A stretch of DNA of 64,000 nt from a bacterium (GTDB taxonomy: Bacteria > Acidobacteriota > Polarisedimenticolia > Polarisedimenticolales > Polarisedimenticolaceae): contig JAAELQ010000008.1 in assembly GCA_024226515.1 (NCBI GenBank), forward strand, positions 62,001 through 126,000, in the 5' to 3' direction. Position 1 is the first letter of the stretch. Each line of letters begins with the position of its first letter. A model generated the notes under the pieces. It had not been told where the DNA came from, searched no databases, and worked only from the letters and a program-made list of their open reading frames with translations. Shown here piece after piece: positions 1 through 64,000 of this stretch. Both the position numbers and the translations under genes were made by a program.

Positions 1-323
1 TCGAAGGGTGTGGTCGTCTCGACGCTGACTTGTTCCAGGACCTCTGCCGGATCGATGTGAAGCGCTTTTGAAAGCGAAACGAGAACCGGAAGAGTCGGCA
101 GGCTCTTGCCGCGCTCGATGTCGCTGATCGTCGTGCGCGAGAGTTCCGCAAGGCCGTCCGTCCGTAGGGCGACTTGCTCTTGGCTCAGCCCCTGAATCTC
201 GCGCGCCGTGCGGAACATCGCACCCACCAATTCCGGGAGGGCATGTGCGCCGGAACTCCGGCGGGTTCGCGCCGGTTCCGTCGCGGCGTCGTGCGGGCGT
301 CTCGGCGGGTTGTTCTCTTTCAC
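1..323 (-). CDS. XRE-family transcriptional regulator, C-terminus cut by the window edge
   Basis: The frame reads leftward and runs off position 1, so the C-terminus is missing. About 107 codons are visible. The segment from AREIQGLSQEQVALRT through LSRTTISDIERGKSLPTLPV is a canonical Cro/C1-type helix-turn-helix: Q-S-x-E-Q-V-A on helix 2, S-R-T-T-I-S-D-I-E-R-G on the recognition helix, then P-T-L. The in-frame stop lies at 327-329, so the start is either GTG at 321-323 or ATG at 216-218; the latter would begin right at the HTH and looks short. It is probably a cytoplasmic DNA-binding regulator. Its target is unknown; it is divergent from the gene at 540, which makes the shared 216-bp spacer a candidate operator region. 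The family call is firm and the start uncertain. Confidence 0.8.
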   Translation of the reverse strand, partial: MKENNPPRRPHDAATEPARTRRSSGAHALPELVGAMFRTAREIQGLSQEQVALRTDGLAELSRTTISDIERGKSLPTLPVLVSLSKALHIDPAEVLEQVSVETTTPF

Positions 324-539
324 GGTTCACTCGGCGCGGTGCGCATTGTAAAAACGAAGTCCAAAGCGCAAGGCGAGGCAGCCGGGGCAGTCCGACCCTG
401 GTGCACACCGAGCATACCAAAGGAGAGTGCTACCCGCGCAGGTCGGCTCGAGCGGTTTGTGGGTTGCGGAAACGCAACACCTCGCCGAGCCAGAACTCGA
501 AATCGTGAACCTCGGGGCGATCCCCCGAAAGGAGGACTC

Positions 540-1172
540 ATGCAGAGAAGCGCAATGTGTATCGTTGTCTGGTTGGCCATCGCTTCCGTTACTTGGGCAC
601 AGCCCGGCGTCGACCAACACGTCAAGATCAGCATCCTCGGTCCGGAAGGTGGGGCGGAGATGCGGGTCTTGTCCTGGGAGAGCGGTCTTCCTTCGTATGT
701 CGAGATTCAGTCCAAGGGCGAGACGCCCTTGATCCGTGAAGTCGATAAGGGCCTGTTTCTGGCTTCGGAATGGGAGAAAACGCACGTTGATCGCGAGGGC
801 TGGACGCACGGTAAGATCACATTGCCGGGGGCGCTCGGCGAGGGAGCCCAATTCGCAGTTCGCTACTTGGAGGCTGAGGGCGGTGTGGAGTACGCGGTCC
901 ACAGCCAACAGGATCCTCGTGGTGAGATCGTCGGTTTTGCGGAGCTCCCACCCGATGGACAGTGGACGACTCCGAACTGGACAATCGTGATTCCGATCAT
1001 CATCGTACTGGCGGCGATCACCGGTTGTTATGCAGCGCAAAGTCGTGCGATCAGGAACTGCCTGGAAAGCGCTGGGCGCGCTTGCGCGCCGACGGGAGTG
1101 GAAGAGGCCAGGTTCCGTGGGATTTGTGGCATGGGCAGTTGCTACGTCCGGTGCTTCGAGCCGCGGCGTTAG
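540..1172 (+). CDS. Hypothetical exported protein with one C-terminal membrane segment and a Cys-rich tail
   Basis: A 210-residue protein I do not recognise. The ATG at 540 is preceded by a strong AAAGGAGG at about 527-534, which decides the start even though the frame is open further upstream. Residues 1-20 form a signal peptide ending TWAQ. A hydrophilic domain of about 115 residues follows, rich in E, G and D with several aromatic positions. A single hydrophobic segment (about 143-163, IVIPIIIVLAAITG) precedes a tail of about 47 residues with six cysteines, including CGMGSC near the end. It may be a membrane-anchored periplasmic protein; the Cys tail could bind metal or form disulfides, depending on topology. 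It is divergent from the XRE regulator and followed by a hairpin. Confidence 0.7.
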   Translation: MQRSAMCIVVWLAIASVTWAQPGVDQHVKISILGPEGGAEMRVLSWESGLPSYVEIQSKGETPLIREVDKGLFLASEWEKTHVDREGWTHGKITLPGALGEGAQFAVRYLEAEGGVEYAVHSQQDPRGEIVGFAELPPDGQWTTPNWTIVIPIIIVLAAITGCYAAQSRAIRNCLESAGRACAPTGVEEARFRGICGMGSCYVRCFEPRR

Positions 1173-1183
1173 AATGACCGACC

Positions 1184-1220
1184 GGGCGGCGGCCGAGACT
1201 CCACGATTCGGTCGCCGCCC
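1184..1220 (+). terminator. Stem-loop after the Cys-tailed protein gene
   Basis: A 13-bp stem (1184-1196 with 1208-1220, one G-U wobble) encloses an 11-nt loop, beginning 12 nt after the stop codon. The arms are GGGCGGCGGCCGA and TCGGTCGCCGCCC. No U-tract follows, so it could be a processing or attenuating hairpin instead of a full intrinsic terminator. Confidence 0.45.
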
Positions 1221-1265
1221 CGCTCAGGTAAGAACGGCGCGTCGGTATCGGTGGGGTGACCTTGC

Positions 1266-2024
1266 ATGATTCGTAACGGCATCATCGAGTTTGCGTGCAT
1301 CGCGCTACTGATGATCGCGGGCGGAGCGATCGGGTTGGTATTCGCCCAGTGGGCTGGATACCCGATTCTCGCCGGCTACGACAAGGTCATCTACACGTAC
1401 TCGGATGGGTCCAGCGCCGAGTTCGACTCGCTCGAAGAGGCCGAGCGGGTGACGGTGGCGACCGGAAAGGTCCTCTCGTCTGCCGAGATGACCACGAAAG
1501 GCCTCGCCGGCGGGAGCTTGATACCGGTCACGATGGTGACCAGCTTCGTCGGTCTCATCATCTATACCGGCGTTCGAGAACGGAGCAAGATCGGTCGTTG
1601 GTTCTCAGTCTCGCTGAGGGAGATCGCATTCGGCATCGTAGGCGCCGCCGGGTTGTTGGGGATCGGTGCGTTGTACACGCTGGTGTTGGGCTGGTTCGAC
1701 TATCGGTCGCAGGATTTCATGACCATGCTCACGGACGGACTTCCAATGCGCGGATTGATGCTGGTCGGCGGTGTCGTGTTGGCGCCCATGGCGGAAGAGC
1801 TCTATTTCCGGGGTCGACTCTTCGATCTGGTCTCGAGGTCTCGCGGGCCTGCGGTCGCAGTCTTGGTGACTTCGGTGTGTTTCGGGATCATGCACATGAT
1901 CCCGGTGTACGTGCCGATCACGATGCTGATGGGTGCGCTGCTCGGCTACCTCCGCCACGTCAGCAAGGGTCTCGTCGCGCCGATCCTGGCCCACGCGCTG
2001 AATAACCTCGTCGCGTTCCTCTGA
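1266..2024 (+). CDS. CPBP-family intramembrane metalloprotease
   Basis: A 252-residue integral membrane protein of the CAAX protease/bacteriocin-processing (Abi) family. The three family motifs are visible: E177-E178-x3-R182 (EELYFRG), H210 in FGIMHMIP, and H243-x3-N247 in HALNN, which supply the glutamate and histidine active-site residues. Hydrophobic segments occur near residues 5-30, 78-95, 115-140, 160-175, 190-210 and 213-225. An insert of about 40 polar residues after the first membrane segment (YTYSDGSSAEFDSLEEAERV) probably faces the periplasm. Known family members cleave near membranes after prenyl-like or other substrates; the bacterial substrate is rarely known. It stands alone between hairpin 1184-1220 and the next lipoprotein gene. 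Confidence 0.85.
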   Translation: MIRNGIIEFACIALLMIAGGAIGLVFAQWAGYPILAGYDKVIYTYSDGSSAEFDSLEEAERVTVATGKVLSSAEMTTKGLAGGSLIPVTMVTSFVGLIIYTGVRERSKIGRWFSVSLREIAFGIVGAAGLLGIGALYTLVLGWFDYRSQDFMTMLTDGLPMRGLMLVGGVVLAPMAEELYFRGRLFDLVSRSRGPAVAVLVTSVCFGIMHMIPVYVPITMLMGALLGYLRHVSKGLVAPILAHALNNLVAFL

Positions 2025-2106
2025 TCGTCGCCGCAGCCCCGTGGCGTAAGGGTGCCCGACGCTCGGTCGCGCCCGCCTGCTAGGATTCGGGCACGGAGGA
2101 ATATCA

Positions 2107-3765
2107 ATGATCAGGCACACCGGTACCGGAATTGCGGTCGTTCTCTGTCTTCTCTCGCTCTCGGGCTGCGCCGGATACGACGACGACGGCGCGTCGCCGG
2201 AGATGAAGGTCAAGCTCGACAAGTACACGACGTTCCGGCTGGTCGCGGACCTGTCCGGCCTGACCGACGAGCAGCGGAAGATGGTCGGGGTGCTGATCGA
2301 GGCCGCCGAGCCGATGGACGAGGCGTTCTGGCTGCAGGCCTACGGCTCGAAGGACGAGCTGCTGGGGTCGCTCGACGACCCGGCCGCGCGACGCTTCGCG
2401 GAGATCAACTACGGGCCGTGGGACCGACTCGACGGCGACGCCCCGTTCCTCGACGGCGTTGAGGCCAAGCCGGAGGGCGCCCGGTTCTATCCGCCCGACA
2501 TGACGAAGGACGAGTTCGAGGCCGCGATCGCCGAATCCGACGAACGCAGGCAGGCGCTGACCAGCCTGTACACGATGGTCGAGCGCGACGCCGAGGGCGA
2601 GCTGACGGCGCGTCCGTTCAGCGAGGCGTTCTCCGGGCAGGCCGAGGCCGCCGCGGCCAAGCTGCGCGAGGCGGCCGAGCTCGCGCAGGAGCCCGGGCTG
2701 AAGAAGTACCTGTCGATGCGCGCGGACGCGCTGCTGTCCGACGACTACCAGCCGAGCGACCTGGCGTGGATGGACATGAAGGACAACACGATCGACGTCG
2801 TCATCGGCCCGATCGAGACGTACGAGGACGCGCTGTTCGGTTACAAGGCGGCCTACGAGGCCTACGTGCTGATCAAGGACATGGACTGGAGTCGCAGGCT
2901 GTCACGCTACGTCGCGATGCTGCCCGAGTTGCAGCGCGGCCTGCCGGTCGATGCGGTGTACAAGGCCGAGACGCCGGGTGTCGAGTCGGATCTCAACGCC
3001 TACGATGTCGTGTACTACGCGGGGCACTGCAACGCGGGTTCGAAGACGATCGCGATCAACCTGCCCAACGACGAAGAGGTCCAGCTGGCCAAGGGCACGC
3101 GCCGCCTGCAGCTCAAGAACGCGATGCGCGCCAAGTTCGACAAGATCCTCGTGTCGATCGCGGACGAGCTGATCGCCGAGGATCAACGCAAGCACGTCAC
3201 GTTCGAGGCATTCTTCGCCAACACGATGTTTCACGAGGTGGCCCACGGGCTGGGGATCAAGAACACGCTGAACGGCGAGGGCACCGTGCGCGACGCGTTG
3301 AAGGAGCAGGCCTCGGCGATCGAGGAGGGTAAGGCCGACATCCTCGGACTGTACATGGTCACCAAGCTGCACGAGAACGGCGAGCTGGGCGCGGAGCCGC
3401 TCGAGGACTACTACGTGACGTTCATGTCGAGCATCTTCCGCTCGGTGCGCTTCGGCGCTTCCAGCGCGCACGGTCGCGCGAACATGATCCGCTTCAACTT
3501 CTTCCAGGAACAGGGCGCGTTCTCGAAGGACGAAGCCACGGGCCGTTACCGGGCGGACTTCGACAAGATGCGCGAGGCCGTCGACGCGTTGTCGCGCAAG
3601 ATCCTCGAGCTGCAGGGCGACGGGAACCACGCCGGGGCTCGCGAGTTGACGGAGGCGATGGGAGTCATCGGATCCGAGCTGCAGTCGGACCTCGACCGTC
3701 TCGCCGCCGCGGGGATTCCGGTCGACATCGTGCTGGAGCAGGGCAAGAGCGTGCTGGGGTTATAG
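2107..3765 (+). CDS. Lipoprotein zinc peptidase, M49 (dipeptidyl-peptidase III)-like
   Basis: A 552-residue exported lipoprotein: signal peptide with lipobox LSGC (Cys at about residue 22), preceded by GGAGGAAT 8 nt before the ATG. The C-terminal half carries H376-E377-V-A-H380 followed about 30 residues later by EEGKADILGLY. That HEXXH plus EExxAD pairing resembles the zinc site of M49/DPP III-like enzymes, where classical members have HEXXGH. Length is shorter than animal DPP III (about 700) but usual for bacterial M49-like proteins. Probable role: removal of short peptides from protein fragments in the periplasm, in keeping with the other exported peptidases here. It ends in a tail-to-tail overlap with the methyltransferase gene: its TAG (3763-3765) and the TAA on the other strand (3760-3762) interlock. 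Family-level call, not a proven activity. Confidence 0.7.
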   Translation: MIRHTGTGIAVVLCLLSLSGCAGYDDDGASPEMKVKLDKYTTFRLVADLSGLTDEQRKMVGVLIEAAEPMDEAFWLQAYGSKDELLGSLDDPAARRFAEINYGPWDRLDGDAPFLDGVEAKPEGARFYPPDMTKDEFEAAIAESDERRQALTSLYTMVERDAEGELTARPFSEAFSGQAEAAAAKLREAAELAQEPGLKKYLSMRADALLSDDYQPSDLAWMDMKDNTIDVVIGPIETYEDALFGYKAAYEAYVLIKDMDWSRRLSRYVAMLPELQRGLPVDAVYKAETPGVESDLNAYDVVYYAGHCNAGSKTIAINLPNDEEVQLAKGTRRLQLKNAMRAKFDKILVSIADELIAEDQRKHVTFEAFFANTMFHEVAHGLGIKNTLNGEGTVRDALKEQASAIEEGKADILGLYMVTKLHENGELGAEPLEDYYVTFMSSIFRSVRFGASSAHGRANMIRFNFFQEQGAFSKDEATGRYRADFDKMREAVDALSRKILELQGDGNHAGARELTEAMGVIGSELQSDLDRLAAAGIPVDIVLEQGKSVLGL

Positions 3766-4527
3766 GAAGAGGCTGCGCGCCGTCAGCCGCCGGTGGTCGA
3801 GTCCGGCGGCGCGGTCGAGCCGCCGCAGGAGCTCGGGCAACTCGACCTCGAAGCGCCACGTGTCCTCGCGCCCGTCCGCCCCGCGGAACGCGTCCGCCCA
3901 CGAATCCCACCACGGCACGGGCTTCTTCGAGATCGGCTCGAGCACCAGCACGCGCGCCCCGCGCCGCGCCGCATCGAGCAGGCGCTCGAGCAGCGGTGCG
4001 AGGGCGTCGCGCGGTAGCTCGTTGACGGTGTAGGCCAGCAGAATCGCGCCACGGCTGGTACGGGTCGAGCCGAGGCCCGGCCAGCGGCGGACGTCCGCGC
4101 GGCGTGCCCGACCCCTCAGCCCCAGCCGGCCCCAGGTCCAGCCGGCCTCGCCGGCGGCCCACGGGTTGAGATCGATGCCGGAGATCTCGCTGCCCGGCCC
4201 GGCCAGCAGGGCCCAGGCGGCGCCGGCCGCGCCGCTGCCGCAGCCGAGGTCGAGAATGCGGTCGGGCGCGGGGCGATGCGCACCGAGCTCGGTCACCACG
4301 TGCCTCACGGTCAGGAAGTGGAGCGGGCCGTAGAACACGGCGAAGGCGGCGCGCTTGCCGGCGCCGTCGAGCGCGGCCCCCGAGGTCAGCGACTCACGGT
4401 AGTGCACGTAGCGCGCGGAGAGTGCCTGCAGTCCTCGTCGCACCTCTGCAAAACGCAGGTCGGCGAGGTGTCGCGCCTCGAGCTGGTCGAGCCAGTCGAC
4501 GAACTTGCTGTCGGGATCGGGTTGCAC
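3760..4527 (-). CDS. SAM-dependent methyltransferase, Rsm22-like
   Basis: A 255-residue protein with GTG start. SAM-binding motif I is LDLGCGSGAAGAA (about residues 92-104), followed by the acidic end of strand 2 in ISGIDLNPWA. The motif AYTVNELP resembles the LNEL signature of Rsm22 (mitochondrial-type small-subunit rRNA methyltransferase) proteins, and LVLEPISKK follows. The Cys metal-binding C-terminus of full-length Rsm22 is absent, so it is a short member or merely related. The reaction is methyl transfer from SAM; the substrate (rRNA or other) is not determinable. It is convergent with and overlaps the M49-like gene by six bases. It may share a transcript with the upstream 67-residue gene, only 26 nt away. 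Confidence 0.65.
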   Translation of the reverse strand: MQPDPDSKFVDWLDQLEARHLADLRFAEVRRGLQALSARYVHYRESLTSGAALDGAGKRAAFAVFYGPLHFLTVRHVVTELGAHRPAPDRILDLGCGSGAAGAAWALLAGPGSEISGIDLNPWAAGEAGWTWGRLGLRGRARRADVRRWPGLGSTRTSRGAILLAYTVNELPRDALAPLLERLLDAARRGARVLVLEPISKKPVPWWDSWADAFRGADGREDTWRFEVELPELLRRLDRAAGLDHRRLTARSLFL

Positions 4528-4553
4528 GCGCCAAGACTAGCGCACGTGCGTAG

Positions 4554-4757
4554 TCAGGAGGCCTGGGCGCGGTAGAACTTGATCACGGGCCGTTCGTGGT
4601 CCTCGATCAGGTAACCGAGCTTCTTTGCCTTCTTGACCACGGTGCTTCGCGACGGCGACCATGCCACCCCTTGACCGGTGGCCATGTCTTCGATCTCGAA
4701 CCAGATCTGTCGATCGGTTCCGCGAAAGCAATAAACTTTGTAGAGTACGGCTGTCAT
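4554..4757 (-). CDS. Conserved-looking small hypothetical protein, 67 residues
   Basis: A small basic protein (VYCFRGTDRQIWFEIEDMAT, then KKAKKLGYLIEDHERPVIKF) with ATG start preceded by GCAGGGAA. No signal peptide or membrane segment. The YxVYCFRG...WFEI beginning and the KxAxxLGY end look like a compact alpha/beta fold, but I do not recognise a family. A good promoter (4782-4810) lies directly upstream, and the methyltransferase gene follows after 26 nt, so these two are probably co-transcribed. The promoter and codon use make a real gene likely. Confidence 0.6.
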   Translation of the reverse strand: MTAVLYKVYCFRGTDRQIWFEIEDMATGQGVAWSPSRSTVVKKAKKLGYLIEDHERPVIKFYRAQAS

Positions 4758-4781
4758 TTCCCTGCACCTCAGTTCCCCTTT

Positions 4782-4810
4782 CGATTACGAGGAACCCCGC
4801 CTCGAGTCAA
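4782..4810 (-). promoter_or_regulatory. Sigma-70-like promoter for the 67-residue protein gene
   Basis: On the minus strand, TTGACT (4810-4805) and TAATCG (4787-4782) are separated by exactly 17 nt. The -10 ends 24 nt before the ATG at 4757, leaving room for the AGGG Shine-Dalgarno. The -35 element matches consensus at five of six positions. Confidence 0.5.
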
Positions 4811-5046
4811 GCGTAAATACCGCGTCCGCGTCGTCATCGGTTCCGCCACCGGAACGCGAAGTCGGCCAATCGAGAAACCGACGCCGCTGCCGGAATCCGA
4901 CCCGCGGATCGCCGCACATCTTACCCGCAAAACGCAGGGCACGGCAGTTGTTTTTCAAACGCCGACTATCCAGAAAACACCGACCGCTCGTTCGCCGTAT
5001 GTAGCGACACGCATCTTCTCGGTTTCGGGAGTAAACTGGGTCGCAC

Positions 5047-6318
5047 ATGCTGTTCCGGCACTCGAGGCGTGTTTGGCTTCTGCTCGCCCTTTCCGGGCTT
5101 GCCGGTGTCGTTGCGTCTACGACCACCGCGAAAGCCGACCCGCGCGTGAGCCAGGGCCTGGCCCAGGGGCTGGTGGCCGACGTCGCCGCCGAGGTCGCGC
5201 GGATTCGCTCGCTCGAGTTCAAGGCCGACGTTCCGGTAACGGTCGTCGACGACGACGAGGCCGAGCGTCACGTTCTCGAGCGGCTCGAGCGCTTCGACTA
5301 CGAGGAACGCCTGGTCGCACTGCAGGCGGTCTACGAACGACTCGGCCTGATCCCGCAGGGCACCGACGTGCTCGAGGTGGTGCTGGCGGCGATCCGCGAG
5401 CAGGCCGGCGGCTTCTACGATCCTCCGACCCGGTCGTTCTTCCTGTTGGACGACATTCCGATCTCACTCGCCGAGGCGGTCACGGCTCACGAGCTGACCC
5501 ACGCGCTGGAGGACCAGCACTTCGATCTCGACGGTCGCATCGAGCGATCGATCGAGGACGACGACCTGCTGTTCGCACACTCTGCGGTCCACGAGGGCAG
5601 CGCGATGCTGCTGATGACGACCTTCGCGGTCGAGCGGATGGTCCGGGGGCGCGGACTGCTCGACGATATGCAGTCGCTGGCCGGATCGCCCGGCCTGGAT
5701 CTGTTGCCGCCGGTGCTGCTGCGCCAGTTCGTCGGCCCCTACGTGCTGGGCCCGAGCTTCCTGCTCGGCGGGGACCTGCTGCAGCTGGCCGAGGGTTACC
5801 CGGCGCGTCGCATCGACGGTGTGTACCGCGACGGCCCCCGCTCCTCCGAGCAGGTGTTGCACCCCGAGAAGTACTGGGATGCGGAGCAGTGGGACGCTCC
5901 GTTGCCGGTGGCGTTACCCGAGCTGGGCGAGTCCCTCGGAAGATCCTGGAGCCGCGTGGCCGTCGGAACCCTGGGCGAGCTCACGCTGGCCGTGCTGGCC
6001 GAGCCGACGCCCGCCGAGCAGCCGTCGTCGGCGGACGAGTGGACGAACGCCGCCGCCGCGGGCTGGGGGGGCGATCGCTGGGAGCTGTGGGGCCGGGGCG
6101 CGCGGCGCGTCGTCGTGCTCGCCACGTGCTGGGATACGCCCGCCGACGCGCGGGAATTCTCGGAAGTTCTGCCCGCGAACGGCACGTTGCAGTGGAGACA
6201 CTCGGAGGGCGCCGTCTACGTCGTGGCGGGGAAATTGGGCGCCAAGCGAGTGGCTCGAACGCTCGAGTTCCTCGACTCCAGCGCGACTTGTGCGGCCGCC
6301 GCCGAGTCGATACAGTAG
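5047..6318 (+). CDS. Exported HEXXH zinc metalloprotease (gluzincin-like)
   Basis: A 423-residue protein with a signal peptide (residues 1-30, [19 protein letters not shown], cleavage near TAKA). The zinc motif is H148-E149-L-T-H152 in [17 protein letters not shown], and a conserved-looking acidic residue 31 positions after H152, E183 in VHEGSA, is the probable third ligand (gluzincin pattern). The rest is an alpha-helical body with a final segment ending CAAAAESIQ. Substrate unknown; presumably periplasmic or secreted protein turnover. It is monocistronic, with no Shine-Dalgarno close to the ATG. A TAAACT box ends 9 nt upstream of the start, so the message may be leaderless or have a very short leader. 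It is followed closely by sodA in the same direction. Confidence 0.75.
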
Positions 6319-6361
6319 CCCGTCGGTTCTGACAAAACACGGTCTTACACGGAGGTCGTCC

Positions 6362-6970
<609 letters not shown>

Positions 6971-6992
6971 CACGTCCCTCTCCGCCACATCT

Positions 6993-7022
6993 CGCGACCC
7001 GGCGCCGTCCGCGCGGGTCGCG
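6993..7022 (+). terminator. Probable intrinsic terminator after sodA
   Basis: A perfect 9-bp G+C stem (CGCGACCCG, 6993-7001; CGGGTCGCG, 7014-7022) with a 12-nt loop, 22 nt past the sodA stop, followed by CCCCGTTTCTCC with a short T run. Confidence 0.5.
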
Positions 7023-7096
7023 CCCCGTTTCTCCACGGGCGGGTCGACCGGCCGCCCCGTGGAATAGCCCCTCTGCGACCGGCGTTTCTCGTATCG

Positions 7097-7417
7097 ATGG
7101 AAGTCGCATTGAAACTGCAAGATCAGAAGCACCTGGACGAGCTCGTCTGCCCGGATTGCGGCACGTGCTCGATTCGTGCCGCCGAGGGTTCCGCGGAGCA
7201 GCAAGCGGCATGCGGACACTGCGGCCGACAGTTCCCGATGGAGTCGCTCTCGACCTACATCGAGCGCTTCGAGGCCGTCAGCCGTGTCGCCGAGACCGAA
7301 CCCTGCTCGCTGTGCAGCAGTGGCATGCGCTCGGTCCGTTCCTTCTGCGACCGCATCAGCAGGACGTGTCTGTTCGTTGTCGTGTGCGAGCAATGTGACG
7401 ATGTGAGGTTGGTCTGA
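7097..7417 (+). CDS. Small zinc-ribbon protein opening the redox cassette
   Basis: A 106-residue cytoplasmic protein with four Cys pairs: CPDCGTC (about 19-25), CGHCG (about 40-44), CSLC (about 71-74) and CEQCD near the C-terminus. The spacing suggests two treble-clef/zinc-ribbon units. I do not recognise a named family. It lies 20 nt before the FAD oxidoreductase gene on the same strand and is probably co-transcribed with it, so it may be a redox or assembly partner of the oxidoreductase/4Fe-4S pair, but that is inferred from position alone. Confidence 0.7.
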   Translation: MEVALKLQDQKHLDELVCPDCGTCSIRAAEGSAEQQAACGHCGRQFPMESLSTYIERFEAVSRVAETEPCSLCSSGMRSVRSFCDRISRTCLFVVVCEQCDDVRLV

Positions 7418-7437
7418 ACGTCGGTGAGGGCGACCGG

Positions 7438-8709
7438 TTGCGCGTAGCGATCGTCGGTAACGGTGTGACGGGCGTCTCGGCGGCGCTGCGTCTGCGAGAG
7501 CTGCAGCCCGACTGGCGTATCTGCCTGATCTCCGGCGAGTCGAAGTACCACTACTCCCGCCCCGCGCTGATGTACCTCTTCATGGGGCACATGAGCTACA
7601 GCGACGTCAAGCCCTACGAAGACGACTTCTGGGAAGCGAAGCGCCTGGAGCTGGTGCGCGACTGGGCGACCGATGTAGACGTCGAGGCCAAGACGCTTGC
7701 TCTGCATCGCGGCGCACCCCTGCAATACGACAAGCTGCTGCTGGCCACCGGATCGAAATCGAACCGTTTCGGCTGGCCCGGCCAGGAGCTGCAGGGCGTC
7801 CAGGGACTGTGGGGCCTGCAGGACCTGCGTCGGCTGTACGACAATGCGCGCGCGACTCGCGAGGCCGTGATCGTCGGCGGTGGACTGATCGGTATCGAGC
7901 TCGCCGAGATGCTGCACTCACGCGGGGTTCACGTCACGTTCCTCGTTCGCGAGAAGTCCTACTGGAACAACATTCTCCCCGGCGACGAGTCGGCGATGCT
8001 CAATCGCCTGATCCGCGCGCACGGCATCGGCCTCCGGCTGAAGACGCAGCTCGCGGAGATCCACGACGACGGCGGCGGTCGCTGCTGCGGCGTGACGACC
8101 GACGGCGGCGAACGCATCGACTGCCAGCTCGTCGGCCTGACGGCAGGCGTGAGTCCCAACGTCGACCTGGTTCGTGACTCCGCGATCGCGACGGGCCGCG
8201 GCGTCCTCGTCGATCGACGGTTTCGCACCGACGCAGGCGAAGTCTACGCCGCGGGCGACTGCGCCGAGATCGTCGACCCCGACGGCGGACGCAACCTGAT
8301 CCAGCAGGTCTGGTATACCGGCAAGAAGCAGGGGGAGGCGGTGGCGCACGAGATGGCCGGCCGAGGCGCGGACTACGAGCCGGGTGTTTGGTTCAACTCG
8401 GCCAAGTTCCTCGATCTCGAGTACCAGGTCTACGGTCGCGTCAACACGGGTGTCCCCGGCGAGGCCAACCTGTACTGGGAGCACGCGAACGAGAACCGCG
8501 CCGTGCGCATCGTGCACGCCGAGGGTCGCGTCATCGGATTCAACGTGATGGGCCTACGTTGGCGCCACGAGGTTTGCGAGCGCTGGATCGCCGAGGGCGC
8601 CTCGCCGGCTCACGTCCTCGATCACCTGCGGCATGCGAACTTCGATCCCGAGCTGTTCCGGCGTTACGAGCGCGAGGCGGTCGGCGCCATGCGCGGGCAG
8701 CTCTCGTGA
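7438..8709 (+). CDS. FAD/NAD(P)-dependent pyridine-nucleotide oxidoreductase
   Basis: A 423-residue flavoprotein of the rubredoxin/ferredoxin-reductase-like group (Pyr_redox_2). FAD-binding GNGVTG sits at residues 7-12 after strand 1, LLLATGSKS closes the first Rossmann domain, a second dinucleotide motif GGGLIGIELAE begins near residue 145 for NAD(P)H, and the FAD-closing VYAAGDCAEI is near residue 277. No redox-active CxxC disulfide is seen, so electrons most likely pass to a separate carrier. The start is TTG at 7438 with GAGGG 8 nt upstream; the open frame has no good earlier start. Its last codon overlaps the GTG of the membrane 4Fe-4S gene (GTGA), indicating translational coupling and a common pathway: NAD(P)H to flavin to membrane iron-sulfur protein. 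Confidence 0.85.
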   Translation: MRVAIVGNGVTGVSAALRLRELQPDWRICLISGESKYHYSRPALMYLFMGHMSYSDVKPYEDDFWEAKRLELVRDWATDVDVEAKTLALHRGAPLQYDKLLLATGSKSNRFGWPGQELQGVQGLWGLQDLRRLYDNARATREAVIVGGGLIGIELAEMLHSRGVHVTFLVREKSYWNNILPGDESAMLNRLIRAHGIGLRLKTQLAEIHDDGGGRCCGVTTDGGERIDCQLVGLTAGVSPNVDLVRDSAIATGRGVLVDRRFRTDAGEVYAAGDCAEIVDPDGGRNLIQQVWYTGKKQGEAVAHEMAGRGADYEPGVWFNSAKFLDLEYQVYGRVNTGVPGEANLYWEHANENRAVRIVHAEGRVIGFNVMGLRWRHEVCERWIAEGASPAHVLDHLRHANFDPELFRRYEREAVGAMRGQLS

Positions 8710-10226
8710 TCGACGCCGACACACTGGCCTACGAGCACGACGAGGAGGCCGCGGGCTTCGGTCGCCCGCCGACGCCGGCGGGGGTGCGTCCGGCGGGGCA
8801 CGGCGCGCTGAACAGGGTCGCCGTCGCGCTGATGGCCGTCGCGCTGCTGTCGCTCGCCGTGCAGGTCTTCTCCGGCACGCTGAACGGGACATGGGCCGGG
8901 TTGCTGTCCGGCCTGGGGCTGCTGTCGTTCGGCGCCGCCCTGTACTTCTGGTCCGGGCTGCGCGGCACCGAGGCCGGGATCAAGCACGACGGGACGCAGT
9001 TCGACGGATTGCGCACTCGCGGCTGGGCCGGCTGGGTCGCCGGTCTGGCGATGACCGCACTGTACGTCCTGCTCTACTTCGATCCGCGCCTGTTGGGCTA
9101 CGTCCCGGCGGTGTGGGGCGCCGGGGGCCTCGTCGAGGAGGCGCGAATCACGGGCGGGCTCGTGCTGACCGTGCAACCGCTGGCGCACGCGCTCGGCGTC
9201 GAGACCTCGCAGTGGTTCCTGTACGGCGTGCTGTACACGTTGGCGATCCTCGTCTTCGGCGTGCGCATGTTCATGAAGTACCGCCACAACCGGTATCAAC
9301 AGATCCGCACCGCGTCGGTCATGTTCTTCCAGTCCGTTTTCGCCTGGTACCTGCCGCAGCTTCTCGTTCGCTTCCAGCAGCCGTACGTCGAGTTCAACGG
9401 TGTGTGGCCGCTGAAGTACGACTACCTGTGGCCCGAGAAGACGCACGGGCAGTTCCTCGGCGCCGGGTTGCCGGGGAAGCTGCTGCTGGCGTTTGCCGTC
9501 GCCGGCGTCGTGGCCACGCCGATCCTGACTTACTTCTACGGCAAGCGCTGGTACTGCTCGTGGGTCTGCGGCTGCGGCGGACTGGCCGAGACGCTGGGCG
9601 ACCCGTGGCGCCAGTTGTCGAGTAAGTCGACCCGCGCGTGGAAGATCGAGCGCTGGTTGATCCACGGCGTGCTGCTCCTCGTCGTCGTGACGACCGCTGC
9701 CCTGTGGCTCGACTATCGCGCGTCGGGCAACCTCTACGGAAGCTGGTCCGGCAAGCTGCGCACGGCCTACGGGCTGTACGTCGGAGCCATCTTCTCCGGC
9801 GTGGTCGGCGTCGGCTTCTATCCGCTGCTGGGCAGCCGCGTCTGGTGCCGCTTCGGGTGTCCGCAGGCGGCGATCCTCGGCATCCTGCAGCGCGTGTTCT
9901 CGCGCTTCCGTATCACGACCAACGGCGGCCAGTGCATGTCGTGCGGCAACTGCTCGACGTACTGCGAGATGGGAATCGACGTTCGCGCGTACGCGCAGCG
10001 CGGCGAGAACATCGTGCGCGCTTCGTGCGTGGGCTGTGGCGTGTGTGCCGCTGTCTGCCCGCGCGGCGTGCTGAAGCTCGAGGCCGGACCGCCGGGCGAC
10101 CGCTACGACGGGGCCGAGCGCCCTGTCGCGGCGCTGGTCGATTCGGTCAAGAGCCCCGAGATCTACGGTTACCGCTCCTGGCAAGGCCCGGCGGGCGACG
10201 TGGCGAAGGACTTGCGGAAAACCTAG
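8706..10226 (+). CDS. Membrane 4Fe-4S ferredoxin-type electron-transfer protein (NapH/RdxA/CcoG-like)
   Basis: A 506-residue polytopic protein. The GTG start overlaps the preceding stop. About eight hydrophobic segments are visible; between them sit two Cys clusters near the membrane face (WYCSWVCGCGG near residue 283 and WCRFGCP near residue 381), typical of the NapH/NosR/CcoG superfamily. A C-terminal dicluster ferredoxin domain follows: CMSCGNCSTYC then CVGCGVCAAVCP, enough ligands for two [4Fe-4S] clusters. Known relatives pass electrons between quinone pools or NAD(P)H reductases and periplasmic or cytochrome-assembly partners. Direct fusion of the reading frames with the flavoprotein gene suggests it accepts electrons from that enzyme. 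The terminal acceptor is unknown; no cytochrome or reductase is encoded next door. Confidence 0.85.
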   Translation: MIDADTLAYEHDEEAAGFGRPPTPAGVRPAGHGALNRVAVALMAVALLSLAVQVFSGTLNGTWAGLLSGLGLLSFGAALYFWSGLRGTEAGIKHDGTQFDGLRTRGWAGWVAGLAMTALYVLLYFDPRLLGYVPAVWGAGGLVEEARITGGLVLTVQPLAHALGVETSQWFLYGVLYTLAILVFGVRMFMKYRHNRYQQIRTASVMFFQSVFAWYLPQLLVRFQQPYVEFNGVWPLKYDYLWPEKTHGQFLGAGLPGKLLLAFAVAGVVATPILTYFYGKRWYCSWVCGCGGLAETLGDPWRQLSSKSTRAWKIERWLIHGVLLLVVVTTAALWLDYRASGNLYGSWSGKLRTAYGLYVGAIFSGVVGVGFYPLLGSRVWCRFGCPQAAILGILQRVFSRFRITTNGGQCMSCGNCSTYCEMGIDVRAYAQRGENIVRASCVGCGVCAAVCPRGVLKLEAGPPGDRYDGAERPVAALVDSVKSPEIYGYRSWQGPAGDVAKDLRKT

Positions 10227-10270
10227 ATTCGGCACAGGATTCCCCTACGTTTCGCACGGGCAAGGAATCG

Positions 10271-11734
10271 ATGGATCTGGGGCTGCAGACGATCGCCGTC
10301 GTGACCGTCGTGGCGGCGTTCGCCGGCGCGGTGGGCTGGTTTCTGCATCGCACCGGGGAGGCCGCGCGGCAGAGCATCATCGAGGCGCACAGCCGCGAGG
10401 AGGTCAACGCGGCCCGCCGTGCGAGAGACCGCGCTCGGGAAGAGACCGAAGAGCTGCGCGAGCGGTTCGAAGCGGCCAAGGGCGAGCACGAAGAGTCCCG
10501 CATGCGCGCCGCCACACTCGAGGCCGCGCTGCGCAAGACGCGGATGTCGATGGATGGTTCGGGCGACGAGCTCGAGCGGCGGCAGGCGCGGGTGGAGCAG
10601 CTCGAGGAGATCCTGCTCGAGCGCACGGCCGAGACGAACCGGTTGCAGGAGGCCCTCACCGCTCGCGACGGCGTCGTCGTCGACGCCGAGCGCCGCGGCA
10701 CCGAATCCGAGAAGCTCGTCGGCGGACTGCGCCGGGAGATCGATCGTCAGAAGGCCGCCATCTCCGAACGCGACGTGAGACTCGACGAGCTGGAGATCAA
10801 GCTGCAGGACCGCGAGGCGACGATCGGATCGCTGAGCGCGGAGCTCGGTAGCCACCAGTCGGGCATTCGCAACGTCAAGCGGGAGAAGGAACTGACCGTC
10901 TCCAAGCTGTCCGGCCTGAAGAAGCGAATGGACGATCGAGCAGCCGAGCTGTCGCGGCTGCGTTCGACGAAGATCGAGCTCGAGACCCTGCTGCGCGAGA
11001 AGGACTCGACGATCACGACGTTGCGCTCCAGCGTGGATCGCCAGCAGATCGAGGAACAGAAAGCCGCCGAGCGTCTCGCGTCGAGTCGCGAGGAGACGCA
11101 GGCCGCTCGCGACGGGCTGGCGCGCGCCGAGTCGAGGATCGAACAACTGAAGTCCGATCTCGAGCTGGCGCGGCAGGCACACGAAGACGAAGCGCATCGC
11201 GCGCGCGAGCTGGACAAGCGCCTGAAGGACATCGAGCGTCTCGTCGCCAGCGGGCAGGAGCAGGTGCGGGCGATGAAGTCCCTGCGCGGCGAGCTGAAGC
11301 AGGTCGAGGCGGCCGCCGAAGCGTTGCGCACCCAGCTCGTGGCTCGCGGCGAGGAGGTTGAGGACCTCGAGAGCCGGCTCGGCGACGCGCGCGCGGCGCA
11401 CGAGCGGTCGGCGGAGACGGTCCGAGATCTCGCGGCGCAGGTCGAGGCCCTGACCGGGACCGTCGCGGAGCGCGACGAGGAGCTGGCCGCGCTCTCTCCC
11501 GACTGGTTGCTCGATCGGTCCGACGGCGAGCCGGACGACCTGAAGACGCTCGCCGGCGTCGGCCCCGTGCTCGAGGAGCGGTTGAACGCGCTGGGGATCT
11601 TCCACTTCCTTCAGCTCGCGCAGGCCAGGGCCGTCGACCTCGACTGGATCGCGGCGCGCATCAACCAGTCTTCGGCCCAAGTTCGACGGCACCGCTGGCC
11701 GGCCCAGGCCAAGTCCCGCGCGCGCAAGCGCTGA
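10271..11734 (+). CDS. Membrane-anchored coiled-coil protein with C-terminal helix-hairpin-helix domain
   Basis: A 487-residue protein. One N-terminal membrane segment (about 6-25, IAVVTVVAAFAGAVGWFLH) is followed by about 390 residues of charged heptad-like coiled coil rich in E, R, L and A. The end (DDLKTLAGVGPVLEERLNAL, about residues 420-440) is a helix-hairpin-helix of the type seen at the ends of L21- or NADH-dehydrogenase-linked fusion proteins, and the last residues (RWPAQAKSRARKR) are strongly basic. Such HhH domains usually bind DNA or mediate protein contact. AAGGAATCG precedes the ATG at 10271. It follows the 4Fe-4S gene by 44 nt and may be in the same operon, although the function looks structural, not redox. 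A DNA-tethering or scaffold role is speculative. Confidence 0.7.
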   Translation: MDLGLQTIAVVTVVAAFAGAVGWFLHRTGEAARQSIIEAHSREEVNAARRARDRAREETEELRERFEAAKGEHEESRMRAATLEAALRKTRMSMDGSGDELERRQARVEQLEEILLERTAETNRLQEALTARDGVVVDAERRGTESEKLVGGLRREIDRQKAAISERDVRLDELEIKLQDREATIGSLSAELGSHQSGIRNVKREKELTVSKLSGLKKRMDDRAAELSRLRSTKIELETLLREKDSTITTLRSSVDRQQIEEQKAAERLASSREETQAARDGLARAESRIEQLKSDLELARQAHEDEAHRARELDKRLKDIERLVASGQEQVRAMKSLRGELKQVEAAAEALRTQLVARGEEVEDLESRLGDARAAHERSAETVRDLAAQVEALTGTVAERDEELAALSPDWLLDRSDGEPDDLKTLAGVGPVLEERLNALGIFHFLQLAQARAVDLDWIAARINQSSAQVRRHRWPAQAKSRARKR

Positions 11735-11784
11735 TTCCCGTTTCGTAACTGCGCGGCGTTTCGCCCGCGAATTGATCTCGCGTG

Positions 11785-11845
11785 GGAACCAAACACCCGC
11801 GGCGGGGTCATACTCGTTGAAACCTTGGCGCCGCTCGCTGGTATG
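11785..11845 (+). promoter_or_regulatory. Possible ECF-type (autoregulatory) promoter of the sigma factor gene
   Basis: GGAAC at 11785-11789 is followed after 17 nt by GTCA (11807-11810), a spacing and sequence like ECF promoters. A second candidate -35, TGAAACC at 11818-11824, lies 16 nt before GTAT (11841-11844). Either would let the sigma factor transcribe its own operon, as many ECF groups do. The assignment rests on short motifs only. Confidence 0.3.
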
Positions 11846-11876
11846 GGCGGTTATGTACGAGGCGCAGGCAACCGAC

Positions 11877-12470
11877 ATGAGCGAATCCACCGCCCCGCAG
11901 TCGACCGCATCTTCGGAACGCGATTTGTTGTTGCGTTTCCGCGAAGGCGACCGCGAGGCGTTCGCGGAGCTGGTCGCGGCATATCGGGCTCCGGTCTGGT
12001 CCTACCTCGTCCGCTGCAACATCCCCGCGGCCGATCGCGAGGATCTGTTTCAGGACATCTTCATCCGCGTGCACCGCGCGGCGGGCCAGTACGAGCCCAG
12101 CAGGCCGCTGCACCCGTGGCTGTTCACCATCGTCGCCAACGTCGTGCGCACGTTCCATCGCAAGCGCAAGCTGCGCGGCATTCTGTTTGCCGACGCCGCG
12201 GACGTGGAACGGGCCGACCGTGCGCCGAGTGGCGAACGAAGCGCCAGCGCGCGCCAGACGGTGGACTGGCTCGAGCACGAGATCCGCGACCTGCCTCCGG
12301 CGCAACGCGAGGTGCTGTTGCTGGCCGGCGTGCAGAACGTGCCGCAGAAGGACGTCGCCGGCGCACTCGGTCTTCCGTTGAACACGGTCAAGACCCATCT
12401 GCGCCGCGCCCGCCTGACCCTCGCCGAGAAACTGCGCCGAAGAAATCGAGCGCAAGGTGTGAAACCATGA
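11877..12470 (+). CDS. ECF RNA polymerase sigma factor
   Basis: A 197-residue sigma-70-family protein of ECF size. Region 2 spans RDLLLRFREGDREAFAELV through DLFQDIFIRVHRAAGQY, with the DxxQDxF signature and HPWLFTIVANVVR. Region 4 spans LPPAQREVLLLAGVQNVPQK through LGLPLNTVKTHLRRAR, the helix-turn-helix that reads the -35. An in-frame ATG at 11853 would add eight residues; 11877 was chosen because the extra residues fit no family feature. The stop codon overlaps the ATG of the anti-sigma gene (ATGA at 12467-12470), so the two are translated in a coupled way, the usual arrangement for a sigma and its cognate inhibitor. Released, it should direct transcription of an envelope-related regulon. 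Confidence 0.92.
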   Translation: MSESTAPQSTASSERDLLLRFREGDREAFAELVAAYRAPVWSYLVRCNIPAADREDLFQDIFIRVHRAAGQYEPSRPLHPWLFTIVANVVRTFHRKRKLRGILFADAADVERADRAPSGERSASARQTVDWLEHEIRDLPPAQREVLLLAGVQNVPQKDVAGALGLPLNTVKTHLRRARLTLAEKLRRRNRAQGVKP

Positions 12471-15409
12471 ACGACACTTGCAAGAAGTTGAGAGACAAGC
12501 TGGCGGCCGACGGACCGCAGGCGATTCGCGACTGCCTCGACAGCCAGCAGCACGTGCTGGAGTGCTCCGATTGCTTCGAGTTCCTCGAGGCGCTGTCGGA
12601 GATCGAGGGCGCGTTGCCGGAGCTGCCGCCGCACGACGCACCGGACGCTGTGGTCGACGCGTTGCTGGCACGGCCCGAGCTGCTCGACGAGCCCGCGACG
12701 CTTCCGCCGCGCCCGGGCATCGGCACCTGGCTCTTCCGTGTGCCGCGCCCGCTGGCGCTCGGCGCGCTCGGCGCGCTGGCCATCACCGTCACGTTGTTCG
12801 TCACGTTGCGCTCGCCGGCCGACCGCACTCCGTTCGGAATCGACGAGTGGCCGGTCGCCGCATCGGGCTCCGACAACGCACCGCTGGACGAGGTCGCGCG
12901 GCTGGACGACGATACGGCCGAGGCGTTGAAGTCGCTCGGCTACACGGGTGAGCCGAAGGAACGGCCTGTCGGCAAGGACAAGCGCAAGGCGGGCGATCGT
13001 TCGAACCGGGTGCCGCCTCCGCCGGCGTCGGAGTCGAGGAAGCCGGAGCCGAGGAAGTCGGAGCAACGCCTCGAGGTCGAGGCGGACCAGGCGGAGGCCG
13101 AAACGCTTGCACGCTCGGCGCGAGAGATCTACGAAGAGCAGAAGAAGCGCGACGAGTGGATGCGCAGGCAGCTCGCGAACGAGCAGCCGAGCGCGGCCGC
13201 AGGGAGCGGCGGGATCCAGGTCCAGGTCGTCGAGGATAACGGCCCGCTGCCCGGAGCGACCGTCACGATCGGTCACGCGACCGGCTACGTCAGGACGACG
13301 GCCGCGCTGACCAACGCGCGCGGCGTCGTCGACTTCCCTGTCCTGCGCCCGGGGCGGGGTTACGACATCCAGGTCCAGTTTCCGGGCTACGGCATGCGTC
13401 GCGTACCGGACATCCGGGTCCAGCAGGGCCGGACCACGCCGATCACGATTCAACTGGCCGACGAGCTGCGGGGGAAGGTCGTGGTCGTGGCCGAGGGTGA
13501 CGTCGTCGACCTCGACGGCACGCAATCGGCGACCAAGTTCAGCGACGAGTATATCCAGGATCTCCCCACGCCGGGACGCTTCTATCAGAACGTGCTGACC
13601 CTCGCACCGGGCGTACAAGATGCGGAGGGAGAACAGGTCGCGACGGCCCACGGATCGCGCTCGCGCGACTTCAAGGCCGAGGTCGGCGGTGTCGGCAACG
13701 TGGACGCGCCGACAGGTGAGTTCATGAGCCGTGTCAATCCGAACTCCATCGACGAGATGGAGGTCGTCACGGGCGGCAAGGGCGTCGAGTTCAGCCGCGC
13801 GCAGGGCGGATTCGCCTCGATCGTCGGATCGCCCGCGGAGCGCTTCCTCGCCGAACGCGCCCGCGTCGAGGATCTGGAGTTCGTTTCCGCCACGGGCTAC
13901 TGGTCCAACACCTACGTGCCGGGCGACCCCGAGCTGCGGCTGCTGCAGTCGCGCCTGACCGGTTTCGACCCGGCCGTGTTCGCGTCGTCCTCCGGATCGT
14001 CGCCGAGTCTGCACCGGGCGATCCGTCGCGCGGCGCAGCCGTTCGACGCCCCGCGCAACGCCGCGCTCGACGTGTTCCTGCACGCCGACCGCACGGGCAT
14101 CACCGAGCGTGGACGTATCCTGTTGCAGGTCGGGCTGCAGGCCGCCGAGGGTCACGGTCGCCGCCGCCCGGCGATGAACCTCGGTCTCGTCGTCGACCTC
14201 CGCGCTCCGCAGTCCGATCGCGCCGCGGCCGCGGCACGCTCCGTCGTCGAGGCGACGATCCGTGCCATCGAGCCCGGCGATCGGATCGGACTGACGGTCG
14301 TCGGGCCGTCGTCGGTCGCGTACGTTCCCCCGGGCGACTTCCGCCACGGCACCGCGAAGATCGCGCTCGACACGGCGCTCGCGGAATCGGCCGGCGACAT
14401 CGGCGCGCAGCACCTGGCCGACGCCGTCTCGACGGCCGTGCGCCACGTCTCGGCCGCGGACGATTCGACGGCGACGCTCGGATCCAGCGCGGTGATTCTC
14501 GTCGCCGGCGGAGCGCTCGGCGACGTCGATCGGCTGGCCGACATCGCGCACACGGGCGCCGTCGCGGGCGTCATCACCAGTGTCATCGCGGCGGGTGACG
14601 GGGCGGACCCGGACTCGCTCGAACGCCTGGCCCTCGCGGGGCAGGGGAATCGACGAATCCTGACCTCGCCGGCCGAGGCGTCGAGCGTCGTCGAGCGCGA
14701 GCTCGCCGCCGTGGGCCGCGTCGTGGCCCGTGCGGTCCGGCTGCGGATTCGCCTGGCGCCCGGCGTCGAGTTGGTCGACATCCCCGGCGCTTCGTCGCTC
14801 GACGAGGTGCGCGCCGAGCGCGTGCGTGAGGCGGAGGTCAGCATCGATCGGCGACTGTCGCGCAACCTGGGGATCCAGGCCGACCGCGGCGAGGACGAGG
14901 AGGGGATCCAGATCGTGATCCCGAGCTTCTACGCCGGCGACTCGCACGTGATCCTGCTCGACGTCGTCGCGCCGGGGCCCGGTCCCGTGGCCGACGTCAC
15001 GGTGCGTTACAAGGACCTGGCTCACCTGAAGAACGGCGTCGCACGCGACAGCCTCGGCCTGGCCGATGAGTCGCGGGCCGCCGGGCCGCTCGAACGCAAC
15101 GTGCTGCTCAACCTGCTCGCGCTCGATCTCGCGCAGGCCCTCGAGGACGCGGGCAGTGCCGCCGCGGCCGGACGCGCGGACGCCGCGTTGACGCGCCTCG
15201 CCGAGTTCTCCGAGCTGCTGCGCGAACTGCGCGCGCAGGTCCCGGACCTGGCACAGAACGTCGAGCTGGCCGCGGACATCGCCCTGCTCGACGACTACCG
15301 CTCGGTGCTGAGCAGCGAGGCCGCCTCGCGGCCGGAGCTGCTGGCGCTGCTGTCCGATTCCCTGCGCTACGCGGGGCGACTGAAACTCCAACGACCCTAC
15401 ACGAACTGA
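12467..15409 (+). CDS. Transmembrane anti-sigma factor fused to CarboxypepD_reg-, TonB-plug- and VWA-like domains
   Basis: A 980-residue fusion. (1) Residues 1-60: zinc anti-sigma domain with H29-x3-C33-x2-C36 and an extra C23. (2) A single membrane segment about 96-116 (LALGALGALAITVTLFVTL). (3) A charged, Pro-rich stretch with LKSLGYTGE near 155 and a coiled region to about 245. (4) About 248-331: beta-sandwich of the carboxypeptidase-regulatory type (GATVTIGHATGYVRTTAAL ... FPGYGMRRV). (5) About 354-455: sequence like the plug of Oar/TonB-dependent receptors (FSDEYIQDLPTPGRFYQNVL, then NSIDEMEVVTGGKGVEFSRA). (6) About 569-775: VWA-like fold whose MIDAS DxSxS is degraded to DLRAPQS, followed by a C-terminal helical and beta region. 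No beta-barrel is present. The cytoplasmic end should bind the sigma factor and the periplasmic part should sense a ligand or partner. It is 18 nt ahead of the 1023-residue exported protein gene. The order of domains is clear; the plug assignment is by motif resemblance. Confidence 0.75.
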   Translation: MNDTCKKLRDKLAADGPQAIRDCLDSQQHVLECSDCFEFLEALSEIEGALPELPPHDAPDAVVDALLARPELLDEPATLPPRPGIGTWLFRVPRPLALGALGALAITVTLFVTLRSPADRTPFGIDEWPVAASGSDNAPLDEVARLDDDTAEALKSLGYTGEPKERPVGKDKRKAGDRSNRVPPPPASESRKPEPRKSEQRLEVEADQAEAETLARSAREIYEEQKKRDEWMRRQLANEQPSAAAGSGGIQVQVVEDNGPLPGATVTIGHATGYVRTTAALTNARGVVDFPVLRPGRGYDIQVQFPGYGMRRVPDIRVQQGRTTPITIQLADELRGKVVVVAEGDVVDLDGTQSATKFSDEYIQDLPTPGRFYQNVLTLAPGVQDAEGEQVATAHGSRSRDFKAEVGGVGNVDAPTGEFMSRVNPNSIDEMEVVTGGKGVEFSRAQGGFASIVGSPAERFLAERARVEDLEFVSATGYWSNTYVPGDPELRLLQSRLTGFDPAVFASSSGSSPSLHRAIRRAAQPFDAPRNAALDVFLHADRTGITERGRILLQVGLQAAEGHGRRRPAMNLGLVVDLRAPQSDRAAAAARSVVEATIRAIEPGDRIGLTVVGPSSVAYVPPGDFRHGTAKIALDTALAESAGDIGAQHLADAVSTAVRHVSAADDSTATLGSSAVILVAGGALGDVDRLADIAHTGAVAGVITSVIAAGDGADPDSLERLALAGQGNRRILTSPAEASSVVERELAAVGRVVARAVRLRIRLAPGVELVDIPGASSLDEVRAERVREAEVSIDRRLSRNLGIQADRGEDEEGIQIVIPSFYAGDSHVILLDVVAPGPGPVADVTVRYKDLAHLKNGVARDSLGLADESRAAGPLERNVLLNLLALDLAQALEDAGSAAAAGRADAALTRLAEFSELLRELRAQVPDLAQNVELAADIALLDDYRSVLSSEAASRPELLALLSDSLRYAGRLKLQRPYTN

Positions 15410-15427
15410 TTCACCTCGGAGCCCCTC

Positions 15428-18400
15428 ATGAACATCCATCGCAACCTCGTCACGACGTTGATCGCATTCCTCCTCGTCCTCGCCGGCCTCCCGTCGGCGG
15501 CCGAGGAAGATCCCGCGCAGGTTCGACTGCCACTCGACGTTTACACCGAGCTGGTGCGTCAGGGTGACCTCGCGCTCGAACGACCCGTGCCCGCCGGCTT
15601 CGCGCTGGGTAGCGCCGACGTCGAGGCGATCGTCGCCGACGTCGAGCCGCTGAGTGCACAGGTCAACGTGCGCCTGACGATCGACGTCCTCGAGCGGGAC
15701 GCCTGGGTGCTGGTCCCCGTGCTCCCGCCCGGCACGCCGATCGAGAGCGTTACCGTGGACGGCAAGCCGGCCCAGCTCGTCGCCGGAGCGAACGGCCTGG
15801 CCTGGGTCACGAACAGCACGGGCACGCACGCGATGGTCATTCGCTACAAGATCGACGCCCAGCGCTCCGAGGGCGGTTACATGTTGACGCTGCCGGTGCC
15901 GGAGGCGTCCGCGCTGAATCTCGTTGCGTCGTTGCCGGGCGCCGGACTCGACGTGTCCGTGATTCCATCGGCCGGCCTGCAGACGCAGCCCCAGGCCGAG
16001 AGCACGCGCGTGTCGGCGACCATCCCGACGACACGCGGCGTCCAGCTGTTCTGGCAGGGCGAGCGCTGGGAAGGGCACTCGATCGGACGCGCCGACTACA
16101 GCGGAGAGCTGGTCGGCGACGCCGTGCTGTGGAAGGGCCGGCTGGCGGTCGAGCTGTTCAGCGATCGCGCGATCCTGCTGCCGATCCTCCCGGGAAGCGT
16201 GACGCTGAGCGAGCTCGCCGTCGACGGCGAGCCCGCGACGATCCTCGTCGAGGGCAACCGCTTCGCCACCCGCATCGCCGGGCGCGGAGCGCACGAGGTC
16301 GAGGTCGAGTTCCAGGTGCCCGTGTCGCGCGGCGACGGCCCGCCCAGCGTGGACCTGCACGTTCCGCGGATTCCCGTGTCGCGTTTCGAGCTGCGCCTGC
16401 CGGGGCAAAAAGAGCTGTCGGTTCGGCCCCGCGCCAACGTGGACAGCACGAGTGACGAGAACGAGACGGTGGCCCGCGTCCACGTGCCGATGACCGAACG
16501 CGTGACGTTCACCTGGTCCGAGGCGGTTCCGGACGAGGTCGCCGAGGAGGTGCGGGCCAACGCCACGGTGTACCACGCGGCCCATGTCGACGAGAACGTG
16601 CTCTACGTCCACGCGCTGGTGCACTACGACGTGCGTCGCGGCGAGACCAGCGTGATCGAGCTGCAGCTGCCGCCCGAGGTCCAGATCAACCGCATCGGCG
16701 ACGATTCCGGCATCGTCTCCGACTGGCGCGAGCTGCCGGCCCCCAAGGGTGGGCCGCGCACCGTCAACGTCTTCCTCGATCGCGAGCTGCAAGGCGAGTT
16801 GCTGTTCGAGGTGCTGTACGATCGTTCGATGCCGTCCGAGGCCGAGGCCTCGCTCGGCGTGCCGATGGTCCGCACGCCCGCCGCCCAGCGCAGACGGGGC
16901 ATGGTCGCGTTGCTGTCGAGCCCCGAGCTGACGCTCGACCCCGTCGAGGACGCGGACGCGACCCGGGTGGGGGAGAACCGGCTGCCCCCGTTCGTCCGCG
17001 AACGGATCGAGCTGACCGTTGCCCACACCTACAAGTACACCGATCATCCGCCCGCGCTGCTCGTCGCCTCGAAGGTGCCCGAACGCGTGCAGGGTCGCTT
17101 CGACACCCGCGTCGACTCGCTCGTGTCGCTCGGTGACGTGGCGCTCGAGGGTTCGACCAGCGTTCAGATCAACGTCAAGTCCGGCAGCATCACCGATCTC
17201 GTGCTCTCGTTGCCGGACGGGATCAACCTGTTGAACCTCACCGCGCCGTCGTTGCGCGGGTACGACGTGACCGACGAGACCCCGACGAGGCAGGTCGAGA
17301 TCGAGTTCACGCAGGAGATGCAGGGACGCTTCCGCGTCGACCTGTCCTACGAACGGATTCTGGTCGAGGGCGAGTCTCCGGTGGGCGTGCCCACGATTGC
17401 AGTTCTCGGTTCCGAGGTCGAGCAGGGCCGGATCGCCGTCGAGGCGCTGAGCGCCGCCGAAATCCAGCCGGCCGTTGAGAAGCAGCTCACCGCGCTCGAC
17501 GTGGACGAGCTGCCGCGCCAGCTCGTGTTGCAGACGACGAATCCGATCCTGCTGGCGTACAAGTACGTCCGCTCGGAGGCGCCGCCCGAGCTGGCGCTGC
17601 GCGTCACGCGGCACCGCGTTCTCGGCGTCCAGGAGGCCGCGATCGACAGCGCCACGTACCGCACGCTGTTCACGGCGGACGGGCTGCAGGTCACGACGGC
17701 ACACTTCCTCGTGCGCAACAGCCGCAAGCAGTTCCTGCGTGTTCGTCTGCCCGAAAACTCCGAAGTGTGGTCGGCCTTCGTCGACGGCACTCCGGAGAAC
17801 CCGGCCGCCGCGGGCAGCGAAGGCGAGGACGAACGCAGCGTGCTGATCAAGATCATCAACTCCGCCGAGCCGTTTCCGGTCGAGCTGGTCTACGCGACCC
17901 GCGGCACGCGTGTCGGTCTCATGGGGGCGATCGAGGGCATCCTGCCGCGTCCCGACATCCTCGTCACCGAGACCCACTGGGACGTCTACCTGCCGGATCG
18001 CGTCAGCTACTCCGGTCCGCGCACGAATCTCGAGTCCGCGAGCGAGGGAGTCCGCGTCGCGGCGCAGACGATGGAGCAGCAGTTCGCCGGGCTGGGAAAG
18101 AGCAGCGACGTCGATCAGGTGACGAAGTCGTTGCGCGTGATCGTCCCCGCGTCGGGCATGCACTTCGCGTTCACGAAGATCTACGCCAACCAGGCCGACC
18201 AGGACTCCTGGCTCAGCCTGCGCTACGTGTCCAGCGGCGGGACGGCGACGGCACGCGCGATGAGCGTGCTGGGCGCAGCGCTGTTCTGGCTCGGCGCCGG
18301 CATCTGGCTGCAGACGCGACGTCGAGTGCCCGCCGCAGCCTTTGGCGTTGCCGGACTGGGCATCGTCGCGCTGGCGCTGCGGCTACACCCGATCGGTGTC

Positions 18401-18499
18401 GGGCCGCTGCTCGTCACCTCGCTCGTCGCCCTGGTCGTCCTCGCTGCCGTGCGGATGCGAGCGGCGCACGCCCCGCTGGATGCGGGACACTCGGCCTGA
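15428..18499 (+). CDS. Large exported membrane-anchored protein, partner of the anti-sigma fusion
   Basis: A 1023-residue protein of no named family. Signal peptide 1-25 (IAFLLVLAGLPSAAEE). The long exported part is built of beta-rich units; a V-D-G-x-P motif recurs at D111 (VTVDGKPAQL), D266 (LAVDGEPATI) and D786 (AFVDGTPENP), each followed by a similar stretch ending G-x-H-x-V/M-x-I or equivalent, which suggests duplicated beta-sandwich repeats. Three membrane segments close the protein (about 943-960, 965-985 and 990-1008), so it is anchored at the C-terminus with the bulk in the periplasm. CGGAG stands 9 nt before the ATG. Lying 18 nt after the anti-sigma gene, it is almost certainly in the same operon and may be the sensed ligand, an adaptor or the effector. 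Function otherwise unknown. Confidence 0.7.
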   Translation: MNIHRNLVTTLIAFLLVLAGLPSAAEEDPAQVRLPLDVYTELVRQGDLALERPVPAGFALGSADVEAIVADVEPLSAQVNVRLTIDVLERDAWVLVPVLPPGTPIESVTVDGKPAQLVAGANGLAWVTNSTGTHAMVIRYKIDAQRSEGGYMLTLPVPEASALNLVASLPGAGLDVSVIPSAGLQTQPQAESTRVSATIPTTRGVQLFWQGERWEGHSIGRADYSGELVGDAVLWKGRLAVELFSDRAILLPILPGSVTLSELAVDGEPATILVEGNRFATRIAGRGAHEVEVEFQVPVSRGDGPPSVDLHVPRIPVSRFELRLPGQKELSVRPRANVDSTSDENETVARVHVPMTERVTFTWSEAVPDEVAEEVRANATVYHAAHVDENVLYVHALVHYDVRRGETSVIELQLPPEVQINRIGDDSGIVSDWRELPAPKGGPRTVNVFLDRELQGELLFEVLYDRSMPSEAEASLGVPMVRTPAAQRRRGMVALLSSPELTLDPVEDADATRVGENRLPPFVRERIELTVAHTYKYTDHPPALLVASKVPERVQGRFDTRVDSLVSLGDVALEGSTSVQINVKSGSITDLVLSLPDGINLLNLTAPSLRGYDVTDETPTRQVEIEFTQEMQGRFRVDLSYERILVEGESPVGVPTIAVLGSEVEQGRIAVEALSAAEIQPAVEKQLTALDVDELPRQLVLQTTNPILLAYKYVRSEAPPELALRVTRHRVLGVQEAAIDSATYRTLFTADGLQVTTAHFLVRNSRKQFLRVRLPENSEVWSAFVDGTPENPAAAGSEGEDERSVLIKIINSAEPFPVELVYATRGTRVGLMGAIEGILPRPDILVTETHWDVYLPDRVSYSGPRTNLESASEGVRVAAQTMEQQFAGLGKSSDVDQVTKSLRVIVPASGMHFAFTKIYANQADQDSWLSLRYVSSGGTATARAMSVLGAALFWLGAGIWLQTRRRVPAAAFGVAGLGIVALALRLHPIGVGPLLVTSLVALVVLAAVRMRAAHAPLDAGHSA

Positions 18500-18506
18500 T
18501 GCCGTT

Positions 18507-18537
18507 GCGAGCGGTCGTCAGCGCGACGGCCGCTCGC
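18507..18537 (+). terminator. Hairpin closing the sigma/anti-sigma operon
   Basis: A 13-bp stem with one wobble pair (18507-18519 with 18525-18537; GCGAGCGGTCGTC and GACGGCCGCTCGC) and a 5-nt loop begins 7 nt after the operon's last stop. It overlaps the end of the convergent M28 gene, including that gene's stop codon. No clear U-tract. Confidence 0.45.
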
Positions 18538-20620
18538 CCAGCTCCAGCGGCAGCGAGATGCGATCGTCGTCGCGGATCAGCGCGACGTCGACCGTCTCTC
18601 CGGCGCCGATCTGCATCAGCCGCGAGCGTAGGCTGTTCGTGCCGACGGGCCGACCCTCGATGGAGATCATGATGTCGCCCTCGAGCAGGCCGGCCGCCTC
18701 GGCCGGTCCCCCGGCGACGACGCGCAACAGCACGATCCCCTGCCCCTCGTTCAGTCCGTGCGCCGTGCGCTGATCGTCGTCGACGGCGCCGGGGAATACG
18801 CCGAGGTAGCCCGTCCGGGCACGTTCGACCTCGACGCGCAGCTCGTCTCCGTCGCGCGAGACGGAGAGCGCGACGAGCGGCCCCGGGTCGATCTCGCGAA
18901 ACCGAGGACCGACGTCGTCGGGGTGCTCGAGGGCCTCGTCGTCGAAGGCCAGCAGCACGTCGCCCGCGAGGAGGCCGGCCTGCTCGGCGCGCGAGGCTTC
19001 CTCGACCCCGGTGATCCGCGCGGCAGGGGGCGCGGCCGCGTCATCAACCTCGACGCGGATCCCGAGCCACGTGACGTTGTGAACGAACGTCGGGGCTCGG
19101 TCGGCATTCGCCACGCGATCGATCACACCGTGGGCCAGCCTGGCGATCGACTGCATCCGAGAGAAGTCGAGCTTCTCCGGGTGGTCGCCTAGCTGATGGT
19201 AGTCCTCGTGCGTTCCGGTGAAGAAGAACGTGAACGGGACATCGCTATCGAAGAACGCGTCGTGGTCGCTGTTGCCCGCGTAGCCGCTGCCGTTGAACTG
19301 CAGCGGGATTCCGAGCGGCTCGTTCGCCGCGTCGACGATCTCGCGCAGCTCGCGGACGTATCCGTCGCCGTAGACCTCGACCGCGCGCTCGGGGTTGCGC
19401 CCGATCATGTCCAGATTGAGCATGAAGACGATCTGCTCGACGGGCACCAGGGCCTGCTCGACCAGCGCGCGAGAGCCGAGCAAGCCCCGCTCTTCCGCGC
19501 TGAACGTGACGAACAGGATGCTGCGACGAGGTCTCTCGCCGGCGCTCGCGAACGCGCGAGCCAGCTCCAGTACGGCCGACACGCCGGACGCGTTGTCGTC
19601 GGCGCCGTTGAACACCGTATCGCCCTCGCCGGGGAACCCACCCACGTGGTCGTGGTGCCCGCCGACGACGAGCCATTCGTGCGTCAGCGCCGGGTCGGAT
19701 CCGGCCACGAAACCGGCCACGTTGCGCGCCCGCACCGTCTCGGATCCTTCCAGCGTGCGTACTGCGAGGCGGACCGTGACCGGTTCCCAGTCGATCGACC
19801 CGGGAGCCGTGCCGTCGTCGACGCGGCGCTGCAACTCGTCGAGACCGACGCCGGAGGGGCGAGCCAGGAGGTCCGCCAGCGCGCGATCGACCTGCAACGC
19901 CAGGAACGGACTCTCGACGGTTTCCTCGTCCTCGGCGGGCTCCGGCGGGTCGAGCCGCAGGCTGCCGCGCACGCGAAGATCCTCCGCTTCCTCGTGGTGT
20001 AGCGGGTCCGTGACCAGGATCATGCCGAGCGCACCGTTTTCCGCCGCTCGCTCCGCCTTGGCCGTGAACAGCGCGTGCCGGCTGCTCGATGTGCCGTCGA
20101 ACGCGCTGTCGGGGTCGTTCTCGCCGGGTTCGTGGCGCAGCACGAGGACGATCTTGCCCTCGACGTCCAGCCCCGCGAAGTCGTCGTAGTCGTGCTCGTC
20201 CGCGGTGATGCCGTAGCCGGCGAAGACGACCTGCGCCTCGACCCGTCCCTCGTCGGAGAAGTCGAACGGCCGGAAGTCCGAACCCAGCTCGGCCCGGTGC
20301 TCGACGCCGTCCGCGGTGATCGCGAGCGACGTACCGGCGGCGTCGTACGCCGAGCGGTGCAGCTCGAAATCGATGAAGTGATCGTCGCATCCAGGTGGGG
20401 GGGACAGCCCGGCATCGCCGAAGAACGCCGCGATGTACTCCTCGGCCTCGCCGATCCCGGACTCGCCCGTGTCGCGCCCGAGCAATGCGTCGTCGGCAAG
20501 GAACTCCACGTGGCGGCGCATTCGATCCTCGGTGATGCTCTGGAGCCCGCGCGACGTGTCGCAGGCCCACGTCGAGAGCGCGACGAGAGCGATGAGCAGC
20601 GTGATCGTGCGGCGTTCCAA
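18518..20620 (-). CDS. Exported M28-family zinc peptidase with PA domain and two PDZ domains
   Basis: A 700-residue protein beginning with TTG. Signal sequence LLIALVALSTWAC at 9-21 has a Cys at the end but an imperfect lipobox (TWAC), so lipid attachment is possible, not certain. A protease-associated segment (VVFAGYGITADEHDYDDFAG) precedes the M28 catalytic core: GGHHDHVG (near residue 320), GADDNASGV, EERGLLGS, LNLDMIGR and DYHQLGD supply the two-zinc ligands and the general base Glu. Two PDZ domains follow (about 515-600 and 610-690), each with a G-L/V-x-x-G-D core (AGLLAGDVLL, AGLLEGDIMI). Family members are aminopeptidases or carboxypeptidase-like; PDZ fusion suggests binding of C-termini. 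It is convergent with the sigma operon and divergent from the REC-GGDEF gene. A hairpin abuts its start codon (20621-20640). Confidence 0.9.
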   Translation of the reverse strand: MERRTITLLIALVALSTWACDTSRGLQSITEDRMRRHVEFLADDALLGRDTGESGIGEAEEYIAAFFGDAGLSPPPGCDDHFIDFELHRSAYDAAGTSLAITADGVEHRAELGSDFRPFDFSDEGRVEAQVVFAGYGITADEHDYDDFAGLDVEGKIVLVLRHEPGENDPDSAFDGTSSSRHALFTAKAERAAENGALGMILVTDPLHHEEAEDLRVRGSLRLDPPEPAEDEETVESPFLALQVDRALADLLARPSGVGLDELQRRVDDGTAPGSIDWEPVTVRLAVRTLEGSETVRARNVAGFVAGSDPALTHEWLVVGGHHDHVGGFPGEGDTVFNGADDNASGVSAVLELARAFASAGERPRRSILFVTFSAEERGLLGSRALVEQALVPVEQIVFMLNLDMIGRNPERAVEVYGDGYVRELREIVDAANEPLGIPLQFNGSGYAGNSDHDAFFDSDVPFTFFFTGTHEDYHQLGDHPEKLDFSRMQSIARLAHGVIDRVANADRAPTFVHNVTWLGIRVEVDDAAAPPAARITGVEEASRAEQAGLLAGDVLLAFDDEALEHPDDVGPRFREIDPGPLVALSVSRDGDELRVEVERARTGYLGVFPGAVDDDQRTAHGLNEGQGIVLLRVVAGGPAEAAGLLEGDIMISIEGRPVGTNSLRSRLMQIGAGETVDVALIRDDDRISLPLELGERPSR

Positions 20621-20640
20621 TTCTTCGTTCCCCCGAAGAA
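20621..20640 (-). promoter_or_regulatory. Hairpin with the Shine-Dalgarno in its loop, abutting the TTG start of the M28 gene
   Basis: Arms TTCTTCG and CGAAGAA (7 bp, perfect) flank a six-base loop. In the mRNA this reads UUCUUCG-GGGGAA-CGAAGAA immediately followed by the UUG start codon, so the only SD-like bases sit in the loop. This could tune translation or be a protein-binding palindrome; no regulator is identified. Confidence 0.4.
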
Positions 20641-20750
20641 AGACGAACCGGGAGTATACGCAAACGAGAACGGGGAAAGGCCCGGCCGCACGTCACGGGA
20701 GTCGAGAAAGCCCCGATTTTCCGGCGGACTCCGCTTCCGCGCCGCCCGGT

Positions 20751-20780
20751 TTGACTTCGCGCCCTCGGGTCGAATATTTG
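20751..20780 (+). promoter_or_regulatory. Candidate promoter for the REC-GGDEF gene
   Basis: TTGACT (20751-20756) is followed by AATATT at 16-nt spacing (20773-20778) or TATTTG at 18-nt spacing. It lies about 75 nt upstream of the ATG, in an A+T-richer pocket of the 232-bp divergent spacer. Confidence 0.4.
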
Positions 20781-20852
20781 TTGGTAATGGAACAATTGAC
20801 TCTATGAGCGTTGCCGATTTCGAGATCGTAATCGGCGCCGGAATGTGGGCCC

Positions 20853-21872
20853 ATGTTTGATCCGAACCGCATCCTCGTGGTCGAGTCCGAGGACGACCTG
20901 CGCCAGGTCCTGAACGACGTGTTGAGCGACGCGGGATACGACGTCCTGACCGCGCGCGACGGCGAGCACGCGATCGACGTGTTCCGCATCAACCCGTGCG
21001 CGATCGTGCTCACCGACATGGTCATGGGTGAGATGTCCGGTCTCGACGTGCTACACAAGATCCAGAAGATGAGCCCCGAGACCGAGACGATCATGATGAC
21101 CTGCCACGCGTCGATGGAGTCGGCGATCGAGTCCCTGCGCGGTGGAGCCTACGACTTCCTGATCAAGCCCTTCGACGACCTGACGATCGTCGCCAGTACG
21201 GTCGCCCGCGCGCTGGACAAACAGCAGCTGCAGGGTAAGAACAAGGCGTTGATGACGCAGCTCAGGGGCTACGCGAGGGACCTCGAGGAAGTCAACGAGC
21301 AGCTCAAGGCCGTCGTCAGCCTCGACGGCCTGACCGACCTGTACAACCACAAGTTCTTCCGCGAAGCGCTGGAGAAGGAGTTGGCGCGCTCGGCCCGACA
21401 CAGCCGCGAGTTCTCGCTGGTGTTTCTCGACATCGACCACTTCAAGCAGTACAACGACCGCAACGGTCACCTCTGCGGCGACGAGCTGCTCAAGCAACTG
21501 GCGCTGTTGATCCAGAAACTCTCTCGACGCTCCGAGGTCGTGGCACGCTACGGCGGCGAGGAGTTCGTCCTGATCCTGCCCGAGACGAACAAGTCGGGCG
21601 CCTTCGTGCACGCAGAGAGGTTGCGTGAGAGCGTCATGGACTATCCGTTCGACGGCCGCGAGACCCAACCGCTCGGCCGCGTCACGATGAGCCTCGGCGT
21701 TTCGAGCTACCCGGAAGACGGGGGCGACGCCGACACGCTGATCGACCGCGCGGACAAGGCGCTGTACGTCGCGAAGCGCCAGGGGCGCAACCGCGTCAGC
21801 CTGGCGGGTCTCGAGGAGCTCGACATCGGGCTGTTCCCCGAAGACGAACCGGTCATCGAACCCCACACCTGA
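20853..21872 (+). CDS. Response regulator with REC and GGDEF (diguanylate cyclase) domains
   Basis: A 339-residue cytoplasmic protein. The N-terminal receiver (about 5-120) has the acidic pair (E12/D14-D15 region), phospho-acceptor D55 in IVLTDMVMG, and the switch Lys in LIKPFDD. A coiled linker (about 125-160) leads to a GGDEF domain with the start motif DGLTDLYNHKFF, metal-binding FLDIDHFKQYND and catalytic RYGGEEF. The product should be cyclic-di-GMP. The inhibitory site expected five residues before GGEEF reads R-x-x-E instead of R-x-x-D, so product inhibition may be weak. No partner histidine kinase lies next to it. No clear Shine-Dalgarno precedes the ATG. Confidence 0.93.
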   Translation: MFDPNRILVVESEDDLRQVLNDVLSDAGYDVLTARDGEHAIDVFRINPCAIVLTDMVMGEMSGLDVLHKIQKMSPETETIMMTCHASMESAIESLRGGAYDFLIKPFDDLTIVASTVARALDKQQLQGKNKALMTQLRGYARDLEEVNEQLKAVVSLDGLTDLYNHKFFREALEKELARSARHSREFSLVFLDIDHFKQYNDRNGHLCGDELLKQLALLIQKLSRRSEVVARYGGEEFVLILPETNKSGAFVHAERLRESVMDYPFDGRETQPLGRVTMSLGVSSYPEDGGDADTLIDRADKALYVAKRQGRNRVSLAGLEELDIGLFPEDEPVIEPHT

Positions 21873-22003
21873 CGCGAACGCCTGCGCCTTCGACCCCGAG
21901 TGCTACGACCCCGGCCCGGCGCGAAGCGTCGCCGACTGTCCCGCAGGCTAGTCTCCACGGTATGCTTCCCGTCTCCGGCTGATTCCCGCCGGGCAGGAGT
22001 CGA

Positions 22004-23122
22004 TTGTTGAGCGCTCGGCCGGACGTGGCGGTGTTCCTTCCCGGGCTCGAGGCGGGCGGCGCCGAGCGCGCGCTGCTGCTGCTGGCCCGGGGACTGTGCG
22101 ATCACCTGCAGGCGGTCGACCTGGTCGTGGCGCGCGTCTCGGGCGACTACGTCGGACTGGTCCCCCCGTCGGCGCGACTGGTCGACCTGTCGGCCCCCCG
22201 CGCGCGCTATCAGGTCGGACCGCTGTCGCGCTACCTGCGCCGCGAGCGACCGCGTGCGCTCGTGACCTCGCTGGTCGACTCGAGTCTGGTCGCTCTCGCG
22301 GCGAGGCGCATCGCGGGCGGCGACACGCGCCTCGTGTTGCGCCTGGCCAGCACGCTCTCGCATCAGTTCGGCGCCTGGCGACTCCCCGGGCGACTCGCGC
22401 TGCGCGCGGTGACGGCGGCGACCTACCGCTTCGCCGACGTTGTCGTCGCGGTGTCGCGAGGCGCGGCGGACGACGCGGCGCGCACGCTGCGGATTCCGCG
22501 CCGGCGGGTGCACGTGATCTACGGCCCGCACCTGCCACCGAATCTAGACACGCTGGCCGCCGAACCCGTCGGACCGGACGACGGGTTCGAGGAGGGAGGC
22601 GATCCGGTGGTTCTTGCCTGCGGACGGCTCGTTCCGGAGAAGGACCTCGTCACCCTGATCCGCGCCTTCGCCTCCGTCCCGCCTCCCGCGCGGCTGGTAC
22701 TCGTCGGCCAGGGCCCGGAGCGCGCCGCGCTGGAGGCGTTGGCGGACGACCTGGGCATCGCGTCGCGCGTCCGCTTCACGGGTTTCGCGATCAACCCGTT
22801 CCGTTTCATGGCGCGCTGCGCGGTCTACGCTCACTCCGCGCGCTACGAGGGGATGCCGGGCTCGCTCGTGCAGGCCATGGCGCTGGGGTGCCCCGTCGTC
22901 GCGACCGATTGCCCGCACGGCCCGCGCGAGATCCTGCGCGACGGCGAGCTGGGAACGCTCGTCGGCGTCGGCGACGTGGACGCGCTGTCGGCCGCGCTCG
23001 GTCGCGCGCTGCGTGTGCCGCCCGAGGTCGGCGAGGCTCGCGCGCACGCGCGGCGCTTCAGCCTGCCGCGAGTCACCGGGGAATACCTGGACGTGCTGCT
23101 TCCGCGGGACGCGGGCCGATGA
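22004..23122 (+). CDS. GT4-family glycosyltransferase
   Basis: A 372-residue GT-B enzyme. N-terminal acceptor-side motif FLPGLEAGGAERALLLLARG is typical of GT4; the C-terminal donor domain has CGRLVPEKDL, LVGQGPER and YEGMPGSLVQAMALGCPVVA. The usual E-x7-E pair shows Gln in place of the second Glu (SLVQAMALG), which occurs in some active members. It should transfer a sugar from a nucleotide-sugar donor onto a surface glycan. It starts with TTG (22004 or 22007) after AGGAG at about 21995, and its stop overlaps the ATG of the sulfotransferase gene (ATGA), so the two are coupled. First gene of the surface-glycan region. Confidence 0.88.
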   Translation: MLSARPDVAVFLPGLEAGGAERALLLLARGLCDHLQAVDLVVARVSGDYVGLVPPSARLVDLSAPRARYQVGPLSRYLRRERPRALVTSLVDSSLVALAARRIAGGDTRLVLRLASTLSHQFGAWRLPGRLALRAVTAATYRFADVVVAVSRGAADDAARTLRIPRRRVHVIYGPHLPPNLDTLAAEPVGPDDGFEEGGDPVVLACGRLVPEKDLVTLIRAFASVPPPARLVLVGQGPERAALEALADDLGIASRVRFTGFAINPFRFMARCAVYAHSARYEGMPGSLVQAMALGCPVVATDCPHGPREILRDGELGTLVGVGDVDALSAALGRALRVPPEVGEARAHARRFSLPRVTGEYLDVLLPRDAGR

Positions 23123-24066
23123 CCCCGAAGCCCGACCCGGCCGCGGCGCCGCGCTCGCCGCTGCCCGTGGTCCTGATCGTCGGGACGGCGTTCTCGGGAT
23201 CGACCCTGCTGTCGCTGTTGCTGAACACGCACCAGAACCTCGTCTCGCCGGGCGAGGCGACCGGACCGATTCCCGGCCTGGTCGGCCGCGACTACCCGTG
23301 CTCGTGCGGAGCCCGTCTGGCCGAGTGCGCCTTCTGGCGGCGGGCCGGCGCGGCCATGGACCGCCGCGGGTCTCGTTTCGGGCCGGACGAGTGGGAGATG
23401 CGCGTGCAGCTCGGCCGGAACGCGCCGGTGCGCTTCCTGCTGGAGCGCTCGTTGCGCGTGCGCGCGCTCGATCGCCTGCGCGACGCGCTCGTGTTGCGCA
23501 TGCCCGGTCTCGGCCGGCGCGTGCGTGAGGCGCTGCGGAGAAACGTCGCGCTGTTCGGGGCCCTGGCGGAGGTCGGCAACGCATCCGTCGTCGTCGATGC
23601 CTCCAAGGACCCGAGACGCTACGCCTACCTGCGTCGCAGTCCGCAGCTCGAACTCTACGTCTTGAGCCTCGTGCGCGACGCGCCGGGCTTCGTCAACTCG
23701 TTCCGCAGGAACTCGGGCGCGAGCATCACCGCGGGCTGCCGGTCGTGGGCCCGCATGGCGCGCCACGTCGATCGCCTGCTCGCGGAGGTGCCGGCGCCGC
23801 GCGCGCTGCGCATGCGCTACGAGGACCTGTGCGCCGACCCCGCGCGGGAGCTGTCGCGCGTGGCGCGCTGGCTCGGTGTCGGCCCGTTTCCGGCAGAGCT
23901 CGCTTTCCGCGCCGTCGAGCATCACGTCATCGGCAATCGCATGCGCCTGTCGGGCGCGGACGAGATCCGACTCGACGAGCGCTGGCGCAGCGAACTCTCC
24001 GCGGACGAGCTACGGATCGTCGTGCGACGAACCGCCGCGGTCCGGCGCCGGCTCGGATACGGCTGA
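23119..24066 (+). CDS. Sulfotransferase-family protein
   Basis: A 315-residue cytoplasmic enzyme. The PAPS-binding 5'-phosphosulfate loop is VGTAFSGSTLLSLLL (about residues 21-35) and the 3'-phosphate motif is LSLVRDAPGFVNSFRRNSG (about 186-204). RYEDLCADPARELSRVARWL is the conserved C-terminal helix of the Sulfotransfer fold. It should move a sulfuryl group from PAPS to a hydroxyl, most likely on the sugar chain made by its coupled neighbour, but the acceptor is unproven. The ATG at 23119 overlaps the previous stop. Its 3' end overlaps the tail of the convergent SGNH gene by 57 nt. Confidence 0.85.
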   Translation: MTPKPDPAAAPRSPLPVVLIVGTAFSGSTLLSLLLNTHQNLVSPGEATGPIPGLVGRDYPCSCGARLAECAFWRRAGAAMDRRGSRFGPDEWEMRVQLGRNAPVRFLLERSLRVRALDRLRDALVLRMPGLGRRVREALRRNVALFGALAEVGNASVVVDASKDPRRYAYLRRSPQLELYVLSLVRDAPGFVNSFRRNSGASITAGCRSWARMARHVDRLLAEVPAPRALRMRYEDLCADPARELSRVARWLGVGPFPAELAFRAVEHHVIGNRMRLSGADEIRLDERWRSELSADELRIVVRRTAAVRRRLGYG

Positions 24067-25176
24067 CGACCGGATGTGGCTCAGGATCGCACCGGCCGCG
24101 ACGTCGTGCGCGTGTCGCGTCCAGTGGCCGTCGTTGCGGAAAACCAGCGGGCCGCCTCGGCGCGCGCGATCCTCCGCGAACACGGGGTGCAGATCGACGA
24201 ACTCCACGCCGTGCCGCCGCGCCGCATCGCCGACGATACGATTCAGTTTCAGCGCGCGGCTCGATCCTGAGCTTCCGCGTTCGATCCCGCGCCGGTCGCC
24301 GTCCATGACGATCAGCAGATCCGTGCCCGCCCGCCGGGCGGCCCGCGCCATCGCGTTCATGGCGTAGTCGGCGACGGCCCGGTCGTTTCGCCGATCGTCG
24401 TCGAGTCGCGACATATCGATGTGTGCCCGATCGCGCCCGTCGTCGTCGGTGCCCAGCACGTTGTCGCGCAGGGTCTGCAGTCGCACACCCTGACGGTGGA
24501 CCAGGAAGCGCCAGGAAGCGCTGCGGCGCACGAGGTCGAACCACGGCGCGGCGTACGGGGTCGGCGCGATCTCGCCGCGCACGACGCCGTCTTCGACGAC
24601 GAACTTGAGGAAGCTGCTCGTGTGTGTCCCGGGGACGAAGCGCCACGACTCTGCGACGTCGTTGTGCACGACCACGACCGCGACCAGGTCCGGCGCGTAG
24701 CGCGGAACCTCGTTGCGCAACACGTGCAGGTGCTGGGACAGCGGAGCGCCCGCCACGCCGAAGCGGTAAACCTCGGCGCCACCGCCCAGGCGATCCTCCA
24801 GTCGCTCGGCGAGGCTGTCGCCGTACGGCACCTGCAGCGCCGCCACGAACGAGTCGCCGACGATCGCGACGCGCATACCGTCCGAACGGCGTTCGGACGA
24901 GTAGCTCGGGTGGCGCGAGTTCCAGCCCTGCGCGTTGATGCGAAACTCGGCCGAGATCTCGTCGCGCACGCGATACGTCCCATGCTGGTTCGGCCGATAA
25001 CGTACGACGCCGTCGACGAACCCGACGAGCGGCAGCGCGGCGGCGGGCCAGACGAAGCGAAAGACGACGAGCTCGAGCAGCAGCAGCGTCGCCGCGAGCG
25101 CCCCGAACGCGAGCGCGGTCCGCGCAAGCGCCAGGCGCCGGTGACGCGGTGGCGAGCTCGGAGTCGGGGTTTCCAC
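24010..25176 (-). CDS. Membrane-anchored SGNH/GDSL-type hydrolase
   Basis: A 388-residue protein with GTG start and an N-terminal signal anchor (about 16-45, LALARTALAFGALAATLLLL). Block I is VAIVGDSFVAA (about residues 90-100) with nucleophile Ser in GDSF. The Gly and Asn blocks are represented by FGVAGAPLSQ and VVVHNDV, and the catalytic Asp-His pair by FRNDGHWTRHAH near residue 350. This pattern matches SGNH hydrolases that add or remove O-acyl groups on exopolysaccharides (AlgX/J-like group), acting outside the membrane. It is convergent with the sulfotransferase (57-nt overlap) and divergent from the asparagine synthase, within the glycan region, which supports glycan esterase or transferase activity. 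Reaction direction is not determinable. Confidence 0.8.
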   Translation of the reverse strand: METPTPSSPPRHRRLALARTALAFGALAATLLLLELVVFRFVWPAAALPLVGFVDGVVRYRPNQHGTYRVRDEISAEFRINAQGWNSRHPSYSSERRSDGMRVAIVGDSFVAALQVPYGDSLAERLEDRLGGGAEVYRFGVAGAPLSQHLHVLRNEVPRYAPDLVAVVVVHNDVAESWRFVPGTHTSSFLKFVVEDGVVRGEIAPTPYAAPWFDLVRRSASWRFLVHRQGVRLQTLRDNVLGTDDDGRDRAHIDMSRLDDDRRNDRAVADYAMNAMARAARRAGTDLLIVMDGDRRGIERGSSGSSRALKLNRIVGDAARRHGVEFVDLHPVFAEDRARRGGPLVFRNDGHWTRHAHDVAAGAILSHIRSSAVSEPAPDRGGSSHDDP

Positions 25177-25233
25177 ACGTCCAGGCTATCAGGCCGCGTA
25201 GTATCGTCAGAGCCGGAGAAGGCCTGAACAAAC

Positions 25234-27189
25234 GTGTGCGGAATCTGTGGAACCTGGAGGCTCGCGGGCGGCGCCGACCGCGACGCTCTGCGTAGCGAGG
25301 CGGAGGCGATGGCGGCGACGCTGCGCCATCGCGGCCCCGACGATTCCGGATCCTGGGTCGATGAAGCCGCAGGCGTAGGCTTCGGGCACCGGCGGCTGGC
25401 CGTGATCGACCCGACCCCGGCAGGCCACCAGCCGATGCTGTCGGCATGCGGACGCTTCGTCGTTGTCTACAACGGAGAGTTGTACAACCATCTCGACCTG
25501 CAACGGGAGCTGGCCGCGGCCGGGCACCGGGTCGACGGGTCGTCCGACACGCGTGTCCTCGTCGAGGGCTGCTCGCTGTGGGGTGTGCGCGAGACGATCC
25601 CCCGGCTGCGTGGCATGTTCGCCCTCGCCGTGTTCGATCGTCGCGAGCGCACCCTGACCCTGGCGCGCGATCGTATGGGCATCAAACCGCTCTACTGGGG
25701 CCGCATCGGTGAGCGGGTCGCCTTCGCGTCGGAGCTGAAAGCGCTGCGGCTGCACGCCGGCTGGAGCGGCGAGATCGATCGCGCGTCTCTCGCCGCCTAC
25801 CTGAGGTTCGCCTACGTGCCGTCCGGCCGTTCGATCTACCGGCAGGTGACCAAGCTGCCGCCGGGGCGGCTGGTGACGATCGATTGCGAGGGGCGCGAGC
25901 GCGCGGAGGCCTACTGGAGCCTGCGCCAGGTTGCCGGCGACGGACGCCGGGCGCGCGAGGCTGAGGTCGACGCCCGGGAGGCGATCGATCGCCTGGACGC
26001 GACGCTGCGCGATTCCGTGGAGCGCCACCTGATCTCCGACGTGCCGCTCGGCGCGTTTCTCTCGGGCGGCATCGACTCCAGCACCGTTGTCGCGCTCATG
26101 CAATCCGTGTCGCGCCGACCGGTCAAGACTTTCTCGATTGGCTCTCCCGATCCGAACTACGACGAGTCGGCGTACGCGCGCGAGATCGCGAACCACCTGG
26201 GGACGGAGCACACGGAGCTCATCGTCGAACCCGAGCACGCCCTGGACGTGATCCCGAATCTCCCGCGCTACTACGACGAGCCGTTCGCCGACTCGTCGCA
26301 GATCCCGACCTTTCTCGTCAGCGAGATGACGCGACGGCATGTCACGGTGGCGCTGTCCGGCGACGGAGGAGACGAGCTGTTCCTGGGATACAACCGTTAC
26401 CACCTGGCCCAGCGGGTCCGTCGGATGCTGAAGCTCGTTCCGCGGCCGTTGCGAAAAATCGTCGCTGGGGCGCTCGTCGCGCCGTCACCCGAAACGTGGG
26501 ACGCGGTTCTCTCTCGCATTCCCGCGGCCCGGCGCAGGTTCATCTTCGGCGACCGATTGCACAAGCTGGCGCGCGTCGTGAGTGCGCGCAACCTGGACGA
26601 GCACTACACCCGACTGGTCTCGTCGTGGGACGAGCCGGAACGACTCGCGCTCGGGGCCCGAGAGCCGGAGAGCGAGCTGCAGGACCCGACGCTGACCGGG
26701 GAGTTCTCGTCGTTCCTCGAGCGGATGGCGTACCTCGACGGGATCACTTATCTCCCCGACGATATCCTGACCAAGGTCGATCGGGCGAGCATGGCGGTCA
26801 GTCTGGAGGTGCGGGTCCCGTTGCTCGACCACGAGGTCGTCGAGCTGGCGTGGAGCCTCCCCCTCGAGCTGCGTTACCGCGCCGGGGAGACGAAGTGGCT
26901 GTTGCGTCAAGTCCTGCAGCGATATGTCCCGCGTGAGCTGATCGACAGGCCGAAGCTCGGGTTCGGCGTCCCGATCGGCGCCTGGTTGCGCGGAGCGCTG
27001 CGCGAGTGGGCCGAAGACCTGCTGTGCGAGCGAACGATGCGGTCCGAGGGTTATCTCGATCCCGCGCCCGTGCGGCGGCGCTGGCAGGAGCACCTCTCCG
27101 GTACGCGCAACTGGCATCCGTCGCTGTGGACCGTCCTCATGTTCCAGCAGTGGCTGCGCGATGCAACGTCCACCCGACCGCCGCAGTGA
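25234..27189 (+). CDS. asnB: Asparagine synthase (glutamine-hydrolysing)
   Basis: A 651-residue two-domain enzyme. After the GTG initiator, Cys2 (MCGICG) is the glutaminase nucleophile of the class II amidotransferase domain, with [16 protein letters not shown] and YNGELYNH. The C-terminal synthetase domain has the PP-loop S277-[37 protein letters not shown] and a helical end [16 protein letters not shown]. In exopolysaccharide loci this family often amidates sugar uronic acids or a carrier instead of making free asparagine, so the in vivo substrate is open. Length is normal. Its 3' end overlaps the convergent phospho-sugar transferase gene by 53 nt. Confidence 0.93.
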
Positions 27190-28156
27190 CGACCGCGCAC
27201 AACGCGAGCGCGGCGGGTGCCGGGAGGAGCGTGGCCACACAGCCGCCGGCCGCGAACAGCCCGGCCAGGGCATAGCTCACGCCGGCGACGCGCCGCGCGC
27301 TCCAGCCGCGGTCGGACCACTGGTCGTAGTAGTGCCTGCGGTCGCCCTGCATCAGCGGGCGTCCCTCACGCAGGCGTTGCGTGACCGTCGCAGCGAGCGC
27401 GAGCAGCGGCAGGCCGAAGGCGAACAGCGCCGTCAGCAGCCCCCGCCCGCCCCCGCCGCGCGCCGGCGACAGCATCGCGCTCGCGATCCCGAACCCCAGC
27501 AGCAACGAGCCCGCGTCGCCCATGAAGATCCCGGCGCGGTGCAGGTTGAACGGCAGGAAGCCGAACGCAGCGCCCGCCAGCGCCAGCGAGAGCACCAGCG
27601 CGCGCGCGTTCGCGCCGGAATCCGAGCCGACGAGCGCCAGCGCCGCGAGCCCCAGCGCGGAGATCCCCACGACGCCGGCGCACAGCCCGTCCATGCCGTC
27701 GATCAGGTTCGTGGCGGTGCATGCCACGGCGGTGATTCCGATCGCGAGGGCCAGGTCGAGCGGCCCTGCGCGATGTGCCAGCGCGGGCACGAGCGCCACG
27801 ACCGCGATCGCGCCGAGCTTGATTCCGGGCGACAGCGGACGGATGTCGTCGAGCAGCCCGAGGCTCGTCACGGCGAGACCGGCGACCAGGAGCGCAAGCG
27901 TCACGAGCGTGTCGCGACCGGTGGCAAGCGAGGGCGCGATACCCACCGCCCAGCCGGCGAGGATGGCGACGCCGCCGAGATACGGCGTCGGTATGCGGTG
28001 CGGCTTGAGCCGGCCGTCGGGCCGATCGCAGAGATCGAAGCGTCGCGCGACGAGGCGGCATGCGGGCGTGACCGCGAGCGTCACGACGAACGACGAGACG
28101 AGAACGGGCCAGTGCTCGGCCGCGGCGCTCCACGCACGCGAAAGCAGATCAGGCAC
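27137..28156 (-). CDS. MraY/WecA-family undecaprenyl-phosphate sugar-1-phosphate transferase
   Basis: A 339-residue polytopic enzyme with about ten membrane segments. The GTG at 28156 is chosen because the frame further upstream lies inside the GNAT gene and lacks membrane character; it gives the natural start VPDLLSRAW. Signature motifs: [14 protein letters not shown] (DxxHxxPTPxxGG type), [42 protein letters not shown] and DRRHYYDQW, where WecA proteins have HH after DRR. It should start a glycan by loading sugar-1-phosphate onto undecaprenyl phosphate in the inner membrane. It overlaps the upstream GNAT gene by 8 nt, suggesting one transcript, and the convergent asnB by 53 nt. Confidence 0.87.
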
Positions 28157-28829
28157 CCCCGCGCCGCGTCGTCTCGAGCAGATACACGTTGGTCGGAGTT
28201 CCGTGGCTGAGAATCCTCGCGGCCGGCGATCCGCCTCGCGCGCTGTAGAACGCGTTGGCTCGTTCGATTCCGGCGCCGACGAGGACGCGGCAACTCTTCC
28301 GGCCGCGCCTGTGAAACTCGCGTGTGACCGCGGCCAGCAGGTCGTCTGCGACTCCCGTCCCGCGCAGTTCCGGCTCGAGCGCGATGGAGAGTAGTTCGGC
28401 GTCGGGAAGCCGGCGATCGACACGCCGGGGGTGCGACAGCGTCTCGAGCATCCTGCGCAGCGTGCTCGGGCTGGTCGCATGGCGCAGCAGCAGGATCGCG
28501 TAGAGCCAGCCGCGGCGCAGCAGAATGGAGCGGTACAGGCGCGAGACGTCCTCGGCACCGCATGCGAAGCCGACGACACGTTCGTCGCGGTCCACCGCGA
28601 CGAACAGGATCGCGTCGCGGCTGCCGTGCATCGCGCGATACAGGTGCGTCAGGAAGCGCCGGCCGAGACTGCTGAGAAAGCCGGTCGGGATCTGCTCGAC
28701 GTGACAGCGCGCAACGTGCTCCGCGTCGGCCGCCCGCATCGGGCGCACCACGACCTTGCTCCCGGCGAGGCCGGCGCCGCTTGGGCTACGCGTGCTCGGG
28801 GTTGACGTCATCGTCGTCCTTTTCGCCAT
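28149..28829 (-). CDS. GNAT-family N-acetyltransferase in the glycan region
   Basis: A 226-residue cytoplasmic protein with GNAT fold: PMRAADAEHVARCHVEQIP at the N-terminus, core strands VVGFACGAE, the acetyl-CoA loop LSIALEPELRGTGVADDLLAA (R/Q-x-x-G-x-G/A form) and a C-terminal ERANAFYSARG. It should acetylate an amine using acetyl-CoA. Its coupling (8-nt overlap) to the sugar-phosphate transferase suggests an amino sugar substrate, by position only. A second ATG seven residues in (MTSTPS) has AAAAGGACG just ahead and may be the true start. Confidence 0.82.
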   Translation of the reverse strand: MAKRTTMTSTPSTRSPSGAGLAGSKVVVRPMRAADAEHVARCHVEQIPTGFLSSLGRRFLTHLYRAMHGSRDAILFVAVDRDERVVGFACGAEDVSRLYRSILLRRGWLYAILLLRHATSPSTLRRMLETLSHPRRVDRRLPDAELLSIALEPELRGTGVADDLLAAVTREFHRRGRKSCRVLVGAGIERANAFYSARGGSPAARILSHGTPTNVYLLETTRRGGA

Positions 28830-28888
28830 GACGTACGTCGCGGTTGACGATTATGCAACGAAACAGACCCGCCACCGCGCAAAATTCA

Positions 28889-28920
28889 CGGCAGAACCAG
28901 TCGATTCTGCTTGTCTGCCG
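28889..28920 (+). promoter_or_regulatory. Nested inverted repeats upstream of the repetitive secreted protein gene
   Basis: Outer arms CGGCAGA (28889-28895) and TCTGCCG (28914-28920) enclose inner arms GCAGAA (28891-28896) and TTCTGC (28905-28910). The set lies 62 nt before the TTG start at 28982 and also within 60-90 nt of the divergent GNAT start. It looks like an operator or an RNA switchable between two hairpins. Confidence 0.35.
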
Positions 28921-28981
28921 TTTCGTTTGACGGTACGCTCGCCCTCAGGGGAGAGCCAACGATCGTCCCGAGGAGTCTTCC

Positions 28982-31387
28982 TTGAAGCAGCAAATCCGAG
29001 CGCTCGCGCCGCTGCTGATCGGCGCACTGAGTATCCTCGCGCCCACGGCGCACGCCGCGGTCACATCGTGGACCAACCCCTCGGGCGGCGACTGGTTCAA
29101 CCCGGCCAACTGGAGCGCGGGTGTTCCCGGGCAGCAGGACGACGCGATCATCGACCGGCCCGGCTCGTACACCGTCGACCTCGTCGGCGGCGCCGCCAAC
29201 GTCGCCTCGCTTACGTTGGCCGCCCCCGACGCCACGCTGCTCAACGAGGGCTTCCTCACGGTCAACGGTACGCTCGACGTCGGCGGCGGCACGCTCGACG
29301 GCAACGGCAGCGTGGTGGTCAACGGGCTGCTGCGGTTCACGCGCGGCTCGATCGGCGGCAGCGGCACGCTGGAGGTCAACGGCGACATGGCGTTCTCGGC
29401 GCCGACGACCAAGACGATATCCGGGCGCAGCGTGACGACGTTCGGCAACGTGTCGTGGACCGACGGCAACATCTCGACGACGAGCGGCATCTCCTGGCAC
29501 CAGGCGGACGGCACGCTGGTCGTGAACAGCGACGCGACGTGGAGCGACGACGGGACGGGGACGCTCGTGTTCGACGCCGCGCTGCACGTCACCGGCGATG
29601 GTTCACTGCCTCCGTTTCACGGCGGTCCGACGCAGGTGATGGCGATCGATTCCGGGAAGCTCCTGCGCGTCAACGGCGGGGGGACGCTGGACGGCTCGAT
29701 CGTGACGCTGGGCTCGCTGGCCCCGGCGAACGGGCTGTTCTCCTTCCGCCCGTCGAGCAGCCTGACGGGCTCGGGCGAGGTGGTCGTCGGATCGGGCGCC
29801 GAGGTGCGGCTCGACACCGACGTCTCGATGACCGGCGGCTCGTGGACCGTCGACGGCGGCTCGCTGACGGTCTGGAGCGGCCGGCGGTTTCTGCCGGGCT
29901 CCGACCTGCGGGTCACCGACGGCGACCTGCGTTTCGCGTCGGGAAGTTCGGGAGCGGCGACCCAGGTCCCCACGCTGGAGCTCTCCGGCGGGAACGTCCG
30001 CGTGGACGGCACGCTGGTGGTCAACACCAGCCTCGATCAGTCCTTCGGGACGCTCTGGGTCCTCGGAGAGCTGACCGCCGCCGGCGCGCACAAGAGCGGT
30101 GGGTACACGAGCACGGAGGCGGGCGGGACGCTGGTGATCGGCGGCATCTTCGACCTCTCGGGCGGCACGCTCGCGACCGCCGCCGCGGCCGGGTCGCCCT
30201 ATGCCGGCACGCTCGCGCCCGGCGTCGTGCTGCTCGATTCGGTGATCCAGACCGGCGGGGCCCTGGACGGCATAGGCGGCACCATCGACGTCGGCGGCAC
30301 GTATAGCTGGCGGGCCGGTGCGTGGGACGGCGGCGGCACGCTGGTTATCCAGGATCTGCTGACGATCGAGGGTTCGTCGCAGAAGACGCTCGGCGATCGA
30401 CGCGTCGTGACGAGCGGGGGCGTGGACTGGATCGACGGCGACGTCGTGGGGTCCGGAGGCTTCGTCTGGAAGCAGCTCCAGGGGCCGTTCGCCATGAGCA
30501 ACACCGACGGCAACTGGACCGGCACGGGCACGCTCGTGGTTCTGGGCGAACTCTCCACCGTGTCCGGCGGATCGATCGCGGTCGACCCCGTGCTGCGCAT
30601 CGCGAGTCTGGGCACGCTCGACGTGCGCGGCCTGTCGCGGTTGAGCCTGGGCTCGCTCACGCTGGACGGCGACCTTCGCGTCAATGGCGACCTCAGCGTG
30701 CGCGGCGCCGATCTGGTCTGCGGCAGTCCGGGCGGCGGACTTCCCGGCTGCGAATCGAGCACGTTCGTCAGCGACGGCACGCTGGTGGTCTTCAACGGTC
30801 TGACCCACGACTACAGCGACGCGCGCGCGTGGAGCTTCTCTCCCGGGTCGAGACTGCGCATCGCCGGCGGTGTTCTGGCCGACGTCGACGACTGGCCGCG
30901 CTGGACCGCGCTGGAGATCGCGGGCGAGGACCTCGGGCCGGGTCAGCAGGGGGTCCCGAACTTCGACGTCTCGGAGCTGTCGATCGCTCCGGGCGCGCGC
31001 CTGCTGCTGGAAGATCGCGTCGACAACCTGGGCCTCGGCGCGGCCGAGGCGTTGTACGTCGACACGCTGACCTTCGACGACGCGGATGGGCGAATCAACC
31101 TGAACGGACGGCGGCTGTACTACAACCAACTGTTCGGCAACCCCGCGCAGATCGTCGACGAGCCGGTGATCCACGTGGGTCTGTCGAAGAACGACGCCCA
31201 GGGCGCGGTCAATCTCGTCTGGTCGACCAACGGCTTCCCACCGTTCCGCGTGCTGCGCAGCGCGTTCGCCGACGCCGGTTTCTCGGCGATCACGCCGCAG
31301 GGCGGTACCAACCAGTCGGCCTGGGACGACGGCGTGCTGTTCGACGGACAGACCTACTATTACCTGGTCGAGCGCGAGGTCCCGTAG
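28982..31387 (+). CDS. Secreted repetitive beta-helix-like protein
   Basis: An 801-residue exported protein with TTG start, AGGAG 6 nt upstream and a signal peptide ending AHA (residues 1-25). The mature start WTNPSGGDWFNPANWSAGVP is a motif often seen at the head of large secreted adhesin-like proteins. The body is a long series of loose units containing G-T-L-x-V-x-G, G-G-x-L-D-G or similar, consistent with a right-handed beta-solenoid. The end, ITPQGGTNQSAWDDGVLFDG then YYYLVEREVP, resembles a small FN3-like closing domain, and no autotransporter barrel or sorting signal is visible. A surface or matrix role is likely given the glycan genes on both sides. No enzymatic motif is apparent. Confidence 0.75.
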   Translation: MKQQIRALAPLLIGALSILAPTAHAAVTSWTNPSGGDWFNPANWSAGVPGQQDDAIIDRPGSYTVDLVGGAANVASLTLAAPDATLLNEGFLTVNGTLDVGGGTLDGNGSVVVNGLLRFTRGSIGGSGTLEVNGDMAFSAPTTKTISGRSVTTFGNVSWTDGNISTTSGISWHQADGTLVVNSDATWSDDGTGTLVFDAALHVTGDGSLPPFHGGPTQVMAIDSGKLLRVNGGGTLDGSIVTLGSLAPANGLFSFRPSSSLTGSGEVVVGSGAEVRLDTDVSMTGGSWTVDGGSLTVWSGRRFLPGSDLRVTDGDLRFASGSSGAATQVPTLELSGGNVRVDGTLVVNTSLDQSFGTLWVLGELTAAGAHKSGGYTSTEAGGTLVIGGIFDLSGGTLATAAAAGSPYAGTLAPGVVLLDSVIQTGGALDGIGGTIDVGGTYSWRAGAWDGGGTLVIQDLLTIEGSSQKTLGDRRVVTSGGVDWIDGDVVGSGGFVWKQLQGPFAMSNTDGNWTGTGTLVVLGELSTVSGGSIAVDPVLRIASLGTLDVRGLSRLSLGSLTLDGDLRVNGDLSVRGADLVCGSPGGGLPGCESSTFVSDGTLVVFNGLTHDYSDARAWSFSPGSRLRIAGGVLADVDDWPRWTALEIAGEDLGPGQQGVPNFDVSELSIAPGARLLLEDRVDNLGLGAAEALYVDTLTFDDADGRINLNGRRLYYNQLFGNPAQIVDEPVIHVGLSKNDAQGAVNLVWSTNGFPPFRVLRSAFADAGFSAITPQGGTNQSAWDDGVLFDGQTYYYLVEREVP

Positions 31388-31396
31388 CCTCCGGCT

Positions 31397-33613
31397 TCAG
31401 TTGCCGAAGGTGACGCGCGTCATCCACGCGTGCTCGTCGCGCCAGCGCTCGCGCAGCGGTTCGGGCAGGGCGTCCATCACGCGCGCGTAGGCCGCCGCGA
31501 CGCCGTCCGCCTGCTTGGCCTGCAGGTGGGCCTTCATCGCGGCGTCCCCGATCGGCATCAGGGCGATCGGGTCGAGGACCTCCTCTTCGAGCATCATGCC
31601 GATCGCGCGGTCGTAGCGCGCGGCCGCCTCGGCGTCCCGCCCCTGCGCCTCGAACACGTCGCCGCGCAGGACTACCGATCGAACGCGGCGCGCGAACGTG
31701 TCCGCGACACGCTCGGCCTGCTCGGCCATGACGAACGCCTCGTCCAGCCGCTCGGCCTGGAACAGCGCACTGGCGTGCAGTATGGCGACCTCGCCGGCGT
31801 TGTCGACCGTGCGTCGTCGTTCGGTGACGCGCCAGAACAGCTCCGCTGCCTCGATCACCTCGTCGTTGTGCCCCAGCAGCGCCGCCAGGCGGGCGCGCAG
31901 CGCCTGGCTCAGCGCGTCCTGGGGCGGATCGAACTCCCCGCCCTCGCGCCACAGCGCCAGCGCGTCCTCGGAGCGTCCGACCTTCTCGTAGAGCAGCCCC
32001 AGCCGTACGACGCCCAGGGTGACGACCTGCGGCCGCGCGATCATCTGCTCCAGCACCGCGATCGCCTCGTCGGTCTCGCCGCGGTCGGCGAGGATGCCGC
32101 CCAGATTGGACAGGCCGCGGATGTAGTGCGGGTGCGACGTTCTGAGCTCGCGCAGGATGGCGACGGCGCGCTCGGTGCCTTCCGGATCGCGCGCTCGCGC
32201 GTGATAGTGGGCCATCGCCAGCTCGTTGCGCGGGCGCAGCCGGTCGGGCGCCTTGCGTGCGGCGTCGGTCCACAGGTGAACAGCATCGCGCCACGCGGCG
32301 GAGTTGCGTGCGGCCGTGCTCGCCGCGAGGATCAGCGGAAGCGCGACGGCGACGACGAGCGCCGGCCGGCGCCACGCCGGTCTGTCGGCAATCGCCGCCA
32401 GCGCCGCGGCGAGGATCAGCGTGGCTCCGGCCAGGCCCACGACGTAGCGGTACTCCAGTAGCGGCTGCAGCCCCGGCGTGAGCGAATTCGGACCGAGGCC
32501 CACGAAGACGACCCAAACGCCGAGACCGGCCAGCGCCGGTCGCGGGCGTCGCGTCGCGGGCGCGAGCAGGGCGAACAGCGCCAGCCCGCACACGGCGAGG
32601 ATCGCCGGCAGCGTCGTCCACGGGCCGAACGGCCCCGAGCTCCAGACGATCGGGTGATCGATCGTCTGCCGGCCCCACGGTGCGACGACCAGCGAAAGCC
32701 AGATCACGAACGAGCGCGTCTGCGTCAACCAGTAGCTCGTCGCGGAGTAATCGAACGTTTGGCCCAGCCCGTAGGCGTCGTTCGAAATCGTTCCCGTCTG
32801 CGCGAAGTTCTGCGAGACGCGGTAGTGAACTTGCTCCAGGCCCGCCGGACGCAGCGGTTCGAGCCCGGGAAGCAGCAGCCATAGCAGCAACAGCGCGACG
32901 AATGCGGGCGGGCCGACGATCGCCAGCCAGCGCCGAGCGGGACGCATGTCGGCCCAGCGCGCGCGCAGGCGCCCGACCTCGGTCACGTAGAACACGCCCA
33001 GGCCGACACCCCACGGGAAGAACGCGCCGACCTCCTTCGAATAGGTCGACAGCAGTACCGCCAGCGCGACCCCGCCCCACGCGACGACGCGGCGCAGGCC
33101 GGCGGAGCCCAGGCCGGAGACGAACAGCGCGATCGCGGCGAAGGTGAACAGCGCCGCCAGCGAGGAACCGCGCGCCGCGGGGTAGTTGACGGCCTCGCTG
33201 ACCAGCGGGTGCGTGCCGAACAACGCCGCGGCCAGCGTCGCGGTCTCGAACCCCGCCGGCAGTTCCAGGCGACGCGCCACGGCGAGCCACGCGCTCCACA
33301 ACGCCAGCACCGCCAGGGCGTGGATCAAGAGGCTCGTCGTGTGGAACGGCCGCGGATCGACGGCGAGCGGGTCCGCTCCGCCGCGCAGATAGTCCCAGCG
33401 GTAGGTGAGAAACGTCAGGCTGCGCAGCTTCGCGACGCGCAGCAGCTCGTCCAGCGGACCGGAGACCGCCGGGCGGATCGTGGCGCCCGACTCGGTGCTG
33501 CCGTCGAGGAAGTAGCGCCAGTCGTCGTAGAAGAACCCGCCGTCGAGCACCGCGACGTAGGGCAGCGTCGAGACGGCGACCAGCATCGCGGCGACGGCGA
33601 GGAAGACTCGCAC
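31397..33613 (-). CDS. Polytopic GT-C-like membrane protein with C-terminal TPR repeats
   Basis: About 738 residues from the GTG at 33613, the first start that does not invade the divergent glycosyltransferase gene; an ATG at 33733 would overlap it. After membrane segment 1 the loop reads GGFFYDDWRYFLDG, with the acidic pair that marks GT-C dolichol- or polyprenyl-sugar-dependent glycosyltransferases (TMTC/O-mannosyltransferase-like). About ten membrane segments follow up to about residue 440, then a soluble C-terminus of tetratricopeptide-like units (ELAMAHYHARARDPEGTERA, LSNLGGILADRGETDEAIAV and further). Such proteins are thought to glycosylate exported proteins or lipids. It is divergent from the GT4 gene at 33695, supporting a role in glycan or glycoprotein assembly. 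Confidence 0.72.
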   Translation of the reverse strand: MRVFLAVAAMLVAVSTLPYVAVLDGGFFYDDWRYFLDGSTESGATIRPAVSGPLDELLRVAKLRSLTFLTYRWDYLRGGADPLAVDPRPFHTTSLLIHALAVLALWSAWLAVARRLELPAGFETATLAAALFGTHPLVSEAVNYPAARGSSLAALFTFAAIALFVSGLGSAGLRRVVAWGGVALAVLLSTYSKEVGAFFPWGVGLGVFYVTEVGRLRARWADMRPARRWLAIVGPPAFVALLLLWLLLPGLEPLRPAGLEQVHYRVSQNFAQTGTISNDAYGLGQTFDYSATSYWLTQTRSFVIWLSLVVAPWGRQTIDHPIVWSSGPFGPWTTLPAILAVCGLALFALLAPATRRPRPALAGLGVWVVFVGLGPNSLTPGLQPLLEYRYVVGLAGATLILAAALAAIADRPAWRRPALVVAVALPLILAASTAARNSAAWRDAVHLWTDAARKAPDRLRPRNELAMAHYHARARDPEGTERAVAILRELRTSHPHYIRGLSNLGGILADRGETDEAIAVLEQMIARPQVVTLGVVRLGLLYEKVGRSEDALALWREGGEFDPPQDALSQALRARLAALLGHNDEVIEAAELFWRVTERRRTVDNAGEVAILHASALFQAERLDEAFVMAEQAERVADTFARRVRSVVLRGDVFEAQGRDAEAAARYDRAIGMMLEEEVLDPIALMPIGDAAMKAHLQAKQADGVAAAYARVMDALPEPLRERWRDEHAWMTRVTFGN

Positions 33614-33694
33614 CGACGGCGCGCCGCGCTCCGGCGTCGAACTCGATTGGCTCAGGTCGGCGATGCTCTCCCCCGGCGCGTCTAGAATGGCCGG

Positions 33695-34846
33695 GTGCCC
33701 GAGCCCTCCCAGCCGCGACTTCGCGTCGTTCATCTTATGTCGATCTACCTCGGCGAGCGCGGGATCCTCGAATCGAAACTGAGGGCGCTGGCCGCGTTTC
33801 CGGAGATCGAGCCGCTGCTGGTCACGCCGCCTGCCGACCCGGATCTCATCGTGCCGCCGACGGCGGTGGAACACACCGCGGTTCCGCTGGTGCGGCCGAT
33901 CTCGCCGCTACGCGATCTGCGGTCGCTGGTGGCGCTCGTGCGCCTGCTGCGTCGCCTGCGCCCCGATGTGCTGCACACGCACGCCGCCAAGCCGGGTTTC
34001 CTCGGCGCCTACGCCGGCCGGATCGCGGGCGTTCCGCGCGTCGTGCACACGTACCACGGGCTGCCGTTCTACGCCGGACAGTCGCCGTTCGCCCGGCGCC
34101 TGATTCGCGCCCTCGAGCGCCGAGCGTGTCGCAAGCGGCACCACGTCCTGAGTCAGAACCGAGGCGATATTCCCGCGATCTCCGAGCTGGTCGGCGGCAG
34201 GCCCGTGCATCACGAGAGCAACGGCGTCGATGTAGCAACGCTGCGCGAGGAGCGCGCGCGACACCGTCACGCGGGCGACGCGGTCTGGGGCGAAGGGGAG
34301 TTCCGCCTGCTGTCGATCAGCCGACTCGAGCCGGTGAAGCGCGTGCACGACTTCGTCGAGCTGATCCGCATCCTCCGTTCCGACGGACGACGGGTCAGTG
34401 CCGCGGTGGCCGGCCCCGGAAGACTGCATCGCTCGCTGGAGAAGCTGGCCGCGGACCGCGGAGTAGTCGAGCATCTTCGATTCCTCGGCTGGCGCGCCGA
34501 CGTGTGCGGCCTGATCGACTCCGCGGATGCCGTCGCCCTGTGCTCGGAGAAGGAGGGCGTTCCGCGTTCGTTGATGGAGGCGATGGCGCTGGGCAAGCCG
34601 GTCGTGGCCACCGACGTCGTCGGAACGAACGAGCTCGTGCTGGATGGTGAGACGGGGTACGTGACGCCTCTCGGAGACCCCTCGGCCATGGCGCGGCGCG
34701 TGGCCTCGCTGATCGAAGACCCGCAGGCCCGGGCACGCATGGGGGCTGCCGGCAGGCAGCGCATCGAGGCGTGCTTCGACGATCGCGAGATCGCGGCGCG
34801 CTGGCGCGAGTTGTACCTGCAGCTGTGTCCGCGGCCGCGCGGTTGA
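33695..34846 (+). CDS. GT4-family glycosyltransferase
   Basis: A 383-residue GT-B enzyme starting with GTG. The acceptor domain begins RLRVVHLMSIYLGERG with LHTHAAKPGFLGAYAGRIAG (H-x-H-x-x-K motif); the donor domain has LSISRLEPVKRVHDFVEL, VAGPGRLHRSLE, and EKEGVPRSLMEAMALGKPVV, with the complete E-x7-E pair. It should add a sugar to a lipid- or polymer-linked acceptor at the cytoplasmic membrane face. A TAGAAT box ends 6 nt before the GTG and no Shine-Dalgarno is present, so the transcript may be leaderless. Close paralogue in family, not in sequence, of the GT at 22004. Confidence 0.9.
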   Translation: MPEPSQPRLRVVHLMSIYLGERGILESKLRALAAFPEIEPLLVTPPADPDLIVPPTAVEHTAVPLVRPISPLRDLRSLVALVRLLRRLRPDVLHTHAAKPGFLGAYAGRIAGVPRVVHTYHGLPFYAGQSPFARRLIRALERRACRKRHHVLSQNRGDIPAISELVGGRPVHHESNGVDVATLREERARHRHAGDAVWGEGEFRLLSISRLEPVKRVHDFVELIRILRSDGRRVSAAVAGPGRLHRSLEKLAADRGVVEHLRFLGWRADVCGLIDSADAVALCSEKEGVPRSLMEAMALGKPVVATDVVGTNELVLDGETGYVTPLGDPSAMARRVASLIEDPQARARMGAAGRQRIEACFDDREIAARWRELYLQLCPRPRG

Positions 34847-34925
34847 CTTTTACCCGCCCGTTACACGCCGCGGGAAGACAGTGCGGTACAACCATCCACG
34901 TCGTCAATTGCTCGTGGAGGAACCC

Positions 34926-35819
34926 GTGCGAATCTATCCCCTGGTCCTGTCGGCCGTGCTTCCGTTCTTCGTACTCGCCGGCGCATGGGCTGCCGAGCCC
35001 GAGTCTGTCGAAGAGCCGCCCATGCTGCTCGGCGCGTGCACCGAGGCCCAGCTGAACGAAGAGCCGTTTTCCGAGTGGTACCGCGAGGAGTACGAAGGGT
35101 ACGAGCCCAACGCCGACGTCGTGGCGCAGCTGCGGCGCGCCGACCGCAGGGGCGTCGAGCTGACGCTGTTCTTCGGGACCTGGTGCGGCGACAGTCGCCA
35201 CGAGGTGCCGCGCATGGTCAAGCTGCTGCGCCAGGCCGGCTTTTCCGACGACGACGTCGAGCTGATCGCCGTCGACAGGGGAGAGGGCGTGCACAAACAG
35301 TCACCGGGCGGCGAGGAGCGCGGGGTCGAGATCTACCGCGTGCCCACGCTCGTGATCCGCCGCGGCGGGAGGGAAGCCTCGCGCATCGTCGAGTTTCCGG
35401 TGCTCTCGCTCGAGCGCGACCTGCTGGCCATCCTGGACGGCGAACCCTACGAGCCGAACTACCTCTCGTATCCGCTGATCCGCCGCTGGCTCGACGAGGG
35501 GCTGCTGGTGGACGAGAACGTCAGCGCCCGTGGCTTGGCGGGGCAGGCGCGCCACCTCATCGCCTCGGAAGGCGAGCTGGCCGCGGCGGCCAACGTGTTG
35601 ATCGAGCGCGGCGACGTCACCGAGGGAGTGACGCTGGCGCGCGTCAACTGCGCGCTGCACCGTGAGAGTGCGCGCTGTGCTGCGCGGTTGGCCGAGGCGC
35701 TGCTGCGCGCCGAGAACCACGAGGCCGCCGCCGAGGCTGCGCAGCGGGCGCTGCGGCTCAACACCGACGGCGAACGGGTCGAGGAACTGGTGGAACTGCT
35801 GTCGCGGGCAAGAAAATGA
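34926..35819 (+). CDS. Exported thioredoxin-fold protein with CGDS in place of CxxC
   Basis: A 297-residue protein. The GTG at 34926 follows TGGAGGAACCC, which fixes the start. Signal peptide to about residue 25 (AGAWAAEPE). The thioredoxin domain runs about 75-180: LTLFFGTWCGDSRHEVPRMV has C87 but lacks the second cysteine (CGDS), and VPTLVI carries the cis-Pro. The C-terminal half is helical with TPR-like repeats (AARLAEALLRAENHEAAAEA). With one active-site Cys it cannot do ordinary dithiol chemistry, so an isomerase, peroxiredoxin-like or purely binding role is more likely. It stands alone and ends in a strong bidirectional hairpin shared with the porin gene. Confidence 0.78.
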   Translation: MRIYPLVLSAVLPFFVLAGAWAAEPESVEEPPMLLGACTEAQLNEEPFSEWYREEYEGYEPNADVVAQLRRADRRGVELTLFFGTWCGDSRHEVPRMVKLLRQAGFSDDDVELIAVDRGEGVHKQSPGGEERGVEIYRVPTLVIRRGGREASRIVEFPVLSLERDLLAILDGEPYEPNYLSYPLIRRWLDEGLLVDENVSARGLAGQARHLIASEGELAAAANVLIERGDVTEGVTLARVNCALHRESARCAARLAEALLRAENHEAAAEAAQRALRLNTDGERVEELVELLSRARK

Positions 35820-35857
35820 GGACCCGGATTCGGGGAGCTCCCCGGACCCGGATCCTC
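35818..35857. terminator. Bidirectional hairpin between the thioredoxin-like and porin genes
   Basis: Arms of 18 bases (35818-35835 and 35840-35857) with three mismatched or wobble positions flank AGCT. The core CGGGG-AGCT-CCCCG is perfect. It starts inside the stop codon of the plus-strand gene and ends 10 nt from the stop of the convergent porin gene. Confidence 0.6.
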
Positions 35858-35867
35858 GAAGAGGGAA

Positions 35868-37034
35868 TCAGAATACGTATTGAGCTTGCAGGAACGTCGT
35901 GTCGATGTCGACGTCCTCCTCGCCGGCGACGTTGGTCGCCATCCGGTGGGTCAACTGCAGCTTGGCCTTGTGCTTGTTCCAGAACCAGTTGACGCTGACG
36001 TCGACGCGCTCGAACTCGGTCTGGTAGTTGTCGGCGTCCTGGGACTCGAACCCGAGCGCGAGCTCGAGGTTCTTCAGCACCATGTAGCCGCCCTCGACCG
36101 TGATCTTCTCGAGGTCGGTTGTGCCGTCGAGGTAGATCCCGCCGGTGAAATCCTCGACGACCGTGTCGCCGCTGACGACCTGGAACGCGGCGTCGACCGA
36201 CAGGCCGTGGCCGCGCAGGCCGCTGGAGACCTCGAAGCCGGTCGCGCTGTCCAGATCCGCCTTGTCCGGGTCGAGGGAGAGCCCGTCGTCGTCCGTGAAG
36301 GTGTTGTTGTCGTCGTCGTTGCTCCAGGTGAAACCGGACGCGCCGACGGTGAACTTCCAGTCGTCCGAGCGGAAGTCGCCCTGGTCGAACTTCATGTAGC
36401 CCAGCGGGTGGAAGTCGACTCGGCCGGCGGCGACCCAGCCCTCGTTCCAGTCGCCCTGCCTGTTGACCGGCGAGTCGAAGTCCATGCGCCCCGAGGCCGG
36501 GTCGTGGTGCTCGGCGCCCACGGCAGCGGAGTACGAGAACTTCCCGGACGATGCCTTGCCGTCGAGGCGCAGCCCGAGCTGCCGGTCGGGCGAACCGAAG
36601 TTGTGGTCGCCGGTGAACGTGCGCTCCACGTGCTGCTGCCGCTTGGACGACGTCAGGAACTCACGCGAGAACGGCGTCTTGGTGTTGCCGATGCTCAGCT
36701 TCAGGCCCTCCGCCTTGAACCCGGAGTAGCGCATGAAGGCGTCCTTGATCGCGACCTCGTCCGAGTCGAGCGACTTGCCGAAGTCGAACTGGATCTTGCC
36801 GTACCAGTCCTCGGTCACCGTGCCGGCGATGTACGGCCGCAGACGACGGAAGAACACGTCGTCACGCGAGTCGCCGGACTCCGGGTTGATGTTGAGATAC
36901 TGGAGCTGGATCCGGCCTCCGACCTCGATCTTCTTGTTGCCCTCCTCGTAGACCACGATCCCGGCGCTGCCCGCCGAAGCCGCGATGAGAGCCGTTGCGA
37001 AAGCGAGTCCCCAGAGGTTCCGCCCCCTCGACAT
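35868..37034 (-). CDS. Phosphate-selective porin (OprO/OprP-family) outer-membrane protein
   Basis: A 388-residue outer-membrane beta-barrel. The ATG at 37034 (MSRGRNLWGLAFATALIAAS) gives a proper signal peptide and has AGGAG 8 nt upstream; the frame further upstream is non-coding. The mature start GIVVYEEGNKKIEVGGRIQL and DDVFFRRLRPYIAGTVTEDW are family signatures, followed by alternating strands and acidic loops (SNDDDNNTFTDDDGLSLDPD, possibly Ca-binding). The last residue is Phe in LQAQYVF, the C-terminal barrel signal for BAM insertion. OprP-type porins take up phosphate or polyphosphate under starvation, and a triple Pho box lies upstream (37158-37186), so induction by phosphate limitation is expected. 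Specificity among anions is not readable from sequence. Confidence 0.85.
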   Translation of the reverse strand: MSRGRNLWGLAFATALIAASAGSAGIVVYEEGNKKIEVGGRIQLQYLNINPESGDSRDDVFFRRLRPYIAGTVTEDWYGKIQFDFGKSLDSDEVAIKDAFMRYSGFKAEGLKLSIGNTKTPFSREFLTSSKRQQHVERTFTGDHNFGSPDRQLGLRLDGKASSGKFSYSAAVGAEHHDPASGRMDFDSPVNRQGDWNEGWVAAGRVDFHPLGYMKFDQGDFRSDDWKFTVGASGFTWSNDDDNNTFTDDDGLSLDPDKADLDSATGFEVSSGLRGHGLSVDAAFQVVSGDTVVEDFTGGIYLDGTTDLEKITVEGGYMVLKNLELALGFESQDADNYQTEFERVDVSVNWFWNKHKAKLQLTHRMATNVAGEEDVDIDTTFLQAQYVF

Positions 37035-37157
37035 ATTCGAACTCCTGGTCCTTTCGGACGTTGGTCGAGGCCCGCTCCGCCTGCGCGGTCTCCGGATGCC
37101 CCGAAATTGCCACATACAAGCCTTTCGGCGGCAACGTATCCGCCGCGGATGTGTAAC

Positions 37158-37186
37158 CTGTTAGCTCGCTGTTAAATGCATGTTAG
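37158..37186 (-). promoter_or_regulatory. Triple 11-bp-phased repeat: putative Pho box of the porin gene
   Basis: On the plus strand CTGTTAG (37158-37164), CTGTTAA (37169-37175) and ATGTTAG (37180-37186) recur at exactly 11-bp intervals. E. coli PhoB half-sites are CTGTCAT and Bacillus PhoP half-sites TTAACA (TGTTAA on the opposite strand), both at 11-bp spacing. The array lies 124 nt upstream of the porin ATG and its last repeat overlaps the stop codon of the LABN gene. Reading toward the porin it is CTAACA-TTAACA-CTAACA. Confidence 0.6.
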
Positions 37187-37476
37187 GGATCGCTCGGATC
37201 GGGCGTAAGGTGCTGCCGCCGCACCAGGGCGAGGTTTCGAGCGTACATGAGGATGCCGCCGGCCTGACCGACGATGAACACGACGTCCGCGCGGTGGATG
37301 GCGTAGGCGAGCAGGCAGACCCCGCCCGCCAGCGAGAAGTACCAGAACGCCACGGGCAGGACGCTGCGGCGCCTACGCTCGGATGCGATCCACTGCACGA
37401 GGAATCGACAGGAGAACAGCAGTTGCCCCGCAAAGCCGAGCACAATCCAGCCGCTGAGTAGTTGGTCCTGATTCAT
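37183..37476 (-). CDS. LABN-domain membrane protein (lipid A biosynthesis N-terminal-like)
   Basis: A 97-residue protein with three hydrophobic segments: WIVLGFAGQLLFSCRFLVQW, PVAFWYFSLAGGVCLLAYAI and VVFIVGQAGGILMYARN. This is the LABN domain, found at the N-terminus of some LpxB-linked proteins or alone, related to small drug/sugar-type transporters. The conserved R-F-x-V-Q-W and F-W-x-x-S residues are present. It probably handles a lipid-linked sugar or lipid A step in the inner membrane; exact role unknown. The ATG at 37476 fits the family; the open frame upstream does not. Its stop overlaps the Pho box of the porin gene that follows on the same strand. Confidence 0.8.
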   Translation of the reverse strand: MNQDQLLSGWIVLGFAGQLLFSCRFLVQWIASERRRRSVLPVAFWYFSLAGGVCLLAYAIHRADVVFIVGQAGGILMYARNLALVRRQHLTPDPSDP

Positions 37477-37570
37477 GACTGCACCACCTCGGCCGCAGTC
37501 TAGCTCGGACGCGCCGGGCGGCGATACAATCGCCGCGGAGTGCCCAGGCCGGGGAAGGGGCCGCGATCGC

Positions 37571-40500
37571 ATGTGTGCAATAGACGGAAGCAGGACGTTT
37601 CGCGGATCCACGGCGATCGGGCTCGTGGGGCTGGGCCTGGTCGCGATCCTCGGCCTCCTGCCCGGACGCGCATCCGCCGCCGTACTGGAAGAGCTGCGCG
37701 TCGACCGCATCGGGGTGGCGCGCGGGCTGCCCTCGGACACGATCACGGCGCTGTGCCAGGACCGGGCGGGGTTCCTGTGGATCGGCACGCGCGAGGGTCT
37801 GGCGCTGCACGACGGGTACACGACCCGCGTGTTCGACCACTCGATCGCGGAGTCCGCGTCCCTGTCGGACAACTACATCCGGACCATCTTCGAGGATCGC
37901 AACGGCGATCTGTGGATCGGAACCAACTCCAGCGGCCTGAATCGTCTCGAGCGCGCGACGTGGAGCTTCGAGACCTTCCGCCACGATTCGGCCGACTTCA
38001 ACAGCCTGAGCCACGACAGCGTGTACGCGATCTTCGAGGACAGCCGCGGGAGATTGTGGGTCGGTACGCAGGACGGCCTGAATCTGTTCCGGCCGGACGA
38101 CCGCTCGTTCGAACGCTGGTACGCCGATCCCGACGACCCGAGTTCGCTGCCGCACTCCTGGATCTCCGGGATCGTCGAGGACGGTGAGGGGTACCTGTGG
38201 GTCGGCACGATCGGACGCGGAGTGGCGCGGATCGGACCCGATCTGCAGCAAGTCGAACGTTTCGGGCCCGAGTCCGCGGAGGATCAGTCCAACCTGGTCT
38301 TCGCCCTGACCGTCGGTCGCGACGGGCGTGTGTGGATCGGAACCCAGGTCGGGGTCCTGTGGGTGAACGGGGACTCGGGCGAGTTCGCCGAACCGGCGTT
38401 CCCCGCGTCGACCGCGAGCGAGACCGAACGCATCGTGACTTCAATGGCGTTCGACGCCGAGGGCAAGTTGTGGATCGGAACGTGGGGTCACGGACTCCAC
38501 GCCGTCGATCCAACGCTGAGCTCGCGCAGCGTCTACCGCCACGAGACCCAGCGTCCGGACAGTCTGGGCGCCGACCGAGTCTCCGCGATCGCTTCGACCC
38601 CGGGCGGCGATCTGTGGGTCGGCACGTGGGGCGGCGGCGTCAATCGTTTCCGCGGGACCGGAGAGTCGTTTCGCTCCATCGGCGAGGAACGACCGGGGAA
38701 GCCGGGGCTGGTCTACCGCGATGCGACCGCGGTGTTCGAGGACTCGTCGGGCGGCCTGTGGATCGGTACCTGGGGCAAGGGGCTGCAACGCAGGGCGCTC
38801 GGTGACGATCGGTTCGAGCTGCTCGAGTCGAATTCCATCGACCCGCTGGGTCTGTCCACGGTGCTGTCGCTGGCCGAGACCCCCGACGGTGCGATCTGGG
38901 CCGGGGCGATGTCGGGCCTGACCCGTATCGACCCGGCATCGGGGGAGGCCGTGGGGCTTCCGCGACGACCGGAGGACCCTCGCGGGCTGGGTCGCGGCTA
39001 CGTCACCGATCTGATGACGGACCGCGACGGAAACCTGTGGGTCGGCACCGGAGGCGGAGGCGTGCACCGGCTGGCGCCGGATGCGCAGTCATTCGATCGC
39101 TTCCGGCACGATCCGAACGACCCGGCTTCGCTGAGCAACGATTTCGTCACCTCGCTCGCCGAATCGACGGACGGGACGATCTGGGTCGGTACGCGGTCGG
39201 GTGGACTCAATGCGCTCGATCCCGTTACCGGACGCTCGCGTCGCTACCAGCCGGAACCCGACGATCCCGCGTCGCTGAGCCACCACTACGTGTTCGACGT
39301 GCTCGTCACGCGCGACGGAGAGCTCTGGGTCGGGACGGCCGGGGGCGGCGTCAACCACCTGCTCGACGCCGAGGCGGGGACGTTCGAGCGCATGACCGAG
39401 GTCGACGGGTTGATCGCCGACGACGTCGTCGGGTTGCTCGAGGACGACGACGAGTCGCTGTGGATCGCCACGCGCCGCGGGCTGTCGCGCTACGATCCGC
39501 TCGGCAACCGCTTTGCCAACTTCGGGCCCGGCGACGGGCTCGCCGCGCTGGAGTTCACCGCCGGCGCCGGCGCGACCGGGCGCAACTCGCTGTACTTCGC
39601 GTCGGCCGGCGGGGTCACCGTCGTGCAGCGCGGCACATCGTTCCGCACGCCGCGGCCGTCCCCGGTGCGCATCACCGCGCTGCGCACGTTGGAGGGGCCG
39701 GTGACCGGACAGGGACCGCCGTGGGACCTGGATCGAATCGACATTCCTTACGGCACCGCGTTGACCGCTCAGTTCACCGTTCTCGACTACCGACACCCGC
39801 ACCGCTACCAGTACCGCATGCAGGGGATCGACGAGCGCTGGATCGATCTCGAGGATCGCCGCGAGCCGACCTTCGCCAACCTGGACCCCGGCGTCTACCG
39901 CCTCTCCGTGCGCGGGCGCAACGCGCAGGGAGTGTGGGCCGAGACCGCGTCGACGCTCGAGATCCACGTCGTTCCTCCGTTCTGGATGACGAACTGGTTC
40001 CGCGGTCTGGTCGCGTTCGTGTTGGTGCTCGGCGTGTGGACCGGCCACACCGTTCGCACGTCGAGCCTCGAGAAGCGCAATCGAGAGCTGGAGCGACTGA
40101 AGAACGAGCGCGAGCGCGCCCTGTTCGAGGCGCACGAGAGCCGCGAGCAGCAGGACGAGACCTACCAACGCCTGCGCCGGCTGACGCGTCGGCTGGAGCA
40201 TGCCAAGGAAGAGGAGCGGCGCTTCATCGCGCGCGAGCTGCACGACGAGCTCGGACAGGCGCTGAGCGCCGCGAAGATCACCCTGCAGCGGCTGTCGCGC
40301 AAGCTCACGACGCCGGGCGACGCCCGGTTGACGACCGACGCGATCGAGTTGATCAACGGCCTGATCTCGCGCGTGCGCGAGCTGTCGCTGGACCTGCGGC
40401 CGCCGCTGCTCGACGAGCTGGGCTTCATGCCGGCGCTGCGCGGCTACGCCGAGGGGCAGTCCCAGCGAACCGGCCTGCGGATCCGCGTCGTCGCCGAGCC

Positions 40501-40834
40501 GGAGCCCGACGCCATGGATCCCGACGTCGCCACGGCGGCGTTCCGCGTGGTGCAGGAAGCGTTGACCAACGTCGTCAGACACGCGGGCGCGCGCAACGTC
40601 GAGATCGGCGTCGACTGCGGCGACGAGCGCGTACGGTTGTCGATCCGCGACGACGGCGCCGGGTTCGATCTGGATCAGGCGCTGGAGGCGGCGGTACGCG
40701 GCCGGCACCTCGGCCTGCTCGGCATGCGCGAGCGAGTCGAGGCGCTGGGCGGTGTGCTCGTGGTCGACTCCGCGCCGGGACGTGGCACGGCGATCACCGC
40801 GGAGCTGCCGTTGACCGATGAGCTTCCGGCCTAG
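37571..40834 (+). CDS. Propeller-sensor histidine kinase (Reg_prop, Y_Y_Y, HisKA_3)
   Basis: A 1087-residue sensor kinase. Signal sequence about 12-37. Fourteen propeller blades follow, recognisable by D-x-x-G-x-L-W-I/V-G-T (13 clear copies and a final YFASAGGVTV), i.e. two seven-bladed propellers. A Y_Y_Y domain (HPHRYQYRMQGIDERWIDLE) comes next, then a membrane segment about 805-825, a coiled linker, and a HisKA_3 domain with phospho-acceptor H891 in FIARELHDELGQALSAAKI. The HATPase_c domain has VVQEALTNVVRHAG, IRDDGAGFD and HLGLLGMRERVEALGG. Such kinases sense extracellular ligands, often glycans, and phosphorylate a NarL-type regulator; none is encoded nearby, so it is an orphan. The stop codon lies within a hairpin shared with the tricorn gene. 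Confidence 0.93.
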   Translation: MCAIDGSRTFRGSTAIGLVGLGLVAILGLLPGRASAAVLEELRVDRIGVARGLPSDTITALCQDRAGFLWIGTREGLALHDGYTTRVFDHSIAESASLSDNYIRTIFEDRNGDLWIGTNSSGLNRLERATWSFETFRHDSADFNSLSHDSVYAIFEDSRGRLWVGTQDGLNLFRPDDRSFERWYADPDDPSSLPHSWISGIVEDGEGYLWVGTIGRGVARIGPDLQQVERFGPESAEDQSNLVFALTVGRDGRVWIGTQVGVLWVNGDSGEFAEPAFPASTASETERIVTSMAFDAEGKLWIGTWGHGLHAVDPTLSSRSVYRHETQRPDSLGADRVSAIASTPGGDLWVGTWGGGVNRFRGTGESFRSIGEERPGKPGLVYRDATAVFEDSSGGLWIGTWGKGLQRRALGDDRFELLESNSIDPLGLSTVLSLAETPDGAIWAGAMSGLTRIDPASGEAVGLPRRPEDPRGLGRGYVTDLMTDRDGNLWVGTGGGGVHRLAPDAQSFDRFRHDPNDPASLSNDFVTSLAESTDGTIWVGTRSGGLNALDPVTGRSRRYQPEPDDPASLSHHYVFDVLVTRDGELWVGTAGGGVNHLLDAEAGTFERMTEVDGLIADDVVGLLEDDDESLWIATRRGLSRYDPLGNRFANFGPGDGLAALEFTAGAGATGRNSLYFASAGGVTVVQRGTSFRTPRPSPVRITALRTLEGPVTGQGPPWDLDRIDIPYGTALTAQFTVLDYRHPHRYQYRMQGIDERWIDLEDRREPTFANLDPGVYRLSVRGRNAQGVWAETASTLEIHVVPPFWMTNWFRGLVAFVLVLGVWTGHTVRTSSLEKRNRELERLKNERERALFEAHESREQQDETYQRLRRLTRRLEHAKEEERRFIARELHDELGQALSAAKITLQRLSRKLTTPGDARLTTDAIELINGLISRVRELSLDLRPPLLDELGFMPALRGYAEGQSQRTGLRIRVVAEPEPDAMDPDVATAAFRVVQEALTNVVRHAGARNVEIGVDCGDERVRLSIRDDGAGFDLDQALEAAVRGRHLGLLGMRERVEALGGVLVVDSAPGRGTAITAELPLTDELPA

Positions 40835-40854
40835 TGGACCTAACGGTCCACTAG
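40831..40854. terminator. Perfect palindromic hairpin holding both convergent stop codons
   Basis: CTAGTGGACC (40831-40840), TAAC, GGTCCACTAG (40845-40854): 10 bp perfect arms with a 4-nt loop. The kinase stop TAG is 40832-40834 and the tricorn stop TAG (read as CTA on plus) is 40851-40853, so both genes terminate inside the same stem and either transcript can form it. Confidence 0.55.
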
Positions 40855-43800
40855 TTGTAGTCGAACGACTTGTCCGGGAACGCGGGCGGCAGCAGGTCCT
40901 CGACGGGTTCTTCCTCGATCTTGCGCTGCAGCCACTCCACCGCGGCCTCGAGTTGCGCGTCGCGCCCGTTGAACGTCGCATGGGGCAGGTTGTCGACGAC
41001 GATGTCCGGCTCGACTCCGTGTCCCTCGATCAGCCACTCGCCCTGCGGCCCGTAGACGCCGAACTCGGCCGCGGTCGCGACGCCGCCGTCGACGAGGAAG
41101 TTGCTCGACGTGAGCCAGATCTCACCGCCCCACGTGCGCGTCCCGATGACCTCGCCGATGTCCAGGCGCTTGATGCCTTCGGCGAACGCCTCGCCATCGG
41201 ACGCCGTGCGCTCGTTGCACAGCACGACGACATGTCCGCGGAAGGCGTATTGCATGTTCCACATCGGAGCCTGCCCCGCGTGCTGATTCCAACCGAACCA
41301 GGCGCGGCGCAGAAGCCGGCTCAACAGCCAGCTGTCGATGTTGCCGCCTCGGTTGTGGCGCACGTCGACGATCAGGCCCTTGCGATTGAATGCGGGGAAG
41401 TAGCCCTTGGCCCACTCCGTGTAGTTGCGCCCGCCCATCGCGCGCAGATGCAGGTAGCCGATATCGCCGTCGCCGAGCCGGTCGACCTCGAGCCGCCGCG
41501 TGTACTCCCACTCGTGATAGCGCAAGTTGTCGGCGCTCGACCCGCTTGCCGGATGGACGATCGCGTCCCGCGCATCGCCACCGTCCGCGGGTTTCACGCG
41601 CAGCAGCACCTGCCGCCCCGACTGGTTGCGCAGCAGCATGTGCGCGTCCGGCACGGACAGCGTCGGGGTCCCATTGATCGACTCGATGACGTCTCCCTCG
41701 CGCACGTCGACTCCGGGCACGCGCAGCGGGTGGCGGAAGTCGGGGTCCTCGGGGTCGGCGCGGTAGACGTGCCCCACGCGGTAGCCGCCCGCCTCCTCGT
41801 CGCGCGTCAGGACCGCGCCCAGCGACGCGGGTCGGATGTCGTCCTCACCCGACCGGTGGTCGCCGCCGCGCACGAAGATGTGCAGCGCGCTCAGCTCGCC
41901 GACCATCTGCGCCAGCAGGTCGGCCAGCTCGCCGCGCGACGTGACGCGCTCCACGAGCGGCAGGTACTTGTCGCGCATCGCCGGCCAGTCGACGCCGTGC
42001 ATGCCGCGGTCGTAGAAGTAGTCGCGCTCGAGCCGCCAGGCCTCGACGAACATCTGACGCCACTCTTCCTCGGGGATGACCGACAGCTTCCACGCGCCGA
42101 GGTCGACGGCGGTCTTGTCCAGTGACGCTTCCGCGGGAGCGGCGGGGATCACGTGCAGAGCGTTGCCCTTGCGCACGAGCAGCTTCTTGCCGTCGCCGCT
42201 CATCTCGTAGCTGCCGATCTCGCCGACGATCGTCTTGACCTCGAACTCCTCGTGCGTGATCTTCGCGCCGACCAGCGAGGTCTGCCGCGCGCCGGTGGCG
42301 CGCGAGGTCCAGAACAAGCCCTGGTCGTTGACGGTGAGGTTCGCGTAGTTCCCGGGCGGGGCGCTCACCTCGTGCAGGCGATCGCGGATACGCTCCAGGT
42401 CGATGACGACCGGCACGGCGTCCTCGTCCTTCTTCTTTTTCTTCTTGCCCTTCTTCTCCTCGTCCTCGGATGCGCCCTCGTCGCTCGTTTTCTCGTTCGC
42501 GTCGGGGTCGTGCAGCTCGTCGAGCGGCGCGAAGGGCGAACGCAGGCCGTCCTGCAGCGCCAGGGCGAAGATCTTCTGCGTCTTGTCGAGGTAGGGCTCG
42601 GGCTGGTAGTTGCCCCACGGGCTACCCACGATCGAGACCAGGTGCCGTTCGGAGAGGAAGTAGAGCCAACTGCCGTCCGCGCTGAAGGCCGGGGAGTAGC
42701 TCTCGTAGCGCTCGCTGGTGATCGTGGTCGACTCACCGGACTCGACGCTATACAGCGCGACGCGCGATACGAGGTTTCCGCCCGAGCGCGAATAGGCGAG
42801 CCACCTGCCGTCGGGCGACCAGGCCAGGCCCGAGTAACCCGAGACGGCGTTCTTCTCGATCAGCTTGTCCGTGTCGCTCTCGACGTCGTAGACGAACAGA
42901 CGCTGATCCTTGTCGTGATGCGCGACGCGCTTGCCGTCCGGTGACGGAAGCGTCTCCCAGCGCAGTACGCTGCCGTTCTCGGTGAGCTGCGCGGCGTCTC
43001 CGACCCCGTTGGCCGGCAGTTGCCACAGCTCGACCTCGCCCGACTCGTCCGACAGCGCGACCAGGCTCTCGCCATCCGGCATGAACCGCGCTTCCCGGTA
43101 CCGCACGCCCTCCTTGCGCGTCGCCTCCACCAGACGCCCCTGGCGCAGCGGCGCGACGAAGACCCTGCCGCGCGCGGTGAGCACGACGCGGTCCCCGGTC
43201 TTCGAGACGTGAGCCGACGTCATGTAGTCCATCGGAGAAGCGACCCAGTTCTCGCGCGTCTGGTCCAGGTCGGAGTCCAGCGTGATGTCGACGGCCCGGT
43301 CACGGGCCGCGGCGATGTCGTAGATGCGGATGTCCGCGCCGACCTTGTAGGCGATGCGGCCGCCCTCGAGATCGGGCGAGGCGACGTCCCAACCCGAATG
43401 CGTCGTGTGCTGCCGCTTGTCGCCGCCGTCGGGCAGCATCGACCACAGGTTCATCGTTCCGTCACGGTCGCTGACGAAGTACACGCGGCCGTTCCAGACC
43501 ATCGGTCGCTTGCTCGTCCCCGCGTGGTCGGCGGTCAGCGGCCGGGCTTCTTCGTCCCCCTCGGCGAAGCGCCAGATGTTCTGCGCCGTGCCGCCCTTGT
43601 AGCGCTTGGTGTGGCTGCCCTGGAAGTGCAGGCGGGTGAAGAACAGCGTGCCGTCGTCGCCGTACCAGCCGTCGGCGGCCTGGGCCAGCGGGATCCGCTG
43701 CGGGGTTCCCGCGACCGTGTCGCGGCCGACGTCGAGTGTGACCAGTTGCCAGGCCGGAAGCGTCGAGAACGTCTCGGTGCTGTACATCACGCGCCCGTCG

Positions 43801-44156
43801 CTCGTCCATCCGCTGACCCGCACGCCGTCCGCTCCGTACGTGCGCCGGATCGGGCGGCCTCCGTCGAGCGGCATCGTGTACAACTCGGTCGGTCCCTCGT
43901 AGCGGGCGGCGAAGGCCACGGTCGCGCCGTCGGGCGAGATTGCGGGCTGACTCTCGGAGGCCGCGTGACTCGTCAGACGCCGCGCCGCGCCGCCCGCGAC
44001 CGGGACCTTCCACAGGTCTCCCTCCGCCACGAACAACAGCGTCTCTCCGTGCAGCGCGGGCTGGCGGTAGTAGCCCTGCGGGCCGGCAAACGCGGCGCCG
44101 CCGGCCAGGGCGATCACGAGCAGCAGGACGGCGGGACGAGGCGACGGAAAACGCAT
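40851..44156 (-). CDS. Exported tricorn-like serine protease
   Basis: An 1101-residue protein with a clear signal peptide (residues 1-25, LLLVIALAGGAAFAGPQ), so periplasmic, unlike the cytosolic archaeal tricorn. Order: two WD40-like/PD40 beta-propellers (SPDGATVAFAARYEGPTELY onwards to about 540), a linker with a Lys/Asp/Glu-rich run (KKGKKKKKKDED near 580), a tricorn C1 domain, a PDZ domain (GVDVREGDVIESINGTP) and the S41-like catalytic domain. Catalytic His759 (GELSALHIFVRG) and Ser986 followed by Asp987 (ERTASDGEAF) correspond in spacing to H746, S965 and D966 of Thermoplasma tricorn; IEGHGVEPD near the end supplies the acidic residue. It should cut oligopeptides about 6-12 residues long. 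Convergent with the propeller kinase, with shared terminator. Confidence 0.9.
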   Translation of the reverse strand: MRFPSPRPAVLLLVIALAGGAAFAGPQGYYRQPALHGETLLFVAEGDLWKVPVAGGAARRLTSHAASESQPAISPDGATVAFAARYEGPTELYTMPLDGGRPIRRTYGADGVRVSGWTSDGRVMYSTETFSTLPAWQLVTLDVGRDTVAGTPQRIPLAQAADGWYGDDGTLFFTRLHFQGSHTKRYKGGTAQNIWRFAEGDEEARPLTADHAGTSKRPMVWNGRVYFVSDRDGTMNLWSMLPDGGDKRQHTTHSGWDVASPDLEGGRIAYKVGADIRIYDIAAARDRAVDITLDSDLDQTRENWVASPMDYMTSAHVSKTGDRVVLTARGRVFVAPLRQGRLVEATRKEGVRYREARFMPDGESLVALSDESGEVELWQLPANGVGDAAQLTENGSVLRWETLPSPDGKRVAHHDKDQRLFVYDVESDTDKLIEKNAVSGYSGLAWSPDGRWLAYSRSGGNLVSRVALYSVESGESTTITSERYESYSPAFSADGSWLYFLSERHLVSIVGSPWGNYQPEPYLDKTQKIFALALQDGLRSPFAPLDELHDPDANEKTSDEGASEDEEKKGKKKKKKDEDAVPVVIDLERIRDRLHEVSAPPGNYANLTVNDQGLFWTSRATGARQTSLVGAKITHEEFEVKTIVGEIGSYEMSGDGKKLLVRKGNALHVIPAAPAEASLDKTAVDLGAWKLSVIPEEEWRQMFVEAWRLERDYFYDRGMHGVDWPAMRDKYLPLVERVTSRGELADLLAQMVGELSALHIFVRGGDHRSGEDDIRPASLGAVLTRDEEAGGYRVGHVYRADPEDPDFRHPLRVPGVDVREGDVIESINGTPTLSVPDAHMLLRNQSGRQVLLRVKPADGGDARDAIVHPASGSSADNLRYHEWEYTRRLEVDRLGDGDIGYLHLRAMGGRNYTEWAKGYFPAFNRKGLIVDVRHNRGGNIDSWLLSRLLRRAWFGWNQHAGQAPMWNMQYAFRGHVVVLCNERTASDGEAFAEGIKRLDIGEVIGTRTWGGEIWLTSSNFLVDGGVATAAEFGVYGPQGEWLIEGHGVEPDIVVDNLPHATFNGRDAQLEAAVEWLQRKIEEEPVEDLLPPAFPDKSFDYN

Positions 44157-44272
44157 GGATCTTCTTCCTCCGGCGGGGCGCGACGGGTGGCTCCCGTCGC
44201 GGCCTCATACAATACCAACGTCTCGGAGGATTCGGGGTTTTGGTCTCCGGTGGGTTCTGCTAGCTTGAACTC

Positions 44273-44416
44273 ATGGCGCCCAAGAGCACGTGCTGCGAGA
44301 AGTTCAAGACGAAGGCCAAGGCTTGCAAGCAGTGCCCCGTCATGGCCGTCCTGACCAAGAAGAACCGCCGCAAGAGGCTGAAGAAGATCAAGAAGAAGCT
44401 GGCCCAGGCCGCCTGA
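44273..44416 (+). CDS. 47-residue Cys/Lys-rich microprotein
   Basis: ATG at 44273 to TGA at 44416. The sequence starts MAPKSTCCEKFKTKAKACKQ and continues CPVMAVLTKKNRRKRLKKIK: four cysteines in the pattern CC-x9-C-x2-C in the first half, a Lys/Arg-rich helix in the second. No signal peptide. It could bind a metal or a nucleic acid. A TAGCTT box ends 6 nt before the ATG, with no Shine-Dalgarno, and the next gene starts 10 nt after the stop, suggesting co-transcription with the GNAT-like gene. I recall similar CC/KAC-x2-C small proteins as unnamed families, so it is likely real although too short for most gene callers. Confidence 0.6.
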   Translation: MAPKSTCCEKFKTKAKACKQCPVMAVLTKKNRRKRLKKIKKKLAQAA

Positions 44417-44426
44417 GCCCGGCCCG

Positions 44427-45275
44427 ATGCATCCGGACTACACCGACCCCGTACGGCGCGCCGCGCTCTACCGTCTGCTCGACATCACCTGGCCCGGGGT
44501 CGCGCGCAAGATCGAGACCGCCGCACGATACGGCTGGAACTGGGACGAGCAGACCACACCTTTCGCCCGCTTCGACGGCGACCTGGCGCTGTCCCACGTC
44601 GGCGTCCTGGACCTCCCGCTGCTGCTCGACGGCGCGGAGCACCGCGTCGCCGGCGTGCACGCCGTGTGCACCGACCCCGGCCACCGTCGCCGCGGCCATT
44701 ACCGCGCCGTGATGGAGCACGCGCTGGAGTTCATCGACGCTCGCTGGAAGATCGCAAAGCTGCACTGCTCGCGCCCCGAGCTGTACGAGCCGTTCGGGTT
44801 CCGCGTCGTGCCGCTGAATCGCTTCGAGCTGTTTCGCTCCGGCGCCGGTAACGGCACCGCGCGCAAGCTCGGCGAGGCCGACCTGAACTGGATCCGTGAA
44901 CGACTGCAGACGCGGAGTCCGAGCTCCGTGCGCCACGCCGTGCTCGAGTCGGGCTGGTTGCTGGGCATCGACGAGGTGCTGTGGACCGGCGACCTCGACC
45001 ACCTGTACGCGGTCGACGACGACACGCTGGTCGCGTGGGACGCCGCGGGCGGTACGCTCAACCTCTACGAGGTGGCGACGCGCGGCGAGCCGGACCTCGA
45101 CACGCTGCTCGCGGCGTGCCCGTGGCCCTTCGAGCGCGTCGTGTTCTGGATCACCCCGGATCGATTCGCCCCCGAGGCGCGGCCGATCGACTGGCTCGCC
45201 GACGACATCCTGATGGTCCGCGGAGACTGGCCCGTCGAGGGCCCGTTCGCCATCTCGCCGCTGACCTCGCACTGA
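44427..45275 (+). CDS. GNAT-family acetyltransferase (Eis-like)
   Basis: A 282-residue cytoplasmic protein. The acetyl-CoA loop is VCTDPGHRRRGHYRAVMEHA (about residues 79-98, R-R-x-G-x-x form), preceded by a strand VAGVHAVC and followed by LHCSRPELYEPFGFRVVPL, the Y-E-x-F-G-F of GNAT beta-5. A second half (about 140-282) with WLADDILMVRGDW resembles the divergent second GNAT or sterol-carrier-like half of Eis proteins. It should acetylate an amine; substrate unknown. It starts 10 nt after the microprotein gene, which suggests a two-gene operon. Confidence 0.78.
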   Translation: MHPDYTDPVRRAALYRLLDITWPGVARKIETAARYGWNWDEQTTPFARFDGDLALSHVGVLDLPLLLDGAEHRVAGVHAVCTDPGHRRRGHYRAVMEHALEFIDARWKIAKLHCSRPELYEPFGFRVVPLNRFELFRSGAGNGTARKLGEADLNWIRERLQTRSPSSVRHAVLESGWLLGIDEVLWTGDLDHLYAVDDDTLVAWDAAGGTLNLYEVATRGEPDLDTLLAACPWPFERVVFWITPDRFAPEARPIDWLADDILMVRGDWPVEGPFAISPLTSH

Positions 45276-45321
45276 CGCCGGTATAGGATCGACGTCACAT
45301 TCGAGTTAGACTTCGGTTCGC

Positions 45322-46470
45322 ATGTCAAATCGTCGCGCACTACGGAGTCGCGCTTCGCATCCGATGCGGGCGTCCCTGAGGCTGGGCTTTGCTCTCCTCC
45401 TCCTCGCTTTGCCAACGGCGGCGGAGCAACGCCTTCCCGTACCGCTCGCCGACAATCCGAGACCGGTCTATCCGGAGATAGCCTTCGAGAAATCGATCGA
45501 CGGCGGTGTCAAGTTCATCGCGGTCGTCGACGTCGAGGGTCGCGTCGAACGGTTAGACATCGTGGAAGTGCCGCACGACGGGGTGGGGTTCGAGGAGGCG
45601 GTTCGCGTTGCGGTCTCCGCCTGGCGGTTCGAACCCGCGTTGCGGGAAGGAGAGCCCGTAGCTGCTTCGTATCGCGGGATCATCAACTTCGTCGCGACCC
45701 ACGCTGACCACGCGGGGCGCATGTACCCGGTGAGCAGCAGTGTTCTGTGGACGGAACTTCGAGCCGTCTTGCGCGAGCTCGGCCTATCGGCCCGAACGCG
45801 CGACAAGAAAAACGGCGTCCTCATCACGCGATCCAAGTCGATCGGCCGCAGGACACTTCCCGGTTTCCAGCCACCGGATGGAAGCCTCGTGCTTCTGGAA
45901 AGTGAGCTGCATGTGTTCGTTCCACCGTGGGCCGAGCCGGGCCGGTTGTATCTCGGTTCGATGAACGTGACCGAGAATCGCCAAAGTGGACGCGCCGGCA
46001 GAGGTTTCACCTATAACCTGGGCGCGGTGGAGAGCTGGCTGCTCGACCGACTCGATCAACACCTTGGCGTTCGTGGCCGGCTCATCCCCAGAAACGCCCC
46101 GGCTCGGCTACGCCTCGCAAACGAGCTGCAGCCGGGCAGCGTGCCGGAAGCCTGCCTGCAGCGCGTCGGGACCGCGCAGACCGGGCCGGATCTGTCGCTG
46201 CCGGAGACGATCGAGTCCAGCCGCATCGATCCGCTCTACCCCGCATCCGGCGCCGCGAGCAGGCAAACGGCACGCATCATCGTCGGGACGCAGATCCAAG
46301 AGGACGGTTGGGCCGGCCGACTGGAAGTCGTGAGGAGCGACAGTCGGAACCCGGAGTTCGGCGTATCGGCGATCCACACAGTCTCGTTCTGGCGGTACCG
46401 TCCGGCCGTCTCGAACGGATGTCCGGTTCCTGTCGATTTCACGGTCTTCGTGCAGTTCAAGATGCGTTAG
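45322..46470 (+). CDS. Exported protein with two TonB C-terminal-like domains (first of a tandem pair)
   Basis: A 382-residue protein with signal peptide (LRLGFALLLLALPTAAEQ; the start may instead be the internal ATG at residue 15). Two TonB_C-like domains: an N-terminal one (about 45-120, PVYPEIAFEKSIDGGVKFIA then VDVEGRVERLDIVEVP and AWRFEPALREGEPV) and a C-terminal one (about 290-380, SRIDPLYPASGAASR ... IQEDGWAGRLEVVRSDSRNP ... FWRYRPAVSNGCPV). The middle has a novel region with PPWAEPGRLYLGSMN. No membrane anchor or Pro-rich spacer, so it is not a working TonB and has no ExbB/D beside it. It shares overall order with the next gene, from which it is clearly a duplicate. A TAGACT box ends 9 nt before the ATG. 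Confidence 0.75.
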   Translation: MSNRRALRSRASHPMRASLRLGFALLLLALPTAAEQRLPVPLADNPRPVYPEIAFEKSIDGGVKFIAVVDVEGRVERLDIVEVPHDGVGFEEAVRVAVSAWRFEPALREGEPVAASYRGIINFVATHADHAGRMYPVSSSVLWTELRAVLRELGLSARTRDKKNGVLITRSKSIGRRTLPGFQPPDGSLVLLESELHVFVPPWAEPGRLYLGSMNVTENRQSGRAGRGFTYNLGAVESWLLDRLDQHLGVRGRLIPRNAPARLRLANELQPGSVPEACLQRVGTAQTGPDLSLPETIESSRIDPLYPASGAASRQTARIIVGTQIQEDGWAGRLEVVRSDSRNPEFGVSAIHTVSFWRYRPAVSNGCPVPVDFTVFVQFKMR

Positions 46471-46481
46471 GGCCCGGGCTG

Positions 46482-47669
46482 ATGGCACAACTCGCGCAAG
46501 TTTCCACTGTAGCCGTCCTACTCGCATTCGTCGGGGCGATCGCCGCCCAGCCCGGCGCGGTCGGGAAGAGGGCACACGACGCGCCGCTCGACGGCGCCGG
46601 CTCAGCGGCCGAGCAGTCGCCTCCGCAGCCGTTGCCCGACAACGCCGCCGCCGCCTACCCCGACCAGGCACTGGACCAATCGGTAGATGGAACCGTGGAG
46701 TTCGTCGCACTCGTCGATGCCGAGGGACGGGTCGAGCGCGTCGACGTGGTCGACGTGCCGCGCGAGGGGATGGGTTTCGAAGAGGCCGTCCGTGCCGCCG
46801 TGTCCAAGTGGTCGTTCATACCGTCGGTGCGCGATGGTACGCCCGTGGCTGCAACGTACCGTGGGGCGATCGACTTCGTCACGACATATCCGTCGGAGTG
46901 GGGGCGCATGTATCCGCTGAGCACCGACGAACTGTGGAAGGAGTTCCGCACGGTCCTGCGCAAGTCCGGTTTCGTGGTTCGCAGGAAGGACCGCAAAAAC
47001 GGCGTCGCGATCACGCATCTGAGGCGGATCGGCCATGAGACGATCCCCGGGCTCCGCCGGCCAGATGACGGGCGCCGAATCCTGGGAAGCCAGCTACACG
47101 CCTTCATTCCGCCGTGGGCCGAACCGGGGCGACTGTACCTCGGCTCGATGAACGAGACCGAGGACGCCGAACTCGGTCGTTCTTCGCGGGGCTACACGTA
47201 CAACATGGGGGTACTGGAGGGCTGGTTGCTCGACCGTCTCGACGAGCACCTGGGAACTCGGGGCCGACCGATTCCGAAGAACGCCGAGCCGCGCTTACGA
47301 CTGGCCAACGAGCTGCGCCCGGCGAGCGTGTCGCAGGGTTGTTTGGATGCCGGCGAACTTCTCCCGTACTGGTCGATCGATGCGAATCCGGAGGTCGTCG
47401 AATCGACGCGCATCAGTCCACTCTACCCACCGTTCTTGGTTGGGCAGGGCAAGACGGACTACGTCGCTGTGCGCGCCCTCGTGCAAGAAGACGGTTGGGC
47501 CGGCGACCTGGAGGTTGTGCACAGCACCGCTCCCGACTCGGAGTTCGAGGTGTCCGCGCTCCATACGGTGTCATTCTGGCGCTTCCGGCCGGCGAGGTCG
47601 GACGGCTGTCCGGTCTCGAGCCACGTGCCCGTCATCATCGAGTTCAAGAAGGGTGGGCGTGGTCCGTAA
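46482..47669 (+). CDS. Exported protein with two TonB C-terminal-like domains (second of a tandem pair)
   Basis: A 395-residue paralogue of the preceding gene, with the same three-part layout: TonB_C-like domain 1 (AYPDQALDQSVDGTVEFVAL, VDAEGRVERVDVVDVPREGM), middle region with FIPPWAEPGRLYLGSMNETE, and TonB_C-like domain 2 (STRISPLYPPFLVGQG, VQEDGWAGDLEVVHSTA, FWRFRPARSDGCPV). Signal peptide 1-22. The ATG at 46482 lies 11 nt after the neighbour's stop, so they form an operon. Shared middle motif DKKNGVLIT / DRKNGVAIT and PPWAEPGRLYLGSMN show the duplication. Possible role: periplasmic adaptor that engages receptors or peptidoglycan. Not recognised as a named family. Confidence 0.75.
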   Translation: MAQLAQVSTVAVLLAFVGAIAAQPGAVGKRAHDAPLDGAGSAAEQSPPQPLPDNAAAAYPDQALDQSVDGTVEFVALVDAEGRVERVDVVDVPREGMGFEEAVRAAVSKWSFIPSVRDGTPVAATYRGAIDFVTTYPSEWGRMYPLSTDELWKEFRTVLRKSGFVVRRKDRKNGVAITHLRRIGHETIPGLRRPDDGRRILGSQLHAFIPPWAEPGRLYLGSMNETEDAELGRSSRGYTYNMGVLEGWLLDRLDEHLGTRGRPIPKNAEPRLRLANELRPASVSQGCLDAGELLPYWSIDANPEVVESTRISPLYPPFLVGQGKTDYVAVRALVQEDGWAGDLEVVHSTAPDSEFEVSALHTVSFWRFRPARSDGCPVSSHVPVIIEFKKGGRGP

Positions 47670-47682
47670 CGCGCGCGGAACG

Positions 47683-47756
47683 TGGCTGAGGCGGGTGGAC
47701 TCGAACCACCATGACCTGATTAACAGTCAGGCAGGTTGCCATTACCTCACGCCTCA
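47683..47756 (-). tRNA. tRNA-Asn (anticodon GUU)
   Basis: Folds as a 74-nt cloverleaf on the minus strand including an encoded CCA: acceptor TGAGGCG/CGCCTCA with G discriminator, D-stem AGGT/ACCT, anticodon stem CCTGA/TCAGG around loop CTGTTAA (anticodon GTT), T-arm GGTGG-TTCGAGT-CCACC. The 3' end (plus 47683) is 13 nt from the stop of the convergent TonB_C-like gene. Confidence 0.95.
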
Positions 47757-47872
47757 ACGTCTGTTCCCAACCTAGGCCACGTTCCCGTCCCGGGCAAGAT
47801 CCATCGGGGACCGACGGAATTGTGAGTCGAGTGCTGCCACGCCGACCGCAGCGGCCTTGACGACCCGATGTG

Positions 47873-47897
47873 AGTGATGTAACTTCATGACATCACT
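47873..47897 (+). promoter_or_regulatory. Palindromic operator upstream of the VapBC-like pair
   Basis: AGTGATGT (47873-47880) and ACATCACT (47890-47897) are perfect inverted repeats with 9 nt between. The site ends 20 nt before the antitoxin ATG. Ribbon-helix-helix antitoxins bind such palindromes to repress their own operon. Confidence 0.5.
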
Positions 47898-47917
47898 TGA
47901 GGGGTCCCAGGTCTCCC

Positions 47918-48226
47918 ATGGCGACGAAAATGCACCGCCTGCAGATCTCCCTGCGTCACGAGCAGGCCCGCTTCCTGGAAGCCCGCGCACAACTGGACGG
48001 CGTCAGCATGGCCGAGGTCGTGCGCCGCCTGATCGACCGCGAGGTCGGTTCCGGGCTGTCCCCCGGGAACGCCGAGAGCCTGTGGGACATCGCCGGCATC
48101 GCCGAGGATCGCGCGCCGCTGATCGACGACGTGGCCGTCAGCGAGAACCCGGAGCTCTACTTGACCGGCGCCCCGACAGACTCGCGCCGAAAGAGCCGAT
48201 CGACGCGGCGCAAGCGACGGCCGTGA
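47918..48226 (+). CDS. Ribbon-helix-helix antitoxin of a PIN toxin pair
   Basis: A 102-residue protein. MHRLQISLRHEQARFLEARA then DGVSMAEVVRRLIDREVG (about residues 5-45) is a MetJ/Arc-type ribbon-helix-helix: a strand with Q-I-S-L, helix 1, S-M-A-E-V turn, helix 2. The acidic, flexible C-terminus (IDDVAVSENPELYLTGAPTD) is the usual toxin-embracing part, ending in a basic tail. ATG at 47918 is chosen over an upstream GTG at 47897 because it fits the RHH start. The toxin gene begins 1 nt after its stop. Predicted to neutralise the PIN toxin and autorepress via 47873-47897. Confidence 0.8.
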   Translation: MATKMHRLQISLRHEQARFLEARAQLDGVSMAEVVRRLIDREVGSGLSPGNAESLWDIAGIAEDRAPLIDDVAVSENPELYLTGAPTDSRRKSRSTRRKRRP

Positions 48227-48227
48227 C

Positions 48228-48647
48228 ATGGCGCAGCGCAGGGTCCTGATCGATACGGGGGCGATCTACGCCTTCGTCACGCGATCCGACAGGAACCACT
48301 CCGCCGCCCGGTCGTTCGTCGAGCGCTGGCTGAAGCGGCGGGGCGTATTCGTCCTGACGGACTCGGTGTTCGCCGAGACGATGACGCTGCTCAAGGTCCG
48401 CCTGGGTGCCCAGGTGGCGATCCGCGTCGGGCGCGAGCTGCGTGACAACCCGGCCTATGCGTGGACCACGCTGGGCTCGGACGGTGAGCGGGAAGCGTGG
48501 GAGATCTTCCGCAAGTACGACGACAAGGACTGGTCGTACACCGACTGCAGCCTGCTCGCGGTGTCACGTCGTTCGGGCGTCCGCGGCATCTTCGCGTTCG
48601 ACCGTCACTTCTCTCAGATGGACGGAGTCGAGCGGCTTCCGGAGTGA
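48228..48647 (+). CDS. PIN-domain ribonuclease toxin (VapC-like)
   Basis: A 139-residue PIN domain. The acidic metal site is present: D9 in VLIDTGAIYAF, E50 region in DSVFAETMTLLKVRLG, D105 in YTDCSLLAVSRR, and the last acidic residue in IFAFDRHF. It should be a Mg/Mn-dependent RNase acting on tRNA or rRNA when freed from its antitoxin. Starts 1 nt after the antitoxin stop, so the pair is translationally coupled. Located next to a tRNA gene, a common site for such modules. Confidence 0.88.
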   Translation: MAQRRVLIDTGAIYAFVTRSDRNHSAARSFVERWLKRRGVFVLTDSVFAETMTLLKVRLGAQVAIRVGRELRDNPAYAWTTLGSDGEREAWEIFRKYDDKDWSYTDCSLLAVSRRSGVRGIFAFDRHFSQMDGVERLPE

Positions 48648-48726
48648 CGCCCCCGGCCTCGGCCGTTGCTCGAGTCGGCAGACCGGCGAGGCGTGTATTC
48701 CGGACTTCCCCATGCCTGGCCGGGTC

Positions 48727-48756
48727 TTGTCAATCAGCTAAAAACTGGCGGATAAT
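48727..48756 (+). promoter_or_regulatory. Sigma-70-like promoter of the M1/DUF3857 operon
   Basis: TTGTCA (48727-48732), an 18-nt spacer, GATAAT (48751-48756), 79 nt upstream of the ATG at 48836. The stretch is more A+T-rich than its surroundings. Confidence 0.5.
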
Positions 48757-48835
48757 CGACCTTATTCGGCGCGGCGATGCCATCGAGGCGCGTCCTCGAT
48801 CGGTACGCCCCGGGACCGAGGTCGAGGAGGGGCAT

Positions 48836-51499
48836 ATGCGGGAGCGAGAGGTCCAGGCGTCACGTGTGTCGTGCCGCATCGTTCGGTCGGTCGTCGCGGT
48901 CGGGTTTCTGCTGGGACTCGGAGGGGTTCTTGCCGCACCGGTCGACCTCGCGCTCGAGGAGGCGTTCGAAGGGCTGCTCTCGGACGAGGCGGGCCGACTG
49001 GAAGCCAACCAGCGCCTGGTTCCGGGCAAGAGCTACACGGAGGTCGACGGCGGGTACGAGGTGCTGGTCGTGCTAGACACGGCCGGAGACCGCTCGCTGA
49101 AGACCGAGCGCTTTCGCTACCGGTTTCAACCGGCCGGCAAGAAGTGGGAGATCGGCGAGAGGACGCTCGAGGAGACCTCGGAGCGTCTGGTCCGCGAGCC
49201 GGTCGAGGCGGACGCTGTGTACCGCTTCGACGCGTTCGGGCTCGATCGCGAGGGGTTGAAGATCACGGCCACGAACGGCGTGGCCTGGCTGTTCTCCGTA
49301 GGGGACGAGCCGGCCACGATTCTCGTCTCCGCCTCCGACCTGGCCTACCACTACGCGCCTCCGGGTCGCGCGGACTCCGCCTCCGCGGCGTACGGCGCGC
49401 TGAAACGGGGGGCCCCCGAGAAGTTCGAGTTCGCTCCGAAGGCGGTCGAGATCTCGTGCGATCCCGCATCCTGTCGGAAGGTCGTCGAGGGGATCGCCGG
49501 GCTGACCGAGATCGAAGCCGGGTCGGCGGCGCCGTCCGACGGGTACGACCGCCGGGTGAGTCGGGTGAAGCAGGCGCGGCAGAGCGACGCGTTCGCCGGT
49601 TTTCGCTTGCCGCGTCGCAGCGTCGACCGTTGGCTGCGCGTGGCGCTGAGCTCGAAGGACGACGAACGCTGGATCGCCCTCGAACACGACGGCGCCGCGG
49701 GGCACGAGGTGCGCTTCTCCGTCGGCGGGTACGACAACGCGCTCTACGGCTATCCCTCGGCCTCGACGCGTGAGACCGTCGACCCGCTGACGGTCGAGCG
49801 ACGCGATGACGAGGAAGGGAAGCTGTTCCAGATCACCGATCTCACCGGGACGGTCGAGATCGGCCTCGTCGAGCCGGAGCTGTTGCACGCCGACGTGACG
49901 TTCACGATGCAGGCCAAGCGCGACCTGGACGCGATCCCGTTCTCGCTGATCGCGACGGTGATCGGAATGGCGCCCGACAAGCGAGCCACGCTGTACGTCA
50001 GCGAGATCGAGGACGGGCAGGGGCGCAGGTTGAGCTGGGTGCGAAGCGATCTGTCGCGGGGCATCGTTCTCCTGCCCGAGACGATCCGTGCGGGTTCCGA
50101 GTTGAGCCTGCGCATGGAGTTCCAGACACGTGGCAGCGTGATCAAGTTCAACCCGTCGTACTCGTACGTCTCGCGCTCCGGCTGGCTGCCCTTCGTCCGC
50201 TATAGCGACAAGATCGACGGCTTCGACCTGACGGTGAAGGTCCCGCAGCGCTACACGACGATCGGTGTGGGCACGAAGGTCTCGGAGAGCCGCGAGGGCA
50301 AGGCGAGCGTCACGCGCTGGAAGGCTCAGAGCCCCGTGCATTTCCCCACGATCATCTTCGGCGTGTACCAGGACGACACGCCGGGCGGCGAGGCGAGGAA
50401 ATCGGACGGCAGCGAGATCCCGGTCACGGTGTATGTCGACAAGACGGCGATGGGGGACTGGCAGGTCAGGCCCGGGCAGTTGCGGCCGCTGGGCGACATC
50501 GCCGTCAACGCACTCAACATCTACCAGCAGCTCTTCGGCACCGACTATCCCTACGGTAAGCTCGACCTCGTCAACGACCCGCTGGAAATGCTGGGCGCGC
50601 AGGCGCCCGCCTCGGTCGTCTATCTGGGCAGCGCGCTGTTCCGCTCGCAGTCGGCTCTTTCGCACGCGCTGACGCGCGATACGACGACGCTCGTCGAGGA
50701 GGTCGTCGCGCATGAGGTGGCGCACCAGTGGTGGGGCTCGCTCGTCAGCTCCGCGAATCAACGCAACTACTGGTTCGTCGAGTCGCTGGCCGAGTACTCG
50801 TCTGCGTTGTTCATGGAGATCATGGCCAGCGAGGGCTACCAGAAGCCGGAGAAGGGGCGCAAAGCCTACCAATCGATGGTCAAGCGTTGGCACACCGAGC
50901 TCATGCGTAGCCCGTTGCTGTGTAGCGTCCAGGATTCCAGCACCCTGTGGTCGAACGACGGTTACGTCGCGGCGGTCTATTCGAAAGGACCGTACGTGTT
51001 CCACATGCTGCGGCAGATTTTCGGCGACGCGAAGTTCTTCGCCTTCCTCAAGCAACTGTCCCAGGAGACGAGCGGCAAGGAAATCGTGACCCGCGACATT
51101 CAGACCATTGCCGAGCGCGCCTTCGGCGGGACGGGCCAGGACGGGCAGCCCTACAGCGTCGATCTCGACTGGTTCTTCAGTCAGTGGGTTCGCGGCGTTG
51201 GAATGCCCGAACTCCGAGTCGAGGTCTCGCACCATCAGACAGAGGACGGGAAGTACGCCGTCGAGGGTAAGGTGCGTCAACGCGTCTTCGCCGGAAAGCA
51301 CGACGTGCTGCTCGAGGGCGTGTACTACCGCGGAGTTGTTCCGGTCACCGTCCTCGGTAAGGACAAGCAGGAGTACTCCGCCCGCGTCGTGGTGGAGGGG
51401 CCGGAGACGCCGTTCGCCTTCAAGGTGCCGGTCAAGCCGCTGGACGTGACCGTCAACAAGTACGGCGAGACCCTGTCGCGGCCGATACCGGTCAACTAG
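48836..51499 (+). CDS. Exported M1-family (gluzincin) aminopeptidase-like protein
   Basis: An 887-residue protein. GAGGAGGGGCAT precedes the ATG, a strong ribosome site that decides the start. Signal peptide to about residue 35 (VVAVGFLLGLGGVLAAP). The zinc site is H626-E627-V-A-H630 in VVAHEVAHQWWGS with E649 as third ligand, exactly the HEXXH-x18-E of M1. The exopeptidase GAMEN motif is replaced by GAQAPASVV at the corresponding position (residues about 584-592), so it may not be a strict aminopeptidase. The N-terminal 300 residues have no close family. First gene of an operon with two DUF3857 proteins (11-nt gap to the next), suggesting joint action on peptides or an envelope polymer in the periplasm. 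Confidence 0.85.
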   Translation: MREREVQASRVSCRIVRSVVAVGFLLGLGGVLAAPVDLALEEAFEGLLSDEAGRLEANQRLVPGKSYTEVDGGYEVLVVLDTAGDRSLKTERFRYRFQPAGKKWEIGERTLEETSERLVREPVEADAVYRFDAFGLDREGLKITATNGVAWLFSVGDEPATILVSASDLAYHYAPPGRADSASAAYGALKRGAPEKFEFAPKAVEISCDPASCRKVVEGIAGLTEIEAGSAAPSDGYDRRVSRVKQARQSDAFAGFRLPRRSVDRWLRVALSSKDDERWIALEHDGAAGHEVRFSVGGYDNALYGYPSASTRETVDPLTVERRDDEEGKLFQITDLTGTVEIGLVEPELLHADVTFTMQAKRDLDAIPFSLIATVIGMAPDKRATLYVSEIEDGQGRRLSWVRSDLSRGIVLLPETIRAGSELSLRMEFQTRGSVIKFNPSYSYVSRSGWLPFVRYSDKIDGFDLTVKVPQRYTTIGVGTKVSESREGKASVTRWKAQSPVHFPTIIFGVYQDDTPGGEARKSDGSEIPVTVYVDKTAMGDWQVRPGQLRPLGDIAVNALNIYQQLFGTDYPYGKLDLVNDPLEMLGAQAPASVVYLGSALFRSQSALSHALTRDTTTLVEEVVAHEVAHQWWGSLVSSANQRNYWFVESLAEYSSALFMEIMASEGYQKPEKGRKAYQSMVKRWHTELMRSPLLCSVQDSSTLWSNDGYVAAVYSKGPYVFHMLRQIFGDAKFFAFLKQLSQETSGKEIVTRDIQTIAERAFGGTGQDGQPYSVDLDWFFSQWVRGVGMPELRVEVSHHQTEDGKYAVEGKVRQRVFAGKHDVLLEGVYYRGVVPVTVLGKDKQEYSARVVVEGPETPFAFKVPVKPLDVTVNKYGETLSRPIPVN

Positions 51500-51510
51500 G
51501 AGCCTGTCCG

Positions 51511-53469
51511 ATGTCGCAACGCGAAACACGAGAGAGCAGGCTCCCGACCCGCATCGGACGGATCGGCGCGGGAATCGCCGTCGCGTTGTTCGTGTTGTCC
51601 GCACACGCCGCCGACCACGCCGTGCCCGAGCGGTTCCGGTCCGAGCCCGCCGTCGTGCTCGAGGACACGCGCGTCTGGACGGTGGACGTCGAGGGCTCGG
51701 CGACGTTCTCGATCAAGAAGAGAATCCTCCTCCAGGACCGGCGCGGTTTCGACCTGGCGGACCAGGGGTTCGGTTACTCGAAGCCGGGTGGAGAGGTCGT
51801 CGGGTTCGCCGCACGCACGGTGTTGCCGAACGGTGAGGTCGTCGACGTACCGGAGGACCTGCGTCGCGACTCGCTGCTGTACAAGGAGGGCGAGGACGAG
51901 TACCGCTACGTGCAGTTCACCTTTCCCGCCGTCGAAGAGGGCGCGGTGATCGAGTGGGAGTACGAGATTCGGCGCGAGCACTGGACGCTCATCCGCGAAT
52001 GGACGCTGCAGCGCGATGTCCCCGTGCTCGAGACGCGTTTCACGACGCGTGAGAAGAGGCGGAAGAAGTACAGCTACGAGATCTGGCTCTACGCCCGCGT
52101 GCCGTACGAGCAGTGGTGCGAGACGCGACCGCGGGAACTACAGAAGGGTTTCACGACGCGCGAGATCGTCTGTCGCGAGATCCCGGCCTTTCGTGACGAG
52201 GACTGGTCGCCCCCCGAGGAAGACACGCGCGCCGAGTTGATCTTCAACATCGGCCCCGGCTGGAGGGCCCCGCACCTTTACAGCTGGGCCAACGTCGGCG
52301 AGGGCTGGCAGAAGGAGATCGAGGAGTTCCTGTCGACGAGCTCGGAGGCGAAGAAGCTGGCCGTCTCCCTGACCGAGTCTGCCCGGAGCGATGCCGAGAA
52401 GGTCGATGCGATCTACAGCCACGTCCAGCGCAATATCAAGCTGCGCCGTGTCGGCATGCGCATCGGCGATCTGCGGGGTGAGGCGGAGAACGTCGACGAA
52501 CTGCTGGCCCGCGGCGGCGGGAAGCCCGATCACGTCACGATGCTCGTGCTGGCGATGTTGCGCGCGGTGGGAGTGGAGGTGACGCCGATCGTGGTGGTCG
52601 ATCGCCGCGACGGCAAGATGGTCTGGAAGTACTCGGGCTACTATCAGGCCGATCATCTGATGCTCGAGGTGGAGACCGACGGGCACGAGGGTTTCCTCGA
52701 CCCGTCGTGTCGCGATTGCCAACCCGGGATTCCGGCGTGGCCTTACACGAGCGAGATCCAGAACGGCATCGTGATCGAGCGGGCGGGTTCGTTGCCGCGC
52801 AAGGTCCACGTGACTCCGGTTCCGGCGGAGCTCAATTCCGAACGCAGCGTCGAGCACGTCGTCCTGCACGCCGACGGGAACGCCGAGGTCGAGGGCGAGA
52901 TCACGTGGCACGGCCAGCGCGATGTGGACGTGCGCAGGCGCTGGAGGCTTCTGTCCGAATCGGCTCGCCGAGACGCGATCGTCCGGCGCCTGCCCGGCGC
53001 CGCAACCGAGGTCGACGTCGAGATCGCCGACCCCGAGGACGCCGGAGTCGGCCTGCGTGCGACCTACTCGTACCAAGATCCCGGCGCGGCCTTCGCCGTC
53101 GAGGGCAACCTACTGATCGAGCCGGGCGACGTGTTCACGGGCAAGCTGCGCTTCTCGCTGGATTTCGATCGGCAGCATCCCGTGTGGATCCGCTATCCGT
53201 TCGCCGTGCGGTCGCAGAGGATCTTCACGACCCCGGAGGGGTATGTCGCCGGGCAACTGCCCGAGCGGTCCGAGATCGAGGGGCCCGGTTTGACCTTCCG
53301 GCAGATGTGGGCCGCCGACACCGCGTCGCGTCAACTGCAATGGACGGGGTTGCTGATCGTCCGGCGGGAGGAGATCTCGGCCGAAGAATACCCGGAGTAC
53401 GTCGAGTTCGTGAACGACCTGCATCGCGCACTCCGCGACGGTGTGGCGCTGCGAAGGAGCGAGCCTTGA
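51511..53469 (+). CDS. DUF3857 protein with degenerate transglutaminase domain
   Basis: A 652-residue exported protein. Signal peptide 1-33. DUF3857 domain (about 50-225, IKKRILLQDRRGFDLADQGF then EEGAVIEWEYEI). The transglutaminase-like core (about 285-400) has G336-G337-K338-P339-D340, where active relatives read G-D-C-K-D, so the nucleophilic Cys is Lys338. The His (H382 in QADHLML) and Asp (D397 in FLDPS) positions are kept. Probably catalytically dead, used as a partner or scaffold for the downstream intact copy. It starts 11 nt after the M1-like gene and its TGA overlaps the TTG of the next gene. Confidence 0.82.
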   Translation: MSQRETRESRLPTRIGRIGAGIAVALFVLSAHAADHAVPERFRSEPAVVLEDTRVWTVDVEGSATFSIKKRILLQDRRGFDLADQGFGYSKPGGEVVGFAARTVLPNGEVVDVPEDLRRDSLLYKEGEDEYRYVQFTFPAVEEGAVIEWEYEIRREHWTLIREWTLQRDVPVLETRFTTREKRRKKYSYEIWLYARVPYEQWCETRPRELQKGFTTREIVCREIPAFRDEDWSPPEEDTRAELIFNIGPGWRAPHLYSWANVGEGWQKEIEEFLSTSSEAKKLAVSLTESARSDAEKVDAIYSHVQRNIKLRRVGMRIGDLRGEAENVDELLARGGGKPDHVTMLVLAMLRAVGVEVTPIVVVDRRDGKMVWKYSGYYQADHLMLEVETDGHEGFLDPSCRDCQPGIPAWPYTSEIQNGIVIERAGSLPRKVHVTPVPAELNSERSVEHVVLHADGNAEVEGEITWHGQRDVDVRRRWRLLSESARRDAIVRRLPGAATEVDVEIADPEDAGVGLRATYSYQDPGAAFAVEGNLLIEPGDVFTGKLRFSLDFDRQHPVWIRYPFAVRSQRIFTTPEGYVAGQLPERSEIEGPGLTFRQMWAADTASRQLQWTGLLIVRREEISAEEYPEYVEFVNDLHRALRDGVALRRSEP

Positions 53470-55424
53470 CCTCGTCGTGGCTCCGCCTGCCTCTGTCGCT
53501 GCTGATCGTCGTGGCGTTGCTCGCCCCGGCGGAGGCCGCGCGGCGCAAGAAGAAGGGCAAGGACAGGCCCGAGCTTCCCGGGTGGGCCGTGGAGTACGTG
53601 GACGCTCCGGTCGTCGAAGACTTCCCCAAGGCCGACGCGATCATCGTGCTCGAGTCGTGGGACCTGACGGTCGAGCGGGGCGCGCGAAAGGGCACGCGCA
53701 GACGGGTCCTGCGCGTCGTCACCGAAGACGGCCGAGATCATGCCGACGTCGTGCTGTTCCAGGGCAGCTTCAGGAAGCACCAAGACGTCAAGCTGTGGGT
53801 TCAGGACCCCGAGGGCGGCCTCGAGCTCTACTCCGAGAGCGACGGTTCGCTGTTCACGGCGATCCGTCGGAAACTGCTCGACGATGACTCCGGCTGGTAC
53901 ATCGAGCCTCCCGGCGTCCGGCCGGGTACGGTCGTCATCCTCGAGAGCAGCGTCGAGATGTCGGCCGAGCTGCCGCAGGACCAGTTCAGCATTCACCGGG
54001 AGATCCCCGTCTGGAAGGCACGGGTCGCGGTCGAGTCGAGGGATGACTGGACCGTATACGGTCGCGTGGTCGGCGGGGACAACCCCGGTCCCGATGAAGC
54101 GACGGGGAGCGGAGCGTGGGTGTTCGAGCGCGTCCCCGCGCTCAAGCGTGTGGAGGCCGATAACGCTCCTGTCCCGCCCGGTCTCAAAATGACGCTCGAG
54201 GTCATTCCTCCGCAGGGGGAGATCACGTTCCCCGACTGGAGCACGACCGCGAACTGGACCGCGGCCCTGTTCGACGCCGGCGACGACATGACGGCCGTTC
54301 GGGAGACCGCGGCACGCCTGTCCGACGAGGAGGATCCGGTCGACGCGGTGGGCGAGCTCGTCCGGCGCATGCGTTACTTCGGCGTGGAGATCGGCTGGGG
54401 CGGCTGGCGCCCGCGCACGCCCGCGACCACGTTGCGCCGCGGGTTCGGCGATTGCAAGGACAAGTCGTTCCTGATGGTCAGCCTGCTGCAGCAGGTGGGT
54501 GTCGAAGCGGTGCCGGTGATCGTCATGGCTCCGGACGATGGCTACGTCTACGAAGAACTACCGGGCCCGTTCCAGTTCAACCACTGCATCGTCGGGATCC
54601 CGCTGAGGCCCGAGGACGACCGGGAGGGGATCGTCTGGGTCGATAGCCCCGGCGTGGGGCCCGTGCGGCTGTTCGATCCGACGCTGTCCGAGGAGTTCCC
54701 CGGAGACGTCGCGCCCGGGCTCGAAGGTGGGCGCGGGCTCGCCGTGGACGCTCGGTCGACCGGGTTGCTCCAGGTGCCGAGGACGCCGGGGGAACGCAAC
54801 GAGTCGGTCACGCACTACGACGCGCGGTTGAATGGGGATGGGACGCTCTCGATCTCGATGCAGCGTCGGCTCAGCGGAGGGCGCGCCTACCAGCTGTGGG
54901 AGGCGGGCAGCGTGATGGATTCGAGCGAGCTGCGCCGGGACATCGCGAACGAGTTCGCCGAGGATCTTCCCGGTCTGAGTGACGTATCGGTCTCGGAGCC
55001 CCGATTGTCGGAGGACGGCGTCTGGACCTTCGATGCGTCGTTCGCACAGCCGGAGGCGCTGGCGAGCTACGGCGACGTCACCGTGCTCCACTTGCCGATA
55101 CTCGCTGCGGCGTCGAACTTCCCACTGCCCGACATCGACGAGCCCGAGACGCTGTACCAGTGGAGCCTGCGTCGCACGCGCGAGACGTGGGTCGTGGACC
55201 TCTCCGGATTCGATGTGCTGACCCTTCCCGAGAGTCTCGACGTGGAGCGACCGATGGGCCGTGTCTCGCTGAGCGTCGAACGCGACGACGGCCGCGTGAC
55301 CGTGCGGCGCGAGATCGATATCACCTCGATCGAGATTCCGCCGGGGCAACGCGATGACGCGCTCGCGCTGCGAGCCGCGCTGCGTAGCGTCAACAAGGTC
55401 CGCCTGGCGCTACGCGGCCCCTGA
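53466..55424 (+). CDS. DUF3857 protein with intact transglutaminase-like domain
   Basis: A 652-residue exported protein, same length as its neighbour. Starts with TTG overlapping the upstream stop (TTGA), with AAGGAG 7 nt ahead. Signal peptide 1-24 (LLIVVALLAPAEAA) followed by a basic RRKKKGK run. DUF3857 domain about 45-225; the transglutaminase core has F-G-D-C330-K-D-K-S, then VGVEAVPVIVMAP, His in QFNHCIVG and Asp in RLFDPT. It should have Cys protease/transglutaminase-type chemistry in the periplasm. Last gene of the operon. Confidence 0.86.
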   Translation: MTSSWLRLPLSLLIVVALLAPAEAARRKKKGKDRPELPGWAVEYVDAPVVEDFPKADAIIVLESWDLTVERGARKGTRRRVLRVVTEDGRDHADVVLFQGSFRKHQDVKLWVQDPEGGLELYSESDGSLFTAIRRKLLDDDSGWYIEPPGVRPGTVVILESSVEMSAELPQDQFSIHREIPVWKARVAVESRDDWTVYGRVVGGDNPGPDEATGSGAWVFERVPALKRVEADNAPVPPGLKMTLEVIPPQGEITFPDWSTTANWTAALFDAGDDMTAVRETAARLSDEEDPVDAVGELVRRMRYFGVEIGWGGWRPRTPATTLRRGFGDCKDKSFLMVSLLQQVGVEAVPVIVMAPDDGYVYEELPGPFQFNHCIVGIPLRPEDDREGIVWVDSPGVGPVRLFDPTLSEEFPGDVAPGLEGGRGLAVDARSTGLLQVPRTPGERNESVTHYDARLNGDGTLSISMQRRLSGGRAYQLWEAGSVMDSSELRRDIANEFAEDLPGLSDVSVSEPRLSEDGVWTFDASFAQPEALASYGDVTVLHLPILAAASNFPLPDIDEPETLYQWSLRRTRETWVVDLSGFDVLTLPESLDVERPMGRVSLSVERDDGRVTVRREIDITSIEIPPGQRDDALALRAALRSVNKVRLALRGP

Positions 55425-55445
55425 GCCGGATACCGAGCCCCGGCC

Positions 55446-55964
55446 TCAGCCGTTGCTCAGCACGACCAGGACGGTGCCGTCGTCGCACGCGGCGCGGTCG
55501 ACGAAGAGGAACAGCGCGCGGCCCTCGAGGGCGTCGCCCTGCTCGTACATCAGCGGGATGTTGTTGGCGATCACGCTGAACTCGCAGTCGTCGTCGCCCG
55601 CGATCTGTGGACGGATCGTCCAGTCCAGGTCGGCGTTGTCGCCCGAGCGGTCCTTCGGCGTCAGATCTTCCAACACCTTCTCCATCAGCAGGTCTGCGTT
55701 GACCGCGGAGGTGTAGCAGATCTGCTGGTCATCCGGACCGCTGCGGGTATCGCTGATGTAGGCCGGGCACTCGGTCGACGCGCCGCAGTGTTTCTCGAGG
55801 ATCGAGAGCAGCTCGGCGTGGTCGTGATACACCGGACCCGTCGGCTCGGGCTCGGCTTCGGAGTCCGGCGCCCCGGAGCAACCCGAGAGGATCAGCAGCA
55901 GGCCGACGGCAAGCACGAGGAGGCCCGTGCGACAACACGCGATGCGATCGAAAACGTTGGTCAT
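55446..55964 (-). CDS. Small lipoprotein, 172 residues, function unknown
   Basis: Signal peptide with lipobox LILSGC (Cys at about residue 29), then a short acidic linker (APDSEAEPEPTGP) and a domain of about 130 residues with five further Cys (KHCGASTECPAYISD, QICYTSA, DDCEFSV, AACDDG). The ATG at 55964 is preceded by GAGGAGACGATC and fits the signal peptide. It should be anchored to a membrane after processing by Lgt/LspA. No family recognised. Convergent with the DUF3857 operon. Confidence 0.78.
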   Translation of the reverse strand: MTNVFDRIACCRTGLLVLAVGLLLILSGCSGAPDSEAEPEPTGPVYHDHAELLSILEKHCGASTECPAYISDTRSGPDDQQICYTSAVNADLLMEKVLEDLTPKDRSGDNADLDWTIRPQIAGDDDCEFSVIANNIPLMYEQGDALEGRALFLFVDRAACDDGTVLVVLSNG

Positions 55965-56090
55965 GATCGTCTCCTCGGCCGAACGGCGGGCTCGGCCCCG
56001 GGTGAAGGGCTGGAATATATCAAAAAGGAAGAGCGGGTTGCACGGCGGCCGAGGCTTGCCCCGCCATCTCGCGCCGATACAATGCCCGCC

Positions 56091-56507
56091 ATGAGTCACG
56101 CTTTCGGAACGCCCGGCTGGGCGGCGGCGCTACGCGCCGAGATCGAAGGGTCGGCCGAGTACCGCAGGGCCGGCGCGAAGTGGGGCGTGGGCTTCAACGG
56201 CAACATCCTGCTGGCGTTCGAGGCCGACCCGGGCCTCGGCTGCCCCGTGTACCTGCTGCTTCGCCTCGCCGCCGGAAGCTGCGCGGACGCCGCGTTCGTC
56301 GACGACGGGCGACACCCCGAGGCCGGCTTCACGCTGCGCGCCCCGTTCTCGCTGTGGCGCGAGGTGCTGGAGCGCCGGCTGCCCGCGCCCGCCGCGATCA
56401 TGTCGGGCAGGGTCGCGGTCGAGGGCGACAAGATGCGGCTGCTGAGGCACACCGCGGCCGCGCGCGCCATGCTGGACTGCGCCGCGTCGATCGACACCGA
56501 CTGGTAG
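56091..56507 (+). CDS. SCP2-type sterol-carrier-like protein
   Basis: A 138-residue cytoplasmic protein. WGVGFNGNILLAFEADPGLG, then AGFTLRAPFSLWREVLERRL, AIMSGRVAVEGDKMRLLRHT is the SCP2 fold: a beta-sheet with a hydrophobic lipid tunnel and the characteristic G-x-V-x-x-x-G-D-x-x-x-L end. The family binds lipids or acyl chains; small bacterial members often lie beside other lipid genes, not seen here. A TACAAT box ends 7 nt before the ATG and no ribosome site is seen, suggesting a leaderless message. An alternative ATG is 9 nt upstream, inside that box. Confidence 0.75.
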   Translation: MSHAFGTPGWAAALRAEIEGSAEYRRAGAKWGVGFNGNILLAFEADPGLGCPVYLLLRLAAGSCADAAFVDDGRHPEAGFTLRAPFSLWREVLERRLPAPAAIMSGRVAVEGDKMRLLRHTAAARAMLDCAASIDTDW

Positions 56508-56510
56508 CCG

Positions 56511-59003
56511 TCAGCGGCGCTGCATGCCGCGCGACGACGCGCCGCGATTCTGGTCGGACCAACTCGCGGGAGCCGTCTCGTCCTCCGGCGCGTCGCACAG
56601 CACGTCCGGCGCGCCCGGCGGCACGAACTCGCCGCTGAGGATGCCGAGGCTCAGCGCGTCCAGCGTGAAGACGCCGTGCGCCGGCCCGTCGAACGCCAGC
56701 GTCAGCCGCTTGCGCTCGGCGTCGACGATCCAGGCCTCGCCGTCCTGGACGATCTGCGAACCGAGCAGCGTCGTCAGGATGCCGAGCTGCGTCGAGAAGG
56801 CCACGCGGTCGCCGTTCAGTACGTCCACACCGTCGACCTGGGTCACGTTGAACGGCGCGAGATCGACGTACAGCTCGACGGCTCCGGTCCCGGGATCGAA
56901 GCGATACAGGTTGCCCGGGGACAGGATGTCGGCGCCCAGCACCTGGGCGGTTCTCGTGGAGAACACGTAGCTGCCGTCCCCCAGCCGGTCCAGCGCGTCG
57001 ACCGAGCCGATCGCCAGGGCGTGGTCGATCCAGCGCAGTTCGGTCGTCACGGCGTCGGTCGTCGTGTTGAAGTGATAGATGTCGAACTCGTTGACGATCA
57101 TGAACCCGTTGCTGCCCGTGGCGTAGCCGGGACCGCTCACGCTGAACAGGAACCCGGTCGCGTCTAGATCGACGGCGTCGACGTTGAGGCCGCCGTACAG
57201 GAAGCCGTTCTCGAAGATCTCGATCGCCGTCGATCCCGTGGGATTACGCAGGATGTCGCCGGGGCTCACGATCGGGGGAACGACGGCCGGAGCGGACACG
57301 GAGAGATAGGTCTCGTCGCACACGTCGCCGATACCGTCCATGTCGGCGTCGGCCTGGTCCGGGTTGTCGATCAACGGGCAGTTGTCGAAGCAGTCCGGGA
57401 AGTCGTCCCCGTCGCTGTGGAAGCCCTCGTCGAAGTCGCCGTCGCAGTCGTCGTCCAGTCCGTTGCAGATCTCGTTCTGTCCGGGGAAGACGTCGGCCAG
57501 CTGGTCGGCACAGTCGACCGGGTTGCCGTTCACGTCGCACAGCGGGAAGCCGTCCTCGTCCTCGTCGAGACCCAGCAGCTCGGGGTCTCCCTCGCAATCG
57601 GGCTCTCCGGTCACGGCGCACGTGCAGCGCACCAGGGACCAGCGCGGCGTGCCGCCGGAGCGCGTCGGATCCGGATCGATATTGATGATGTGCTGCACGA
57701 ACGTCGTGACGTCCTCGAACGGACTCCAGTCGCCGTCCTCCATGCGCGAGCAGAGAATGCGCATGTCGGGGACGAACGGACCGTCCTTGACGTAGACGAC
57801 GTCGGTGTCGCCGGCGATCGACGAGTCGATGATCACCATCTTGCACGGCGGATCGGCCTGCGGGCACTCGTAGGTCACGGGGAACTCGGGCTCGCCCAGG
57901 TCGCACAGCTCCTGGCTGCACGCGGCGACCGCAGCAGGCTCGACGAAGTCGTTGCTGGCGGTGAACTTGATCCCCTCGCCGGTGCACAGCGTCTTGTCCA
58001 GCAGCTCACCCTCGGGGACGGGGCAGAAGTTGACCGGCATCGTGCACGTGTCTTCGCCGGCCGTGACCTCGACGATGCCGTTGCCGTCCTGCGTCGGGTT
58101 GACCAGGCCGACGTTGAAGCTCGCGCTCGAGTCTCCGGGGGTGAAGCCGCCCGTGTTCAAGCTGACGTTCTCCGCGCCGCCCTGCAATACGATCGAATCG
58201 ATGCCGCCCTCGTTGTCGTCGCACAGCTCGGCGACACCGTCGATCGAGGTCGCCCCGCCGTTCTCGATGACGATGCGCTCGCAGATGAGGCACGGCAGCG
58301 ACGAGCTGAACGTCAGGTCGTCGATGCCGAAGTTGTCGTCCGATTCCCCGCTGGGGCTGACGCTCGTCGGCGCCGCGTTCATCGACAGAATCTCCGTAGC
58401 GCTCGGCGCCGATCGCTCGGGGCGACGGCTGCGGTCCGGCGAAGCCCCGGGGGTGTCGCACCCGTACTCCGACAGGCGCAGGCTGGCGATCCCGTCTTCC
58501 GACGTGATGCCGAAGAACGAGTCGCAGCCCTCGTCGCACAGCTCGAAGCACTCCTCATCGCCGTCGCCGAACTCCGCCTCGATGGTGACGAACGAGTCGA
58601 AGTCGATGACGTCGAACCCCACCGCATCCACCGGCGCGTCGAATTCGATCTCGATGACCTGTTCGTCGCTGGACGCGTTGAGGCCGCCGGTCAGGATGTT
58701 GGGGCTCGACGTCGCGGCGTCGGATGCGTGCGCGCGGATCGGCAGATAGGGGACGGGCTCGTCTGCGAGGGGCGACGAGAACGTGATCCCGTCAATCGAG
58801 TCGCACTCGCCGCTGTCGCTGTCGTCGAGGCAGGTATCGTCCGCGAAGCCGTCGAAGTTCTCTACCTGGCGCGGTTGCCCGACCGGGTCCGCGTCGAATG
58901 CCGCGCGGCTCGAGTAGGTGTCGAAGTCCGCGCCGAGGGCGCTGCCCGCTGCGAGGGACACGACCGTGAGCATCATCGAGAGGACGAGTAGGGATCGACG
59001 CAT
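56511..59003 (-). CDS. Large secreted Cys-rich protein with MopE-like and thrombospondin-3 repeats
   Basis: An 830-residue exported protein. GGAG 6 nt before the ATG at 59003 (MRRSLLVLSMMLTVVSLAAG) and a signal peptide decide the start. The N-terminal third (to about 250) has acidic, Cys-rich loops (FELCDEGCDSFFGITSEDG). The centre has a MopE-type Ca/Cu-binding unit (NEICNGLDDDCDGDFDEGF) and a thrombospondin-3 repeat (CPLIDNPDQADADMDGIGDV). The C-terminal 280 residues form a beta-propeller-like domain (FVTQ/TGSNGF, LDRLGDGSYVFSTRTAQVLG). Probably a Ca-stabilised surface or outer-membrane-associated protein. It is convergent with the SCP2 gene, only 3 nt apart. Confidence 0.78.
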   Translation of the reverse strand: MRRSLLVLSMMLTVVSLAAGSALGADFDTYSSRAAFDADPVGQPRQVENFDGFADDTCLDDSDSGECDSIDGITFSSPLADEPVPYLPIRAHASDAATSSPNILTGGLNASSDEQVIEIEFDAPVDAVGFDVIDFDSFVTIEAEFGDGDEECFELCDEGCDSFFGITSEDGIASLRLSEYGCDTPGASPDRSRRPERSAPSATEILSMNAAPTSVSPSGESDDNFGIDDLTFSSSLPCLICERIVIENGGATSIDGVAELCDDNEGGIDSIVLQGGAENVSLNTGGFTPGDSSASFNVGLVNPTQDGNGIVEVTAGEDTCTMPVNFCPVPEGELLDKTLCTGEGIKFTASNDFVEPAAVAACSQELCDLGEPEFPVTYECPQADPPCKMVIIDSSIAGDTDVVYVKDGPFVPDMRILCSRMEDGDWSPFEDVTTFVQHIINIDPDPTRSGGTPRWSLVRCTCAVTGEPDCEGDPELLGLDEDEDGFPLCDVNGNPVDCADQLADVFPGQNEICNGLDDDCDGDFDEGFHSDGDDFPDCFDNCPLIDNPDQADADMDGIGDVCDETYLSVSAPAVVPPIVSPGDILRNPTGSTAIEIFENGFLYGGLNVDAVDLDATGFLFSVSGPGYATGSNGFMIVNEFDIYHFNTTTDAVTTELRWIDHALAIGSVDALDRLGDGSYVFSTRTAQVLGADILSPGNLYRFDPGTGAVELYVDLAPFNVTQVDGVDVLNGDRVAFSTQLGILTTLLGSQIVQDGEAWIVDAERKRLTLAFDGPAHGVFTLDALSLGILSGEFVPPGAPDVLCDAPEDETAPASWSDQNRGASSRGMQRR

Positions 59004-59114
59004 GGGGGTACTCCAGCGGAGGCGGTGGAAAAGCCTCAATAGTTGAACCTGGGCGCAGAGACAGTCCCCCTAACGAGACGACCGGGCGCCCGCCGTGTCA
59101 AGCGGATTCTGGGA

Positions 59115-62100
59115 TCAGCCGGGCGATTCGCCGAGCCGGGCCAGCGCCGCAGGGTCGTCTTTCAGCAGCCGGCGGGTCAGCGCCGCGAAGGCCGAGATAT
59201 CGGCGCGCGCGTCGAGACTCGCCGCCAGCTCGGGGGACAGGCCGCGCCGGAGCTGCTCGAGCGGTTCCAGGGCCGCCAGAGCCTCCTTCTTCGCGGCGTC
59301 GGCGCGTCCGTCGCGGTCGAGCGCCGCCGCGGCGATGCCGTGCGCCTGCAACAGCAGGTCCGCCTGGCGCAGCTCGGTCCCGACCCGGACGGCCTCCTCC
59401 GCCGCCTGCAGCGCTCCGCCGCTCCCGCCGCGCAGGCTCATTCGCGCCCGGGCCAGGGCGCCCCACGCGGCCAGCGGTTTCAGTCCGGCTCCGCCGGCCT
59501 CGTCCGCGCTGCGGGCCAGCGCCGTCGCGTCGCCGAGGGCCTCCGCCAGGTGCAGTGCGGCGGTCAGCTTCAGCCGGTAGTCCTGCGAGGACTCCGCGGC
59601 ACGCAGCGCCTGCCGCAACGGTTGCAGCGCGGCGTCGCGCTCGCCGCGGGACATCTCGAGCAACCCCTGCTGGATCCGGATCTCCGCGGTCAGCGAGGGA
59701 CTGTTCATCTCCTGCGCCGAGGCCAGCGCCTGCTCCAGATTCGCGCGCGCCTCGTCGTACCGGCCGAGGCCGCGGCGCACGTCCGCGGAGTAGATCAGGC
59801 ACGAGACGATCAGGTTTCCGTCACCCAGCTCTCGCGCTCCCTCGAGCGCGTTGTCGAGCAGCGACAGCGCCGAGGCGTAGTTCCCCTGGTCCGCGTGGAT
59901 CGACGCGATGTTGGCCGACAGCGTGACCTCCTGGGTCCGGTCCTGCGTCTCGCCGGCAAGCTGCATCCCCTCGCCGTAGTAGTCCAGCGCCTGCTCGTAG
60001 CGCCCCTGGACCTGTTCGAGGTATCCGATGTCGACGAGCGAACGCATCACGTCGTGCGGGCTACCGAGCGCGCGGCGCGTGTCGAGCGCGTTCTTCTGGA
60101 ACGGGTAGGCCTCGTCGAACTTCCCCAGGACCGTGTAGATGTACCCCAGGTTGCCCATCGTCCGGGCCAGGCTGGCCTCGTCGCCGATCTCGCGCAGCAG
60201 GCGCAGCCCGTGCTTGTACGCCTCGACCGCCTCGTCGGGTCGGCCGGCGGCGACGTAGATGTCACCCAGATTCGAGTTTGCGTCGGCCAGGCCCACGCTG
60301 TCGCCGAGTGTCTCGGACGTCGCGATCGATTCCTGTTGCAGAGAAACCGCCTCGTCGAAGTCGCCCTCGCTCATGTGGATCAGCGCGAGGTTGTTCAGCG
60401 CGACGCTGACGCCGCGCGTGTCGCCGATGCGACGCCGGATGCCCAGGCTCTGCTCGTAGTGCCGCCGCGCCTCGTCCGGGTTGCCCATATAGCGGTAGGT
60501 GTTGCCGATTCCGTTCAGGACCGTCGCCAGCCCCTCGTCGTTGCCCGACTGCCGGTGCAGCGCCGCTGCCCGGTCGAACTGGTCCAGCGCCGATACCGTG
60601 TCGCCGGATTTGACGTGCACGCGGCCCAGCGCGTAGCGCGACGTCGGACTCTTCGGGTCGAGCTCCAGCGCGCGCTCGAGCGCGCCGCGCGCCGCGTCGA
60701 ACTCACCGGTCTGCTCGTGCCACATCGCCAGCGAGTAGTGCGACTCGGGGCTGTTGGGCGCGATGCGCGGCAGCTCGGCATAGGCCGCGGCCGCGGCCTC
60801 GGCGTCGTCCGACAGGTCGGCCTGGATCGCGCGGATGCGCGCCTCCTCGTAGGGCGACGTGCCGTGCAGCCCGGCCAGCGCCTGCTCGGCGTGCCCGCCG
60901 GCCTCCTCGGTGCGCCCCAGACTGACCAGCGTCTCCGCCAGCCGCGCGCGCGCGATCGCGAACTCGGGGTCCACGGCGAGCGCCGACTCGAGCGGCTGCA
61001 CGGCCTCCAGGTAGCGGCCGTCGCGCGCCAGGGACGTCCCCTCGGTGTACAGCTTCAGCGCCTGCACCGAGTCCGTGGACAGCTCCGTCGTGCTGCGCTT
61101 GCCGTCGCCGCGTCGTCGCGATAGGTCCAGCTCGTCCCGTACTCCGTCCGCCAGGTCGTCGATCATCGCGAACAACGCGTCCTCGCCGTCACCCTCGATG
61201 GTGAACGCCGCGTCGTCGACCAGCCTGGTTCCGGCGAGTCGTACGAGTCGTGCGTCGATGCGGAAGCGATCGCCGGCGCGGAACAGGCTGCCGGCCAGCA
61301 TCGTCTCGACGCCGATGAGGCCCGACAGGCGCTTCATCGCGGTCGAATCCAGCTCGTCGGCCGTATCGAGTTGCATCGCGTCGACGATCTCGCGCACGCG
61401 CTGCTCGCCGACGATGCGCAGCGTCCGCGTCTGCTGCAGGTCCGCGCGCAGCAGATCCGGCAGTCCGGTGCGCGACCAGTCGAAGCCGGGGTCCTGCGTC
61501 ACGTTGAGGAACGGCAGCAGGATCAGCGATGCCTCGATCTGCGGCACGACCTCGGGCGTCTCGCGCGACAGGAAACTCCAGGCGCCCCAGATCACGGCGC
61601 CCAGCGCCAGCAGCGCGGCCGCGCCGACGCCGGCGCGCCGGAGCAGACCGCGGCGCCAGGCCACGGATGCGTGCTGGGCGTCGAGGTCGGCCAGGACCTC
61701 ATTCATGCTCTGGTAACGCGCCGCGACGTCACGGTGCAGCATGCGCGAGACGATGCGCGACATCCACGGCGGCACGTCCGTGCGCTGCGACTGCACCGTC
61801 GGCGCGTCTTCTTGCACGCGCTTCATCAGCGACGACAGCTGGTTGTGCCCGATGAACGGCAGCTCGCCCGTGAGCATCTCGTAGACGATCAGGCCCAGCG
61901 AGAAGACGTCGCTGCGCTCGTCGGCGACTTCGCCCTGTGCCTGCTCGGGCGACATGTAGGCCAGCGTGCCCAGCACCGCGCCCGTCTCCGTCATCGTCGA
62001 GCCGGAATCGGACGAGCGCGAGATGCCGAAGTCGGCGACGTACGCGTTGTCGTCGCCGTCGACGAGGATGTTCTGCGGCTTGAGATCGCGGTGGATCACC

Positions 62101-62720
62101 CCCGCGTCGTGCGCGGCCTGCAGCGCCTCGGCCATCTGCCGGATCATCGGCGCGGCGCGCTCGATCGGCAGCGGACCGCCGTCCTCGATCTGCTGCTTGA
62201 GGTCGTCGCCCTCGACGAAGGCCATCGAGACGAACCGGACGTCGTCGATCTCGCCCAGGTCGTGAATGCGCACCACGTTCTTGTGCGTGATCTTGCTCGC
62301 GAGGAGGATCTCGCGTTTGAAGCGCTCGAGCATCTCCGGGTTCGACGCCAGAGCGGGCTGGATCACCTTCAGTGCGACCGTGCGCTCGAGCACCCGGTCG
62401 TGCGCGCGGTACACCGCTCCGAAGCCGCCCTCTCCCAGGACCGCCTCGACCGCGTACCGATCGCCGAGCAACTCGCCGGGGCGCAGCTTGCGCGCGCCTC
62501 CCGCAGCGGCCGCCCCCGCAGGCGGAGTGCCGACGGTCGGACTCTCCGAGGCGTCCACGAGGCCGGTCGGAGCGTCGGAGTGGTCGGAGATCTGCGTCGG
62601 CGCAGAGGACGCATCGCTCGCCTGCGCCCCGTCGTCATCCCGCGCTGCCAGCGGGATTCCGCAGGCGCTGCAGCGGGTCGCGTCGTCGGGGCCGGCGGCC
62701 CCACACCTGGGACAGGTCAC
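59115..62720 (-). CDS. Transmembrane Ser/Thr protein kinase with TPR-rich sensor domain
   Basis: A 1201-residue protein with GTG start. An N-terminal zinc ribbon (CPRCGAAGPDDATRCSACG) leads to a Hanks-type kinase: G-loop LGEGGFGAVY, Lys in VALKVI, catalytic HRDLKPQN, DFG in VADFGISR, and GTLAYMSPEQAQG. One membrane segment about 362-384 (AALLALGAVIWGAWSFL). Outside: a TolB/FlgO-like region (ILLPFLNVTQDPGFDW ... LLRADLQQTRTLRIVG, about 395-560), then some 15 tetratricopeptide repeats to about 1170. Predicted to sense a periplasmic partner through the TPR part and phosphorylate cytoplasmic targets. All catalytic residues are kept. It stands alone on the minus strand ahead of the DUF2752/Yip1 genes. 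Confidence 0.93.
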   Translation of the reverse strand: MTCPRCGAAGPDDATRCSACGIPLAARDDDGAQASDASSAPTQISDHSDAPTGLVDASESPTVGTPPAGAAAAGGARKLRPGELLGDRYAVEAVLGEGGFGAVYRAHDRVLERTVALKVIQPALASNPEMLERFKREILLASKITHKNVVRIHDLGEIDDVRFVSMAFVEGDDLKQQIEDGGPLPIERAAPMIRQMAEALQAAHDAGVIHRDLKPQNILVDGDDNAYVADFGISRSSDSGSTMTETGAVLGTLAYMSPEQAQGEVADERSDVFSLGLIVYEMLTGELPFIGHNQLSSLMKRVQEDAPTVQSQRTDVPPWMSRIVSRMLHRDVAARYQSMNEVLADLDAQHASVAWRRGLLRRAGVGAAALLALGAVIWGAWSFLSRETPEVVPQIEASLILLPFLNVTQDPGFDWSRTGLPDLLRADLQQTRTLRIVGEQRVREIVDAMQLDTADELDSTAMKRLSGLIGVETMLAGSLFRAGDRFRIDARLVRLAGTRLVDDAAFTIEGDGEDALFAMIDDLADGVRDELDLSRRRGDGKRSTTELSTDSVQALKLYTEGTSLARDGRYLEAVQPLESALAVDPEFAIARARLAETLVSLGRTEEAGGHAEQALAGLHGTSPYEEARIRAIQADLSDDAEAAAAAYAELPRIAPNSPESHYSLAMWHEQTGEFDAARGALERALELDPKSPTSRYALGRVHVKSGDTVSALDQFDRAAALHRQSGNDEGLATVLNGIGNTYRYMGNPDEARRHYEQSLGIRRRIGDTRGVSVALNNLALIHMSEGDFDEAVSLQQESIATSETLGDSVGLADANSNLGDIYVAAGRPDEAVEAYKHGLRLLREIGDEASLARTMGNLGYIYTVLGKFDEAYPFQKNALDTRRALGSPHDVMRSLVDIGYLEQVQGRYEQALDYYGEGMQLAGETQDRTQEVTLSANIASIHADQGNYASALSLLDNALEGARELGDGNLIVSCLIYSADVRRGLGRYDEARANLEQALASAQEMNSPSLTAEIRIQQGLLEMSRGERDAALQPLRQALRAAESSQDYRLKLTAALHLAEALGDATALARSADEAGGAGLKPLAAWGALARARMSLRGGSGGALQAAEEAVRVGTELRQADLLLQAHGIAAAALDRDGRADAAKKEALAALEPLEQLRRGLSPELAASLDARADISAFAALTRRLLKDDPAALARLGESPG

Positions 62721-62793
62721 GTCTCGGTTTCCTCGCGCTCGACTCTACAGCATATTCGGGGCCGTGCCCCTTCGAGGGGGACCCCCGTGGGTT

Positions 62794-63207
62794 CTATATC
62801 CCGCGCCAGATCAGGTAGATCCAGCCGCCGGCGATCGACAGCAGGGCCAGCATGCGCAGCACCGTGCGCTCGCGCGGCTCGAGCACCAGGCGCAACGCGG
62901 GGCGCCCGATCGCGTAGCGCAGCGAGACGACGGAGGCCCACACGGCCAGCAGCGCGAATCCGCAGAACATCAGCGGGTTCAGGCCGGCGGCCGCGGTGAA
63001 ATCCCCGTGCAGCACGGCCTCGACCATGCGCGTCGAGCCGCATGTGGGGCACGGCACCCCGGTCCACTCGCGGAAATAGCAGACCGGGCGCGGCAGGCCG
63101 AAGCGAAACCAGAGCGCCGAGATGCCCGCGCCGAGCAGCAGCACGATCCCGAACAGCGCGCCCGCGGGCAACCCGCGGCGGTCGGTCTCGAGCCGCACGA
63201 AGCGCAT
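62794..63207 (-). CDS. DUF2752 membrane protein
   Basis: A 137-residue protein with three membrane segments: GALFGIVLLLGAGISALWF, PLMFCGFALLAVWASVVSL and VLRMLALLSIAGGWIYLIW. The family signature WTGVPCPTCGSTRMVEAVLHGD (C-P-x-C-G-x-T-R) lies between segments 1 and 2. Function of DUF2752 is unknown; the Cys pair may bind metal. It is 9 nt after the Yip1-like gene stop on the same strand, so likely co-transcribed. Confidence 0.85.
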   Translation of the reverse strand: MRFVRLETDRRGLPAGALFGIVLLLGAGISALWFRFGLPRPVCYFREWTGVPCPTCGSTRMVEAVLHGDFTAAAGLNPLMFCGFALLAVWASVVSLRYAIGRPALRLVLEPRERTVLRMLALLSIAGGWIYLIWRGI

Positions 63208-63216
63208 GGCGCGGGC

Positions 63217-63882
63217 TCAGAGCGCCGTCGCGCCGAGTGACACCAGGACGAAGAGCAGGCCGAACGGCGTGCAACAGCACAGCCCGGCCAGGACCGCGAA
63301 CGCCAGCGTCGCGCGCCACCAGTCCGTGCGGTGCCCGAGGCACGCGCCGTAGACGACGAGCACCGCGCACCACACGACGGCCAGCGGGAAGCCGAGGCAG
63401 GGGACGATGTTGAACAGCCACGGCGTGCCGCCGTAGGCCACCGCGCGCAACGTGATGCCGAACCCCCGGTCCGCGCCGCCGAACAGCATCAACAGCAGGT
63501 GATAGGCGCCCGAGAGGAGAAACATGCAGGCCACGGCGACGACCGGACCGAGGAACAGCCAGACGATCGTACCTCCGGTGCTCAGAGCGACCTGCCCGAG
63601 CGCGGCGTCCCCGCCCAGCATCGCCAGCCCGCCGAAGAACATGTTCCACGCCACTTGCCAGATCGCCGCGAAGATCGACCCGATGAAGACGACGATCAGC
63701 CCGTAGAGGACCGGCGGGCCGATATCGTCGCCGCGCAAGCCGGAGAACAGTTGCTGCGGATTGCCCAGCGCCAGCTTGACCGTCTCCGCGAAACGCGCGA
63801 GGAACGGGGTCGACTCGTCCTCGAACGGGACGCTGTTCGGCGGCTCGGCCGGCGGCGGGTCTTGCTCGGGTGGTAGTGTCAC
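63217..63882 (-). CDS. Yip1-family membrane protein
   Basis: A 221-residue protein with GTG start. After a Pro/Glu-rich cytoplasmic N-terminus (PPEQDPPPAEPPNSVPFEDE), five hydrophobic segments follow, with LSGAYHLLLMLFGGADRGFG and RAVAYGGTPWLFNIVPCLG as the typical YIP1 motif pair. Role in bacteria not established. It starts 1 nt after the stop of the upstream partial gene (TGA C GTG) and is followed after 9 nt by the DUF2752 gene: a three-gene minus-strand operon. Confidence 0.85.
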   Translation of the reverse strand: MTLPPEQDPPPAEPPNSVPFEDESTPFLARFAETVKLALGNPQQLFSGLRGDDIGPPVLYGLIVVFIGSIFAAIWQVAWNMFFGGLAMLGGDAALGQVALSTGGTIVWLFLGPVVAVACMFLLSGAYHLLLMLFGGADRGFGITLRAVAYGGTPWLFNIVPCLGFPLAVVWCAVLVVYGACLGHRTDWWRATLAFAVLAGLCCCTPFGLLFVLVSLGATAL

Positions 63883-63883
63883 G

Positions 63884-64000
63884 TCAAGAGTGTGCCCGAC
63901 GCGCGTCGGGGAGTAAAGCGGGATCCTCGACGGTTGCGCTGCGCCGCTTGCGCGCGAGCCGGCGCTTGAGATCCTCCAGCATCATGTAGCCCGCCGGGAT
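63884..64000 (-). CDS. C-terminal end of a CDS cut by the window edge
   Basis: The last 38 codons are visible: IPAGYMMLEDLKRRLARKRR, then ATVEDPALLPDARRAHS and a TGA stop. The Pro-x-x-Y-x-x-L-E-D-L-K-R-x-L pattern followed by Arg/Lys resembles the C-terminal end of RND efflux permeases just after the last membrane segment, but there is too little to be sure. First visible gene of the Yip1/DUF2752 operon. Confidence 0.5.
   Translation of the reverse strand: MPAGYMMLEDLKRRLARKRRSATVEDPALLPDARRAHS

Follow-up and report, generated by a model that had tools for sequence, protein, structure and literature searches.

Why should an anti-sigma factor carry part of a TonB-dependent transporter, and could that part bear on the release of its sigma factor? 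The question is raised by a locus in a window of 64,000 nucleotides (the whole stretch of DNA analysed) from a member of the Polarisedimenticolaceae (Acidobacteriota), in which an ECF sigma gene is directly followed by the gene for a predicted protein of this kind, P0001 (Table 1).

Organization of the locus and its family

The ECF sigma frame is matched by Sigma70_r2 (E 1.6e-13) and Sigma70_r4_2 (E 1.9e-13) among Pfam-type models and by TIGR02937 (E 5e-24), and the start of P0001 overlaps its stop codon (ATGA). The promoter-like site upstream suggests, by its sequence, possible autoregulation of the sigma gene. ECF-like AACC...CGT sites are visible 5' of many sigma genes in the family described below; since a predefined ECF promoter score of at least 9/10 was reached in 4 of 35 upstream regions versus 2.1 expected from shuffling, which is a weak statistic, we do not claim a common family promoter.

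Table 1. Features of the locus, in window coordinates
Feature	Position	Strand	Basis or remark
Promoter-like ECF site, GGGAACC-N15-GGTCATA	11784..11812	+	5' of sigma gene, from sequence
ECF sigma factor	11877..12470	+	start ATG 11877 or 11853; frame opens 11772
Anti-sigma/VWA protein P0001, 980 aa	12467..15409	+	frame
Cytoplasmic anti-sigma domain, H29-x3-C33-x2-C36 at 12551-12574	12467..12691	+	sequence; helical in AF2
Predicted membrane helix, about residues 96-114	12752..12808	+	hydropathy 2.25 over 19 residues
Periplasmic linker, residues 115-455, the family's variable slot	12809..13831	+	family comparison
CarboxypepD_reg, residues 250-330	13214..13456	+	Pfam E 5e-11
TonB-box-like stretch around KVVVVAEG, about residues 333-346	13463..13504	+	alignment to transporter L002
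Plug-derived stretch, residues 350-455	13514..13831	+	identity to L002; ends at transporter's plug/barrel border
VWA-like half, residues 456-980, family-defining part, no MIDAS	13832..15406	+	
Third gene P0003, 1023 aa, large scaffold	15428..18499	+	frame

As the initial annotation had described, the frame of P0001 joins an H-x3-C-x2-C domain, a predicted membrane helix, a CarboxypepD_reg domain, a plug-like stretch and a VWA half without MIDAS. Residues 1-50 of the anti-sigma domain are helical in the AlphaFold2 (AF2) model (block-mean pLDDT 90-96), and the N-terminal H-x3-C-x2-C sequence, the class I zinc anti-sigma motif, is found in P0001 and in 50 of 66 non-redundant family members. Up to E 1, Pfam zf-HC2 did not match P0001, nor did it match the position of the gene in a scan of its own genome to E 0.5; the antisigma model NF052375 gave weak matches, all under the cut-off, in relatives. 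The Pfam-type scan found no FecR or STN domain in P0001, TonB_C was not found, the YfbK_C family was not detected, and the NCBIfam scan returned nothing useful. Comparison with PDB sequences gave weak matches to ATP-citrate synthase (best E 0.046), which were rejected. The predicted membrane helix is not formed in the AF2 model, and no SHLS motif was seen in it by reading. CarboxypepD_reg is modelled with block-mean pLDDT 88-97 over residues 251-330. The C-terminal half is assigned to the VWA (Rossmann-like) fold; its MIDAS is not intact, DLRAP standing where DxSxS is expected, and DxSxS occurs in only one of the 41 family members with a credible strand. P0003 has a signal-peptide-like start followed by tandem beta domains and predicted membrane helices at the C-terminus; Foldseek matches to integrin alpha and oligosaccharyltransferase had TM-scores of at most 0.31 and were not taken to indicate function.

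The P0001 gene is a member of a three-gene family (ECF sigma, anti-sigma/VWA and large scaffold) that we saw mainly in Acidobacteriota, Myxococcota and Gammaproteobacteria. The self-contained sensor envisaged by the initial annotation was too narrow a reading: P0001 is one member of a conserved trio, and a plug is seen in only one of the 49 loci retrieved with the VWA half. A sigma gene was found by phmmer at 34 of 49 family loci, and pairs of VWA and P0003 genes also occur where none was found; what stays constant across the family is the VWA half together with P0003. Beyond the trio no neighbour recurred in more than three of the 49 loci, and no transporter gene recurrently adjoined it. Within the class, 2 of 41 genomes gave a match, one of them the genome of P0001 itself and the second showing only a weak 30% match to the VWA half; the sample of the phylum gave 7 of 396, with both of these counted. 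As the initial annotation had supposed, a literature search found no paper describing this anti-sigma/plug/VWA architecture.

Origin and state of the plug-derived stretch

Residues 243-454 of P0001 are 72% identical to L002, a TonB-dependent transporter of the same genome whose frame carries Plug and barrel models, and which we take to be of the Oar type. The match spans the N-terminus, TonB box and plug of L002; it starts, by reading, at the mature N-terminus and ends where the barrel begins. P0001 has no beta barrel, the plug stretch being followed by the VWA half, as had been noted earlier. The view that a plug-bearing module was moved onto the anti-sigma factor is supported: transporters of the same genome have this module too, and the tree indicates that it was captured repeatedly, since a single origin of the family's plugs was rejected (AU p 0.0005, ten well-preserved copies not forming one clade) in what is a quick tree with long branches, made from 10 of 18 plug rows and the 34 transporters chosen as their nearest. 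For six of the 18 family plug stretches the best match by raw identity was another family member rather than a transporter, so that some may be inherited together. The transporters used for these comparisons and for the tree came mostly from a P0001-based search, and other types are therefore under-sampled. In a relative, L052, the TonB box marks an abrupt start of the copied stretch, which over 110 aa shares 81% identity with a different plug type of the L052 genome. The same CarboxypepD_reg/plug module is also seen in other VWA proteins, P0071/L003 and P0046.

The initial annotation had postulated a folded plug domain. In the AF2 model, however, plug residues mostly have pLDDT below 50, residues 341-450 lying at block means of 30-57 (alignment of 45 rows, 16 of them module rows from transporters or a YfbK-like protein), and a folded plug was rejected; the plug-derived stretch of P0001 is, according to the model, probably a flexible arm. 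That a folded plug module senses a ligand or a protein partner is accordingly very improbable in our estimate: its sequence identity to real plugs would favour such a role, which is at variance with the disorder in the model and with the deletions tolerated by, and eroding, many family copies. The plug of P0001 also evolves faster than that of its transporter cousin (branch 0.50 versus 0.073). On the branch leading to the P0001 copy, part of which may predate capture, dN/dS was 0.30 (bootstrap about 0.16-0.48), as computed by NG86 because YN00 gave no value in nine of ten comparisons.

Ton-system parts in the family linker

To judge from sequence comparison, the family linker has repeatedly received parts of the Ton system, namely plugs, TonB boxes and TonB C-terminal domains. 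Plug stretches are present in 18 of 21 protein-database members, which were retrieved with a plug-containing query, and in one of the 49 loci retrieved with the VWA half (L052). Transporter matches were found in 18 of 66 linkers, and none starts beyond residue 300 of the 94 transporters (median length 1062, with the plug ending at 231); two that start before it extend to residues 310 and 351. These transporters, too, came mostly from the P0001-based search.

A TonB-box PSSM, derived from 29 boxes of 30 transporters (L087, which showed no box, was left out), scored 16 bits or more in 5 of 64 linkers, compared with means of 0.035 for column-permuted PSSMs and 0.01 for shuffled linkers (maximum 1 in each), its six genomes having been picked after motifs had been seen in their linkers. 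From the full 66, this set leaves out L029 and L059, and L053 had been lost earlier, at the regex step. The TonB-box core regex matched 15 of 66 members, including L059, a truncated locus in which the matching stretch lies outside the linker. The KVVVVAEG stretch of P0001 matches the regex; the PSSM, made from six other genomes, did not pick it and placed its best window elsewhere in the linker (p 0.067). In close relatives (L045/L046, L054/L056, L037/L038), boxes occupy non-homologous places, as far as alignments of these fast-changing linkers allow and with the L046 box identified by reading.

TonB_C exceeds the Pfam cut-off in P0004, L024, L025, L033, L035 and L047, and a local profile detects it in 13 of 66 members. 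Both TonB boxes and TonB C-terminal domains also occur in relatives that lack a plug. A PDZ of the GspC type, known from type II secretion, is present in two relatives, and one of these has a gliding-motor tail (GltG part) as well. One could suppose that TonB_C clamps an adjoining TonB box in cis until the exposed boxes of transporters compete it open, and TonB_C does lie beside a plug remnant in nine members (P0004, P0007, P0009-P0012, P0014, P0018 and P0019). P0001 has no detected TonB_C, however, and inspection by eye shows that the box itself is gone from most members with TonB_C, so that we regard such a clamp as highly unlikely.

Could the linker simply be a tolerant spacer, into which abundant transporter genes recombine without function and where the pieces then decay? 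The frequent partial deletions, the disorder in AF2, the fast evolution and the presence of the module in the other VWA proteins named above would all be expected. Yet no match starts beyond residue 300 of a transporter, a single slot has taken in parts as different as boxes, plugs, TonB_C and GspC/GltG pieces, and dN/dS is below 1 on the P0001 branch, with the reservation about capture given above; we consider this explanation unlikely. Among zinc-finger proteins outside the family in the same genomes, none of 29 contained a Ton part. This control kept 29 of 48 loci, two family members having been removed beforehand and the others discarded for lacking a motif-bearing frame at the locus centre or as duplicates; 21 of the 29 proteins were over the zf-HC2 cut-off.

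No Ton part was recognised in 32 of 62 members, with the box label hand-set for eight of them (seven in the tree), and a trigger that works through Ton parts therefore cannot be shared by the whole family. It might instead be that the VWA half and P0003 sense the envelope, while Ton, GspC and GltG parts only park the sensor by outer-membrane machines. The constancy of the VWA half and P0003 beside variable docking parts fits this, as do the pairs at loci where no sigma gene was found. However, Ton parts were present at 13 of the 35 loci that have a sigma gene and at none of the 10 that do not (p 0.02, post hoc; L029, L059 and L071 skipped), which suggests a role in signalling, and we rate mere anchoring as rather unlikely.

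A possible read-out of TonB and comparison with known systems

As TonB boxes and TonB C-terminal domains occur in relatives that have no plug, TonB is a plausible partner to read the arm of P0001. Together with the identity to L002, the docking parts at unrelated places in relatives point to the TonB motor as likely helping to decide sigma release. We tentatively propose, at somewhat less than an even chance, that TonB binds and pulls the arm and so gates release of the ECF sigma factor. P0001 would be a membrane-spanning zinc anti-sigma factor whose periplasmic arm resembles the TonB-box/plug region of the cell's own transporters and whose far end may be held by the VWA half and the P0003 scaffold. 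A pull by TonB would stretch the disordered linker and might expose it to the protease that cuts first, much as FecR- or RseA-type regulators undergo regulated intramembrane proteolysis. The cell could thereby read the amount of energised TonB not engaged by transporters, or simply whether the motor is running.

In Gram-negative cells TonB is common to many transporters, and Plug matches numbered 12-49 per genome in six genomes. An anti-sigma factor offering itself to TonB would, if real, be a gauge of free, working TonB, and we know of no sensor of this kind. More generally, the anti-sigma slot might be swappable and repeatedly refilled with copied parts of the cell's own trans-envelope machines (TonB boxes and plugs, TonB_C, the GspC PDZ, the gliding-motor tail) so that expression directly reports their load, a possibility that we think doubtful. 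Plant immune receptors carry decoy domains; if the proposal holds, bacteria would offer a counterpart, in which a signalling protein has acquired decoys copied from the machine that it monitors. The idea can be tested, as two named Marinicella strains with public genomes, of M. sediminis and M. meishanensis, carry the family (L054, L056).

Oar-type transporters share CarboxypepD_reg, TonB box and plug sequence with P0001, which lacks their barrel and has a predicted inner-membrane anchor. The YfbK-like P0071 of the same genome also has a VWA half, CarboxypepD_reg and a partial plug; unlike P0001, YfbK-like proteins have, by reading, no anti-sigma domain.

In FecR/FoxR signalling (PMC9249621, PMC11637429), the TonB box and plug are those of an outer-membrane receptor, a protein distinct from the anti-sigma factor, which it contacts via a signalling domain. 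Common to both systems are an ECF sigma factor, a membrane anti-sigma factor, a link to TonB-dependent transport and, as proposed for P0001, proteolysis of the regulator. P0001 differs in having box and plug sequence in the anti-sigma factor itself, with no signalling domain found and no recurrent nearby receptor gene.

VreA of the PUMA3 system of Pseudomonas aeruginosa (PMC2729926) likewise lacks a barrel; its C-terminal domain is TolA/TonB-like, and it has been proposed to provide input to an anti-sigma factor. It is separate, mostly soluble and contains STN, whereas in some relatives of P0001 TonB_C lies inside the anti-sigma factor, and in P0001 a plug occupies the slot.

Inner-membrane vWA force transducers (PMC12204202) resemble P0001 in combining a membrane helix, a disordered linker and a C-terminal VWA domain, and in a proposed coupling to PMF motors. 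They are marked by an SHLS motor motif or by a TolR-like helix, and tolQ-like genes adjoin theirs; P0001, having no further recurrent neighbour, is set apart by its anti-sigma domain and its sigma gene.

A transporter module in the anti-sigma protein

P0001, the predicted anti-sigma/VWA protein of the window, is encoded between an ECF sigma gene and the gene for a large scaffold protein, P0003 (Table). The initial annotation had read its frame as an anti-sigma factor onto which a plug-like module has moved, and the observation on that frame proved correct: H29, C33 and C36 are present, Pfam places CarboxypepD_reg at residues 250–330 (E 5e-11), and residues 243–454 share 72% identity with the N-terminus, TonB box and plug of L002, a TonB-dependent transporter of the same genome, the match ending at the plug/barrel border of the transporter. 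L002 itself has CarboxypepD_reg, Plug and outer-membrane barrel models. In P0001, a hydropathic stretch spans residues ~96–114, and the VWA and Plug matches in Pfam are only weak.

Table. Features in the window and at related loci
Feature	Positions	Strand	Remarks
Pyridine nucleotide-disulphide oxidoreductase, 4Fe-4S ferredoxin-type protein, coiled-coil frame (last by reading)	7438-11734	+	5' of trio
ECF sigma gene	ATG 11877 or 11853, stop 12470	+	First of tight trio
P0001, 980-codon frame	12467-15409	+	ATG overlaps stop of sigma gene
P0003, 1023-codon frame	15428-18499	+	Last of tight trio
M28 peptidase with PA and two PDZ stretches	18518-20620	-	Convergent with trio
Response regulator receiver-GGDEF fusion	20853-21872	+	
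L003/P0071, own genome	G000:C115:414003-414557		vWF_A, VWA, YfbK_C; N-terminal CarboxypepD_reg, plug truncated before its end
L047, MAG titled Deltaproteobacteria	2599-6795		Linker of AgmX/PglI (GltG-like) TonB tail and GspC-like PDZ domain
L048	14792-15670		Second or part copy of VWA half downstream of trio
L055	11432-13435		Second or part copy of VWA half downstream of trio

The same module matches L003, a YfbK-like VWA protein, at 63%, and three further loci of this genome (L004–L006) at 45–50%; L004 and L006, the two scanned among these, carry barrel models. A third kind of VWA protein bearing the module is the database protein P0046, a VIT-VWA protein: it has CarboxypepD_reg, and close to its C-terminus a TonB-box/plug stretch can be read.

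A three-way NG86 estimate on 185 codons gave dN 0.163 and dS 0.55 on the branch to the window's copy (ratio 0.30, bootstrap ~0.16–0.48), and dN 0.024 and dS 0.508 on the branch to L002. The window's copy is therefore constrained, yet more loosely than the transporter; the capture may postdate part of its branch.

The family and the cargo of its linkers

A protein search brought the family to 21 members when the query is counted (P0001, P0004–P0023). The VWA half, scanned against the species-genome collection, gave 49 loci; most titles name Acidobacteriota, Myxococcota/Deltaproteobacteria or Gammaproteobacteria, a few name other groups, and Marinicella sediminis and M. meishanensis appear as named strains. 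The sample of the window's phylum covers 396 genomes, of which seven match, its own genome and one weak match included. The trio recurs, with a sigma gene at 34 and a P0003-like gene at 42 of the 49 loci (phmmer), and clustering found no neighbour beyond the trio in more than three of them. Since no sigma gene was found in ten countable loci, the VWA/P0003 pair may stand alone. In the distant VWA relatives L068–L071, which are lipoprotein- or membrane-anchored by reading, no zinc-finger motif was found; L068 and L069 have a P0003-like gene upstream of the VWA gene.

Between the predicted membrane helix and the VWA half lies a linker that is long, mostly of low complexity and barely alignable across the family, and whose cargo differs between members. 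Of the 21 database members, 18 have a plug stretch, a count inflated because a plug-containing query fetched them; CarboxypepD_reg stands beside the plug in three of these (P0001, P0005, P0006). Among the 49 genome loci L052 is the sole plug bearer, and its plug is of a different type. TonB_C is found in 13 of 66 non-redundant members, and PEGA in L055 and P0022/P0023. In P0021 (E 3e-35) and L047 (E 3e-38) the match is to the C-terminal PDZ portion of GspC_delta and stays under the full-length cut-off of that model. L047 additionally has an AgmX/PglI tail above cut-off (E 4e-28) and a match to the end of GltG (E 2e-42).

In a quick tree, the nearest row of 15 of the 18 family plug stretches is a transporter or the YfbK-like protein, L002 being nearest to the window's copy; by raw identity, the best match lies in that set for 12 of 18 and in another family member for six. 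P0006 shares 83% identity with P0059, a barrel-bearing transporter, over 208 aa, vs 66% with its nearest family member over 109 aa. Forcing ten well-preserved family plugs together cost 78 log-likelihood units (AU p 0.0005), in line with repeated capture. The copied stretch of L052 starts abruptly at the TonB box, after unrelated sequence, and ends near the plug end; within its own genome it has an 81% identical counterpart, over 110 aa, in a frame with a barrel. Eighteen of 66 linkers match any of 94 transporters, with no match starting beyond residue 300 of a transporter. That such transporter DNA hitch-hikes in the linker without a function strikes us as rather improbable.

TonB boxes and a proposed gating of sigma release

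Several gammaproteobacterial linkers without a recognised plug have a TonB-box motif resembling those of transporters in the same or a sister genome, for instance GTITVTGSRIKRS in L056, to be compared with GKITVTGSRIKRSDVEGA in transporter L080 of the M. sediminis genome. A PSSM built from 29 boxes was run on 64 linkers: five reached at least 16 bits (means 0.035 with column-permuted PSSMs, 0.01 with shuffled linkers), nine at least 10 bits (1.24 and 1.1), and six p ≤0.005 by per-linker shuffling, vs one when reversed and 0.32 expected. A looser regular expression hit 15 of 66 linkers, one a truncated locus (shuffle mean 4.6, maximum 11; reversed, 5). The PSSM did not pick the box-like stretch of P0001, which was identified by its alignment with L002. 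Because box places are non-homologous within L045/L046, L054/L056 and L037/L038, these boxes were probably gained separately. On the VWA-half tree of 62 members, TonB_C changes four times, plugs five, boxes four and any Ton part (plug stretch, TonB box or TonB_C) 11 times. The 29 further zinc-finger proteins examined in these genomes have neither a 10-bit box nor TonB_C nor a plug.

Taken as a whole, TonB gating of sigma release is a reading that we hold tentatively. In this reading TonB would find a flexible bait in the plug arm, which is fixed at one end in the inner membrane, while the P0003 scaffold holds the VWA half; a pull by TonB could expose the linker to a first protease, and the sigma factor would be freed. 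Force spectroscopy shows a TonB-BtuB bond strong enough for a channel to be opened through the transporter (PMC5413942), Prc and RseP proteolysis releases FecR-type regulators (PMC9249621), and FoxR can be shielded from proteolysis by the signalling domain of a transporter (PMC11637429). The sign could also be opposite, protection rather than release; release is the preferred reading. Against TonB gating, no Ton part was recognised in 32 of 62 members, and eroded plugs are common. A purely anchoring role of the Ton parts seems less likely than gating: they were found in 13 of 35 loci with a sigma gene and in none of the 10 that lack one (post hoc, p 0.02), which fits signalling better than mere anchoring.

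In the literature searched, mostly outside subscription journals, looking for anti-sigma factors with a VWA domain, plug, TonB box or TonB C-terminal domain, we found no description of this architecture. The nearest described systems are VreA (PMC2729926) and inner-membrane vWA force transducers (PMC12204202).
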